This document shows positions 1 to 64,000 of a stretch of 64,000 bases of DNA, piece after piece; within the stretch, counting starts at the first letter, position 1; each line of letters begins with the position of its first letter. The DNA is from Haliclona indistincta (taxonomy: Eukaryota > Porifera > Demospongiae > Haplosclerida > Chalinidae), in contig OZ024785.1 of NCBI GenBank assembly GCA_964017065.1, positions 5,288,314 through 5,352,313 of the forward strand, given 5' to 3'. Both the position numbers and the translations under genes were made by a program. The notes beneath the pieces are model-generated. The model saw nothing but the letters and a program-made list of their open reading frames with translations, was not told the origin of the DNA and did not search any database.

Positions 1-281
1 AGCCGTTACTTGACATGTGACAGATAAACATATATATTGTAGAGTGCTATTGTTTTATTTTTTGTGTTAATTCACGACAGTGTTATCTTTTTACAATCAT
101 TCTTTCGTTTTATGCAAAATTTGAGTCATCACGTCGGACACAGGAGGTGTGAATGGCGCCATAATGCACGCACATGCAATACACTAGCTGTGTAAGACTA
201 TAAGTTGCTTGCTTTAGTATCAAATTTTGTTGTTGAATAGGTACAGAAAAAAAGAATGACAAGATTGACAAAATACAAAAA

Positions 282-1967
282 TTACACAGCTTGCTCAATA
301 ATGATTTCTCCATAAGGTTCGTTTTGGTCTACAGTGATGGCTCCTTTTGAGGCAAGTAACAGACAATGAAAGAATCTAGTCCCTGCTTGCTTTCTACTGC
401 ATCCGTAAGTTATGTTACTAAATTTGATCGTGTCTTGGTGAGAAAGTCTTCGATCTATCATTTTCTTTACATGCTGGGTGCGCTGAGACCAGCACTGTGC
501 CTCTCCACCCTCTCCATTCTCTTGTTCGTCAGTCGATGTGTCAGACTCTTCGAGATCAGGCAGTTCAGGAATAACCTTAGTGACTTGTTCGTCGTCTTGC
601 ATGTTGAGCGAATCACAGCTGGTAGACATGTCCCGAGTATTGTCATGAAGTGGTGTCTCCATGAGAGTTGTGTCTTCATCTTCCGAACTCTCATAAAAAT
701 CAGGAAGGGTGTCATTGGTTAGAGTTGTATTAGCAGTGGTGTCAACTGCTCTGGCTGTCTCCCTGTCACTGTCTGATTCTACATAGCTAATGTTGCTCTT
801 GCTGGGCTGATGGCAAACAAAGTTCCGTGTGATTAGTTCAGCTAATTTGGGAGCCATGAATAGTTCTGTGGGTCTACTGAACAGCTGTTCACAAGATGTT
901 AGCTCTGCCATAACAAGACTTTTCCGGGTTGGAGCTGGAAAACACTTGAGTATCAAAGTATTGGTCGGTTTGACTTTCTCACTAAGCTGGGTGACATTGT
1001 CCACTAGTAGCTTTCGGTTTCTTTTCGATTGTTTCTTTGTTCCGGCAACTTCCACTGGTTCGAGAGTGAATCCTTCAGGGTCAGCGCGCAGTGTCTCATC
1101 ATGATCAAACTCTGTAACTACTTCTTCCTGGTACATCACCGCTGTGCTTACAGTAATGTCGTCTATTCCAAGGACGTTGAAGTTAACTCCGTCATCCATA
1201 CCAAACTCATTATCAAAGATATCCGGGCTATTCAGACCATTAAAGGATCGGCCTTGGTGATCTGGCTGCCAACTGTTTGGCAGAGCAATGTCTCTGTCAT
1301 CACCATTGGGGAGTGTTGGTAAGTCAGATTGGTGACTCTCGTCAGCAAGTGCTGCTGGTGATGACTGGCGAGGCAACTCAATATCCATCATTTCTCCGAA
1401 TTCGTCATCGTCACAGTTGAACTGGTCCTCAAGTGGAGGGATGGAGCTGCTGGGAACATGCTCAGGCATTGTGATATCTTCTGCTCTACTGCGATACATC
1501 GTTAACTGTTCCTCCATGTCCACATCGCTGGATCAAGAGAGAGAGAGAGAGAGACCAACTATAAATCAGCTATAATGTGCACATTGCATATCTCACTTGA
1601 TATCAGCAGCTGCAGTGTCAAAGTCATGTACTATCTCGGGAAGGGTAATGGCGTCTGCTTGTGCTACTATGTTCTTATCTGGTAGGTCTACCAAGCCAGG
1701 ACGAAACTCTATCTTTATTCTGGTACAAGCTTCGCCCAGTTCTTGTATGAGGTACCTTTGTTTGCGAGAATAGATTCTCCACAGCCCCATCTGAAGGTGA
1801 GCTGATATCCTGAGCGCCATCTTGTCCAGTCTTGATCTGATGTTGGCGACAATCGCCTCTAGATCTGTCCTCATGACGTGTGCCTTGGTGAGCTTCTTGT
1901 CCCAATGGGCAGCCAGCCAGACCCTAGCTAGAATTCCCTTCTTTGCCAGGAGCGTCTGTGTTGTCAT
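282..1967 (-). CDS. RAD21: RAD21-type cohesin kleisin subunit
   Basis: Cohesin's kleisin closes the SMC1-SMC3 ring in the nucleus and is cleaved by separase at anaphase. Model: exon 1 at 1597-1967, exon 2 at 282-1527, joined by GT-AG across a 69-bp intron with a (GA)n tract; 538 aa. The N-terminal domain (residues 1-110) shows the family blocks WLAAHWDKKLTKAHV, MALRISAHL and FRPGLVDLP. The splice restores the conserved run ending RAEDITM just after residue 124. The middle is acidic and low in order, as in the family. The C-terminal winged helix that contacts SMC1 is seen in the last 70 residues (NRKQA-like block SRKQAGTRFFHCLLL, then EPYGEIII). Human RAD21 is about 631 aa, so this one has a shorter linker. 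A meiotic RAD21-like paralogue is possible. The start is the first ATG before the conserved domain; an extra upstream exon cannot be excluded. Confidence 0.88.
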
Positions 1968-2166
1968 TATTTCTGAACGCCATTCCCCAGCACGTGTGCA
2001 CTTCTTAGTCTTCTATAGATTACAGCCACACCTGTTTGTGGTGGCAGATATGTACTGTTGTACATGTAGTGGAGCGACACAAGTTTAGCAATCGCCACTT
2101 TTTCAGTGAAACTTTACACTTTCGCGCACAGGCTTAACCTAGCAACAGGCTTCGTTATTCGATGCA
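1968..2166. promoter_or_regulatory. Divergent intergenic promoter region
   Basis: Only 199 bp separate the start codons of the minus-strand kleisin gene and the plus-strand integrin gene, so both promoters must lie here or overlap the first exons. I see no clear TATA box. Assignment rests on the gene arrangement only. Confidence 0.45.
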
Positions 2167-5100
2167 ATGGCTAGTTCAGTGACTTTCGCTAATCTCTGCT
2201 TGCTGCTGTTGCTGCTGTGCGGGGCAGTGGTTGCTCTGACTACGATAGACACTTTCAAACCCATAGCAAGACTCTCTCCTGCACGCGATGAAGATACAGA
2301 TGAATTCGGATACTCAGTAGTAGCTCACAAGATGAGCAGCACTGCAACAGGATTTACTGATACACTAGCCAACACTGTGTGAGTATATTGCATAGATACA
2401 GACTGCATAAAATTAATTCGTAATAAAGTTGTCAGTAGTCTACCTTTTCATCATCCAGGAGATTTGAATTGGTTGCTGTGTGCAGTGTAGCTCGTTATTG
2501 CACCAGTATAGTACCTCTGATTGCACGCATTGTCATCCTAGCCGGCCTCAGACTCCATGCACTTACTGGAGCTAGAGTTTCTCCACGAAGCATTCCCACC
2601 ATTACACACTCAAGTTTGATTAGTGCTGCCAGTGATTATGAGACAATTATCATTGCACGCATGCATCTGTGTTGTGCACTTAAGATGCTAATCAATGCAG
2701 TGTAAGCAACTCTAGCAACATCAAACCTTCACTTTTTAAAGGTGTTCTTGCTCCTATGATATGTCCACAGCAGTAGGTTGGATCTGCAGATAAATTTATT
2801 AACAATCTTTTGAGCTACAAGCTGTAGTTTGAAATGCATGTTACCATCAGTCTCTGTGATTTACATTTTGATGTTTTGCCGTCTTTGTGAAATGTTGCTA
2901 CTTATTCCTCTACAGCATCATAGTGGGAGCTCCATTAGGGAGGTATCCTGGTGGACTTGATCTACCACTGAACTCCTCAGTCTGTGAGTTGTATGACGAA
3001 GGTCGTGGAGTCCCTGTACGAAACACGTCCACACTCACTGATGGGGAGATCAGAGAGTGCTACCTTCGTACTGGACTGGTCTATACTTGTCCTCTTACTG
3101 GCACCAGTGGGTGTGGTCCATTACTGGGCAACATGGATGCGTACGGAGCTGATGGTACTCTGTTTGATCGTGTTGGTGAGTGCATTAATGACAAACGCTC
3201 AGATGAGTACTATTTTTATTAGGTAATGTCAAGCAGAAAAACCAGTTCGATCAGTTTGTTATTCAGCAAGAGAAAATCCGACAAAGAATGGGAAACACTT
3301 TATTCAGCTCTGGAGAATTTTTTGTGGTATGTATGTAGAAATAGGTTGCTTACGAAATAACTGTTACTTTTGTAACAGGCTTGTGCTCCATTCTGGCGGA
3401 ATACGGGACCAGAAAGAGCTAGGCTTACTCCAGTTGGGCTCTGTGCATTCTCAGGACAGAGTTTGAAAAAATTTCAGTTTACTAAACCTTGCCGTAAGCA
3501 AGATCGGTTTCTTTAACTAAAATGATTATTTTTTTTTCTTGTCAGGGACTATCCTGACAGATAATAACAAGCAGCTTGGTTTCTGCATGTCGGGACTGAG
3601 TGCTGCTATTCTCAAGGTGACTGATTTGTCAGCTGTGAACTAAAAAGTGCATGCAAGCATCATACCACTCACACGTGTGTAGATGCTGACTTCGCCCACC
3701 CACTTATTCGCTTACTCGCTCATTTGCTCACTGACTCATTCACTCACTCATTCATTCATTCATTCACCAACTCACTCACTCACTCACTCACTCACTCACT
3801 TCTTTACTCATTCACTAACTCACTCACTCACTCTCTCACTCAATTTAGGGAGCTCAACTGAATGACTCTGTTCTAGGTGTCACTACTCCTGGACGATTTA
3901 CATACTCTGGTGGTGTGTACTACTATAGCAACCTCAATACAACAGAACCAGTCACTAGAGAGACAGGAGATTTAGAGCTCGGTCTGACCAGGGGACCCAC
4001 AGTGAGAGCCGCAGTTGAGAGCAATCTGGACAACCCAGTAGGCGATCCAAGAAATGTACCAAGTGTGGGTCACTCTGAATACGGTGAGGTTATGTGAACA
4101 AGTGTGGGTGTAGTCAGTAGCTTGATAGCAGGCTCTCCACAACAGTGTGGGAGGCCGATCACCTCAAGAGCTTCTTCCACAGGGTGCCTCACTGTAGACT
4201 AGTTTAGCATGTGTTCATCTTGTTACGACATGTTGTGTTTACAATGAATTACTGAACACGATAATTCATTAGGTTTCACCGCAACCGTTGGACGGTTCAA
4301 AGGATCTGGATCATCAGAAAGTGAGCTAATAAATGAAGCGTGATTTGAATGAACATACATCAACTCGTGTGTAGATTTTTACGTGTCTTCACCAAGTTTC
4401 ACCAATTCTGACGGCAATCCTGTTGGAAGGGTATGGCACTGAAATCTCCTCTGTGTAGATGCTAACTCATTCTACAGGTTTATGTGGTGACTGATTTCAA
4501 GGCAATTCCAAATGTTACTGTCGATGGTGAAGAGGTATGTTGCAAGACCTGTCACATTACAGTACCTTCCTTGACTCTCTCAGTTTGGAGAGTACTTTGG
4601 CTTCTCACTAGCTGCTCCAGACCTCAATGGAGATGGGTGAGTGAGTGAGACTGTGTTACTCCATCACTCCACTCCTCTCCTCAGCTATGATGATATGGTG
4701 GTGGGTGCTCCCATGTACTCTAAAACCGGTTTACCAGAGTTGGGTCGTATCTTCATTCTGTACAATAATGCGGTGAGTGCAATGACCTGTGTAGTACTTG
4801 TGTGATTTCTCTCGATTAGGGACAATCATTCACAAAGAATGGAACTGTGGAAGGCAATGTGGGATTAGGACGTTTCGGTCACTCAGTGACAAGTCTAGGA
4901 GACTTGAACAATGATGGTTGTGATGGTGAGCATGCATTTACCAGTTGTGATGATGTGTGTTCAATGGTGGATTGTACTACAGATATTGCTGTTAGTGCTC
5001 CATTTGATGAAGGAGGAAAGGTGTTCATTTACTATGGATCTAAGGAGACAGGAATCAACTCCACCGTACAGCAGGCAAGTGTGTTGTGGATCGAGTGAAG

Positions 5101-8100
5101 TGGTGTTGACTGTGTGATCACATGCAGACAATCACAGCTGAGCAGATGACCAATCAGGTGACCAACTTGACCAGCAGCATTACTGGGTTTGGTTTCAGTC
5201 TGGATGGGAAGGTTGATGTTGATGACAACCAATACAGAGGTGACACAACTCAGTGAGAAGTGATTGATTGTATTACACACTCATGCACAGATTTGGTAGT
5301 CAGTGCTCTTGGTACTACCAATACTAATGGACAAGCTGTGTTTGTACTGAGGTAAGAAGTCACTCACTCACTGCCTAGCTGTTCACTCACTTGTTTGTTC
5401 ACTCAGGTCCTTCCCAGTGGCTACTGCATCACTGAACATCACTGACCTACCATCAGAAGTTATTGCAAAGGAAAAGAACTGCAATATGAATGGAACAATG
5501 ACATCATGGTAGACTAATCACATTAGTTTTGTGCATAATCTCTCTCTCCCTCTATCTCTCTCTCCCTCTCCCCCCTCTCTCTCTCTCTCTCTCACTCACT
5601 CTTTCTCTCTCTCATTCACTCACTCTCATTTTAAAAGTTTCAATATTAGTTTGTGTGGTAACTTCACTAGTAAAGGTTTGACCAGCATCAGTAAGTAACT
5701 GTTTCATAACACTCAGTACAAACCTCATAATTTCTTTCAAATATGCTATTCAGGTCCTCAGTATAAGCTACATGAGAACATTTTCAGTGGAATACAGCGC
5801 TTGTTCTTTGATCGGTCTAATACTGAGACCAGTAGTGTTACTGGCACGATCAATATTCCAAGTATTGGTCAGGAGGCGTGTCAACCAATGACAGTATATG
5901 TCAGAGTAAGGAAGCACACACTGATACTAGACCACTGTCACTCTGTATGCTGTTTGCAGAATGATTTAACTCCCGATCAAACTCTTCAACCGATGAGTCT
6001 CACTCTATCGCTCCTTCCATTCGAGCGGTCCCAGACTCCAGTGGATACTAACTTTCAACCCGACGACCTTGTGACCTTGCCTGTCTTTGACAGTTCACCT
6101 TACACAGCAATGGTGTGTTTCAAGCGATGCATCTACCATCGTGTTATCAAGCTTGTTCTCTTTAGATTCCCTTTGCACTGAACTGTGGCAACGATGATAT
6201 CTGCACATCAGATCTGAAGCTGGAACTTGCTGGTGTAACTTTCTTGTGAGTTACTGTAGATCAAAGTCTGTTCAGAATAATTTTGCGTGTTAAATTTTGT
6301 CACTTCATCTTATTCACTGTGCAAATAATGGTTATGTCAAAATAGTTGTGCATTTTGCCTTTCCATTGCAATATTATTTCACTGTGAAAATAAAAAGAAA
6401 TAAAATTTAAGAAAAAAGTTGTGCATTTGTCACTAAAAAAAAGATGAATGTCGGTTAATTTGGTATTTTGTTTTAAATAGTGACAACCACGGCAATGCTA
6501 GTGCTGACCGGTCTCTCACAGCTGGTGAGATCAGTCGAGTGTCAGTCAGCCTAGAGATCAGTAACAATGCTGAGGACGCGTTCAGACCTGTACTCTTGTT
6601 CGAACTGCCGGCTGTTTTCGTCAACCCTTCCATTCAGAACGTGAGCAAGTCATGACTCGTTGTGCTATCATGATAAATTTATTTGTGTTTCATCAGCTGG
6701 TAGCTACTTGTCGGAGTGGTGTCCTGTCGCCTGCTAATACACTGAACTACACCTGTACTGGATTTCCTAACCCTTTATCAAAATCAGCTTTAGTAAGTCA
6801 AATTATTTACCAATTCAGCTTTGATCTCTCAATTTCCAGAAAACTACCATACAGCTAACATGGCAGGTGTCTCCTACCAACATACGAGGAGATGAAGGGT
6901 CCTTTAGTATTCCCATTCAGTTCAGAGTCAATGAAGTATCTCAGAATATAGAGAACGACACCACAGTGGGCGATAACAATGTGACTGTTAGCATCCCAAT
7001 CAGTGCTATTGCTAAAGTAGCTGTGGAAATGTAAGCCGAAGACTGTTATAGCTGTATCATACACTTCTCTATCTATCTCTATCTCTCTTCTATCTCTTCT
7101 CTATCTCTTCTCCATCTCTATATCTCTTCTTCTATCTATCTCTTCTCTTCTCTATCTATCTCTTCTCTTCTCTATCTATTTCTCCTCTATCCATAGCCCA
7201 CAGCAAACAATCCACTACTTGGGAAACCTCACAGAAATCTCTGACGCCTCTCAAATCAGTCCAGACTTCCCCAGAGATTTTGTGCGGTACACTGTTCGCA
7301 ACATGGGACCCTCAACAGTATTCAATGCTAGTCTGACCATTTTACTACCATCCAGAGTCCCAAACCAACAGGATCGATACTATCTCTATCCATTCAACAT
7401 TTCTGTATGTCTATGCGTGAGTGTGTCATATTTATAGGTGCTGTTCACTGCATGTAGGCAACTCCATCTGAATATATCACTTGTAATTCATCTTTGATCA
7501 ACCTTGAAAATGTTGGTGTTCGTCGGCGCAAGAATGCAGGCACACTCGCTAGGCAAACTCTCTCATCTTTGGTAAGTGAAGTACCACTAAGCAGAATACA
7601 TCATTTTTTGTGTTTTATAGAGCTGTCTGTCAAATCCTACTCTGTGTCAAGAGATGACTTGTCAAATATATAACCTGACCAGCTCTTCAACAGCATCAGT
7701 CACGATAGAGGTCATCTTGGACGAGCGTTTTTATTCCGTGAGTGCAAAATTTACGACATATTTCATAGTGCAATCGCAGCATTGAAAAGTCAGTACCAAA
7801 TATTTTTAAACAGTAGATACTATAGAGTTTGTACTTGTGCTATTGTCTCGTGTGCGAGTGCTGGTGTTTGCATTACTGCCTCCACTTTATCTGCAGAACA
7901 TAGACCAGACCTTCTTGTTATTGACCACAGCCAGAGCAGTGATTCATGATAGCTTCATTGATACCAGTGGTTCTACCCTGAATACTTCAGTGAGTACACA
8001 CGCCAAGCAACATGACCATCTTCTCTATCATGTTTTCCAGACAACTCTTAGAATATTGAAGACCCCTTCTCTGCCTTCTGGACCAGCAATACCTTATCTC

Positions 8101-8404
8101 GAGATCATACTACCAATAGTGTTTGGTCTTATATTTCTCATCATTCTCTCTATTATTCTTTATGCTGTGAGTAAAATACTGATTGCACCTTTCATGTCTT
8201 TGAGACAATATTGTCTGCTTTATTTTCTCCCAGTGCGGATTTTTCCGTCGCAAGCAGCAGGTTAAGAAGAAGGACGGAGATGAAGTTCAGAACGAAGATT
8301 TTGAAGCTTTTGAAAAGAACCCATTCAACCAGTCTAAACTAACAGCAGTCACTCGTATCAGTGATGAGGAAACTACACAAGTTGACCAACCAATAGATAA
8401 TTAA
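2167..8404 (+). CDS. Integrin alpha subunit, many exons
   Basis: Type I membrane receptor subunit that pairs with an integrin beta chain for adhesion to matrix. Exon 1 (2167-2378) gives a signal peptide (MASSVTFANLCLLLLLLCGA) and the start of the beta-propeller. Later exons include 2916-3175, 3223-3326, 3379-3493 and 3546-3616, with introns often under 100 bp. The propeller shows FG-GAP blocks (IIVGAPLGR, FGEYFGFSLAA, DDMVVGAP, FGHSVTSLGDL) and calcium loops of DxNxDG type (DLNGDGYDD, DLNNDGCD). The block VACAPFW matches the second blade of integrin alphas. No inserted I domain is seen. Thigh/calf-like exons follow, then a transmembrane helix near 8100-8169 and a last exon from 8234 that supplies the GFFRR membrane-proximal motif (CGFFRRK) and a tail of about 50 residues with an NPF. 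One intron near 5073 seems to use a GC donor. Confidence 0.9.
3716..3845. repeat. (CACT)n microsatellite in integrin intron
   Basis: Imperfect tetranucleotide run of CACT/CATT units filling most of one intron of the integrin gene. The apparent open frame of Thr-His-Ser repeats here is a by-product. Confidence 0.85.
5541..5622. repeat. (CT)n microsatellite in integrin intron
   Basis: CT-rich simple repeat with CACT interruptions inside an intron of the integrin gene. Confidence 0.8.
7062..7190. repeat. (TCTA/TCTTC)n low-complexity intron repeat
   Basis: Pyrimidine-rich run built from TCTATC and TCTTCTC units, in the intron before the integrin exon that begins near 7197. Confidence 0.75.
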
Positions 8405-8415
8405 CTCCATTCAAT

Positions 8416-8790
8416 ACACGTAGACACACATATAATTATACTGCAGATTTATAGTTTGCCTGTTTGACAGCCATTTAATTATGCTAGTACATCATAAAAG
8501 TTATGAAAATGACAAATAATGAAATATTACATGTTTGACCGACTCCAATCTTAGTCAGCAAAGCACACATCAGCACAAGATGCTAACAATTTTGGAAACC
8601 AGATTCTTCTCAGAAGCGGTCAAATTCCACTACTCTTGTGTGGTTGGCTTGTCTGACTCTCTGTGGTGCACTGCCATAATAGATGTCGCTGTTAAAATTA
8701 ATTACAGAGTCGAAAATTTCACTAGACCAAGAGTATTGGTTTAGTGAAAGTTTTAGCAAGAAAACGAACGCATGTCATCCAATGATTATA
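8416..8790. repeat. Duplicated 5' flank of CPT2 copy A
   Basis: This stretch matches 11330-11660 upstream of CPT2 copy B. Shared blocks include 'actgcagatttatagtt', 'actagaccaagagtattggt' and a common 'atgccccgccc' before the start region. It marks the 5' end of the tandem duplication unit and probably contains the CPT2 promoter. I see no other gene between the integrin stop and copy A. Confidence 0.7.
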
Positions 8791-8897
8791 CTCAGCATAC
8801 ATGCCCCGCCCAAATGACTGCTCGTGCATGCATGGTACGTGGAGGTTAGTCAGGCGAGTAGTACGCAGAGATCATACGAATGTCCAGTGTAGAAATA

Positions 8898-10810
8898 TGG
8901 TAGAACTCACCAGCGGTTCACAAGCTACTAATCACGATGAACGATATCTCATAGAAACCAATTCCAGCAGAATTCCTACCTATCATTTCCAGTAAAGTCT
9001 TCCACGTTTGCCCATCCCAAGTTTGCAAGACACCATTTCACGCTATCTAGTAGCACAAAGACCGTTTCTCGACAGGGAACAACTTCAGCGCACTGAAAGA
9101 GCTGCTCGAGAGTTTGCCAAGGAAGGATCTGAAGGGTGGAGGCTGCACAGAGAGCTAGTGGAGAGGGATAATAGAGAGCAACATACGAGCTATGTCACAA
9201 AATACTGGCACGAGCGTTTCATGAGAAATAGAAGCCCTCTTCCTCTTGGGCACAGCATTCCGTTCGGAATCAAGCGTGATCCTCGGGGACCTGATCAGAT
9301 TGAACGAGCTGTGAATATCATTCGATCTGTTGTACGCTACAAGAACTCACTCATTGACGAGAAACTGGAACCCGATGTAGTGTACTCTGGTTCACGAATC
9401 AGCCCAGAGGTCTTGAAACAGTTACTCCGTAGAGTTCCATCTCGATTCTCTACTCGTGTTGCTTCGCTTGCAGGAGCTGTTCCTCTTGACATGTCCCAGT
9501 ACAAGCATATTCTTGGCACCACTCGTGTCCCTCATAAAGGGTGCGATAAACTTACCTATTCTCTCTCCTCTCAACATATCGTTGTAATGCGAAGAGGAAA
9601 CTTGTACTCGGTCAATGTCCAGCTAGACGATGGTCTCCCAGTTCCTGCTGACAAAGTCTACTCTGATCTGTTAGCAATAGTTCAAGATCCCTCTCCTTCC
9701 TCTAGTCACTCAGTGAGCTATCTGACAGCTACAAACAGAGACTCCTGGGCTGATGCTCGTGAAGAAATGATGAACAATGTCCACAACGCTTGTGCACTTG
9801 AGAAAATAGAGTCAGCTCTCTTTGTCATGTGTCTTGATGATCATGAGCCTGATACTGAAATAAACAGATATTGCACTTTCCTTCACAACTATGGTGCAGA
9901 CAGATGGTTTGACAAGTCCTTGCAGATAGTGATATCGCCTAATGCTGACATAGGAATTATTTATGAGCACAGCTGGGGAAACTCAGGCTCTTTAGTCTCC
10001 TTCTTACGCAAGGTTTATCGTGACTCACTGTTAAGTTCAAGAATACAATCTTCGGTTCCATCGACAGACAGCAATCAAATCCACTTTGAATTAACTGACA
10101 GCTTAAAGCAAGCGATCGACGCTGCAAGAATAGTCATTGAGAACAAGTGTCGGTTATATTTTCTCAAGTATTTTAGATTGGCAGGTTATGATGCACACTT
10201 TTGGAAACAGAATGGTCTGAGTCCAAATGGTGGTTTGCAACTTGCTCTTCAAATTGCCTACTATCGTCTGTATGGCCGTTTCGATCCAACTTTCCAGCCT
10301 TGCTCTACGAGCACTTTCCTTCATGGACGTACTGAATGGTTTCGACCAGGAACAATGACTGGCTTGGCATGTGCAAAGGCAATGGAGCCATCATCAGGTG
10401 CATCAGCAGCTGACAAGGTGCGCCTACTGAGAGAGGCCATTGCTGAACTGGCGCTTCTTGTTAAGCAGGCAAAGATGGGTCAAGGGATTGACAGACACTT
10501 GTACTCTCTCAAGTGCATGGCCGAAGAAAAAAGACTCTCTTTCAGTCTTTTTGAAGATCCTGCATACTCTGATTTTAACCACTTAGTCCTGTATCCGTCC
10601 ACGATTAATGAAGAATGTCTTTCGTTTGGAGCGTATGGACCAGTTGAGCCTGATGGGATTGCTATCGCGTTTTCCTGGAGAGTAGGAGTGTTCATGTCTG
10701 GATATTCTACAGAAAAAGTGACTTCATTTGCAAGAAGTTTCACAACAGTGCTTGAAGATATTCGGACTCTATTACTGTCATATTCTGGTCATGTTAATTC
10801 TTTATTATAA
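8898..10810 (+). pseudogene. CPT2-like acyltransferase copy A with premature stop
   Basis: Homologue of mitochondrial carnitine O-palmitoyltransferase 2, which turns acylcarnitine plus CoA into acyl-CoA. The reading frame runs MVELTSGS... to IPTYHFQ and then meets TAA at 8993-8995, where copy B has TCA in the same context (QSSLPRLPIP). After the stop the frame is open for 600 codons to 10810 with no frameshift. The catalytic His is kept, but the EHSWGD block reads EHSWGNS, so the conserved Asp is Asn. The first in-frame ATG after the stop is near 9222, past the conserved N-terminal helices. Seen: one nonsense codon and one motif change. Inferred: a recently silenced copy, unless an unseen 5' exon splices in downstream of the stop. 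A TTG at 9008 is not a credible eukaryotic start. Confidence 0.75.
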
Positions 10811-11677
10811 TGCTTTGAAATATTTGATACGCTTTTAGAATTTTTGGTGGAAACATAATCTATGAAATTTCTTTCTCTAATAGCGCTTATCGATGGCTAT
10901 ATCCAGCAAGGAAATGCTCCCTCTGTCTTCGGTGCTTGTAATTTTTACCTCCTTTATCTGATCTTTTGTGTTATTTTTATTGTTTGTTTTCATGTGCTTT
11001 AGTTAGTTAGCTTAGTTATTATTTTTTTGTCTTTTTGTTGTCTTTTCTCCTTCCTTTACATCTATGTGAAGTAGTTAGCATTATTAATTGTCAGAACAAG
11101 ATTGTTTATTTACTATTGTCTTTAATAGACTCTGTGGAAGAATGTACAAGAGGAAGAACTGATAGAGCGTTCGTAGTACTATAGGAATAATAGGCCGATC
11201 ATTATGTGGTTTCACTGAAGATTTCTTTTGCTAGTTGCAGAAATAGAGGTAAGCATTTCAAGTTCACAAAATATCTGCAAAAAAAAAACATGAATTTGTC
11301 CATGCAGAATACAACTTACTGCATACATGCAATACACGTACACACATATACTGCAGATTTATAGTTCACCTGTTTGGTACATTATAAAAGTTCTGGAAAT
11401 AAAGGATAATGCATGCTTGGTCCACCCCAATCCCCCCATCATAGTATGAAGAGTAGACCAGAAACAATCAAATTCCACTACTCTCGTGTGGTTGGCTTGC
11501 CTATGTGGTGCTCTGCTGCAGTAGATGTTGCTGTTAAAAATAACTACAGATTCGAAACTTTCACTAGACCAAGAGTATTGGTTTAGTGAAACTTAGAAAT
11601 TCTACAAGCAGCGCAGAAAAAGGACGCATGGCATCCAATAATCCTATTGGGCGGGGTCAACTACATGCCCCGCCCCA
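10811..11677. other. Intergenic spacer between CPT2 copies A and B
   Basis: No gene is seen. The first part is T-rich. A block at 11149-11200 ('acaagaggaagaactgatag', then 'cgttcgta') recurs near 14370-14415 in the decayed part of the array. From 11330 the sequence is the duplicated 5' flank of the next CPT2 copy. Confidence 0.6.
11330..11660. repeat. Duplicated 5' flank of CPT2 copy B
   Basis: Matches 8416-8790 upstream of copy A with small insertions and deletions. It shows that the tandem duplication included upstream DNA and that copy B inherited a promoter. Confidence 0.7.
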
Positions 11678-13660
11678 ATGACTGCTCGTGGTCCATGGAG
11701 GTCATTGTCGTCGTCTGTAGCTTTAGCACGAATGTCCAGTGTAGAACTCACCAGCGGTTCACAAGCTACTAATCACGACGAACGGTATCTCATAGAAACC
11801 AATTCCAGCAGAATTCCTACCTATCATTTCCAGTCAAGTCTTCCGCGTTTGCCCATCCCAAGTTTGCAAGACACCATTTCACGCTATCTAGCAGCACAAA
11901 GACCGTTTCTCGACAGGGAACAACTTCAGCACACTGAGAGAGCTGCTCGAGAGTTTGCCAAGGAAGGATCTGAAGGATGGAGGCTGCACAGAGAGCTAGT
12001 GGAGAGGGACAGTAGAGAGCAACACACGAGCTATGTCACAAAATACTGGCACGAGCGTTACATGAGAAATAGAAGCCCTCTTCCTCTTGGGCACAGCGTT
12101 CCGTTCGGAATCAAGCGTGATCCTCGGGGACCTGATCAGATTGAACGAGCTGTGAATATCATTCGATCTGTTGTACGCTACAAGAACTCACTCATTGACG
12201 AGAAACTGGAACCAGATGTAGTGTACTCTGGTTCACGAATCAGCCCAGAGGTCTTGAAACAGTTACTCTGTAGAGTTCCATCTCGATTCTCTACTCGTGT
12301 TGCTTTGCTTGCAGGAGCTGTTCCTCTCGACATGTCCCAGTACAAGCGTATTCTTGGCACCACTCGTGTCCCTCATAAAGGGTGTGATGAACTTACCTAT
12401 TCTCTCTGCTCTCAGCATATTGTTGTAATGCGAAGAGGAAACTTGTACTCGGTCAATGTCCAGCTAGACAATGGTCTCCCAGTTCCTGCTGACAATCTCT
12501 ACTCTGATCTGTTAGCAATAGTTCAAGATCCTTCTCCTTCCTCTAGTCACTCAGTGAGCTATCTGACAGCTACAAACAGAGACTCCTGGGCTGATGCTCG
12601 TGAAGAAATGATGAACAATGTCCACAACGCTCGTGCACTTGAGGAAATAGAGTCAGCTCTCTTTGTCGTGTGTCTTGATGATCATGAGCCTGATACTGAA
12701 CTGGACAGATCTTACACTTTCCTTCACAACTATGGTGCAGACAGATGGTTTGACAAGTCCTTGCAGATAGTGGTATCGCCTAATGCTGACGCAGGAATTA
12801 ATTTTGAGCACAGCTGGGGAGACTCAGGCACTGTAGTGTCCTTCTTACGCAAGGTTTATCGTGACTCACTGTTAAGTTCAAGAATACAATCTTCGGTTCC
12901 ATCGACAGACATCAATCAAATCCACTTTAATTTAACTGACAGGTTAAAGCAAGCAATCGACGCTGCAAGATTAGACATTGAGAATAAGTGTCGGTTATTT
13001 TTTCTGAAGCATTTTAGTCTGGCAGGTTATGATGCGAACTTCTGGAAACAGAATGGTCTGAGTCCAAATGGCATCTTACAACTTGCTCTTCAGATTGCCT
13101 ACTATCGTCTGCACGGCCGTTTTGATCCAACTATCCAGCCTTGCTCTACGAGCAGTTTTCTTGATGGACGTACTGAATGGTTGCGACCAGGAACAATGGC
13201 TGCTATGGCATGTGCAAAGGCAATGGAGCCATCATCAGGTGTATCAGCAGCTGACAAGGTGCACCTACTAAAAGAGGCTACTGCAGAACTGGCACTTCTT
13301 GCTAAGCAGGCAAGAATGGGTCAAGGGTTTGACAGACACTTGTACTCTCTAAAGTGCATGGCTGAAGAAAAAAGGCTCTCTTTGGATTTATTTGAAGATC
13401 CCGCATACTCTGATTTGAACCACTTAGTCCTGTATCCGTCCACGATTGGTAAAGAATGTCTTTCATTTGGAGCGTATGGACCAGTTGAGCTAGATGGGAT
13501 TGCTATTGGGTTTTTCTGGATTGAAGGAGGGCTGGATATGTTCATGTCTGGATATTCTACAGAGAAAGTGACTTCATTTGCAATAAGTTTCACAACAGTG
13601 CTTGAAGATATTCGGATTCTATTATTGTCATGTTCTGGTAATGTTGATTCTTTATTATAA
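11678..13660 (+). CDS. CPT2: Carnitine O-palmitoyltransferase 2-like, copy B
   Basis: Predicted mitochondrial inner-membrane carnitine acyltransferase of fatty-acid beta-oxidation. Single exon, 660 aa (human CPT2 is 658). The N terminus (MTARGPWRSLSSSVALARMS) is rich in Arg/Ser and poor in acids, as expected for a mitochondrial presequence. Family blocks in order: IPTYHFQSSLPRLPIP near residue 46, PLDMSQY near 207, TRVP near 218, NRDSWAD near 298, DRWFDKSLQ near 356, the catalytic EHSWGD near 377, CSTSSFLDGRTEW near 490, and MGQGFDRHLYSLK near 547. The closeness of NRWFDKS, EHSWGD and GQGFDRHL to CPT2 rather than CPT1/CRAT decides the assignment. No transmembrane pair of CPT1 type is present. 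It is one of three tandem paralogues, and the start ATG lies in the region shared with copy A. Confidence 0.9.
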   Translation: MTARGPWRSLSSSVALARMSSVELTSGSQATNHDERYLIETNSSRIPTYHFQSSLPRLPIPSLQDTISRYLAAQRPFLDREQLQHTERAAREFAKEGSEGWRLHRELVERDSREQHTSYVTKYWHERYMRNRSPLPLGHSVPFGIKRDPRGPDQIERAVNIIRSVVRYKNSLIDEKLEPDVVYSGSRISPEVLKQLLCRVPSRFSTRVALLAGAVPLDMSQYKRILGTTRVPHKGCDELTYSLCSQHIVVMRRGNLYSVNVQLDNGLPVPADNLYSDLLAIVQDPSPSSSHSVSYLTATNRDSWADAREEMMNNVHNARALEEIESALFVVCLDDHEPDTELDRSYTFLHNYGADRWFDKSLQIVVSPNADAGINFEHSWGDSGTVVSFLRKVYRDSLLSSRIQSSVPSTDINQIHFNLTDRLKQAIDAARLDIENKCRLFFLKHFSLAGYDANFWKQNGLSPNGILQLALQIAYYRLHGRFDPTIQPCSTSSFLDGRTEWLRPGTMAAMACAKAMEPSSGVSAADKVHLLKEATAELALLAKQARMGQGFDRHLYSLKCMAEEKRLSLDLFEDPAYSDLNHLVLYPSTIGKECLSFGAYGPVELDGIAIGFFWIEGGLDMFMSGYSTEKVTSFAISFTTVLEDIRILLLSCSGNVDSLL

Positions 13661-14420
13661 TGCTTTGAAATAATTATTTGCTACGCTTCGTAGTTTGTGT
13701 GGAAACATAATCTACTGGTAGAGGAAGAACAACCATATTTTGTAATTAAACCATTAGTAATTTTAAGGTTTCATAAGGTTTTCTTGGAATGATAGAGTAC
13801 TGGTATGGCTTGCCTGCAGAAAAGGTTACTTCTTTTGCATCAACAGTGCTCAAAGATGTTCAAAAACTATTTTGATTTTTCAATATAACAACACATGCGT
13901 GAGCTTCAGAATGTTCAAATAATTTGTGTGGAAATATAATCTGCTAGTAGAGGAAGAACAATGATCACAATGGTGCAAGAGGAAGAACAATGAATTAAGT
14001 TTAAAATAATCACACTTATTTATTGTATTGACTTTATGCATTAATCATTAATATTAGGCTAGTTTGCTGACATTGCTCGTGTATCGACAAAGATGCAGCA
14101 TAGAACAGCATATTTGATTGTCCTGTGTTGTGCTCTACTGCACATATCTTTAATCTATACTGTTCTTTTACTGCTACTTATGCTGAGTTGTAATGTTACT
14201 GGGTTTTCCTGGAGAGAATCAAAGGAGTGCTGAATATGCACATGTCCGGATATTCTGCACTGAGAAAAGTGAATTCATTTGCTACAAATTTAGAGCAGTG
14301 TTTGAAGATGCCTTGATGAGCTGATATTATCGTGGCAGAGTTTAAATGATGTAATCGAGTAAGAATGCACAAGAGGAAGCCCGAGCTGATAGAGCGTTCG
14401 TTGTTCTAGGAATAATAATT
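13661..14420. pseudogene. Decayed CPT2 tails and a POT gene start
   Basis: 13788-13890 resembles the last 130 bp of CPT2 copy C (gagtactgg..., ctgcagaaaaggtta) with deletions. 13900-14158 matches 17565-17780 almost base for base and ends with the first 20 or so codons of the POT transporter (MQHRTAYLIVLCCALLHISL), after which similarity stops. 14195-14335 is a second CPT2 tail, and 14370-14415 matches spacer sequence at 11149-11200. No intact frame remains. The order CPT2 tail, POT start, CPT2 tail implies lost CPT2-POT units. Confidence 0.7.
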
Positions 14421-14879
14421 ATGTTTACTGTCTCTAAACACATCCACAGCTGGTCGGGAATTAAAGGCGCAATTAAAGTACAATTTGAACTAATTATCAT
14501 TTTGTTTCTGTCAAAGCCGTCAGTCAGCCTGACTTACTACGCTCAGTTAAATACATGTAAGAGTACATGGATTTGATTCACTATAAAATCTGTTATTATT
14601 GTACGCATCATCCGTACGACCATCTCAAGTATTTCAAGTCAAGCGTGTATGCCCATAAAGGGCTTCTATTGAAGGGCTCCTGGTATTTCTCAGAAATAAT
14701 ACCAAGTAAACAGCTCCATCCAATAATTGTAATCTGACGCCACTTAGACTCAAATATCCATAGTTGTACTTTATTGATTTTACTGTGTATTGACCAGTAT
14801 TGATATACTGGTCCCTATATTAAATTTATTTTGTACTAAGCATTTTAGTCGACAAGCATTTAATTTCATCATTTCTCAT
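14421..14879. other. Intergenic sequence, no gene seen
   Basis: AT-rich sequence between the decayed CPT2/POT relics and the retrotransposon relic. I find no conserved frame or repeat here. Confidence 0.5.
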
Positions 14880-15183
14880 CTCCAAACCACCATTCTCCGT
14901 CTATATCACCATTCTCCGTCTATATCACCTAACTCCTCTTCCCGACGTACTCATGCTAAACTTGCGCACAAATTTCTTAATAACATCCTTTTCTTCCCCA
15001 TTCATTCTATCCTTCTGCAAACTTTCCTCTAGACTCTCTACAGCACTTCGACCCTCTAAATTTTTCCATCTCATTCACTCATTCATCTCGGCTCCTCCTA
15101 TTGTTTCCCGCCTTGCATGGAACTCTGTCCCGTCGGCATGCGGCTCTCCGCTCCAGGCTCTACTATTTCAAGAAAAAGATTAA
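14880..15183 (+). mobile_element. Relic of a non-LTR retrotransposon C terminus
   Basis: Two frames carry pieces that look like the end of a LINE reverse-transcriptase polyprotein: RRTHAKLAHKFLNNI near 14941-14985, and RLAWNSVPSACGSP near 15110-15150, which resembles the usual 'WNSLP' tail. A frame change between them shows decay. No catalytic RT block is visible, so the family cannot be named. Confidence 0.4.
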
Positions 15184-15517
15184 ACCCTAATGACTACCTA
15201 CCTCCTAATTTACTTTTTTATTTGATACTCTTAGCACTCTAGCTCAATATAGATGATGAGTGTCTTTTTGCACCCCAAACTGGATGCGGGCGACGTGACT
15301 CGGCGGAAAAGATGAAAATTACCCGCCAGAAGGCACTGGCCGGAGACGAGACTCTTCGCTTGTAGGTCGTTGTAATGGTAATGTATCGGGCTGCATGCAT
15401 GATGACCGCAGCCTGCTGCCCTGGACCTACATGTGTAGACCTGATTTCAGCCCGGCACGTCAAGGAAGTGCAATTAACGGTATAATAAATTTGTAACGGA
15501 ATTGCGGACTGCCGAGT

Positions 15518-15526
15518 CTATATAAG
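15518..15526 (+). promoter_or_regulatory. TATA box of CPT2 copy C
   Basis: The sequence 'ctatataag' lies 48 bp before the ATG of CPT2 copy C. This upstream region differs from the flanks of copies A and B, so copy C has its own promoter. Confidence 0.5.
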
Positions 15527-15573
15527 TCCTATTTCTGGAGGGTGTCCTGCAACTATAGTTTAATAGCCGGACT

Positions 15574-17514
15574 ATGGCCACGTCAAGGTTGCCGCAATTG
15601 CATGCTTTAGCACAAACGAGTCGTTTGAAATTCTTGAACTACACACGAGCTGATGATAACGGGCGCTATCTCCTGGAAACCCGCAGTACCAGTCGAATTC
15701 CTACCTATCATTTTCAAACAAGTCTTCCTCGTTTACCCATTCCAAACTTGCAAGACACCATTTCACGATATTTGGCAGCACAAAGACCGTTCCTCAACAG
15801 AGAACGATTTCAGCGCACTGAGGGAGCTGCTCGAGAGTTCATCAAGGAAGGATCTGAAGGATGGAGGCTCCACAGAGAGCTAGTGGAGAGGGACAGTAGA
15901 GAGCAACACACGAGCTATGTTGCAAAATACTGGCACGAGCGTTACATGAGAAATAGAAGCCCTCTTCCTTTAATCGGTCTCAGTTCTTCACTTGGAATGA
16001 AGCATGATCTTAAGGAACTTAGTCAGATTGAACGAGCTGTGAATATCATTCGATCTGTTGTACGCTACAAGAATTCACTCATTGATGAGAAACTGGAACC
16101 CGATGTAGTGTACTCTGGTTCACGAATCAGCCCCGAGGCCTTGAAACAGTTACTCTGTAGAGTTCCATCTCGGTTCTCCACTCGTGTTGCTTCGCTTGCA
16201 GGAGCTGTTCCTCTCAACATGTCTCAGCACAAGCATATTCTTGGCACCACTCGTGTCCCTCGTAAAGGGTGCGATGAACTTACCTATTCTCTCTCCTCTC
16301 AACATATCGTTGTAATGAGAAGAGGAAACTTGTACTCGGTCAATGTCCAGCTAGGCAATGGTCTCCCAGTTCCTGCTGATCAACTCTACTCTGATCTGTT
16401 AGCAATAGTTCGTGATCCTTCTCCTTCCTCTAGTCACTCAGTGAGCTATCTGACAGCTACAAACAGAGATTCCTGGGCTGATGCTCGTGAAAAAATGATG
16501 AAAAATGTCCACAACGCTCGTGCACTTGAGAAAATAGAGTCAGCTCTCTTTGTCGTGTGTCTTGATCATCATCAACCTGATTCTGAAATAAACAGATATA
16601 GCACTTTCCTTCACAACTATGGTGTGAACAGATGGTTTGACAAGTCCTTGCAGATAGTGGTATCGCCTAATGCTGAGGCTGGAGTTGTTTTTGAGCACAG
16701 CTGGGGAGATGCAGGCACTGTAGTGTCCTTTATGGACAAAATATACCAAGACTCGTTGTCAAGCCCAAGAATACCATCCCTGGGAGTGGCTAACGTCAAT
16801 CAAATCCACTTTCATTTAACAGACAGTTTGAAGCAAGCAATTGATTGTGCAAAAGTAGACATAGAAGACAAGTGTCAGTTGTTTTCTTTAAAACATTTCA
16901 ATTCAGGGTATGACAAAATGTTTTGGAAACAAAATGGCCTGAGTCCAAATGGTGCCTTGCAACTTGCTCTTCAAATTGCCTACTATCGTCTGTATGGCCG
17001 TTTTGATCCAACTTTCCAGCCTTGCTCTACAAGCAGTTTTCTTGATGGACGAACTGAATGGTTGCGACCAGGAACAATGGCTGTTATGGCATGTGCAAAG
17101 GCAATGGAGCCATCATCAGGTGCATCAGCAGCTGACAAGGTGCACCTACTAAAAGAGGCCATTGCAGAACTGGCGCTTCTTGTTAAGCAGGCAAAGATGG
17201 GTCAAGCGTTTGACAGACACTTGTACTCTCTCAAGTGCATGGCCGAAGAAAAAAGTCTATCTTTAAGTCTTTTTGAAGATCCTGCATACTCTGATTTGAA
17301 CAACTTAGTCCTGTATCCATCCACAGTTGATGGAGAATGTCTTTCGTTTGTAACCTATGGACCTGCTGAAAAAGATGGGACCGCAATAAGGTTTTCTTGG
17401 GAAGATGGAGTACTGGCTATATTGATGAGTGGTTTGTCTGCAGAAAAGGTTAATTCTTTTGCAACAAGTTTTACAACAGTACTTGAAGATATTCGAAAAC
17501 TAATACTGTCATGA
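15574..17514 (+). CDS. CPT2: Carnitine O-palmitoyltransferase 2-like, copy C
   Basis: Third tandem paralogue, single exon, 646 aa. Same role as copy B: acyl transfer between carnitine and CoA in mitochondria. The N terminus (MATSRLPQLHALAQTSRLKF) has the Arg/Ser/Ala bias of a mitochondrial presequence and differs from copy B, while the rest is closely similar from RIPTYHFQTSLPRLPIP onward. Key blocks: NRWFDKSLQ near residue 352, the catalytic EHSWGDAGTVVSF near 373, CSTSSFLDGRTEW near 486, MGQAFDRHLYSLK near 543. It lacks the final dozen or so residues of copy B. It has diverged more than A and B have from each other (for example a two-residue change at PLPLIGLSSSLGMKHD), so it is the older branch. 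Whether copies B and C are redundant cannot be told from sequence. Confidence 0.88.
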   Translation: MATSRLPQLHALAQTSRLKFLNYTRADDNGRYLLETRSTSRIPTYHFQTSLPRLPIPNLQDTISRYLAAQRPFLNRERFQRTEGAAREFIKEGSEGWRLHRELVERDSREQHTSYVAKYWHERYMRNRSPLPLIGLSSSLGMKHDLKELSQIERAVNIIRSVVRYKNSLIDEKLEPDVVYSGSRISPEALKQLLCRVPSRFSTRVASLAGAVPLNMSQHKHILGTTRVPRKGCDELTYSLSSQHIVVMRRGNLYSVNVQLGNGLPVPADQLYSDLLAIVRDPSPSSSHSVSYLTATNRDSWADAREKMMKNVHNARALEKIESALFVVCLDHHQPDSEINRYSTFLHNYGVNRWFDKSLQIVVSPNAEAGVVFEHSWGDAGTVVSFMDKIYQDSLSSPRIPSLGVANVNQIHFHLTDSLKQAIDCAKVDIEDKCQLFSLKHFNSGYDKMFWKQNGLSPNGALQLALQIAYYRLYGRFDPTFQPCSTSSFLDGRTEWLRPGTMAVMACAKAMEPSSGASAADKVHLLKEAIAELALLVKQAKMGQAFDRHLYSLKCMAEEKSLSLSLFEDPAYSDLNNLVLYPSTVDGECLSFVTYGPAEKDGTAIRFSWEDGVLAILMSGLSAEKVNSFATSFTTVLEDIRKLILS

Positions 17515-17713
17515 TGATTTTTTCATAACAACACATGCATGAGCTTCAGAATGTTTGATAATGCTTCAAATAATTTGTGTGGAAACATAATCTGCTTGTA
17601 GAGGAAGAACAACTAGTTAAGTAAACATTGATCATACTTATTTATTGCATTGACTTTATGTATTATCAATAATATTAGGCTAGTTTGCTAACGTTGCTCG
17701 TGTATCGACAAAG

Positions 17714-19396
17714 ATGCAGCATAGAACAGCTTATTTGATTGTCCTGTGTTGTGCTCTACTACACATATCTTTAATAGGATCTGATATTGTTCTGTGTCAC
17801 ACCGTATCCAGGCACGCCATGTTACTGTTCTCTGTGAGTCAAGCAGTCTCTTATCTTCTCTATCCTTTGCTTGGCTGGATGGCTGATGTCTGCTTCACTA
17901 GATACAAGTTTGTCTTGTTCTCCTTCATCATCATGATATTGGGTAGTTTAGTAATGGCTGTAGCAGCTGTCTCTATTATGATGTTACCACAAATAAGATT
18001 GGCACTGTACTCCATCCCAGCTCTTACTATAGTCATCTGTCTCACTGGAATTGGTCTGTTTGAGTCCACTGCCATACAGTTCGGTATGGACCAGATGCTG
18101 GAGGCCTCTTCAGATGAGTTGAGCACTTTCATTCACTGGTACTACTGGAGTAAACAATTGGGTAACCTGGTGATCGGGTATGTGGCTTATGCTGTGTTGT
18201 TCTACGTTCACCACTGTCTTATAAAGCTTCAAGAATTGAATGGATTAGTTATCAAAACAGCTAACATTGTGGCATTGTTTAGTTCTGGTCTACAGCTGGT
18301 ATGTGCTAGCACAGGTTTGGGTTTGCTGGTATACTGTAAGAGGTATCTCAATATTGATCGAACTGGTGATCATCCACTCAAGCTCATCTATCAAGTGCTC
18401 AGGTATGCCTGGAAGCACAAATGTTCGGAGAACCGCAGCGCCTTCACTTACTGGGAGGAGGATATTCCACCACGTATTGACCTGGGCAAGAGCAAGTATG
18501 GAGGACCATTCACCACTGAGGAGGTGGAGGACACCAAGACATTCCTGCGTATCCTTGTTCTATTTATGTCCTTGCTAGGATTCCATCTCTCAGGACATGG
18601 CTACTCATTGTCAAGCCAACTAACAAAAAGACAATGTTTTTCCTCATTTGCCGCAGGATTTGCTGCAGATCCAATGAATTCAATGCTAATAATGATTTTT
18701 ATTGGAGTTCCATTGTATCAACTGATGATTCGATACTGTAAGAAGTGTGTTCCAAACATGCTCAAACGAATGGGACTAGGCTTACTGTGTTGCCTGGTAA
18801 AAGTGCTTGCTGAGATTACTATTCATGGAACAATGTCTAATAGACCAGCTTGCAAGAACCTCACTGGTAACCCTATCTTATCTTGCCTTTTTGTCATAGT
18901 ACAATTCAATGTCAATGGTACATGCTCTGGAATCCATAACTACTGCCATCTCTACAACCTGCCATTTCTTCTGACCATTGTTCCGAATGTTCTCCAAGGC
19001 TTTGCATTTCTATTGGTTTTCATGACCACTCTTGAGTTCATCTGTGCTCAGGCTCCTCTCCGACTGAAGGGCCTGCTCATTGGTATCTGGTATGCATCGG
19101 CAGCTGTCTACTACCTGCCGGTTAGAATTTCTGATCTTTTTGTCACTAGTGTCACATCATGGGAGGTGTTGCATGAGGTGAAGGCTTTCTTGATCTTTTT
19201 GTCTCTGATGCTGTTCTTGTGTGTGTCTAAATGGTATCGCTATCGTCTGCGAGATGAGGTGGTGAATGAGCAGTTCCTAGTGGAGGAGATATACGAACGA
19301 CAAATATCCCAGGCAGAGGAATATGAAAGTGAGCAGCAAGAAATAGACAAAGGGATTGTTGTCTGCAGTCAAGTCTATGGATCATTTGAGCAATAA
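17714..19396 (+). CDS. POT/SLC15-like MFS transporter, copy 1
   Basis: Predicted multi-pass membrane transporter of the proton-dependent oligopeptide (POT/PTR, SLC15-like) branch of the major facilitator superfamily; the substrate is unknown. Single exon, 560 aa. Motifs: GWMADVCFTRYK near residue 54, corresponding to the family's GxxxADxxxGRYK loop, and FGMDQ near 121 followed by HWYYWSKQLGN near 139, corresponding to FGADQ...FxxFYWxINxG. About ten to twelve hydrophobic segments are visible. A long loop (AFTYWEEDIPPRIDLGKSKY, near 244-265) splits the two halves, and the tail is acidic. The canonical POT proton-coupling ExxER motif is not evident at the N terminus, so transport mode is uncertain. 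The gene follows CPT2 copy C by 200 bp and belongs to the same duplicated unit. Confidence 0.75.
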   Translation: MQHRTAYLIVLCCALLHISLIGSDIVLCHTVSRHAMLLFSVSQAVSYLLYPLLGWMADVCFTRYKFVLFSFIIMILGSLVMAVAAVSIMMLPQIRLALYSIPALTIVICLTGIGLFESTAIQFGMDQMLEASSDELSTFIHWYYWSKQLGNLVIGYVAYAVLFYVHHCLIKLQELNGLVIKTANIVALFSSGLQLVCASTGLGLLVYCKRYLNIDRTGDHPLKLIYQVLRYAWKHKCSENRSAFTYWEEDIPPRIDLGKSKYGGPFTTEEVEDTKTFLRILVLFMSLLGFHLSGHGYSLSSQLTKRQCFSSFAAGFAADPMNSMLIMIFIGVPLYQLMIRYCKKCVPNMLKRMGLGLLCCLVKVLAEITIHGTMSNRPACKNLTGNPILSCLFVIVQFNVNGTCSGIHNYCHLYNLPFLLTIVPNVLQGFAFLLVFMTTLEFICAQAPLRLKGLLIGIWYASAAVYYLPVRISDLFVTSVTSWEVLHEVKAFLIFLSLMLFLCVSKWYRYRLRDEVVNEQFLVEEIYERQISQAEEYESEQQEIDKGIVVCSQVYGSFEQ

Positions 19397-19632
19397 GACA
19401 TAGATGTATTTTCAACAACTCATTGCATGTGTACACAAACACATACATCATACACACGTTTTGATTTCACAATATTTCTAGCTTGCTTGTAATGCCAAAA
19501 GTAAAAGTGTCTTTAACACAGGTAGCATCCTGTCTGTGAAGGAAAAGCAGGTATGATGTAGATAACTGCACTTAAATCTGTGTTACATGAAACTGTAGAG
19601 TAGTAGTCGACTGACACAGCTCTACGTGCAAG

Positions 19633-21321
19633 ATGCAGCATAAAATGGCTTATCTGATTGTCCTGTGTTGTACTCTACTGCACATGTCTTTAATAGGGTC
19701 CGACTTAGTCGTGCGGCACACTGTATCTAGGAGCGGTTTGATACTGTTCTCTGTGAGTCAAGCAGTCTCTTATCTTCTCTATCCTTTGCTTGGCTGGATG
19801 GCTGATGTCTGCTTCACTAGATACAAGATTGTCTTGTTCTCCTTCATCATAATGATATTGAGTAGTTTAGTAATGGCCGTAGCAGCTGTCTCCATATTAA
19901 TATTTCCTGAAATAAAGTCGATTCTTTACTCCATCCCGGCTCTTACTATAGTCATCTGTCTTACTGGAATTGGTCTGTTTGAGTCAACTGCTATTCAGTT
20001 CGGTATGGACCAGATGCTGGAAGCTTCTTCAGATGAGTTGAGCACTTTCATCCACTGGTACTACTGGAGTAAACAATTGGGCAACCTGGTGATTGTATTC
20101 ATGGGCAATACTGTGTTGCTCTTCTTTCAACACTGTCTCATAAAGTTGAATGAAATAAGTGAATCCTTCATCAAAATTGTGATTATAATAGCATTATTTA
20201 GTTCTGGTCTACAGCTAGTATGTGCTAGCACAGGCTTGGGTTTGCTGGTATACTGTAAGAGGTATCTCAATATTGATCGAACTGGTGATCATCCACTCAA
20301 GCTCATCTTTCAAGTGCTCAGGTATGCCTGGAAGCACAAGGTGCCTGAGCATCGCAGCGCCTTTACCTACTGGGAGGAGGATATTCCACCACGTATTGAC
20401 CTGGGCAAGAGCAAGTATGGAGGACCACTCACCACTGAGGAGGTGGAGGACACCAAAACATTCCTACGAATCCTTGTTCTGTTTCTGTCCTTGCTAGGAT
20501 TTCATCTCTCAGGCCATGGCTACTCTTTGGATGATCAGATCACTCGAATTCAATGTCCTTCTCACTATGCAGTAGCATTTGCTGCAGATCCAATCAATTT
20601 TATACTCATCACAGTTCTCATCGGAGTTCCATTGTATCAACTGATGATTCGATACTGTGAGAAGTGTGTTCCTAACATGCTCAAACGAATGGGACTAGGC
20701 TTACTGTGCTGCCTGATAAAAGTGCTTGCTGAGATTGCTATTCATGCAACAATGACCAATGACAAGGCTTGCATAATTTTTCATAATAATCCTGTTAAAT
20801 CTTGCTTCTTGATTATAACGGAATTTGACATTAATGGCACTTGCTCCGTATTTCCTGAAATTCAAAATTTTTGTCGTCTAAACAACCTGCCATATCTTTT
20901 GACCATTGTTCCTAGTGTTCTCCAAGGTTTTGCATTTCTATTGGTTTTCATGACCACTCTTGAGTTCATCTGTGCTCAGGCTCCTCTCCGACTGAAGGGA
21001 CTGCTCATCGGTATCTGGTATGCATCACTAGCTATTTATCACCTGCTAGTCGAAGTTCCAGAATTGTTTGTCACTGGTGTCACATCGTGGGAGGTGCTCC
21101 ATGAGGTGAAGGCTTTCTTGATCTTTTTGTCTCTGATGCTATTCTTGTGTGTGTCTAACTGGTATCGCTATCGTCTGCGAGATGAGGTGGTGAATGAGCA
21201 GTTTCTAGTGGAGGAGATATATGAGAGAGAACTAGCTCTGGCAGAGGAGTACGAGAGAGAGAATGAATACTTAGACATCAGCTCAAGCCAGACAAGTTAT
21301 GGATCTTTCAACAATAAATAG
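19633..21321 (+). CDS. POT/SLC15-like MFS transporter, copy 2
   Basis: Tandem paralogue of the preceding gene, single exon, 562 aa, 236 bp downstream. It keeps GWMADVCFTRYK, FGMDQ, the HWYYWSKQLGN helix and the central loop. Differences cluster in short patches: around residues 25-36 (GSDLVVRHTVSRSGLI), 153-180, the extracellular-type loop near 300, the region near 380-410 and the last 25 residues. The long identical blocks between these patches suggest recent duplication or gene conversion, while the variable patches fall in predicted loops and one helix pair, where substrate contact could differ. No CPT2 remnant separates the two copies. Confidence 0.75.
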   Translation: MQHKMAYLIVLCCTLLHMSLIGSDLVVRHTVSRSGLILFSVSQAVSYLLYPLLGWMADVCFTRYKIVLFSFIIMILSSLVMAVAAVSILIFPEIKSILYSIPALTIVICLTGIGLFESTAIQFGMDQMLEASSDELSTFIHWYYWSKQLGNLVIVFMGNTVLLFFQHCLIKLNEISESFIKIVIIIALFSSGLQLVCASTGLGLLVYCKRYLNIDRTGDHPLKLIFQVLRYAWKHKVPEHRSAFTYWEEDIPPRIDLGKSKYGGPLTTEEVEDTKTFLRILVLFLSLLGFHLSGHGYSLDDQITRIQCPSHYAVAFAADPINFILITVLIGVPLYQLMIRYCEKCVPNMLKRMGLGLLCCLIKVLAEIAIHATMTNDKACIIFHNNPVKSCFLIITEFDINGTCSVFPEIQNFCRLNNLPYLLTIVPSVLQGFAFLLVFMTTLEFICAQAPLRLKGLLIGIWYASLAIYHLLVEVPELFVTGVTSWEVLHEVKAFLIFLSLMLFLCVSNWYRYRLRDEVVNEQFLVEEIYERELALAEEYERENEYLDISSSQTSYGSFNNK

Positions 21322-21390
21322 CAAGCAACATTTCACTTTCCTCTAATTGCTGCATCTACACTGTACCTAACAAAATTCTGATAGATTATT

Positions 21391-21599
21391 TAGTCGTTAC
21401 GTTGACTTACGTAAGTTCGAATTATTTAGTCGAATTATAATTTTAGTAATCACAGAGGGGAGGGTAGCTAATTTTTAATTCTCTCTAAAACTTCATGTTA
21501 GTTTATCGCTATTACTGTTAAGTTACCAAGTACTCATCTTTTTGTAAAATTGTGTTTATAATTATTTACATGTAGTCGTTACGTTGACTTACGTAAGTT
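21391..21599. repeat. 27-bp direct repeat pair with TTACGTAA-like core
   Basis: A 27-bp sequence ('tagtcgttacgttgacttac' then 'gtaagtt') occurs exactly at 21391-21417 and 21573-21599, 182 bp apart and just upstream of the GNAT gene. It contains 'cttacgtaag', a perfect palindrome of bZIP-site type. It could be a duplicated regulatory site or the end of an unrecognised element. Confidence 0.6.
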
Positions 21600-21634
21600 A
21601 GCATTGTACTTACTCAAAAGGGGCGGGGCTCGTA

Positions 21635-22138
21635 ATGGCTGCTGCTATTCGTGACGCTATCGAATCAGACGCCGAGTCTATCTGGCGAATTCACACCGAA
21701 TCCATCGCTAAAATATGTTCAACGCGCTACTCTCCTTCTGATATCGAGACGTGGGTACAGAGACAACAGCCAGAGAAGTATGTTCCCTTCATTCGTCAAG
21801 ACACTTTCATCGTAGCACAGACAACAACACAGACACTCCTGGGATTTGGGCACATGGGATCACGTGATGGCTGTAGCTCTTCCATGGAGATCAAAGGTCT
21901 ATATGTGTCTCCTGAAAGTGCTGGGAAAGGAATAGGGAAGATGTTGATGAGAGAATTGGAGAAGAGAGCTCGAGATCGTGGCTGTAAATTACTCGTATTA
22001 GCATCGTCCTTGAATGCTGTCGGATTTTATGAATCGTGTGGATTTTGTGTAACAAACCAATCTGGTAGTCACTGTGCTCAATGTACTAGTGGTCACCAGT
22101 CACTGCAATGTACTAATATGGAAAAAACTCTAGAATAA
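21635..22138 (+). CDS. GNAT-family N-acetyltransferase
   Basis: Predicted acetyl-CoA-dependent N-acetyltransferase; the acceptor is unknown. Single exon, 167 aa. The GNAT fold is clear: an N-terminal strand-helix (AIRDAIESDAESIWRIHTES), the acetyl-CoA pyrophosphate loop AGKGIGKMLM near residue 90-99 (the R/QxxGxG/A motif, with Ala-Gly-Lys in place of Arg/Gln), the preceding strand IKGLYVSPE, and motif B NAVGFYESCGF near 128-138. The last 25 residues are Cys/His/Ser-rich (HCAQCTSGHQSLQC), unusual for the family, and could be a small metal site. A 3' fragment of this gene recurs at 23925-24066. The start is the ATG just after a GGGGCGGGG box. Confidence 0.85.
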   Translation: MAAAIRDAIESDAESIWRIHTESIAKICSTRYSPSDIETWVQRQQPEKYVPFIRQDTFIVAQTTTQTLLGFGHMGSRDGCSSSMEIKGLYVSPESAGKGIGKMLMRELEKRARDRGCKLLVLASSLNAVGFYESCGFCVTNQSGSHCAQCTSGHQSLQCTNMEKTLE

Positions 22139-22208
22139 CTGTAACACAAAATGCTTGTTGTACACACTCAAATACTACTATAAAATACATTCATAGTTTT
22201 GATTTATG

Positions 22209-23295
22209 CTAATTTGGTAGTCCTTCATGGTCACAAGTGTATACTTGTGGAAACATAGGATCAGTGATGCCTTGCAAATTTTGGCGCCAAGCACAAGTTG
22301 GTTTGCAGCAGTCCATGGTGGTGGTTGTGCGTCCTTGACTCTGTAGCTCCATGTCTGGTCGGGGCAGTGGATAAGCTGTGTCTCCATTCTGGCGTATTCC
22401 TGTCACCTTGTAAAGATACTCTGGACACTGCACTCTAGCAAACTTGACACCAAAGTTGGCATGATATCCTCTTTGTATTGCAGTTGGACACCCATAGAGG
22501 AGTGTAGTATCTGCGAAATTGTTTGTGTTAGTCAGCTTAGAGCACTGATCAGCTGAGCGCACACCGCCACCATAACAGTTACCATCGGGCGTCCAAGCTG
22601 AAAAATCTCCCGTGAACTGAGGAGAATTGCAGTGACCACCTGAGCACACTCGACCATTCTGACAATCAGAGCTGCAAGCATCATATATTCCAAACCCTCC
22701 TCCTCCCATGAGAATATCAAACTGACCACTGGATACATCGCCGCCAGTGTTGACAGCTTGGACTATATACTTGCTGGGTGTTGGGGCACCACCATTGGTA
22801 ATCTCTAGCTGATAGCAGCTGCCACAGTCATGGATAGCTCCTATACCAGCTACAGCATACACAGCCCATGAGTTGTTATCAGCCTGAGCTGCATACTGCA
22901 TGTCAGGGCTGAGCAACATGAGATGAGGGCAGGACCATCCTATCTTACTGTCTCCTCCACCTCCGCAACCGCTCTCAGTGTTATAGTCAGCTCCTGATGA
23001 GGAGTCAGGGACTGGAGTGACCAGTCGAGAGCTGGTTTGCATGCCTGGCCATTTCCACAAGGACTGAGGCATGTTCAAGTCATGACCTAATGAAGAGTAG
23101 CATACTATCATCACCTTTCTAAGAATGGAGCAGTTTATACAGCTAGGTAACATGCCAGATTGCAAATACCAAGGGCAAGTGTCCCTAGGCTAAAATCGTG
23201 TTTTATTCTAACTTGCCTGCTGCTGTCTTTAAACCTCTTGTAAGCTCACACCCAACCAATAGGATCACCAGACTTAGACCATAGTTTAGCGCCAT
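22209..23295 (-). CDS. Secreted GH45-type endoglucanase, apparently circularly permuted, copy A
   Basis: Predicted secreted endo-beta-1,4-glucanase of glycoside hydrolase family 45. Exon 1 at 23250-23295 encodes a signal peptide (MALNYGLSLVILLVG); exon 2 at 22209-23086 joins in frame by GT-AG; 307 aa in all. In ordinary GH45 enzymes the TRYWDCCKPSC block with the first catalytic Asp is N-terminal. Here the order is SGCGGGG, then CGSCYQLEI, then NTGGDVSSGQFDILMGGG (the TGGD and general-acid Asp region), then FARVQCPEYL, and only then TTTTMDCCKPTCAW about 30 residues before the stop. All three Asp positions and most Cys are present. The alternative upstream frame starting at 23165 has no ATG in the sister copy, which favours the spliced model. 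It is convergent with GNAT. Confidence 0.8.
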
Positions 23296-23547
23296 AGTAC
23301 TGTACGCACAGTACGCTTACACTCAGCACTGCTCGAGGGCTCTGACACGTAGAGATTTTGATACGTCGACAATCTGACCGAATGGTTCGGTCCAGAATGA
23401 CGATCGGTCAAGCGGTAAGGTTCGACACGTGGCACACGTGCAAGCGTCTCTAAGATTGGCAGAACATTGACTCGATAGATCAAACAGACGGAGAAATCAC
23501 AACTTGAACAGCCTTCTAGGAGTAGTCTTTGACTTACTGCTTCGTTT

Positions 23548-23906
23548 GAACATCGCGCCATGGCAATAATAAGAAATTGAGACATTAAAATAGTCTACTT
23601 ATGCCACTACTGCAGGTCCAGGACTATGTGGTGATGTTAGTCTAGCGCGCTATGACCCTCTCCCACATCGGACCCGGGCTTTTTTTCTTTTTGCGGGAGA
23701 GGGTTATAGCGCGCTGGACTCAGCACGATGAGCATATTACTCCACCCAGTGGAGGGGACACGTCTCTTGATATGTCACTAAAAATTTAATTGCTGGACAA
23801 AATTGTTGCTCAAAAGGTGTATGTAAATTATACAGCTGCATTGCGCGAGTGTGTGATCATTTTCTCAGCTTCAAGCAGGCGGTGCGGTAAGGATGATGTG
23901 GGTGTA
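23548..23906 (+). pseudogene. Dead copy of the Ku80 5' end
   Basis: Matches 25510-25770 of the Ku80 gene: promoter, first coding exon and the start of the second exon. The start region has lost bases after ATGGC, stops follow, and a foldback insert interrupts it. Similarity ends at 'gatgtgggtgtaag', where a GNAT fragment begins. It is the by-product of the 1.9-kb tandem duplication. Confidence 0.8.
23643..23718. mobile_element. Small foldback (MITE-like) insert
   Basis: Inverted arms of 21 bp, 'agcgcgctatgaccctctccc' less its last base at the left and the complement at the right, differ at one position and flank a short T-rich loop. The insert is absent from the homologous Ku80 sequence at 25575-25595. 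It is too short to encode anything. Confidence 0.6.
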
Positions 23907-23924
23907 AGTAATGTAAATTTCTCA

Positions 23925-24066
23925 TATTAGCATCGTCCTTGAATGCTGTCGGATTTTATGAATTGTGTGGATTTTGTGTAACAAACCAATCTGGTAGTCA
24001 CTGTGCTCAATGTACTAGTGGTCACCAGTCACTGCAATGTACTAATATGGAAAAAAACTCTAGAAT
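23925..24066 (+). pseudogene. 3' fragment of the GNAT gene
   Basis: Nearly identical to 21985-22138: the last 45 or so codons, from VLASSLNAVGFYE to the stop region. An extra A near the end shifts the frame relative to the intact gene. It has no start and no acetyl-CoA loop. It begins exactly where the dead Ku80 fragment ends and so marks the duplication junction. Confidence 0.85.
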
Positions 24067-24134
24067 AACTGTAATACAAAAGCTTGTTGTACACACTCAA
24101 ATGCTACTATCAATATACATTCATAGTTTTGATA

Positions 24135-25224
24135 CTAATTTGGTAGTCCTTCATGGTCACAAGTGTATACTTGTGGAAACATAGGATCAGTGATGCCTTG
24201 CAAATTTTGGCGCCAAGCACAAGTTGGTTTGCAGCAGTCCATGGTAGTGGTTGTGCGTCCTTGATTCTGTAGCTCCATGTCTGGTCGGGGCAGTGGATAA
24301 GCTGTGTCTCCATTCTGGCGTATTCCTGTCACCTTGTAAAGATACTCTGGACACTGCACTCTAGCAAACTTGACACCAAAGTTAGTATGATATCTTCTTT
24401 CTATAGCAGTTGTACACCCATAGAGGAGTGTAGTATCTGCGAGACTGTTTGTGATTGTCAGATTTTTACACTGTTCAAGCAAGTGCACACCACCACTGTA
24501 GCAATTACCATCGGGAGTCCAAACTGAAAAATTTCCAGTGAACTGAGGTGCATTGCACTGACCACCTGAACATACTCGACCTTTCTTACAATCAGAGCTG
24601 CAGGCATCATATATTCCAAACCCTCCTCCTCCCATGAGAATGTCAAACTGACCACTGGATACATCGCCACCAGTGTTGACAGCTTGGACTATATACTTGC
24701 TGGGTGAGGGAATACTACCGCCATCGGTAATCTCTAGCTGATAGCAGCTGCCACAGTCATGGGTAGCCCCTATACCAGCTACAGCATACACAGCCCATGA
24801 GTTGTTATCAGCCTGAGCTGCATACTGCATGTCAGGACTGAGCAACATGAGATGAGGGCAGGACCATCCTATGTTACTGTCTCCTCCACCTCTGCAACTA
24901 CTAGTCGTGTTATAGTCAGCTCCTGATGAGGAGTCAGGGACTGGAGTGACCAGTCGAGACCTGGTCTGCACACCAGGCCATTTCCACAAGGACTGAGGCA
25001 TGTTGGGGTCAGGGTCTAATGAAGAGTAGCATACTATCATCACCTTTCTAACAATGGAGCAGTTTATACAGCTAGATATTATGCCAGATTGCAAATAGCA
25101 AGGGCAAGTGTCCCTATGCTAAAATCGTGTTTTATTCTAACTTGCCTGCTGCTGTCTTTAAACCTCTTGTAAGCTCACACCCAACCAATAAGATCACCAG
25201 ACTTAGACCATAGTTTAGCGCCAT
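24135..25224 (-). CDS. Secreted GH45-type endoglucanase, apparently circularly permuted, copy B
   Basis: Tandem copy of the upstream GH45 gene. Exon 1 at 25179-25224 (same 15-residue signal peptide), exon 2 at 24135-25015, 308 aa. The same permuted order is seen: SCRGGGD, CGSCYQLEI, NTGGDVSSGQFDILMGGG, FARVQCPEYL, then TTTTMDCCKPTCAW near the C terminus. Catalytic Asp residues are kept in all three blocks. Substitutions from copy A are spread through the protein (for example KKGRVCSGGQC versus QNGRVCSGGHC) with no frameshift and a one-codon length change, which suggests both copies have been under protein-level constraint. Its start codon is 292 bp from the Ku80 start, in divergent orientation. 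Confidence 0.8.
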
Positions 25225-25516
25225 AGTACTGTACGCACAGTACGCTTACACTCAACACTGCTCGAGGGCTCTGACACGTAGATTTGATACGTCGACAGTC
25301 TGACCGAATGGTTCGGTCCAGAAGGACGATCGGCCAAGCGGTACGGTTAGACACGTGCCACACGTGCACGTGTCTCCAAGGAAAGGGCGGGCTAGGCGGG
25401 CTCTCGGCAAAACATCGACTCGATAGATCGAACAGACAGAGAAATCACATCTTGAACTGCCTTCTAGGAGTAGCCTTTGACTTTCTTCTCCGTGTGAACC
25501 TTTTGAACACCGCGCC
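25225..25516. promoter_or_regulatory. Bidirectional promoter, GH45 copy B and Ku80
   Basis: The 292 bp between divergent start codons contains a short palindrome ('tactgtacgcacagtacg' at about 25227-25244), 'cacgtgccacacgtgcacgtg' E-box-like repeats near 25354 (21 bp including the flank), and no TATA box. The same region, without the Ku80 gene, is duplicated at 23296-23547. Confidence 0.5.
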
Positions 25517-26570
25517 ATGGCTAAGGTGCGCAATAATAAGAAAGAGACATTACTTATACCACTACTGCAGGACTATGTCGTGATGTGTATTGATGTTGGG
25601 CCCATGATGACCATGACTCCACCCAGTAGAGGGGACACGCCCCTTGATTTGTCACTGAAAATTGCTGGACAAATTGTTGCTCAAAAGGCATGTGTAAATT
25701 ATACAGCTGAATTGCACGCGAATGTGTGATTGTTTTCTCAGCTTCATGCAGGCGGTAAGGATGATGTGGGCGTGGTCTTATTTGGTACAGCAGACACCGA
25801 TCATAACCTGGACCAGAATGGGGACCAGTATCGCAACATCACCACATCATGGCAGCTAGTTCCTCCCTCTGTTGATCTCTTGGTCTATCTCAAGGACAAG
25901 GTCCAGCCAGGAACAGTGTCTGCTGACTGTATCCACATGCACTATGGTAGCATGATATAGTGTTTCAACTCAACCGAGTTATAAGAGAGCTAGCTATAGT
26001 GTTACACTCCTCATCTATATTATTATAGTTATTGATGCTATAGTGGTTTCCATGGATGCATTATCCCAAGCAACACAGTGAGTTGATGATGTTCAACGTA
26101 GTGTATATGTGAAACCATGGCAGCTGTATCTATAGCAGCTGTATCTATGGTAGCTAGTTAGAACTTAGTTATGAGTTTGTCGTAGTTGATGTTGGTGGTT
26201 CTGCTGTAGGAGTGCGAAGAAGATCGGACGCAAGGTGCTCTATCTGTTCACCAATGCAGCTTCAGAGTACAGCGACGATCAGCTGGACGGGATTGCTTCA
26301 GGACTCAAGCTCCAAGGGATAGAGCTGATTATAATGTGAGGGAAAGATGCTAGTTATGAACAGTTATGAAGATGCTATTTATGAACAGCAAATTGATTCT
26401 AGATCATAAACCATCGCATTATTAGTTGGGCATGGTCTCAATGCAACAGTAGTTATTATGTCCATAGCTGTAGATCTACAGTGTTCCATAATGTCTCTTA
26501 CTGTACATTACATGTTTTAATATTATTTTGTCATTCTCCCTCCCCTTTCTCTTTCTTTCTCTCTCTCTCA

Positions 26571-26644
<74 letters not shown>

Positions 26645-27571
26645 TCTCCCTTCCCCTTTCTCTCCTCTCTCTCTCTTTAGTGGTCCTGATCTACAGCTTG
26701 ATGATGATGATGATGATGATGATAACAGTGCTGGTGATGGTGGTAGAAGAAGGCAGAGAGGAAGACCTGGCCATGACGGGGGATGTTCTTCCTCTGAGGC
26801 TCTCAAGTCTGCACAACAAGAGGCTGGAGAGCAGTTGCTGACACGACTGGCACGAGAAGTAGATGGCGTGTCCTTCTCTTTTATGTGAGTCTATACCACA
26901 CCCACCAGCCACGCCTATTCATTATATTGGTGTAGGGAAGCTATGAACACGGCTGCCTTCATACGCAAAATTCCTAAGAAGCAGACAACACTGTTCTCAG
27001 GCTGTCTGGAGATTGGAACTAACTTGAAAATACCATGCAAGATATTCACTAAGGTACCTGTATTATCTTATTACAGCCTCCTATTGGTGATGGTATTTTA
27101 GACAATGGTTGAAAGACCTGCTACATGGAAGAAGCTCTCTGCAGTTAGCCAGTCCTCTGCTCAACCTGGTGACATGAAGGTATTGATAGACCGATCCTAC
27201 CATCTTCAAGACGAGGATGAGACTGAGGTGGACAAAGACAATGTTGCTAAAGGTGAACTGAGCTCTGCGCAACAGCTTCAAGACGTCCTCTCTCTCTTGT
27301 GTGCAGGCTATCGATACGGCAAGAGCCTCATACCGGTGTCTTCCACTGACGAGGAAGCTGTGAAAATGAATGCTCCTCGCGGCCTGTCGTTGCTCGGCTT
27401 TTCCAAACTATCCAATGTGAGGATGGATCTTGAATTTGTCTGTTATGCATCACTTGTGTGTTTCTGATAATATTATAGGTCAAACCACATTCTGTCATAG
27501 GGTCATCGGTGAAAGTAGTCGTAGCTAATCCTGATCACAAGGTTTGTGACTCTCCTAAGTACCATCTACTG

Positions 27572-27612
<41 letters not shown>

Positions 27613-30600
27613 CAGCTGCTGTATCAATGTCCGCCCTCATTCGCTCGATGTACGAGACTGAGTGTGTCGCCATCGTACGATATGTTTGGAGGAACAAAGC
27701 CGATCCTAAACTATGCATGCTACTACCGCACATCAAACCAGACCAAGAGGTATCGTCGAGTTGTTTATTGTTGTTTACAATTGTTGGTTTTGTTTGTAGT
27801 GCTTGTTGATGGTGCAGTTGCCCTTTATGGAGGATTTGAGACAATTCACGTTCACATCATTGACTGAAAATAACAAGCACAAACCATCAGGTATGTATCA
27901 CTGTATCAGTGTTAGTGCGTCACTGTATCAGTGTTAGCGTATCACTGCTGTCACATTATGTAGAGGGTCAGTTGAATGCGATAGACGGCCTAATTGATGG
28001 GATGGATCTAATGGAAGCTGATGTGTGAGTTAGTGTCCCATCTTGTCTAACCAGCTGACGTCTCTAATACAGCAATGCGGCTGGTGTTTCTTGTGAAGCA
28101 GTGAAGACCAAACTCATCAACAACCCAGTCATACAGCGTACTTTCCAGGTAACCTCTGCTAGCTGTCTAAACTGCTAACCAGCTTCTCCTAGTGCATTCA
28201 ATGCAGAGCTCTTGATAAGACAGCTGACTTACCCTCTATTGAACCAGCATTGGAAAGGTATAATAGACAAGACAATCTCAACAGCTGTACTTCATAGTCC
28301 ATGACACAACATTTGTACTTTATAGATGCCTTAATCCAAGTCAACAGTTACTTACTTCATGTAATCCTCAGATACTAAAAATTAAGGTAAAGAATAATTC
28401 ATTGGGGATTTTTCATTTTGTCTGATCGCCGCCACAGGACTTGTTTCCGTTGAATAAAGTAGAGAAAAAGAAGACCAATGCTGCTGCTGTAGCTGAAGCA
28501 TGGAAACAAAGGTGAGCATCACACCATCACACATCACATATGTCACACTGTCACATGAGTCACACCCTCACATATGTCACACCTCCACATGAGTCCTCAT
28601 TATGTCATACCCTCACATATTCCACACCTCACATTTGTCACACCCTCACATATGTCACACCCTCACATATGTCACACCTCACAACCCTCACATATGTCAC
28701 ACATGAGTCCTCATTATGTCACACCCTCACATATGTCACACATGAGTCCTCATTATGTCACACCTCACAACCCTCACATATGTCACACATAGTCTGGGGG
28801 CCCGCCCCTTTCGCAACGAGGAAAGGGTCTGGTAAAAACCGTACACAAAAGTCGTGTGACGGCACCTCATATAGTGCGCCCAATCAGGATGCAGTGCATA
28901 TCATTAATTACGTAATGACCACGTTTACGTAGGCGTCCTAACCGCTGTACCATGAGCAAGCCAAAGTGGAGTAATACAGAAATAAGATCGGCCGCAACAC
29001 AGGCAGCTAGAGAACTTGGATACGTGCTCAAGCCAAAACAAGAAGAAGCAGTTCTTGCTTTTGTTGGCGGACACGATGTCTTCGTATCGCTGCCCACGGG
29101 ATTTGGCAAGACGCTATGCTTTGCTGTGTTACCTTGGACGTTCGACCTGCTCAGAGGACTGGCTAAAAAGAGCATAGTGATTGTGGTGTCTCCTCTGAAC
29201 GCTCTAATGGAAAGCCAAGTGAAGACTTATCGGGAAAAGGGTGTTTCAGCAGCATGTGTCACGGGCCATTCCACAAGTTGTGATGAAGTAGGCTCCATTG
29301 TGGAAGGTTTGTGTCAGCTAGTGTTCTTCAGTCCTGAGTCACTTCTGTGCAAGAGAAAATGGAGAGAATTACTTCGTAGCTCGGTGTACAAGTCGAATGT
29401 TTTTGGTGTAGTCATTGATGAAGCCCACTGTGTCAAGAAATGGTAATTTATCATAATTGTTACTGTCACTGTTATTGACCGTGTTATATTTTTAATACAG
29501 GGGTAATCAGTTTAGGACAGAATTCTCAAGGTTGCATGAGGTTAGGAGTTTAATTCCTAAAGGTGTGAAAATGATGTCTTTGACGGCAACAGCAACATTG
29601 ACTACTCGCAATGAAGTCATGCGTATCCTTGGTATGGAAACTTCCAATTGCAAGCTGGTATCTGTCTGTCCTGCCAAATGTAATATCACCTATTGTGTGG
29701 AAGAGTTTCAGTCATTTGATTGCATCTTTGGTGGTATCTCTAAACTTCTTGAGCTAAAACAGCATGGTCGTACTATTGTGTTTTGCCCTACGATTCAAGA
29801 GTGCACTGATGTGTACATATATTTTAAACAATCTTTAGGATCTTCATTTCTGTGCCCTCCTGATGCTCCCGATAAATGTGAATACCGAGTAGTAGAAGTA
29901 TTCCATAGCTTACTAGAAGAGTCTCACAAGAGTAGAATTATATCAAGCTTTAGTGATTCGTCTTTTCCTCTTAGAGTCATAATTGCAACTGTGGCTTTTG
30001 GCATGGGCATTGATTTTCCTAACATTGACAAGATCATTCATTTTGGAGCCCCAGAGGACATTGACATGTACATTCAGGAAACTGGACGCGGCGGTCGTGA
30101 TGGTCGACAATGCCAAGCACTACTACTGTCTCGTAAGACTCGATTACATGTTGATGCTGAAATGCAGGCTTATTGTGAATTAAAAGCACCTTCTTGTAGA
30201 CGCGACTTTCTTTTTGGACAATATAATGATTACCAAAACAATTCTTTTTCTAAGTGTTTATGTTGTGATAATTGTCAATTAGTATGTAACTGTTGTATTT
30301 GCAATTTTTAAAGTTATGTGTGAAGATATTGCATGAATGTTCTATTTATTAGCCAATCGTTTGAAGTGACCCATCATCCATGTTATCAGTTTGTCTGGAT
30401 TGTGTACTAACAGTGTCTTGATGTTCTTGAAAGCTTTGTGCTGTCTCGACGGCTTCTGCTCAAAAACATGTGCTTGATTCAACTCTTGGAGAATAAGGTG
30501 CAAATCTTTGAGTGACTTTGGTTTCGAATGAACCCCAGATAGAGTAGCAATTGAATTTACTACATCAAACTGTTCAAGCACAGGATAAAGAGTACCAATT

Positions 30601-33600
30601 GCTTTTCCGACTCTGACGATGGCTTTGTCGCTCTTGTTAGCCCTTAAACCTGCTATTGCTTCCTTACAGAGTCGATTCAGGTGTTCCATGAAGAGGTCAC
30701 AGGAGATGTTACGTCCAGCAATTCCTCTAGTGTTTATGCACCTGCTCCACATGAGCTGATGTGACAGTCTCGGAGAGAAGACATACTTGTGATCATAAAG
30801 CATAAGCAATGCCTCGAGTGAGTAGTTTTTTCGACCTGTCGCTCTGAAAAGAGGTAAGAGGTATCGCCAGCAACGTAGTATTCTAGTTCCATCACCTTCT
30901 CTTATCGCATCCACAAACTCAAAATACAACAGACCGAGACTAATAGCCTGACATGCATATGCATGAACTTTGTCATCAATAGTTGGCGGAGAACTAGAAT
31001 TGATTATAAACTGGAAGTTGGTGTATTTCTCGACAATAGCTCTGCACACCGACATCAAGCTAGACTGTCGCACACTTGCTGGCTCAAACAAAATTGCAGG
31101 ATCAAGCATTGCAGATGGGCAAGCTTTTATTGAATCCATGCCGAGAATGCACTGTGCAGCAGCAAGAACATGTCCTGTAACAACAATTGTCAGAAAGTCC
31201 TCACAGGCATTCACATTCTTTTTGGGTGTGCTGTTAACACTTCGACGGTGAAGAACATTTCTAAGCTGGTAAAAGGTGCCATGATCACGAGCTGACTTTG
31301 GAATGTACATTTGCTTCCAAATAACCTATAGATAATAATCACATACACATTAAAGGTATAAAATGTAAAAATAATTCTCACACCTCTAACAAGCATACTT
31401 TGACATGCCAATCCTCTGCCACCCCGACGAGACCAAGTAGACGATCTTTGTCATTTTCTTCAGTGTACTTGGCTCTTTGACTACCTCTCACTCGTGCGCA
31501 TGTCAATTGGTCGCCACCTAACTGAATTTGGTGAAATTCATAGCTTTCTGCTACATCCTTTTGACCCGTTGAAAGGGTCACCTCTTTCTCATTGTGGATA
31601 GTTGGTACATAGTTGTGAAGACTCTTCATGATAGAAATCATGTCTACTAACTTGTTCTCGTTCTTAAGAAGCACACCAAGTGGAACCTACACATACAAAT
31701 TGTATTGTTTTGTCATTATGAATTTCGATGCTTACCACTGTTGATTTTTGAGCCATTTTTTTGGAGTAGTCGTGTTGAATATGTCGAGTAATTGTACCAC
31801 GGCTGTCTTTGAAAAATTCCAAGTGAGTTGCAAGAATACGAGAAATGTGAATGGCAAAGTTCTCAGCTAGAATTTTGTTATCTTCTTTAGATGGTAGAAG
31901 AGATTCAGGCAAAGAGTCTAGTGATGAGGGAGGAGAAGGAGGCTTATCAGAGAGAGTTGACATGTCCACACGATCTTGAACAGCAAAGTGATGGAAGAAG
32001 TGCAGATCTTTTGATTGACAGTCACTACGCATAAAACGAGGTTTCACTGTCTTGTCAATGTTGTCGCCAACAATTTTAAAAGTGGGAAGTGTTGCACTAG
32101 CAATAGTATGCTGAAGTTGAGATTCTAGCTGCTCTTGCAAAGAGGAAGGCTCAGCTATGCAATCATGTAGAAGGCGCATTGTGGATTCGTGGTGCGGTGT
32201 GGAATTGAATTCACAATCGTCATTTTGTGAAGCAGAAGCAGGAATACTAGAAGCAACTGGAGAAGAGAGATCATGAGACTGTTCGAAACAGTTGCTGTCT
32301 CCAATCCGAGAATATTCAGGAACAGAGATGTCAGAAGATGCAGAGGATGACGGCATACTATCTGTTGACATTAAAGCTGAGGAACTAGACGATAATGTGG
32401 AAGAATAATTAGACTCTTGGTCTGTATCACAATCAATCGAACTACTTTCTGGTGATGTTGGGTTGAAGTCATATGCACCCTCCTGAAGTAATGCACCTGA
32501 TGGTCTGGAAACTACACTTTGGAGACTCTGCAGTGAAATTCAAGTGTTGCAATGACAGTGACCAGACATGTTGTGTTACTGACCTGTTGTTCTAGTAGCT
32601 TGTTAGACCAAATTAACACCTGAGCATCATGACCTTTCCCATCTCTTCAACAGTGCTAATCACACTTGGGTGAGACATACATAGGTTCAGCTTTTGCAGC
32701 CTGATAAACACCTATAGAAAGTAGACAGTCAATGTAGTGATACAACTACATGAATATGTGGTACCTTCTTTGAGCAATGGCCAGTATACAAAATAAGAGA
32801 AATCATCTTCTGTACCAAATTCATTGACTTGTTCTGTAGTTTGCAGAGGAGAGCAACGCACATACTTATCACTGCACTTCTTCTTGTGTTGTACTCATGG
32901 GTTTTTTTCCTCTTCGTTGTGCAGATTTTTAGTAAACCTAATAAGGTTGGTGCATGCTCGCACATCTCACTAAGTAGCGTATCCCAAGTAAAAGAGGACA
33001 ACTTGCTGAGATTACAAGATCGAAGGATCGAAGCTACCTTGTCTGAGCACAAAGATCGTAGTTCACACAGCAATTGGTGACCTAAAACTCTCACAACACA
33101 CTTCCTTAGAGCTGGATCATGAATACAATCACGAGCAATTGCCAATTTATTCGATCTAGCAATATGCTTACCCAATGGCTTGCGGCTTGGGGTAAGAGTG
33201 TAAGTGCGTGGATCTAATTCATATCCAACTTGGACCTGCAAGTACATTATTAAACATGAACATAAAATGCATATCAAACTTTGCTACTGACTTGAACAGT
33301 TGGCGAGTGAGGATTAGGCGACTGTCTCTTGGAATGTGGAAGTTCGTGCCCATCACCAACTCGAGATCGTTTGCGACTATCAACAGGTGTAGTTGTAAGT
33401 TGTCTTGCATCACTGTTGTGCATCAAAAACGGAGTCACCCGCATTCTACTGACAGCAGTTTCCATATTTTCAAGGAGTGAATCTTGCAACTTTCTGTACT
33501 TTTCATAATTCGTAAAGCACGATCTGCACATGTAGCCAGGATTTGTGGCTGTCCCGAGTTCACCATCTAGGTCTGCTGTTAAGTTTTTCTCTTTTAGCTT

Positions 33601-35348
33601 TAATTCAGCGATCATTCTCCAGCCAGGCAATACACTTCGTGATGACACACTTTTCATAACTCTCCTGTACTTCGCTTTGTTGCTCAGATCGTTTCCACAG
33701 CCACGGCAATAGCACAGTACTGCTACGGACGCCATCTCATTCAGCTCTGTCCAGCTGCTCGTCTATACGCTGTTTGTGTGGGCGCGGTGTCGCATGCGGT
33801 TTATGATTATGTAATACATTGCACAGCCGCTGCACGACTTTTGTGTACGGTTTTTACCAGACCCTTTCCTCGTTGCGAAAGGGGCGGGCCCCCAGACTAT
33901 GTCACACATGAGTCCTCATTATTTCACATCCTCACATATGTCACACCCTCACATATGTCACACCTCACAACCCTCACATATGTCACACATGAGTCCTCAT
34001 TATGTCACACCCTCACGTATGTCACACATGAGTCCTCATTGTCACACCCTCACTTATGTCACACCTCACATGAGTCACACCCTCACTGCTGCTGTGTGCT
34101 ACAGTGATATCGATCTGGACCCTGATGCTCCACCCAGCAAGAGGATCAGAGAGGATGATGGAGAAGATGAGACTGACTACAGCATGGCGTCCCTAGCTAG
34201 AGGAGAGATCACTGAGGTACACAACACATCAATACTATAATTATTGCACTGTCTGTTTGTGATGAGTAGGTTGGTACTCGTGATCCAGTTGGAGACTATA
34301 CCAAGCTCGTGAACAAGAGAAATACTGATTTTGCTAACGGTGAGGACTCTGTGTTGTTTGGTTCACTGGTGTTGATGACCGTGTTGTGTGCAGTCTCTGA
34401 GCAGCTGCAACAGGTCGTGTTGAGTTTGATCAAGGACTCACTCGGCGAGACACTTTATGATAAAGCCATGAAGTGCGTGCAAGTATTGAGAGAAGAATGC
34501 TGTAAAGTGAGTAAGTAGTGTACATGGTCAAGGCGGCCTTTAGTTGTTGCTAATTGAGCAAATCTGACACTTTTAAAGCTGATTCATGTTGTTCCTCTAG
34601 CGTGTGAATCCAGAGATATTCAACAAGTTTATGAGAGAGACTAAACTGGAAGTGACTGGCACTCGATATGCTCCATTCTGGCATAAGATTGTCGCAGGTA
34701 ATGCTGTTGCTGACATTTTTTTAATGGAGGTGGTAAAATTTGATGTTTTGTTTGTGTGCTGTAGGAGGTGTGTCACTCATTACCAGTGAAGAGTGTGCTG
34801 CAAGCACTGTGACTGCAGATGAGGCACAACAGGTGGGTGGAGCTTATAGAAGTGGGTGGGGCCCTAAGAAGCATATACGGGTAATTTTGGCGGGAGGAAA
34901 TTTTGGCAAATTTGGCAAATTGTCAAGCATTCGCCAAAATAAAATTCGGCAAAAATAATCTGCTTTTCTATTGCAGTAATACGTGAGCCAGGCACTTGAC
35001 GCCAAATTTCAATTCACCAATACGCAAAATCTGGGTCATTCGCCAAAATTTTGAACCTCCAAAATTATGCGGTAGTCCTTGCAGCTTGATTTCAACCCAT
35101 GACCTTTGAACTAGCTAGGTTTATAAACAATCCTATAAGCATTCTCTACGTAGTCCTGAATGATAGGATAACTGATCAGACAAGTCTTCCTGTTATCCAT
35201 TAGTTCATTGCTGATGAACCAGAGGCAGAGGAAGCCCCTGCTGAAGAGGCTGGTAATGAGAGTGATGATGCTGAAGACCTGGTACGTGTGTGTGATATAT
35301 CTGTTAGTCTATGTGCTTCTTTCTCTTCCCTAGCTTGCGATGATGTAG
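25517..35348 (+). CDS. XRCC5: Ku80 (XRCC5), DNA end-binding subunit
   Basis: Ku80 pairs with Ku70, rings DNA ends and starts non-homologous end joining in the nucleus. About 20 exons joined by short introns. Blocks match vertebrate Ku80: vWA-like domain (YVVMCIDVG, DDVGVVLFGT, GDQYRNITTSW, ADFIDAIVVSMD across the splice near 25924), core (GYRYGKSLIPVS, RGLSLLGFSK, ECVAIVRYVWRNKADPKL, VQLPFMEDLRQF, EGQLNAIDGLIDGM), and arm/C-terminal domain (YTKLVNKRN, FWHKIV, GVSLITSEECAASTVTADEA). The last exon (35334-35348) gives AEDLLAMM, matching the DNA-PKcs-binding tail of human Ku80. A run of eight Asp lies near 26700. The intron 28512-34105 holds a 5.1-kb transposon, which normal splicing would remove. 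The first 47 bases after codon 3 (gtgcgc...ctgcag) could be an intron; both readings stay in frame. Confidence 0.93.
26556..26688. repeat. (TC)n microsatellite in Ku80 intron
   Basis: Long CT-dinucleotide tract directly before a splice acceptor of Ku80, serving as an extended polypyrimidine tract. A second, shorter (TC)n tract lies at 27571-27610 before another Ku80 acceptor. Confidence 0.9.
28520..28790. repeat. Intron minisatellite, left part
   Basis: Tandem units of roughly 17-26 bp built from 'cctcacatatgtcacac' and 'atgagtcctcattatgtc'. The same array continues at 33899, on the other side of the transposon, so the element landed inside it. Confidence 0.85.
28791..28856 (+). repeat. Left terminal inverted repeat, 66 bp
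   Basis: GC-rich start (AGTCTGGGGGCCCGCCCC), exact complement of 33833-33898. Identity stops after 'gtcgtg'. Confidence 0.95.
28952..30311 (+). CDS. Transposon-borne RecQ-family DNA helicase
   Basis: ATP-dependent 3'-5' DNA helicase by family. Exon 1 at 28952-29442 and exon 2 at 29501-30311 give 433 aa. Helicase motifs in order: motif 0 KPKQEEAV near residue 28; motif I LPTGFGKT near 48; motif Ia VVSPLNALM near 74; motif II DEAHC near 157, followed by a RecQ-style KKWGNQFR over the splice; motif III SLTATAT near 189; motif IV IVFCPT near 251; motif V/VI ATVAFGMGIDFPN and QETGRGGRDG near 328-365. A zinc-binding region follows (CRRDF... then CLCCDNC), as in RecQ's RQC part. Winged-helix and HRDC domains are absent. 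As cargo it may resolve transposition intermediates or aid excision; that role is inference. No lesion is visible in the frame. Confidence 0.9.
30342..33735 (-). CDS. DUF6589 protein, putative transposase
   Basis: Multi-exon minus-strand gene, exons near 33290-33735, 32765-33240, 32585-32714, 31737-32525, 31382-31686 and 30342-31325. The first exon carries a small Cys-rich module (CYCRGCGNDL, then YMCRSCFTNYEKY), likely zinc-binding. Next come a helical region (NKSMNLVQKMISLILYTGHC), a Ser-rich acidic linker, GDNIDKTVKPRFMRSD, GGDQLTCARVRGSQRAK, and the DUF6589 core (MEHLNRLCKEAIAGLRANKS, then VRVGKAIGTL). The Asp/Asp/Glu in the last three blocks could form an RNase H-like DDE site; that is inference. 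In the short exon near 32634 the frame needs one extra base (EMGK then GHDAQVLIW), so this copy looks frameshifted or the base is a sequence error. Confidence 0.75.
33833..33898 (-). repeat. Right terminal inverted repeat, 66 bp
   Basis: Exact complement of 28791-28856. The 3' edge is set by the flanking direct repeat ATGTCACACAT at 33899-33909. Confidence 0.95.
33899..34085. repeat. Intron minisatellite, right part
   Basis: Continuation of the 'cctcacatatgtcacac' / 'atgagtcctcattatgtc' array seen left of the transposon. It ends 20 bp before the next Ku80 exon. Confidence 0.85.
34878..35083. mobile_element. MITE-like inverted-repeat element in Ku80 intron
   Basis: The left edge 'gggtaattttggcgggagg' and the right edge 'cctccaaaattatgcggta' are imperfect inverted repeats around AT-rich sequence with further 'ttcgccaaaa' motifs. 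It has no coding capacity. A related piece is at 60788-60835. Exact ends and target duplication are uncertain (TA is possible). Confidence 0.5.
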
Positions 35349-35696
35349 AACACCAATGCACTGTGTTACTGCATAGAAAGTTGTTGTTATTGCCTAATAC
35401 CAACCAATGACTCGATGCTTTATGAAACATTAATATAATTATTTATTGTTGTAACTATTATAAACATTTATCATCTGGTTATCTCCACGTACATGTGTCT
35501 GAAATTACCATATTTAGGTAGATACTATTTGACACATTTATCTTGAGTGTGTCCTCAGATGGTGTTTTGATAGCCTGCTCATAGTTATTCTAGAGTGTAG
35601 TGTAGCAAAGTACTGTGAATGTAGTCATGAGTCCAAGAGTAGGCGCGGTCGATTATGGACCTCTGATAGCAACAACGAACTGTGTAGATTAGTACG
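35349..35696. other. Intergenic spacer, no gene seen
   Basis: Ku80 3' flank and upstream region of the beta-helix gene. AT-rich first half; no convincing TATA box, repeat or small gene. Confidence 0.5.
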
Positions 35697-38600
35697 ATGT
35701 CTTCCAGAGCTGTAGTTCTGTTGCTTGTATCTGTTAGCTGTTCATTGGCTGCTGAGTTCTTTGTCTCTGAACAAGGTGGAGATTGTCCTTCTGACAAGGT
35801 CTGCAAACAGCTGTCTTTCTACACCAACAACTCAGACTCCTATTTCACTGACGATGCTATCTTCAACTTCTTGCCCGGTGTCCATGTTTTGAATCACAGA
35901 GACCTTTTCCTGATCAGCAATGTCAGTAACTTGGTTCTTCAAGGCACAGGAGAGATGAAGCAAGGGCACTCTGACACTGTGTGGGAGTCTAGCTCTGTTA
36001 TAACCTGCAGCGATGGAGTTGGTGGTATTGCCTTGCACAACTGCTCAAGTACTGTCATATCTAGTCTCACTGTTTCAAACTGTGGTGGTCGTATCACTGG
36101 TGAGCTGATGGGCATCCTTCAGTCTCAGGGTACTATCTGGGAGGATGCTGAACTAGCAGATGTCTTCTACGGTCTGTTCATTTTGGACGGGATTGATTTA
36201 ATGATGGATCGCTTGTCAGTACAAAATTGCACAGGGTACGGTCTCACCACTTTCAACACGTTCAACATTCGAGTTACTAACTCTTCTTTCTCGCGGAACA
36301 ACTTCGATGCAAGCTCTACCACGCTGTGCGAAGCTAATCCTGAACAATGTGTTGGAGGCAATGCTTTGTTTTTCTACTATGACACCAACACTTGCCTACC
36401 AAACCAAGCACAAGCTTACTATCTGGACATATCTCACACCAACTGTTCATACGGTGTGTCTACGGTCAGCCCTACAGTTGCTGGAACTGGTCTGGGCATC
36501 AATGTGTATACCAGTACTAACTACTCTGTGGTCGTCAATATCGATTCTGTCACTCTACACGACAATGTGGGTTCTTTAGGAGCTAATCTGTACTTGGTCA
36601 TAGCAGCCAGCACAGCAGTGTCCTCGATAACCGTGTCTAACAGCAAGATATACAATGGACGGGCAACCATAAGTGGAGCAGGTATGAGCTATGCTAATTT
36701 CATCTACAATTTGCCGCCTTGTGCTATTTTTACTAATGGAACGAACGTGCTCTTGGTCGAGAGCACACAGTTTTACGGCAATCAAGCAAACGAGGGAGCT
36801 GGAGCCAGCATTGCCATCCATCCACAAACTGAGATGATCAACAAGAAAGTCACTTTCTCGTCCTGTTCTTTCTTTGACAATATCGGTATCCATGGGTCCG
36901 GCTTACATGCTATCCAGTACAACCAGCTCACAGATGGCTCCGCAGTTGACCTACAAATTTTGAATACGACTTTCAGAAACAACCTGGTCGAACAACTTCC
37001 CAGTGACGAGCATCCAGAGGACGTTAGTGTGATCTATCTGATCTATCTGCACAGAGTAACAATGACTGATGTGATCATCAGTAACCACAGCTCAACCGGT
37101 ATCAGGCTGTACTTCTCAGTACTGACCATTGCTGGCTTTGAGACCATCATCGCTGATAACACCCATGATGTGATGGATGGGGAAGGAGGTGGAATTCATC
37201 TCGGAGGGAACTCGTTTATCATTCTCCGCTCACCGGCAAAGCTATCTCTCATCAATAACACTGCTAAGAGAGGAGGAGCTATCTTTGTCGAAGAGACTGC
37301 CCTCACCAGTAACATCATGTCTCCGTGCTTCTTTCAAGTTCACGATTCAGACAATATTCTTGATCCAGACAATTATCCCATTCCAAATGTCACGATCTAC
37401 ACTAGTGGTAACAGAGCAACAGAGACAGGAGACATGTTGTATGGTAGCAGCACCAACTGTGTGGTTGTAACTCCCTCTATATATCTCTTCAATCGTAGCA
37501 ACAACACCGTTTTCAAGAGTGTGTTCAACTACACGACCAACGTTGACAATCGACTTGTTTCATCTGATCCTCTAACAGTGTGTTTCTGCACTCCTGACAA
37601 TCTGCCCGATTGCGATACTAAGGTGAAGAACGTTTCAGCGGCTCCGGGAGAGCAGTTTGAAGTGCTAGTGACAATGGTTGGGTTATATGGAGGAATCACT
37701 TCTGGTCTAATCCAGGGCTTAGTGTACCATAACAACACTGTTCGTGATACTTTCCGACTATCAACGGAGGCCCGGTGTACTAATATGACACTCTCTGTAC
37801 TGTTCAATGCTGAGAGTGCTAACATCACGCTGGACATGCTTAACAAGGGCAATGGTGAGGTTCTTCCTTCTGTCGCTGTGACTATCCAGCCATGCCCGCC
37901 TGGATTTGCTTTCTCTGATGCTACCAAAACTTGCGACTGCGATGAAACGATAGTTACCTCAATTCAAAACGTCTCGTGCAATGTTAGCAATATGGAGTTG
38001 ACTCGCGCTGGGGATAACTGGATTGCGTATGACTTTGACGAAAATTGCACCATCGCTTACTCATTTTGTCCCTTTGCTTACTGCAATAGTTCCAGTGTCA
38101 CCTTCACCATGCATGATACTGATCATCAGTGCTTGTTGAACAGAGCTGGCTTCCTGTGTGGACGATGTGATAATGGCACTAGTCTCATTCTTGGTTCCAA
38201 TGAATGCCGAGAGTGTTCAAATGCGTATATAGCATTGTTGATCCCGTTTGCTCTGCTAGGACTAATTCTTGTTGGTATAGTCATTGTTCTCAACCTCACT
38301 GTATCCATTGGGACTATCAATGGTCTCATACTGTACGCTAACATTATCAAGATTAATGAGACACTGTTCTTCCCTGGTGGTTCAATTCCTGTACTCAGTC
38401 AGTTCATTGCGTGGTTGAATCTTGACTTCGGCATCAGGACATGTTTTTACGCTGGACTAGACGCCTACAGCAAAACATGGCTACAGTTTATCTTCCCTCT
38501 CTATATATGGCTGTTAGTAGCAGCAATCATTGTCTTCAGTCCATATTCAAAGCTTGTATCTAAACTAGTCGGCTCTAATGCAGTGCCTGTACTGAGTACT

Positions 38601-39434
38601 CTTATACTGCTCTCGTACACTAAGGTACTTCGAACAGTCATCCAGTCCTTGCTGATCGGTTATGTCTCTTGCGGTGACTCACTAAGGAGAGTGTGGCAAT
38701 TTGATGCTAACATCGACTACTTTAGTCCTTCTCATATGGCGCTGTTCATATTCTCTCTAGCCGTGGTCATGCTAATAGCACTACCATACACTGCTCTAGT
38801 ACTCATCAATCCTGTATTAGAGGGTTACCTGTCACGATTCAGATACTTTAAGTGGTTAGCTCGTCTGAAACCATTCTACGATGCCTATAGCGGTCCGTAC
38901 AAGGACAATTGCAGGTTCTGGCCGGGATTGCTACTCGTAGCACGATTCATTCTAGCTCTTGTCATACCCTTTGGGAGTGACACTACCAACCTATCAGTGA
39001 TTCTAACAGTGGTGCTGATGCTACTGGTGACTGGATGGAACCTTCGTGGAGTCTACAACAAGTGGTACCTGGATCTACTAGAGTCTTGGTTCCTTCTGAA
39101 CATTGCAGTCTACTGCATCTTTGGGTTTGCTGGGCTTGCTGCCATAGGAGGGAAGCTCTCCATTACGTTGGTATTTCTCACTTTTTTGGGAATTCTCTTG
39201 TATCATTTAAATCTTCAATTGAAGAAAACGAAATCTGGAGAGCGATTAAATTCCTGGTGTCTGACCAAACTGAAGAATACAAAAGTATATTCAAGATTTA
39301 TATCGGATGATTCTACTGTGAAATCCTGTTACGTTGACGATGATCTTTCCTCTTCTGTCACAGTAGTGAGAAGAAGGGAGTCCCTGCTTTCAGATGACAT
39401 CATTAGCAACAGATACTCTTTTGTTGAAATATAA
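35697..39434 (+). CDS. Beta-helix ectodomain, multi-pass membrane protein
   Basis: Single-exon gene for 1,245 aa. A signal peptide (MSSRAVVLLLVSVSCSLAA) precedes about 700 residues with many NxS/T sites and short repeated strands (for example LVLQGTGEM, SSLTVSNCGG, TMTDVIISNHSSTGIRL, KLSLINNTAKRGGAIF), the pattern of a right-handed parallel beta-helix. A Cys-rich stalk follows (CPPGFAFSDATKTCDCDE, then CLLNRAGFLCGRCDNGTSL, then LGSNECRECSN). From residue 842 to about 1172 there are roughly eight hydrophobic segments (starting ALLIPFALLGL, and including GTINGLILYAN, IAWLNLDFGIRTCF, LLSYTKVLRT), then a basic/acidic cytoplasmic tail. I recognise this as a large uncharacterised family in sponges and cnidarians; the function is unknown. 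Ion-channel or adhesion-receptor roles are guesses. Three truncated copies lie downstream. Confidence 0.85.
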   Translation: MSSRAVVLLLVSVSCSLAAEFFVSEQGGDCPSDKVCKQLSFYTNNSDSYFTDDAIFNFLPGVHVLNHRDLFLISNVSNLVLQGTGEMKQGHSDTVWESSSVITCSDGVGGIALHNCSSTVISSLTVSNCGGRITGELMGILQSQGTIWEDAELADVFYGLFILDGIDLMMDRLSVQNCTGYGLTTFNTFNIRVTNSSFSRNNFDASSTTLCEANPEQCVGGNALFFYYDTNTCLPNQAQAYYLDISHTNCSYGVSTVSPTVAGTGLGINVYTSTNYSVVVNIDSVTLHDNVGSLGANLYLVIAASTAVSSITVSNSKIYNGRATISGAGMSYANFIYNLPPCAIFTNGTNVLLVESTQFYGNQANEGAGASIAIHPQTEMINKKVTFSSCSFFDNIGIHGSGLHAIQYNQLTDGSAVDLQILNTTFRNNLVEQLPSDEHPEDVSVIYLIYLHRVTMTDVIISNHSSTGIRLYFSVLTIAGFETIIADNTHDVMDGEGGGIHLGGNSFIILRSPAKLSLINNTAKRGGAIFVEETALTSNIMSPCFFQVHDSDNILDPDNYPIPNVTIYTSGNRATETGDMLYGSSTNCVVVTPSIYLFNRSNNTVFKSVFNYTTNVDNRLVSSDPLTVCFCTPDNLPDCDTKVKNVSAAPGEQFEVLVTMVGLYGGITSGLIQGLVYHNNTVRDTFRLSTEARCTNMTLSVLFNAESANITLDMLNKGNGEVLPSVAVTIQPCPPGFAFSDATKTCDCDETIVTSIQNVSCNVSNMELTRAGDNWIAYDFDENCTIAYSFCPFAYCNSSSVTFTMHDTDHQCLLNRAGFLCGRCDNGTSLILGSNECRECSNAYIALLIPFALLGLILVGIVIVLNLTVSIGTINGLILYANIIKINETLFFPGGSIPVLSQFIAWLNLDFGIRTCFYAGLDAYSKTWLQFIFPLYIWLLVAAIIVFSPYSKLVSKLVGSNAVPVLSTLILLSYTKVLRTVIQSLLIGYVSCGDSLRRVWQFDANIDYFSPSHMALFIFSLAVVMLIALPYTALVLINPVLEGYLSRFRYFKWLARLKPFYDAYSGPYKDNCRFWPGLLLVARFILALVIPFGSDTTNLSVILTVVLMLLVTGWNLRGVYNKWYLDLLESWFLLNIAVYCIFGFAGLAAIGGKLSITLVFLTFLGILLYHLNLQLKKTKSGERLNSWCLTKLKNTKVYSRFISDDSTVKSCYVDDDLSSSVTVVRRRESLLSDDIISNRYSFVEI

Positions 39435-39536
39435 CATGTGTGTGACTTGAATATAAATTTTGTATGACTTTGTATGTAAATTTTTGCACAGTAACAAAAT
39501 ATTTTAATAGGTGTGGCTGGTTTGCGTACACACGTG

Positions 39537-39548
39537 GTTATAAAAGCA
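39537..39548 (+). promoter_or_regulatory. TATA box of GPCR copy 1
   Basis: 'ggttataaaagc' 40-50 bp before the ATG, preceded by a conserved block ('gtgtggctggtttgcgtaca', then 'cgtg') shared with the other array units. Confidence 0.7.
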
Positions 39549-39587
39549 GTTTTCGCTCATGCTACTGTTTTAGGAGAACCTGCCGAG

Positions 39588-42500
39588 ATGTGGAAGCTCG
39601 TGTTGGTGTCTGCCCTGGTTGCGTACTGCGCGTGGGGAGCTGCTGCAGCCGCTAACACGACGCTCTCGTTTGCCTACATCACTTCCAAGACAGGCGCCTT
39701 TGTCACTGCCGGTGCCATCCCCGTTGTCGACCTAGCGCTGGAGCTAATCAACGGCAGAGCCGATATACTGTCCAACTACACTCTCACGTACCACGGAACT
39801 GTCGGGAACTCCAACGTAAGAACCCTATCTGAGCGTATTCATTATAATTATTTCTCTGTCCTTTGCAGTGCACTCGCACCGGAGCACTGAACGAATTCTC
39901 CGCTAGATTCCTGACGTCCAGGGACTCGTCGCACGCAAACTACGTCTCCCTGCTTTGCTGTGGATGCGCCTCAAGCACCTTAGCTGTTGGTGAAATTAGC
40001 CATTACTGGAATATACCTCAGGTAGCTAGACTACTGTACTCTGTGTCTATGTGACGGCGTTTTGTTGCAATACAGGTAACCGGAGTTGCAGGCACTCCCG
40101 AGTTGAACGATAGGCAGAAATACCGTGGACTCTATTCAACAGACGCTACAGTGGAGTATATTGGACTAGCCTTGGTAGCAGTAGCTCGCGAGTTCAACTG
40201 GTCTCAAGCGGTCTGTATCACTCAACTGGAGAGCCCCTTTATTGACGTGAGCTAGCTAAGCCTAACTCTAAAGATTTGCTTAAATTCTGACTAAAATATA
40301 GATCACTCAAAAGATCGAATCCGTGGACTTCAGATTGCTGAACACAAGTTTTAAGTTTCAGGCAGCAAGCCTCAACGCTGTCCCTTACAATGACTTACTG
40401 GAATGGGTACGCCCTGTTGCACCATAATCTAACCTTTTGTCCTTTACAGGATACAGATTACAGGATCGTGATAATAAATGCAAATGACCTCTTCATCTAT
40501 GAGATACTCTGCCGAGTGAGTTGTTCATGCATGGTTCTTCTGTCTTACATCTCTGTACTGCTAGGCTCATGCTAAAGGGATGCAGTCATCTCGATATGTA
40601 TGGATCACTCCGGGATGGTACGGTAGACAATGGTGGCTCCGAAACTTTACCAACACCTCTTGTAACTCGTCTACTGTCGAGAGAATGCTGAATAATAGCT
40701 TGACCTACAACCCAAGTGGAAACATGTTGTCAGACAATAGGACAAAGGCCACGTTCTCTCGTTTGGTAAGCAGAAGTTAGTCGATGTGGTACTGTAATAT
40801 TTTCAATTGACTACAGACGCCCGAGCAATATGAAATGGAGTACACTAGAAGACTGCAGATGGATCACTACAAGAACTTGACGAAACTGATCACTTCCGGG
40901 ACCGTCTTTGATGCAGTTTGGGCTATGGCACTCGCTCTCAACCACACAGCCGAGAGAGTGGTTACGAATGACAGCAGTGGTTGCAGCCATCTTCCCGGTC
41001 AACTGGTACCCTTGGAGCAGTTCGACTACAGCAACAAGAGAATGGGGTGTGTGATGATGGATAGCTACACTAGAGTCAAGTTCATTGGAATCACAGTAAC
41101 TTAATTCGCTGCTTGTGCTGGTGTTCCAATAGTCTCTGTGTGTAGGGACCAGTTGCCTTCAATAACAGTGGCAGCAGAGATCTTGCTAGTGTGCGTATTA
41201 AGCAGCTCAGAATGACAAGTGATCGATTTCGAAATAATGTACTATCATATCAGTTCTACTGCTCATACTTCAGGTAATACAAGTCTCTTTGGAAGAACCA
41301 TTCTGGAAGCAATTTTTAACCAAAGCAGCAGAAATGTGACATTGTTCAAAGCAGAGAGTACATCTACTATATGGCCTGGTATTTCACCTACTGTGTCATG
41401 AGCTGTACTGATCTTCTTTACTAGATGGTTTTCCATATGATGGGGCTCTACTTGATCTCATATATTACAGGTATCTTATTCCGACTGTCATAGCCGTCAT
41501 CTTTGGTATGGGAGGAATAATATATGCACTTGTGTGTTTCGTGATGAATATTTACCTCTTAAACAACAACCAGTAAGTTGTGCAATAGTAAAGAGGATAT
41601 ATTGTGTGCTTTGATATCACAGTACCGAGGGCACTAGGAGTGAAATACCAAACTTTCTTCTCTGTGCTGGAGCTCTGTTTCTTTATATCTCACTATGCCT
41701 GCATAATGTTGCCCATGACACGACGCTTGAATCTTACACTAGTGTTTGCAATGTAAGTTTACTATACACTGATAAATTTACCATTCAATTACTCTTCAGA
41801 TAAGACAATGGCTGTTCTCTGTCGGTTATACCATGTGCCTGTCGGTGGTCCTCACCAAGACTGCACTATCGTACTTCGAAGACCTGATGTCGAGAGATGT
41901 TAGTAGCATGTCTTTGTGTTGTGTGTCGAATGACTTTTCTTTAGTACGAAGGACTCGAATATTGGATCATCTTGATGGTCAGTGTTTGCGTAATCGATGG
42001 ATTATTGTTGACTTTATTCGTTGCGATGCCATGGACTCGTCTTAAAGCTATTATCGCTTATTATTCAAATGCTACTTATGTGAGTTTTTGGTCAATTTTT
42101 CTTCTGTCTGTTTTCATCATTCACAGATGGATGGAATAAACTATCGTATCAGTGTCTATGTGTGCTACAATATTCTATTTGATGTCATCTATGCTATTTT
42201 GCTCATCTACAAGTTTGCTATACTGCTGGCAGCATTGACTTTGGCTCTTTTGAATCGAAGATCAGCAGCAATACTTGACCATAGTGTAGATGACTCAATG
42301 GAGTTGGCTATCTGCCTGTTCTTAAACACCATTGCACTGTCTGTGCTCGCTGTGTCAAATTTTGCCTTTCCGTATTATCCAGATGTGCTTGATGGTCTCT
42401 ACGATATTTGTCTGTTTTTAGGAGCCACATCATTTCTAACTTGCATCATCTTCCTTCCAGCTGTACTTAAGTGGAGAAACAATGTGAGTATGTGCACAAT

Positions 42501-43337
42501 AATTACTTGTATGTTGTTTGTTATGGTCATTGTTCATGCATGCAGAGAAGAATACATCCAGAAGATCAGGCTCCACCTGTAGCCGGTAATCCACCAGTAG
42601 CCGGTAATCCACCTGTAGCCGGTAATCCACCTGTAGCCGGTAATCCACCTGTAGCCGGTAATCCACCTGTAGCCGGTAATCCACCAGTAGCCGGTAATCC
42701 ACCAGTAGCCGGTAATCCACCTGTAGCCGGTAATCCACCAGTAGCCGGTAATCCACCAGTAGCCGGTAATCCACCAGTAGCCGGTAATCCACCTGTAGCC
42801 GGTAATCCACCTGGAGCCGGTAATCCACCTGGAGCCTGTCAACAGAATCAACCTGGATCATCTCAACAAAATCCAGAAACCAGTTCTTTTCAATCCCAAT
42901 TGCTTCAACCTCCTTTAACGTTTCGTACTAGTCGTTCACCAACTCCTCGGCCTCCAAGTCGTTCACCAACTCCTCGGCCTCCAAGTCGTTCACCAACTCC
43001 TCAGCCTCCAAGTCGTTCACCATCTCCTCAGCCTCCAAATCGTTCACCATCTCCTCAGCCTCCAAATCGTTCACCATCTACACGGTCTTCAAGTCGTTCA
43101 CCATCTCCTTGGCCTTCAAGTCATCCAGCAACTCCTCTAAGCTGTCCACCATGTGCCGAATCATCATATGCACTTTGGGTTGATGATCCTGGTACAACTC
43201 ACAAGGTACAGCATTATTATACTGTTAATCGCTTATGTTAGGATGAATTGTAGCATGAACCAACTGATCTTCATCAGAGAAGAAGTAGTACAATCTGCAG
43301 TGACGAAACAGATGTGGAAGTTTCTACACACATGTGA
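39588..43337 (+). CDS. Class C (GABA-B-like) GPCR, copy 1
   Basis: Predicted cell-surface receptor with a bilobed ligand-binding domain and seven transmembrane helices; the ligand is unknown. About 15 short exons. Signal peptide MWKLVLVSALVAYCAW, then venus-flytrap blocks (ALELINGRADILSNYTL, NEFSARFLTS, CGCASSTLAVGEIS, GVAGTPELNDRQKYRGLYST, EYIGLALVAVAREFNWSQ, RYVWITPGWYG, VFDAVWAMALALNHT, GPVAFNNSG). No long Cys-rich domain separates it from the helices, as in GABA-B receptors. TM1 is near 41470-41560, and TM5-TM7 lie in 42126-42482 (SMELAICLFLNTIALSVLAV, PYYPDVLDGLYD). The cytoplasmic tail (42546-43204) has PPVAGN repeats, then SRSPTPRPP repeats. A 47-50-bp intron gives a final exon ending DVEVSTHM. 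Splicing of that last intron is inferred from all three copies. Confidence 0.85.
42576..42838 (+). repeat. Coding 18-bp minisatellite (PPVAGN), GPCR copy 1
   Basis: About 14 units of 'ccacctgtagccggtaat' (with A/T variation) encode PPVAGN in the receptor tail. A second coding repeat (27 bp, SRSPTPRPP type, about 7 units) follows at 42934-43130. Confidence 0.95.
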
Positions 43338-43540
43338 ATCCCTGGTATAGTGGGACGAAAAATGGACTCTCCTTGACTGAATAACAATTTTGATTGTGCT
43401 TGACAGTATTAATAATAATACATGTAGTTGTACTATTGAAGTGAGAATGTTATCTGCCCCAGCGAAGGAGCCGATTCATTAACTTGAGCGCTGTTTCACT
43501 AGATGCATAGAGTTCAGTACTATCATACCAGCTATACTGC

Positions 43541-43706
43541 TAGGGATAGATGATGACTGCTAGAGATAGATGATGACTGCTAGAGATAGATGATGACTGC
43601 TAGAGATAGATGATGACTGCTAGAGATAGATGATGACTGCTAGAGATAGATGATGTCTGCTAGAGATAGATGATGACTGCTAGAGATAGATGATGACTGC
43701 ATGCTA
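43541..43706. repeat. 20-bp minisatellite, only after GPCR copy 1
   Basis: About eight units of 'gctagagatagatgatgact'. The same place after copies 2 and 3 has a single unit. Confidence 0.9.
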
Positions 43707-44801
43707 GGGATAGATGACATTGGTCACCAGTGCTTGTTGAACAGAGCGGGCTTCCTGTGTGGATGCGTGATAATGGCACTAGTCTCATTCTTGGTTCCAA
43801 TGAATTCCGTGAGTGTTCAAATGCATATGTAGCATTGTTGATCCCGTTTGCTTTGCTGGGACTAATTCCTGTTGGTATAATCATTGCTCTCAACCTCACT
43901 GTATCCATTGGTACTATCTAAACTGGTACTAGGCTCTAATGCAATGCCTGTATTAAGCACTCTTATTCTGCTCTCGTACACTAAGGTACTTCGAACAGTC
44001 ATCCAGTCCTTGCTGATTGGTTATGTCTCTTGCGGTGACTCACTAAGGAGAGTGTGGCAATTTGATGCTAACATTGACTACTTTAGTCCTTTTCATAATT
44101 TTATGGCGCTCTTCATATTCTCACTAGCCGTGGTCATGCTAATAGCACTGCCATACACTGCACTAGTACTCATCAATCCTGTATTAGAGGGATATCTGTG
44201 ACGATTCAGATACTTTAAATGGTTAGCTCGTCTGAAACCATTCTACGATGCCTATAGCGGACCTTAAAAGGACAATTGCAGGTTCTGGCCGGGGTTGCTA
44301 CTCGTAGCACGATTCATTCTCGCTCTTGTGATACCCTTTGGTAGTGACACTACCAACCTATCAGTGATTCTAACAGTGGTGCTGGTGCTACTGATGACTG
44401 GATGGAACCTTCGTGGAGTCTACAACAAGTGGTACCTGGATCTACTAGAGTCTTGGTTCCTTCTGAACATTGCAGTCTACTGCATCTTTGGGTTTGCTGG
44501 GCTTGCTGCCATAGGAGGGAATGTCTCCATTACGTTGGTATTTCTCACTTTTTTGGGAATTCTTTTGTATCATTTAAATCTTCGATTGAAGAAAACGAAA
44601 TCTGGAGAGCGATTAAATTCCTGGTGTCTGACCAAACTGAGGAATACAAGAGTATATTCAAGATTTATATCGGATGATTCCACTGTGAAGTCCTGTTACG
44701 TTGACGATGATCTTTCCTCTTCTGTCACAGTAGTGAGAAGAAGGGAGTCCCTGCTTTCAGATGACATCATTAGCAACAGATACTCTTTTGTTGAAATATA
44801 A
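43707..44801 (+). pseudogene. Truncated beta-helix/membrane gene, fragment 1
   Basis: Matches the last third of the 35697-39434 gene, from CLLNRAGFLCG to the final KNRYSFVEI-like end. Lesions: a frameshift in the GRCDNG codons, an internal loss of about 250 bp between 'gggactatc' and 'taaactagt' of the parent (which creates TAA after TVSIGTI), TGA at 'ctgtgacgattc' and TAA at 'ccttaaaagg'. No signal peptide or ectodomain remains. The 3' end is well conserved and abuts the next GPCR promoter. Confidence 0.88.
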
Positions 44802-44901
44802 ATGTGTGACTGTGAATTTTTTTAAATTTTGTATGACTTTGAATATAAATTTTTGTACAGTAACAAATTTTTTTATTAGGTGTGGCTGGTTAGCGTACAC
44901 G

Positions 44902-44914
44902 TGTTTATAAAAGC
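44902..44914 (+). promoter_or_regulatory. TATA box of GPCR copy 2
   Basis: 'tgtttataaaagc' in the conserved unit promoter, about 45 bp before the ATG at 44957. Confidence 0.7.
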
Positions 44915-45969
44915 AGTTTTTCCCTCGTGTTACTGTTTTTAGGAGAACCTGCAGAGATGTGGAAGCTCGTGTTGGTGTCTGCCCTAGTTGCGTACTGCGC
45001 GTGGGGAGCAGCAGCCGCTAACACGACGCTCTCGTTTGCCTACATCACTTCCAAGACAGGCACCTTCGTCACTGCCGGTGCCATCCCCGTTGTCGACCTA
45101 GCGCTGGAGCTAATCAACGGCAGAGCCGATATACTGTCCAACTACACTCTCACGTACCACAGGACTGTCGGGAACTCCAACGTAAGAACCCTATCTGTAC
45201 GTATTCATTACATTTCTCTGTCCTTTGCAGTGCACTCGCACAGGAGCACTGAACGAATTCTCCGCTAGACTCCTGACGTCCAGGGACTCGTCGCACCCAA
45301 ACTACGTCTCCCTGCTTTGCTGTGGATGCGCCTCAAGCACCTTAGCTGTTGGTGAAATTAGCCATTACTGGAATATACCTCAGGTAGCTAGACTACTGCA
45401 CTTCAAGTTGTGGCTTTTGTGCCTATGTGACGGCGCTTTGTTGCAATACAGGTAACCGGAGTTGCAGGCACTCCCGAGTTGAACGATAGACAGAAATACC
45501 GTGGACTCTATTCAACAGATGCTACAATGGACTATATTGGACTAGCCTTGGTAGCAGTAGCTCGCGAGTTCAACTGGTCTCAAGCGGTCTGTATCACTCA
45601 ACTGGAGAGCCCCTTTATTGACGTGAGCTAGCTAAGCCTTACTCTAAAGGTTTGTTTAAATTCTGACTACAATATAGATCACTCAAAAGATCGAATCCGT
45701 GGACTTCAGATTGCTGAACACAAGTTTTAAGTTTCAGGCAGCCAGCCTCAATGCTGTCCCTTACAATGACTTACTGAACTGGGTACGCCCTGTTGCACCA
45801 TAATCTAAGACTCACCTTTTGTCCTTTACAGGATACGGATTACAGGATTGTGATAATAAATGCAAATGACCTCTTCATCTATGAGATACTCTGCCGAGTG
45901 AGTTGTTCATGCATGGTTCTTCTGTCTTACATCTCTGTACTGCTAGGCTCATGCTAAAGGGATGCAGTC

Positions 45970-46100
45970 TGTCACTGGAGTTTTGGTCCGGGTAAAATCG
46001 GTCCGGGCGGACCATTTTTACCGTGGAAGTTTTGGTCCGGCGGACCAAAATTACCGGTAAAAATGGTCCGCCATTGGAAATATTTGTCCGGCCAGTCCGC
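45970..46100 (+). repeat. Left terminal inverted repeat of Ginger element
   Basis: Starts TGTCACTGGAGTTTTGGTCC. Contains three nested 'tggtccg'/'cggacca' palindromes and pairs imperfectly with 51190-51324. Confidence 0.8.
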
Positions 46101-46675
46101 GCCACTCACGCAAGTGAATCACAAAGCTTCCAGGCATTTCTATGGCATAAGAAGCTTCCAAGCATTAGCTTCCAAACAGCTAATGCTTCCAGCTTCCAGG
46201 CAGGGCCAGGCATTTTAATCAAGAAGACTCTCTCAGCTCCTGGAAAAGTTCTTGTCCTCTTTTAATCCTTCTCAGCCCTGTACATTTCATTTCTACTGTC
46301 CCTGTGGCAACTGCTTTTCAAGTCATCATTGTCACTAATATTTCTACTATAATATCTACTAGTTTATTCCTGGCTGCTAGTCTCAGGCTAGTTGTCCATC
46401 AGTACACTCTTGAACTTTGGTCCTACATTAGCTCCTGTGTTGTATTGTAAGTTGTAATAATAATAATGAAGAGTAAAACCCTAGCTTGATCGTAGGCAAC
46501 ACTTTCAGGCGTCCTACGAAGACTTTAGCTAGATCGGTGATAAATTATTCATGATAACAGACTTCACATTCGATCAATTGAATTTTGTGAAGTACAACAT
46601 CATTGTTTATAATAATATGGCAAAAAATTGAAACTGCGGAAAAATTATCAAGATCAAAACAGTACATTGAACTAC

Positions 46676-49600
46676 CTAATATGCACAGCAAAGAGAGCAA
46701 AACCATTGCTTAGGCTTAGTAGTTGAAGTAAACACGCACAAGTCTTTGTGGTACCAAAGTTTACACTGGTTGCACTTGATCATTTCTTCGCTGAAATGAT
46801 CTGGCATTCGGCAACTGCAAAAAACTTGAATATGGTAGCTCTTCCTCACAGCACTTCTTCTCTCTCTTCCTTTTTTTGCAGTGGGAAAGTCGGATAGCTG
46901 ACTAGCCACCAAGCATTGACGGAGATGTTCCCTCATTTCAGATTGCTTGAACTTGAACGAACTAGGGTGGCAGCCACTGGCCAAAACTCCTGCAAAAGCA
47001 ATTGCAAATAAGCCGCAGTCAGACCCACCCTCTTGTTGCTGTGTCGGCCTATACCTGTATAACGTATTAATAAGCTGTAAACAACAAAACATTATCTAAT
47101 GAAGGGTGAAATTGTAAATTGGGGAGTCGAAATTACCGATAATTGTATTATGGTAGAAATAACACATAATTCAAGGAGACCACCCTCTGAGCAGAGGGGA
47201 ATTCGGAGAGAATGTTACAATACATCTCGGTTTTTGACGACAATTGAATGCTATCGGGATCTTTTCGATCAAAACTTAGATGCAAAGTGATAAGCAAATA
47301 TGTATTATAACATACCTCACTGTAATGACATCTTGGTCTGTGTGCAAGAGAGCTGCTATCTGACTCTGCAATTCTTTGCTCAATTCTTTGGTCTCTATAA
47401 ACAGTGAGTCAAACACATCCACTTCAGCTTGCTGACATCCAATTGTTGATATCGTCACCCAGTGAGCTTGGCCATCATGTAAAACTTGGACGAATTCTCC
47501 TTGCATCACGTCAAAGGCTAACGTCATTCCTAGAGCAACATCTTGTAGACCTTGAATGTGGGGATAAGCCTGCTTGATCAGCAGCTGACTAGCATTAACT
47601 AAGGAATCATTCAGCCATCTTCCATGAGTCAGAATCTGCTCGTCTTTAACTGTTAGGTTTGACACCCAATGTGATGGTGGTTCCGGTGATGGTGTTTTGT
47701 AGGTGTCAAGGTCAACGATGGATGCTTCAAAATCTGATTCACATCGTTTCCTCTTTCTGGCACAACTTCTTTGCTTCAAGGCAAGGGCGGTTACGTTGCT
47801 GGTGTGTGTTGGTACTATTCGTGTATTCAAGGCCTTAATGACAAAGACAAAGAAAAAATTATTATTTTGTTATGAAAAAAATTGCTTACTTCAGAGATGA
47901 GAAAGGTACATGTGCTAGTATCGACAGCGATATTGGGTTCTAATTTGGCAATTGGTGAAAGGTGAAGATCAGGTATGAGATATGGGAAGAGCTCTCTTTT
48001 ACATGACGAGTCACAGACTGAACTATTAGTAAAGGGTGCCTAAATCAACAATATACAATTAAGTGGTGCTACGCGTAAATGTAAATTATACCTGAAATGA
48101 CATCGAAGATTCAAATGATGGATGTCTTGTTATGAATGGAGGGGTGGAAGGATGTGGTTGCTACAATAAAAGGAGAAACAAGTTTTAATTGAGCACACAC
48201 AACATTAGTCGAGGGTAACAATAGCATTATGTTAAACATAAGTGTTGACTTACCGCAGCAACAGAAGGCAGTGATGGAGATCCGGCAAAAGTAAGCTGAC
48301 CAGAAGAAGTGGCGAGATTATTGCCAGTATGAATTTTGATGTTTCTGCTTGCATCAGTGTTCCCAGTCTTAGCGTGAGTCTTAGATAGAGTGTTGCCAGT
48401 CTTAGCATCAGTGTTGCCGGTCTTAGCGTGAGTATTGTCGGTCTTAGCGAGAGTGTTGCCGGTCTTAGCGATCTTAGCTTGAGTGCTGCTGGTCTTAGCG
48501 AGAGTGTTGCCAGTCTTAGCGAGAGTGTTGCCGGTCTTAGCGAGAGTGTTGCCGGTCTTAGCGAGAGTGTTGCCGGTCTTAGCGATCTTAGCTTGAGTGT
48601 TGCCGGTCTTAGCGAGAGTGTTGCCGGTAAGCAGACTGTCAATGGTTGAGGTGAACTGCAAAGGAGGAGGCAGCGGAGGGATAGAGAAATCTTCAAAGCT
48701 TACTCTTGCCTGCAGAGAAAAAAGCAATAAAGTAACATTTTAGAAACCATAATTATCTGCTTTAGCCATGGCAGGAATTACTCACAATAGTGATGTAACA
48801 ATTAATGATAAAGGAACAAAATCTATGCCATAATATGTACGACAGTAATGTTAACATGAAAAAGTAGTTATTTGAACCTGAAGTGCAATCAAAGTATCAT
48901 CATCTGTGTCATTCAGTGGTTCACGAAGGGGACTCAAGAAATCATCATCATCATAATCGTCTTCATCTGTGTCATACTGCGGGTCATGAAGGGGACTCAA
49001 GAAATCGTCTTCATACTGCGGGTCAGGAAGGGGACTCAAGAAATCGTCTTCATTCTGTGGGTCATGAAGGGGACTCAAGAAATCGTCATCATCATCGTCT
49101 TCATCTGTGTCATACTGCAGGTCACGAAGAGGACTCAAGAAATCGTCATTTGTAGCCTGTATAGAGTAGAAGTAACAAAAATTAAGCAGTGCTACAGTAA
49201 ATATTGCTAGTACTCACAGAATTGCCTTGCTTGTATGGCTTGATGTGTGCACCGGTCGCCTTTAGCACATTCGTCCCATCTTGTGAAGTGAGCTGGTATA
49301 CACCTCGAGTGAGAACAGCTGATATAACGAATGGACCAACGTATCGCTCATCCAGTTTCCCGCCCTTTCTCTTCTTCCGCTTGAAATCTTTCTTCAAAAC
49401 CAGCTGGCCTTTCTTGAAGAGATCGGGGTTGCTGTGCTTCTTGTCAAAAGCTAATTTCTGCTTTTCTTGTGCCTTTTTGATATTTGCTTTTGCTGTGTCC
49501 AATTGAGCAGTCCATATTCGTTGAAGTTCATCCTGATCTGGGTCTTGAAGGTTAGCGTATTTTACAGCTACCTCCTCACTGCTGGCTTTACGCACATTGA

Positions 49601-50930
49601 TGTCAATGGGTAATGTTGCTTGCCGATTGAACATCAGCTGGAATGGTGTAAACCCAGAAGATTCGTGGCGAGATGTATTGTATGCAAACACACAGTTGTC
49701 CAAGTAGGTGGCCCACTCCTCCTTCTTCTTGTAGCAATACTTCACTAACATCCGCTGCATTGTTTGGTTCCATCGCTCTACCAATCCATTAGCCTATATA
49801 ATAATGATTTAAAGTGTTATAATCACGCACTTCAGTAAATTGAGCTATTTTCACCTGTGGATGATACGGAGTTGTTAGTCGCCTTTTTATGCCAAGAAGA
49901 TTAGCCAATCTTTTATCGAGCTTGTTGTCAAACTGCCTTCCATTGTCGGAAATGATGACATTGGGAAGACCCATACGCATGAATACCTAGAAAGCAATGA
50001 TGCAAATATAATTATTTATGCACATGTTTACAAACTTTGAACAGACACGTGGCTACAGACGATGCCTCCTTGTTGGTAGTTGGGACTGCCTCGACCCACT
50101 TGGTGAAGTAGTCCGTGATTGTTAATATGTAGAGGCTCCCATCAGTGGCAGGTGGCGAAATGGGTCCGACAAAATCAATACCCAACATGTGCCATGGAGC
50201 CTTTACAGCAATCGGATTCAACTGTGGTGTGCCTGTTGTCAACTTTCTGTTCATCCTTTGACAGACATCACAAGCTGATAACTGCAATAAATGACAAAAA
50301 ATATTGCAAGCATGGATTATACAATGTAGTAGAACCAACAGTCACACAGTAAACTGGTCAAGTATCATTATACAATTGATCGTACTCGCTTTTCTCTTGC
50401 AGGCGAGTAAGCAAATAATGCTATCCAACGAACAAATATGCCCACGGCCAAGCATGATAATTCTCAATGCACATTATAGTTAACATACCATATCTGTAAC
50501 ATCTTTTAGCAACCCATGCCACATGAACCGTTCTTTAATGCGATGAATGGTTCTGGTTCGCCCCAAGTGTCCAGCAGTACTGTCGACATGACAGGCACGC
50601 AATATTTTTTGCCTCTCGGTGATGTTTTGGATGTACCGCAGCAGAACATCTCCCTACATTGGTGAATTATGAAATATTTAGCTTATAATTCATTTTGATA
50701 AATCCTTGACTTACTCTTCCTTTAATCTTGTGCTTGTAAAAAAGCTCTCCGTCAATAACAGCAAACTTCTTCGCCTTCCGTCTAATCGTTCTTTTTCTGC
50801 TGTCGCTGCATCCCTCGGGATATGACTGGTTTACAGCATATTGATAGGCTAGTTCGACAAGATCATCGTCAATCTCCTCATCACCGCTTCCATTCAATAT
50901 CCAAGTTGTCTTGACTGGCGCTTCTGCCAT
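46676..50930 (-). CDS. Ginger transposase: integrase, Ulp1-like protease, PHD-like finger
   Basis: Multi-exon gene. Exon 1 begins at 50930 (MAEAPVKTTW). Then comes an H2C2 zinc module (HVDSTAGHLG, then CDVCQR), and an integrase catalytic core with the DDE residues in GIDFVGP, IISDNGRQFDN and LVERWNQT. A GPY/F-type end (YVGPFVISAV) follows. Next are an acidic repeat exon (DDFLSPLHDPQ units, 48880-49155) and a repeat exon (GNTLAKT units, 48255-48712). Then a C48/Ulp1-like cysteine protease: GRWLNDSLV, HWVTIS (His), VDVFDSLF (Asp), and QQQEGGSDCGLFA (Gln, Cys). The end is a PHD-like finger (CSCRMPDHF, CNQCKLWYHKDLC, WFCSLCC). The catalytic residues of integrase and protease all seem present. Whether all exons form one polyprotein is inferred from strand and phase. 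Confidence 0.82.
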
Positions 50931-51189
50931 TGTGGATCGATGTCTTCTGACAGCGCACTACAGATTCCGGTGTAGATCTAGCCGAGGATCTAGCTAAACT
51001 CCAGGCCTTGTGAACATAGGGTCTACACGTGTTCAAGTGCCTGAGCCATGGTAGAACTGTTCTGATTGGTCACATAGCTCTGTAGCAGCTATTGACGACG
51101 ACGCTTTCTTCTGATTGGTCGAATCTCAGCCCTGCTTGCGAGCCGGCTTGTTAGCAGCAGTTGTTGCTGATGACAGACTGGCCGGAAAA

Positions 51190-51324
51190 AATGGTCCTAT
51201 ACCCGGACCATAATTTCCAGAGTCGGACCAATTTTTCCAGGAAAATTTGGTCCGGGCGGACCAATTTTACCGGTAATTTTGGTCCGCCGGACCGAAATTT
51301 CCGCGGACCAAAATTTCCGTGACA
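51190..51324 (-). repeat. Right terminal inverted repeat of Ginger element
   Basis: Ends 'ccaaaatttccgtgaca', complement of the left tip with mismatches. Rich in 'ggtccg' palindromes. Confidence 0.8.
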
Positions 51325-53325
51325 AGTCACCTCGATATGTATGGATCACTCCGGGATGGTACGGTAGACAATGGTGGCTCCGAAACTTTACCAACACCTC
51401 TTGTAACTCGTCTACTGTTGAGAGAATGCTGAACAATAGCTTGACCTACAACCCAAATGGAAACATGTTGTCAGACAATAGGACAAAGACCACGTTCTCT
51501 CGTTTGGTAAGCAGAAGTTAGTCTGTGGTGCTGTAATATTTTCTATTGACTATAGACGCCTGAGCAATATGAAATGGAGTACACTAAAAGACTGCAGATG
51601 GATCACTACAAGAACTTGACGAAACTCATCACTTCCGGGACCGTCTTTGATGCAGTTTGGGCTATGGCACTCGCTCTCAACCACACAGCCGAGAGAGTGG
51701 TTAAGAATGACAGCAGTGGTTGCAGCCATCTTCCCGGTCGACTGGTACCCTTGGAGCAGTTCGAATACAGCAACAAGAGAATGGGTTGTGTGATGATGGA
51801 TAGCTACACTAGAGTCAAGTTCATTGGAATCACAGTAACTTAATTCGCTGCTTGTGCTGGTGTTCCAATAGTCTCTATATGTAGGGACCAGTTGCCTTCA
51901 ATAACAGTGGCAGCAGAGATCTTGCTAGTGTGCGTATTAAGCAGTTCAGAATGACAGGTGATCGATTACGAAATAATGTACTATCATATCAGTTCTACTG
52001 CTCATACTTCAGGCAATACAAGTCTCTTTGGAAGGACCGTTCTGGAAGCTATTGTTAACCAAAGCAGCAGAAATGTGACATTGTTTAAAGCAGAGAGTAC
52101 ATCTACTATATGGCCTGGTATTTCACCTACTGTGTCATGAGCTGTACTGATCTTCTTTACTAGATGGTGTTCCATATGATGGGGCTCTACTTGATCTCAT
52201 ATATTACAGGTATCTTATTCCGACTGTCATAGCCGTCACCTTTGGCATGGGAGGAATAATATATGCACTTGTGTGTGTCGTGATGAATATTTACCTCATA
52301 CACAACCAGTAAGTTGTGCAATAGTAAAGAGGATATATTATTGTGTGCTTTGATACCACAGTACCGCGGGCACTAGGATTGAAGACCCAAACTTTCTTGT
52401 CTGTGTTGGAGCTCTGTTTCTCTATATCTCACTATGCCTGCATAATGTTGCCCATGACAAGACACTTGAATCTTACGCTAGTGTTTGCAATGTAAGATTA
52501 CTATACACTGATAAATTTACCATTCTATTATTCTTCAGATAAGGCAATGGTTGTTCTCTGTCGGTTATACCATGTGCTTGTCAGTGGTCCTCACCAAGAC
52601 TGCACTATTGTACTTCGGAGACCTGATGTTTAGACAAGCAGTATGTCCTACTTTGTGTTGTGTATGCTGACTTTTCTTTAGTACGAAGGACTCAGATATT
52701 GGCTCATCTTGATGGCCACTGTGTGCGTAATCGATGGATTAACGTTGACTTTATTTGTTGCGATGCCATGGACTCGTCTTAAAGCTATTATCGCTTATTA
52801 TTCAAATGCTAACTATGTGAGTTTTTTGGTCAACTTTTTTGGTCAACTTTTCTTCTTTCTGCTTTCATCATTTACAGACACATGGAATAAACTATCGTAT
52901 CAGTGTCTATGTGTGCTACAATATTCTATTTGATATCATCTATGCTATTTTGCTCATCTACAAGTTTGCTATACTGCTGGCGGCATTGACTTTGGCTCTT
53001 TTGAATCGAAGATCAGCAGCAACACTTGACCATATTGTAGATGACTCAATGGAGTTGGCTATCTGCGTGTTCTTAAACACCATTGCACTGTCTGTGCTCG
53101 CTGTGTCAAATTTTGCCTTTCCGTATTACCCAGATGTGCTTGATGGTCTCTACGATATTTGTCTGTTTTTAGGAGCCACATCATTTCTAACTTGCATCAT
53201 CTTCCTTCCAGCTGTACTTAAGTGGAGAAACAATGTGAGTATGTGCACAATAATTACTTGTTTGTTGTTTGTTATGGTCATTGTTCATGCATGCAGAGAA
53301 GAATACATCCAGAAGATCAGGCTCC

Positions 53326-53660
53326 ACCTGTAGCCGGTAATCCACCTGTAGCCGGTAATCCACCAGTAGCCGGTAATCCACCTGTAGCCGGTAATCCACC
53401 AGTAGCCGGTAATCCACCAGTAGCCGGTAATCCACCTGTAGCCGGTAATCCACCTGTAGCCGGTAATCCACCTGTAGCCGGTAATCCACCTGTAGCCGGT
53501 AATCCACCTGTAGCCGGTAATCCACCAGTAGCCGGTAATCCACCAGTAGCCGGTAATCCACCAGTAGCCGGTAATCCAACAGTAGCCGGTAATCCACCTG
53601 TAGCCGGTAATCCACCTGTAGCCGATAATCCACCTGTAGCCGGTAATCCACCTGGAGCCT
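53326..53660 (+). repeat. Coding 18-bp minisatellite (PPVAGN), GPCR copy 2
   Basis: About 18 PPVAGN units, longer than in copy 1. The following SRSP-type repeat is shorter here (about 3 units). Confidence 0.95.
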
Positions 53661-54261
53661 GTCAACAGAATCAACCTGGATCATCTCTACAAAATCCAGA
53701 AACCAGTTCTTTTCAATCCCAATTACTTCAACCTCCTTTAACGTTTCGTACTAGTCGTTCACCAACTCCTCAGCCTCCAAATCGTTCACCATCTTCTCGG
53801 TCTTCAAGTCGTTCACCATCTCCTTGGCCTTCAAGTCATCCAGCAACTCCTCTACGCTGTCCACCGTGTGCCGAATCATCATATTCACTTTGGGTTGATG
53901 ATCCTGGTACAACTCACAAGGTACAGAACTATTTGTTAACCGCTTATGTTAACATGAATTGTAGCATGAACCAACTGATCTTCATAAGAGAAGAAGCAGT
54001 ACAATCTGTAGTGACGAAACAGATGTGGAAGTTTCTACACACATGTGAATCCGGCCCTGGTATAGTGGGACGAAAAATGGACTCTCCTTGACTGAATAAC
54101 AATTTTGATTGTGCTTGACAGTATTAATATAATACATGTAGTTGTACTATTGAAGTGAGAATGTTATCTGCCCCAGCGAAGGAACCGATTCATTAACTTG
54201 AGCGCTGTTTCACTAGATGCATAGAGTTCAGTACTATCTTACCAGCTATACTGCTAGGGAT

Positions 54262-55338
54262 AGATGACATTGGTCACCAGTGCTTGTTGAACAGAGCGGG
54301 CTTCCTGTGTGGACGATGTGATAATGGCACTAGTCTCATTCTTGGTTCAAATGAATGCCGAGAGTGTTCAAATGCATATGTAGCATTGTTGATCCCGTTT
54401 GCTTTGCTGGGACTAATTCCTTTTGGTATAATCATTGCTCTCAACCTCACTGTATCCATTGGGACTATCTAAACTGGTACTAGGCAATGCCTGTATTAAG
54501 CACTCTTATTCTGCTCTCGTACACTAAGGTACTTCGAACAGTCATCCAGTCCTTGCTGATTGGTTATGTCTCTTGCGGCAACTCACTAAGGAGGGTGTGG
54601 CAATTTGATGCTAACATAGACTACTTTAGTCCTTCTCATATGGCGCTGTTCATATTCTCACTAGCCGTGGTCATGCTAATAGCACTACCATACACTGCTC
54701 TAGTACTCATCAATCCTGTATTAGAGGGTTACCTCTCACGATTCAGATACTTTAAATGGTTAGCTCGTCTGAAACCATTCTACGATGCCTATAGCGGACC
54801 TTATAAAAACAATTGCAGGTTCTGGCCGGGATTGCTACTCGTAGCACGATTCATTCTCGCTCTTGTGATACCATTTGGGAGTGACACTACCAACCTATCA
54901 GTGATTCTAACAGTGGTGCTGATGCTACTGGTGACCGGATGGAACCTTCGTGGAGTCTACAACAAGTGGTACCTGGATCTACTAGAGTCTTGGTTCCTCT
55001 TGAACATTGCAGTCTACTGCATCTTTGGGTTTGCTGGGCTTGCTGCCATAGGAGGGAAGCTCTCCATTACGTTGGTATTTCTAACTTTTTTGGGAGTTCT
55101 CTTGTATCATTTAAATCTTCAATTGAAGAAAACGAAATATGGAGAGCAATTAAATTCTTGGTGTCTGACCAAGTTGAAGAATACAAAAGTATATTCAAGA
55201 TTTATATCGGATGATTCCACTGTGAAATCCTGTTACGTTGACGATGATCTTTCCTCTTCTGTCACAGTAGTGAGAAGAAGGGAGTCCCTGCTTTCAGATG
55301 ACATCATTAGCAACAGATACTTTTTTGTTGAAATCTAA
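54262..55338 (+). pseudogene. Truncated beta-helix/membrane gene, fragment 2
   Basis: Same extent as fragment 1. TVSIGTI is followed by TAA from the shared internal deletion, with a few more bases lost at 'aggcaatgcc'. Downstream of that a 283-codon frame (MPVLSTLILL...) stays open to the parental stop and keeps about five of the hydrophobic segments. It lacks a signal peptide, ectodomain and first helices. Translation is unlikely. Confidence 0.85.
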
Positions 55339-55436
55339 CATGTGTGTGGCTGTGAATAAAATTTTGTATGATTTTGAATATAAATTTTTTGCACCTTAAC
55401 AAAATTTTTATTAGGTGTGGCTGGTTTGCGTACACG

Positions 55437-55449
55437 TGTTTATAAAAGC
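55437..55449 (+). promoter_or_regulatory. TATA box of GPCR copy 3
   Basis: 'tgtttataaaagc' in the conserved unit promoter, 46 bp before the ATG at 55496. Confidence 0.7.
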
Positions 55450-55495
55450 CCTCATGGTACTGTGTTGAGGAGAACCTGCCGACGAGCCTGCCGAT

Positions 55496-58400
55496 ATGTG
55501 GAAGCTCGTGTTGGTGTCTGCCCTGGTTGTCGCGTACTGCTCGTGGAGCGGAGGAGCTGCTGCAGCCGCGAACACGACGCTCTCGTTTGCCTACATCACT
55601 TCTAAGACGGGCACCTTCGTCACTGCCGGTGCCATCCCCGTTGTCGACCTAGCGCTGGAGCTAATCAACGGCAGAGCCGATATACTGTCCAACTACAGTC
55701 TCACGTACCACAGAACTGTCGGGAACTCCAACGTAAGAAACCTATCTGAGCGTTTTCATTACATTTCTCTGTCTTTTGCAGTGCACTCGCACCGGAGCAC
55801 TGAACGAATTCTCCGCTAGATTCCTGACGTCCAGGGACTCGTCTCACCCAACCTACGTCTCCCTGCTTTGCTGTGGATGCGCCTCAAGCACCTTAGCTGT
55901 TGGTGAAATTAGCCATTACTGGAATATACCTCAGGTAGCTAGACTACTGTACTCTGTGCCCATGCGGTGACGGCGTCTTGTTGCAATACAGGTAACCGGA
56001 GTTGCAGGCACTCCTGAGTTGAACGATAGACAGAAATACCGTGGACTCTATTCAACAGACGCTACAGTGGAGTATATTGGACTAGCCTTGGTAGCAGTAG
56101 CTCGCGAGTTCAAGTGGTCTCAAGCGGTCTGTATCACTCAACTGGAGAGCCCCTTTATTGACGTGAGCTAGCTATAAGCCTAATTTGTTTAAATTCTGAC
56201 TACAATATAGATCACTCAAAAGATCAAATCCGAGTTCCTCAAAGACTGCAGATTGCTGAACACAAGTTTTAAGTTTCAGGCAGCAAGCCTCAACGCGGTC
56301 CCTTACGATATCTTACTGAACTGGGTACGCCCTGTTGCACCATAATCTCACCTTTTGTCCTTTACAGGATACGGATTACAGGATTGTGATAATAAATGCA
56401 AATGACCTCTTCATCTATGAAATACTCTGCCGAGTGAGTTGTTCATGCATAGTTCTTCTGTCTTACATCTCTGTACTGCTAGGCTCATGCTAAAGGGATG
56501 CAGTCATCTCGATATGTATGGATCACTCTGGGATGGTACGGTAGACAATGGTGGCTCCGAAACTTTACCAACACCTCTTGTAACTCGTCTACTGTCGAGA
56601 GAATGCTGAACAATAGCTTGACCTACAACCCAAGTGGAAACATGTTGTCAGACAATAGGACAAAGACCACGTTCTCTCGTTTGGTAAGCAGAAGTTAGTC
56701 GGTGTGGTACTGTAATATTTTCTATTGACTACAGACGCCCGAGCAATATGAAATAGAGTACACTAGAAGACTGAAGATGGATCACTACAAGAACTTGACG
56801 AAACACATCATTTCCGGGACCATTTTTGATGCAGTTTGGGCTATGGCACTCGCTCTCAACTACACAGCCGAGAGAGTGGTTAAGAATGACAGCAGTGGTT
56901 GCAGTCATCTTCCCGGTCGATTGGTACCCTTGGAGCAGTTCAACTACAGCAACAAGAGAATGGGTTGTGTGATGATGGATAGCTACACTAGAGTCAAGTT
57001 CATTGGAATCACAGTAAGTTAATTCGCTGCTGTGCTGGTGTTCCAATAGTCTCTATGTGTAGGGACCAGTTGCCTTCAATAACAGTGGCAGCAGAGATCT
57101 TGCTAGTGTGCGTATTAAGCAGTTCAGAATGACAGGTGATCGATTATGAAATATGTACTATCATATCAGTTCTACTGCTCATACTTCAGGCGATACAAGT
57201 CTCTTTGGAAGGACCGTTCTGGAAGCAATTGTTAACCGAAGCAGCGGAAATGTGACATTGTTTAAAGCAGAGAGTACATCTACTATATGGCCTGGTATTT
57301 CACCTACTGTGTCATGAGCTGTACTGATTTTCTTTACTAGATGGTGTTCCATATGATGGGACTATTCTTGGTCTCATATATTACAGGTATCTTATTCCGA
57401 CTGTCATAGGCGTCACCTTTGGTATGGGAGGAATGATATATGCACTTGTGTGTTTCGTGATGAATATTTACCTCTTAAAAAACCAGTAAGTTGTGCAATA
57501 GTAAAGAGGATAATTATATTGCTTGCTTCGATGTCACAGTACCCCGGACACTATGAGTGAAATACCAAACTTTTTTGTCTGTTTTGGAGCTCTGTTTCTT
57601 TATTTCTCAGTATGCTTGCATAATGTTGCCCATGACATAACACGTCAATCTTACGCTAGTGTTTGCAATGTAAGTTTATTATACACTGATAAATTTACCA
57701 TTCAATTATTCTTCAGGCAAGGCATTGGTCGTTCTCTATTGGTTATACCATATGCTTGTCAGTGGTCCTCACCAAGACTGCTCAATTATACTACGTGATT
57801 CATTATTTCCAGCTTAATAGAAAGGTTGGTTGTGTGTCCTACTTTTGTGTCGTGTGTTGACTGACTTCTTCTTTAGTACACACGCTTCAGATATTGGCTC
57901 CCCTTGATACCCATTTTGAGCGTTATCGAGTTGTTTCTTTCTTTTTCTGTTGTGATTCCATGGACTAGTCTTAAAGCTATTGTCGCTGATCATCCATATT
58001 ATTCAAATGCTACCTATGTAAGTGTTTTGGTCAACTGTTTTGATCAACTTTCTGTCTGCTTTTATCATCCACAGATCCACGGAATAAACTATCATATCAG
58101 TGTCTATGTGTGCTACAATCTGCTATTTGATGTCATCCGTGCTATTTCGTTCATCTACAAGTTTGCTATACTGCTGCCGTCATTTATTCTGGCTCTTTTC
58201 AATCGAAAATATATAGCTAGACGCAATTATGTAGATAACTCGATGGAGCTGACTATCTGCCTGTTCCTAAACACCATTGCACTGTCTGTGCTCGCTGTGT
58301 CAAATTTTGCCTTTCCGTATTATCCAGATGTGCTTGATGGTCTCTACGATATTTGTCTGTTTTTAGGAGCCACATCATTTCTAACTTGCATCATCTTCCT

Positions 58401-59279
58401 TCCAACTGTACTTAAGTGGAGAAACAATGTGAGTATGTGCACAATAATTACTTGTATGTTGTTTGTTATGGTCATTGTTCATGCATGCAGAGAAGAATAC
58501 ATCCAGTAGATCAGGCTCCACCTGTAGCCGGTAATCCACCTGTAGCCGGTAATCCACCTGTAGCCGGTAATCCACCTGTAGCCGGTAATCCACCTGTAGC
58601 CGGTAATCCACCTGTAGCCGGTAATCCACCTGGAGCCGGTAATCCACCTGGAGCCGGTAATCCACCTGGAGCCGGTGATCCACCTGTGGCCGGTGATCCA
58701 CCTGTGGCCGGTGATCCACCTGTGGCCGGTGATCCACCTGTGGCCGGTGATCCACCTGTGGCCGGTGATCCACCTGTGGCCGGTGATCCACCTGGAGCCG
58801 GTGATCCACCTGGAGCCGGTGATCCACCTGGAGCCGGTAATCCACCTGGAGCCGATAATCCACCTGTAGCCGGTAATCCACCTGTAGCCTGTCAACAGAA
58901 TCAACCTGGATCATCTCTACAAAATCCAGAAACCAGTTCTTATCAATCCCAATTACTTCAACCTCCTTTAACGTTTCGTACTAGTCGTTCACCAACTCCT
59001 CAGCCTCCAAATCGTTCACCATCTTCTCGGTCTTCAAGTCGTTCACCATCTCCTTGGCCTTCAAGTCATCCAGCAACTCCTCTAAGCTGTCCACCGTGTG
59101 CCGAATCATCATATTCACTTTGGGTTGATGATCCTGGTACAACTCACAAGGTACAGAACTATTTGTTAACCGCTTATGTTATGATGAATTGTAGCATGAA
59201 CCAACTGATCTTCATAAGAGAAGAAGTAGTACAATCTGCAGTGACGAAACAGATGTGGAAGTTTCTACACACATGTGAA
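55496..59279 (+). CDS. Class C (GABA-B-like) GPCR, copy 3
   Basis: Uninterrupted third copy with the same exon layout as copy 1. Signal peptide MWKLVLVSALVVAYCSW, venus-flytrap blocks as in copy 1, seven helices, repeat-rich tail, final exon ending DVEVSTHM at 59279. It is the most diverged copy in the helix region: the exon near 57540-57670 reads IPNFFVCFGALFLYFSVCL, TM4 differs (LIPILSVIELFLSFSVVIPW) and the third intracellular region differs (NRKYIARRNYVDNSM versus NRRSAAILDHSVDDSM). The ligand-binding half is nearly identical to copies 1 and 2. This mosaic suggests gene conversion over part of the gene or selection on the helix half. It carries about 20 PPxAGx units with Asp and Gly variants. 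Confidence 0.83.
58519..58890 (+). repeat. Coding 18-bp minisatellite (PPVAGN/PPVAGD), GPCR copy 3
   Basis: About 20 units. A central block of units encodes PPVAGD or PPGAGD instead of PPVAGN, a pattern of local higher-order amplification absent from copies 1 and 2. Confidence 0.95.
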
Positions 59280-59487
59280 TCCCTGGTATAGTGGGACGAA
59301 AAATGGACTCTCCTTGACTGAATAACAATTTTGATTGTGCTTGACAGTATTAATATAATACATGTAGTTGTACTATTGAAGTGAGAATGTTATCTGCCCC
59401 AGCGAAGGAGCTGATTCATTAACTTGAGCGCTGTTTCACTAGATGCATAGAGTTCAGTACTATCATACCAGCTATACTGCTGGTGAT

Positions 59488-60575
59488 AGATGACATTGGT
59501 CATCAGTGCTTGTTGAACAGAGCGGGCTTCCTGTGTGGATGCGTGATAATGGCACTAGTCTCATTCTTGGTTCCAATGAATTCCGTGAGTGTTCAAATGC
59601 TTATGTAGCATTGTTGATCCCGTTTGCTTTGCTGGGACTAACTCCTGTTGGTATAATCATTGCTCTCAACCTCACTGTATCCATTGGCACTATCTAAACT
59701 GGTACTAGGCTCTAATGCAGTGGCTGTACTGAGTACTCTTATACTGCTCTCGTACACTAAGGTACTTCGAACAGTCATCCAGTCCTTGCTGATTGGTTAT
59801 GTCTCTTGTGGCGACTCACTAAGGAGAGTGTGGCAATTTGATGCTAACATTGACTACTTCAGTCCTTCTCATATGGCGCTGTTCATATTCTCACTAGCCG
59901 TGGTCATGCTAATAGCACTACCATACACTGCTCTAGTACTCATCAATCCTGTATTAGAGGGTTACCTGTCACGATTCAGATACTTTAAATGGTTAGCTCG
60001 TCTGAAACCGTTCTATGATGCCTATAGCGGACCTTATAAGGACAATTGCAGGTTCTGGCCGGGATTGCTACTCGTAGCACGATTCGTTCTAGCTCTTGTG
60101 ATACCCTTTGGGAGTGACACTACCAACCTATCAGTGATTCTAACAGTAGTGCTGATGCTACTGGTGACTGGATGGAACCTTCGTGGAGTCTACAACAAGT
60201 GGTACCTGGATCTACTAGAGTCTTGGTTCCTTCTGAACATCGCAGTCTACTGCATCTTTGGGTTTGCTGGGCTTGCTGCCATAGGAGGGAAGCTTTCCAT
60301 TACGTTGGTATTTCTAACTTTTTTGGGAATTCTTTTGTATCATTTAAATCTTCGATTGAAGAAAACGAAATCTGGAGAGCGATTAAATTCCTGGTGTCTG
60401 ACCAAACTGAGGAATACAAGAGTATATTCAAGATTTATTTTGGATGATTCCACTGTGAAATCCTGTTACGTTGACGATGATCTTTCCTCTTCTGTCACAG
60501 TAGTGAGAAGAAGGGAGTCCCTGCTTTCAGATGACATCATTAGCAACAGATACTCTTTTGTTGAAATTATAAATG
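59488..60575 (+). pseudogene. Truncated beta-helix/membrane gene, fragment 3
   Basis: Same extent and same internal deletion (TVSIGTI then TAA) as the other fragments, and the same 'ggatgcgtgataa' frameshift as fragment 1. One extra T before the stop (gaaattataaatg) removes the parental stop codon, so the frame runs on into the next promoter region. Confidence 0.86.
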
Positions 60576-60686
60576 TGCGTGGCTGTGAATTTTTTAAAAT
60601 CATGTACATGTATGACTCTGATTATAAATTTTTGTACAGTAACAAATTTTTTATTGGGTGTGGCTGGTTTGCGTACACGTACACGT

Positions 60687-60699
60687 GTTTATAAAAGCA
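60687..60699 (+). promoter_or_regulatory. Orphan GPCR-type promoter with TATA box
   Basis: 'tgtttataaaagc' within the conserved unit promoter, but the GPCR coding sequence does not follow. Similarity to the other units stops at about 60724, just before the ATG of the frame leading into the HSPA12-like gene. Confidence 0.7.
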
Positions 60700-60724
60700 G
60701 TTTTTCCCTCGTGGTACTGTTTTA

Positions 60725-62230
60725 ATGCCATCATCTATGATGCCATTATGCTTTTACCAAATAATTATGGAAAAGGGCACCAAGGATTTTCGGCCATTTA
60801 TCAAAATTTTCAACCTCCAAAATTCCCGCTTTGCATTTAAAACTTATAATATGAGGGTATATATTATTTCACAGGCTGGGCTCATATCAAATAATCCAGG
60901 AATCAACAGTCTCACTCCAGTTGGATCTTTGATAAATGTCCCTGAAGAAAAAAATCCTCACAAGTTGACTCTAGCTCTTGAACCCGAGTGTGCCGCCTTG
61001 TACTGCCAACAACTCACCAATGACGAAATCGCACCATACAGCATTACGTCTGATTCTCTGCCAACAGCTGATAGCTACATGGTGTGCGATCTTGGAGCTG
61101 GTACAGTGGACATCACTGCCCATATCAAGCATGGAGAAGATGACATCGAAGTCACTATACCACCAACAGGAAATGATAGTGGAGGAAGGGAGATAAACAA
61201 GCAATTCTATCACCTTTTGGAGCACATAGTCGATGATGCTGATTTCAATTCATTTCTTAGCAGCAGGGGAGGAAAAAAGAAAAGCGAATATCAAGCTGTT
61301 ATAACCGAAATTGTTTTCAATGAATTTGAAAAGGTGAAGCAGCAATTTGGAATGGAAGTCTTAGATGATGATCCAGATTGTTCGCCACCTCTAATAGTTG
61401 GGCTTATGGAAAAATTTGTTCGGTTCTACTCAAAGGATAAAATAAGCGAAGGCATAAAGGATGATCGAATTGTCTTTGTTAGAGATATGTGCACTCTAAA
61501 AATCAATCGTGCAAAATTGAGAGAACTTTTTGAACCAGTTGTCCAGAAAGCCATTGAGTGTATCAAAAATGCACTTTCCCGTGAAGAAATTAAGGAAAGG
61601 ATCAGAATGATCTATCTAGTAGGTGGATTTGGAGGATGCCGGTATACTTGCAGTGCATTGAAAGAAGCTATTCGGGAATTTCCAACTGAAATTCAAGTGA
61701 TAGTACCTGAGCAACACACATTGGCAGTATCAAGAGGAGCAGTCATATACTGTCGCAATCCCACAATCATCAAGAGTCGCAGAATGGAAGCATCTTATGG
61801 AATCAGCTGTAATGTTCCTTTCAAGGAAAGAATTCATGATAATGCATATGCTTACCGACACCCAGATACTGGAGAGAAGAAATGCAAAAATCTATTTTCT
61901 GCATTTGTAACAAAGGGACAAAAGGTGACATTGAATGATCCAGTTGTCGAAAAAATATTTCCTTATAGCCAAGCAAGTGACCATGGGTATATCTATTTTT
62001 ATACTACAACTGATCTTAGTCTCCTCTATACTGAAGATAAACAAGGAAGAGACATTGCCCCAAAAATTGGCTCTCTTTTGCTTGCTTGTCCAAATCCTAA
62101 TAACTTGGAATATAAACAGCGTGAAATAGAGATCACAATGGACTTCAGCAGCACAGAAATTAAAGTGCAAGCTCGAGCACTCTATTTACCTGGACAACCA
62201 CCAGTAAAAGCTGTACTTGATTTTCTTTAA
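60725..62230 (+). CDS. 5'-truncated HSPA12-like (Hsp70-family) protein
   Basis: The frame runs 501 codons from ATG at 60725. HSPA12 similarity starts at AGLIS (60875, directly after an acceptor-like 'atttcacag') and goes to the stop: ALEPECAALYC, the phosphate-2 motif VCDLGAGTVDIT near residue 120, GGREINKQF, the adenosine motif LVGGFGGCRYT near 299, AVSRGAVIYC, and YGISCNVPF. Human HSPA12A is about 675 aa, and roughly the first 200 residues, with the phosphate-1 loop, are missing. Without them nucleotide binding should be impaired. The first 50 codons come from MITE-like and novel sequence below an orphan GPCR promoter. It could be a new chimeric gene, a gene with unseen 5' exons, or a pseudogene; the long open frame argues against old decay. 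Confidence 0.7.
   Translation: MPSSMMPLCFYQIIMEKGTKDFRPFIKIFNLQNSRFAFKTYNMRVYIISQAGLISNNPGINSLTPVGSLINVPEEKNPHKLTLALEPECAALYCQQLTNDEIAPYSITSDSLPTADSYMVCDLGAGTVDITAHIKHGEDDIEVTIPPTGNDSGGREINKQFYHLLEHIVDDADFNSFLSSRGGKKKSEYQAVITEIVFNEFEKVKQQFGMEVLDDDPDCSPPLIVGLMEKFVRFYSKDKISEGIKDDRIVFVRDMCTLKINRAKLRELFEPVVQKAIECIKNALSREEIKERIRMIYLVGGFGGCRYTCSALKEAIREFPTEIQVIVPEQHTLAVSRGAVIYCRNPTIIKSRRMEASYGISCNVPFKERIHDNAYAYRHPDTGEKKCKNLFSAFVTKGQKVTLNDPVVEKIFPYSQASDHGYIYFYTTTDLSLLYTEDKQGRDIAPKIGSLLLACPNPNNLEYKQREIEITMDFSSTEIKVQARALYLPGQPPVKAVLDFL
60788..60835. mobile_element. Half of a MITE-like element
   Basis: 'tcaaaattttcaacctccaa' and 'aattcccgc' resemble the right arm of the element at 34878-35083. It is included in the 5' part of the HSPA12-like frame. 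Confidence 0.35.
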
Positions 62231-62502
62231 TAATCATTATCGGTTGCAAAAATAAAATGAATTTAGATTTTCTTTTGCTGCTCTTGTAAGTTTAAAAATT
62301 GTTTTGTACTGATATTGATGCATGCATACTTTTTAGTTTTTTTTAATTCCCTACAACCATTTGCTACGTGTTGAATAACATTTAAGAAGCTGAAATCTTT
62401 ATTAATTTTTGTGTGTAAAACAACATTAGTTGAGTCATGTATACAGTATTATAATAAATTATTTAAACCCAATCCTTATTGTTGATGATAATAAGAGACA
62501 CA

Positions 62503-63620
62503 CTATGGGCTGACTTCAATCTCTATACTTCGTGCTCTCAGTTCGCGCTGATTTGTCATGGGATGGTTCAAAGGTGACTCTGAACTGAGTTCAGAGAGGG
62601 TCTGTAAGAGTTGATCGTTGCTGCCTGCCTTCTTTACAGGAAGAGACCCTGGTCGGGTCCGTATCTCAACCAGCGGTGTGTTGGAACCATTTGTAGACGT
62701 GTCCGATGGATCAGAATGAGCTGATTCGTTATTCTTTGATTCTTCGTCTGACTTCACCGTTCTCTCTTTAGGGTAAGTGAACCAGGAGAGACCAGCGAAC
62801 AGAGCAGCTAATAGTGCAGCACAGAGAGAGAAAGCCAGAGCATAGTAGCTGAGTTTTTCGTTGTCATATATCCAACAGTTGCCCATTTCACCGATTTTAT
62901 GTCTCGGGTAGACACAGGCTGAGTCAAACACAACACCAAACAGGAGAGGACCAGGTATGGAGCCGAAGACTCTCCACAGTACAGACTGGACACCCAGAGC
63001 TAGAGTACGTTGCTCATCAGCAACAACCCTATACATGGGGAGAGAATAATGATATTATGTGATTGTGAAAGGAAATGTAAGTATCGTAAATCCTACCAGG
63101 GCGTCTATTTCCTAAGCAAGGTTTTTAGGAGGGTATCCATTCTCAAATCAATATAGGCGTTTACTATTAAAGTTTACTCATGTAATATCAGAGTGCAAGG
63201 CATCTATCTATTCAAGGAGGACTTCTATTTAAGGATTTACAGTATGTGTATAAAGCAAAATGGTCACATTATATATTTCTGTTACGAGTTAACTCAGTAG
63301 CTGTCTACATGCATTTTTGGCTAGTCAAATTTCAATGCTTGGTTGAAGTTGTGAAGAGTGTGTAAGTTGTGAGACTACTAAGTTGAACTCACCTCATGCT
63401 CATGAAGGTGATGGGGATTTGCACCATGAAGATCAGAAACAGTGCAAACGGTAGAATGGCTAGAAATGGAGCAAGTGTGTTACACCCGTTGTCACAAGGC
63501 TGTGATTCTGATGTGCTTAATTGAGCAAGAATGTCGAGAAAGAGTTGCGAGGGCTGATCAGAATAAGTCATATTAGACAGAGTCTCTGCTACACATGAAC
63601 AATTTGCAAATACAACAGTC

Positions 63621-63718
<98 letters not shown>

Positions 63719-64000
63719 AGGAAGGAGGGAGAGAGATAGTAAGTGATACATGTCTGCTTGACAGCAAAGCTTACCCCATCGTCCCTTTCTATCCTGTTCT
63801 GGCAGCCGGCAGAGCAAGCACTGAAGTACATTACTCTGTTGTTAACACACACAGGCTCATAGACAGCATTAGTGCACTGACACATTGAAGCACAGGAAGA
63901 GTTCCCAGGACCAGCCATAGCTACAGAACTGTGATGATAGAGAAGGAGAAAAAAGTAGGTTAGTAGAGATCGAACAAACAATGGTAAATGTGTATTGTAA
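62503..64000 (-). CDS. OATP/SLCO organic anion transporter, C-terminal part
   Basis: Membrane transporter for amphipathic organic anions, plasma membrane by family. Three exons are visible: 62503 to about 63029, 63393-63619 and 63775-63928; the gene continues beyond the window. The upstream exon carries the Kazal-like extracellular domain typical of OATPs (CASMCQCTN, YEPVCVNNRVMYFSACSAGC). The middle exon ends in a helix (LAPFLAILPFALFLIFMVQI). The last exon has the family's VVADEQRTLALGVQSVLWR followed by GSIPGPLLFGVVFDSACV and a final helix (YYALAFSLCAALLAALFAGL), then a 90-residue Ser-rich cytoplasmic tail. An intron holds a long (GA)n tract. Confidence 0.9.
63622..63715. repeat. (GA)n microsatellite in SLCO intron
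   Basis: Nearly pure GA dinucleotide run, which is (CT)n on the gene's sense strand, next to the acceptor of the exon at 63393-63619. Confidence 0.95.

Follow-up and report, generated by a model that had tools for sequence, protein, structure and literature searches.

Two tandem GH45-like genes of the sponge Haliclona indistincta with a circularly permuted order of conserved blocks

Subfamily A of the glycoside hydrolase family GH45 is represented by Cel45A of Humicola insolens (HiCel45A, PDB entries 2eng and 3eng) and by chain 5glx. In HiCel45A we take Asp121 to be the catalytic acid and Asp114 the assisting aspartate (alignment columns were matched to 3eng), while the chain is presumably stapled by seven disulfide bonds: 11-135, 12-47, 16-86, 31-56, 87-199, 89-189 and 156-167. 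The catalytic base of the subfamily is Asp10 (PMC10909974). Endogenous GH45 genes are also present in animal genomes, namely those of springtails, mites, beetles and nematodes, and for springtails a fungal domain architecture has been described (PMC13084967). The accessible parts of this paper and of PMC12198962 mention neither sponges, nor Porifera, nor permutation. The sponge Amphimedon and the sea anemone Nematostella keep seven cellulase families, with GH45 left unspecified in the available part of the source (PMC6011409), and polysaccharide hydrolases including an expansin and a member of the cellulase A family were reported for sponge mesocytes (PMC10176882), though GH45 is not named in the accessible main text. 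Among open-licence papers no earlier report of a permuted GH45 or of a sponge GH45 was found, which agrees with the remark of an initial annotation of this DNA that no permuted GH45 had been described.

Two GH45-like genes, designated A and B, were found in the window, i.e. in the whole stretch of 64,000 nucleotides of H. indistincta DNA that was analysed. They are arranged in tandem, head-to-tail on the minus strand, with B being the first in the array (Table 1). In both of them a 163-nt intron with the donor GTGAGC and the acceptor TTAG, joined in phase 1, is predicted from the sequence only, and its borders in gene A agree with the exon coordinates 23250 and 23086 proposed initially. This gene model makes a signal peptide and secretion of both products plausible. 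Proteins encoded by the second exons are 88% identical and begin with a tryptophan-bearing extension (MPQSLWKWPG), which is kept in both copies; in gene A the match to PF02015 begins 4 residues before the end of this extension (residue 63 in the 326-aa frame).

Table 1. Predicted features of the two GH45-like genes (positions in the window)
Feature	Position	Strand	Description or basis
Gene A	22209-23295	minus	permuted GH45-like, predicted 307 aa
Gene A exon 1	23250-23295	minus	start codon and signal peptide MALNYGLSLVILLVG; 46 nt, predicted from sequence
Gene A intron	23087-23249	minus	163 nt, predicted; GT...TTAG boundaries, gene B likewise
Gene A exon 2	22209-23086	minus	mature permuted GH45-like protein and stop codon; open frame, PF02015 58.6 bits
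Gene A N-terminal extension	22992-23084	minus	HDLNMPQSLWKWPG...DSSSG, 31 residues; no clear canonical GH45 counterpart
Gene A GH45 core	22368-22991	minus	canonical residues about 39 to 208; phmmer to PDB GH45 chains, column check
Assisting Asp of TGGD, gene A core	22737-22739	minus	codon; alignment column
Catalytic-acid Asp of QFD, gene A core	22716-22718	minus	codon; alignment column
Gene A linker	22335-22367	minus	LPRPDMELQSQ, between matches to 3eng residue 208-209 and 2-3
Gene A moved block	22212-22334	minus	GRTTTTMDCCKPTCAW...VYTCDHEGLPN, canonical residues 3 to about 36; PDB block search
Catalytic-base Asp of DCCKPTCAW, gene A moved block	22311-22313	minus	alignment to residue 10
Gene B	24135-25224	minus	permuted GH45-like, predicted 308 aa
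Gene B exon 1	25179-25224	minus	signal peptide MALNYGLSLVILLVG; 46 nt, predicted
Gene B exon 2	24135-25015	minus	same permuted order as A, including stop codon; open frame
Gene B GH45 core	24294-24920	minus	Pfam and custom profiles, column check
Gene B moved block	24138-24260	minus	protein sequence equal to that of gene A; sequence comparison

In both proteins the domain runs from the core through an 11-residue linker to the block DCCKPTCAW and the stop codon, and the canonical linear topology, in which the base-bearing block precedes the core, is found in neither of them. In gene A the block SGCGGGG starts at 22973 and is followed by TGGD, QFD and, later, FARVQCPEYL, while DCCKPTCAW starts at 22313, that is 34 codons before the stop if counted from its Asp and 25 if counted after its Trp. 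This order had been noted in the initial annotation and was confirmed for both genes; its placing of the block near the stop, with a distance given there as 30 residues, is also right. The best PDB chain, 5glx, matched gene A in two parts, with query residues 67-177 corresponding to chain residues 44-144 and query residues 284-319 to chain residues 6-36, and in 5gly, 3eng and 2eng the C-terminal part was matched too (query about 208-276). In the comparison with 3eng the segment TGCRRNDDGNFP pairs with TGIRQNGDTAYP as the canonical tail, and 11 residues past it GRTTTTMDCC aligns with GRSTRYWDCC at 3eng residue 3. The N-terminal match following so closely on that of the tail indicates that the old ends of GH45 are fused in gene A, and the new chain ends, judging by the alignment, fall in the loop flanked by canonical residues about 36 and 39. 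A motif scan of the 64-kb window registered DCCKP at two sites, both in the moved blocks, and an unrelated DCCKG at 50213 on the minus strand.

The same arrangement might arise from an incomplete gene model, if read-through splicing from B to A placed the block of B before the core of A and thereby restored the ordinary order. The two genes indeed follow each other on the same strand, block B being succeeded by core A. Block B contains four GT dinucleotides, of which two share phase 1 with the acceptor of exon 2 in gene A; a splice from the one at 24160 (T/GTGACC, within the Cys codon of VYTC) would join VYTC to HDLN of A in frame. Such splicing, however, could at most restore the order of gene A, as B is the first in the array and no other DCCKP block was found among the best-scored candidates of the genome, so that B would be left without a block before its core. 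Moreover, in both copies a single open frame runs through core and block and ends at an equal position. In the product of read-through, block and core would be separated by the 31 residues of the extension, compared to about 8 residues in 3eng (from Cys31 to the start of the core match). We therefore regard this explanation as very unlikely. Among the best-scored candidates in the 144-Mb genome there were two cores and two blocks of GH45, all of them in A and B, and no further ones.

Being searched alone against the PDB, the 41-aa C-terminal block gave 10 distinct sequences at E <= 10, all 10 belonging to GH45 (best E 6.4e-4), and its best stretches lay within the first 46 chain residues: residues 3-37 in eight sequences, 22-46 in 5h4u and 26-43 in 6mvi. 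A second, weak match of the block (3.7-4.1 bits) was located near residues 161-181 in at least five of these PDB sequences. With the Pfam GH45 profile the block alone aligned at positions 2-34 and received 14.6 bits, which is under the PF02015 cut-off of 27 bits. Whole proteins scored 58.6 (A) and 53.1 bits (B), but in linear order the best stretch covered only profile positions 38-212 and 38-159, respectively. In native order the domain of gene A scored 57.0 bits and that of gene B 51.8, each match being broken into two stretches (the best one of A at 43-212). Once the block was transferred to the front, the match became a single stretch, at 2-212 with 68.2 bits for A and at 2-158 with 62.3 bits for B. 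The gain amounts to 10.5-11.2 bits, while the controls remained at 51.3 bits for the core of gene A alone and at 52.0 (A) and 47.1 bits (B) with one shuffled block in front. The phmmer score to 5glx was 58.5 bits in native order (326-aa frame) and 76.1 bits after rotation (260 aa).

Larger differences were obtained with custom profiles made of 3eng alone or of 3eng together with the full-length myxobacterial GH45 proteins, of which 13 were included and the fourteenth, L018, was missed by the search pattern. In four runs with the N-terminal extension omitted the best single match rose from 38.1 to 61.9, from 36.0 to 59.1, from 41.3 to 61.6 and from 39.4 to 59.2 bits, the gain being 19.8 to 23.8 bits. 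The rotated match embraced the whole domain in two of these runs and ended at profile positions 136-137 in the other two. In each of the four, all 1000 block shuffles stayed below the rotated score. If all possible cuts were scanned, the most favourable one was located in a variable loop of the core and surpassed the cut at the block by 1.6-4.1 bits; since any cut keeping block and core joined is beneficial, the scan shows their joining and leaves the ancestral start unfixed. With the extension kept and a profile of these 13 myxobacterial proteins alone, rotation gave no gain (whole score of A 50.1 bits native and 49.7 rotated), which counts against a naive reading of permutation. The missing gain can be ascribed to the extension, which after rotation sits between block and core, and to the weak block of the myxobacterial proteins in this profile. 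Altogether, the PDB and profile tests and the retained cysteine pairs between block and core make the circular permutation of GH45 sequence order in A and B well supported. The idea of a natural circular permutant, put forward in the initial annotation, thus holds by sequence order, as rotation joins the profile match and shuffled blocks do not, and the comparison of linear and permuted alignments recommended there favours the rotated order with Pfam, with phmmer to 5glx and with the custom profiles free of the extension.

In the rotated-order alignment of A, B, 14 myxobacterial proteins and 3eng (17 rows) the positions of Asp10, Asp114 and Asp121 are all kept in both sponge copies, as had been annotated. 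Twelve cysteines of A and B fit by position six of the seven disulfides assumed for HiCel45A. In four of these six pairs (11-135, 12-47, 16-86 and 31-56) one partner belongs to the moved block and the other to the core, while both members of Cys87-Cys199 are absent. For each of the seven pairs either both residues or none are cysteines in all 17 rows. This speaks for the assumed pairing, with the reservation that variation is confined to 12-47, 16-86 and 87-199 and that the rows are related. The two mature proteins have 16 cysteines in common, four beyond the canonical 12. The position of residue 199 is about 10 residues before the new linker, and the latter may now serve in place of the Cys87-Cys199 bond; loss of both cysteines fits this assumption, since the linker may make such a staple of the tail redundant.

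Instead of folding back onto its own core, the moved block might act in trans and complete the active site of another molecule in a domain-swapped dimer or chain, as a linker of about 11 residues would permit either closure or swapping. Structure prediction did not place the block either: AlphaFold gave a mean pLDDT of 27.7 when only A and B were supplied, and 42.3 after addition of 28 rows obtained by splitting 14 myxobacterial proteins into block and core. Neither model displayed the six-stranded double-psi beta barrel of GH45, and in the second one, also of low confidence, 24 residues, all in the core, reached 70-90, the block staying at 35-39. Nevertheless, the assumed Cys199-Cys87 bond of the canonical enzyme, adjacent to the bond of Cys86 with Cys16 of the block, should bring the canonical ends close to each other, so that closure in cis would need no long reach, and action in trans appears improbable. 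Foldseek and VIA supplied with the same model returned unrelated chains, with no GH45 among the 50 rows listed by each; as its pLDDT is too low, these lists do not count against a GH45 fold.

Comparison of A with B gave dS of 0.17, dN of 0.058 and dN/dS of 0.34 (Fisher p 2.5e-5), and the two copies are therefore under purifying selection. The moved block differs between them by one synonymous and no non-synonymous change. Together with 97% identity of the 3' 300 nt this near constancy makes recent exchange between the copies likely in that part, hence the block alone tells little on selection; the 97% identity itself suggests gene conversion. The tandem duplication spans about 1.93 kb (21983-25756), comprises the GH45 gene with the region upstream of it and also the 3' end of a GNAT gene, and its matched pieces are 86-98% identical. 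As tandem duplication can scramble genes and the 3' identity points to recent exchange, one may suppose decaying pseudogenes or a rearrangement introduced by assembly, which would be permuted in appearance only. This is hardly compatible with permuted order being present twice, with both copies remaining open for more than 300 codons and having like predicted splice sites under the above dN/dS, or with conservation of the 16 mature cysteines and the three Asp in both, and is considered highly improbable.

Circular permutation usually proceeds through duplication of a domain and subsequent loss of its outer halves, and the initial annotation suggested this route for the sponge genes. No direct trace of it was obtained. 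By eye the N-terminal extension resembles a decayed first block, having a WPG motif and a similar distance to SGC. Its being such a relic was not supported: in 27 of 28 comparisons more than 0.1 of the shuffles were as good, and the lowest fraction was 0.044, so that its likeness to the block is not convincing against shuffles.

Expansin relatives combine a GH45-like fold with lack of hydrolysis, and the sponge proteins might likewise be folded carbohydrate-binding or signalling proteins without hydrolytic function. Their core is divergent: compared to canonical GH45 it has a 10-residue gap at NDDFALGFAA, a 15-residue insertion before this gap and an additional 16-residue insertion with three extra cysteines. 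Besides, 11 of 14 myxobacterial GH45s are devoid of at least one of Asp114 and Asp121. In both sponge copies, however, all three Asp positions persist under purifying selection, and a non-hydrolytic function seems rather unlikely.

The Myxococcota contributed 17 matches in 15 of 195 genomes, 14 of them full length and three without the block in the match. Left out of alignments were L020 (profile 48-214, no block in frame) and the short pieces L021 and L022; L003 is the same gene as L008. The 14 full-length proteins (L008-L019, L023 and L024) contain the same domain, with 31.6-37.7% identity to rotated gene A, but all have the canonical block-first order, and no permuted relative was present among the matches from these 195 genomes. 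The pair Cys16-Cys86 is absent in 14 of 14 and Cys12-Cys47 in 7 of 14, whereas A and B keep both. In 11 of the 14 (L010, L012-L019, L023 and L024) Asp10 is kept and another residue occupies the position of Asp114 or Asp121, with Glu at position 121 in four myxobacterial proteins; some of these 11 may be non-hydrolytic or use another residue. Viral contigs gave 33 pattern matches with no relatives, and bacterial genome contigs 36 pattern matches with one relative. Higher identity to 3eng (39.7% over 194 aligned columns of rotated gene A) and preservation of the pair 16-86, missing in all 14 myxobacterial sequences, make a fungal or other eukaryotic source of A and B somewhat more likely than these myxobacteria.

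The genome assembly comprises 144 Mb in 46 contigs, and the contig carrying the two genes measures 16.5 Mb. Two frames for POT-type transporters (one profile-scanned) and a GNAT acetyltransferase are their close neighbours, and matches to carnitine acyltransferase and OATP were found farther away in the window. Given the size of the genome and the matches to POT, carnitine acyltransferase and OATP, the locus most likely belongs to an animal chromosome and not to a bacterial contaminant. Several other features of the window are worth listing. Two tandem long open frames at 17684-21321 (plus strand), 84-87% alike in matched pieces, are spaced by 1919-1928 nt, nearly as the GH45 units, and the second one matches the POT family with 44.4 bits. 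Three long open frames follow in a row at 8996-17511 (plus strand); the middle one (11642-13657, plus strand) is a carnitine/choline acyltransferase (506 bits), and the outer two are alike by eye. A minisatellite-like repeat (PPVAGN on the plus strand, VDYRLQ on the minus strand) occurs at 42439-43238, 53190-54088 and 58384-59288 and adjoins related open frames at all three places; the one tested frame beside it (58416-59288) had no Pfam match. At 35688-39431 (plus strand) an open frame codes for 1248 residues, the first of which look like a signal peptide, and no Pfam match was obtained for it at E <= 0.001.

Based on these data one can assume, with a probability of about 0.8, that A and B encode secreted single-domain endo-beta-1,4-glucanases of GH45 subfamily-A-like type, which are natural circular permutants. 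Their canonical N- and C-termini would be fused via the 11-residue linker, and new ends would have opened in the loop after canonical Cys31, before the SGC motif, bringing the first strand of the barrel, on which the catalytic base Asp10 lies, near the C-terminus. The moved block presumably folds back to its usual place, where it would be stapled by 11-135, 12-47, 16-86 and 31-56 and would complete an ordinary inverting active site acting on beta-1,4-glucans, for instance those of algal or bacterial food. Chances are about even that the two genes represent a distinct animal lineage of GH45 with a permuted double-psi barrel, the base in a C-terminal strand and a disulfide traded for a linker. 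The permuted form may have become fixed in an entire clade and have escaped notice, since what profile searches return is chiefly the core.

Natural circular permutants are rare tests of the dependence of a fold on the order of its chain, and here the moved catalytic piece, the fused ends and one disulfide apparently traded make predictions on folding and stability testable against the fungal enzymes. The pair also illustrates that linear domain searches can under-call permuted enzymes, and adds an endogenous cellulase, apparently secreted according to prediction, to an animal genome.

With subfamily A enzymes (HiCel45A, 5glx) A and B have in common the PF02015 domain, the three Asp and 12 of 14 disulfide cysteine positions, and differ from them in having residues 3 to about 36 at the C-terminus, a linker between the old ends, Cys87 and Cys199 gone, the N-terminal extension and internal insertions. 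Like the GH45 genes of other animals they are endogenous, but in 5h4u, which we take to be a springtail GH45 enzyme and which was among the PDB matches, the block (residues 22-46) precedes the core (55-155), unlike in A and B. Other glycoside hydrolases with natural permutation are the GH16 lichenase of Fibrobacter and GH70 versus GH13; these, as well as TOS1, represent families and folds other than GH45. TOS1 1,3-beta-glucanase enters as an example of a permuted glycoside hydrolase by a title in the reference list of the accessible source (PMC4176579). The GH45 family itself is known, and what is new is most likely the permuted order of A and B, which, like permuted GH16, GH70/GH13 and TOS1, would exemplify natural permutation that keeps the enzyme fold.
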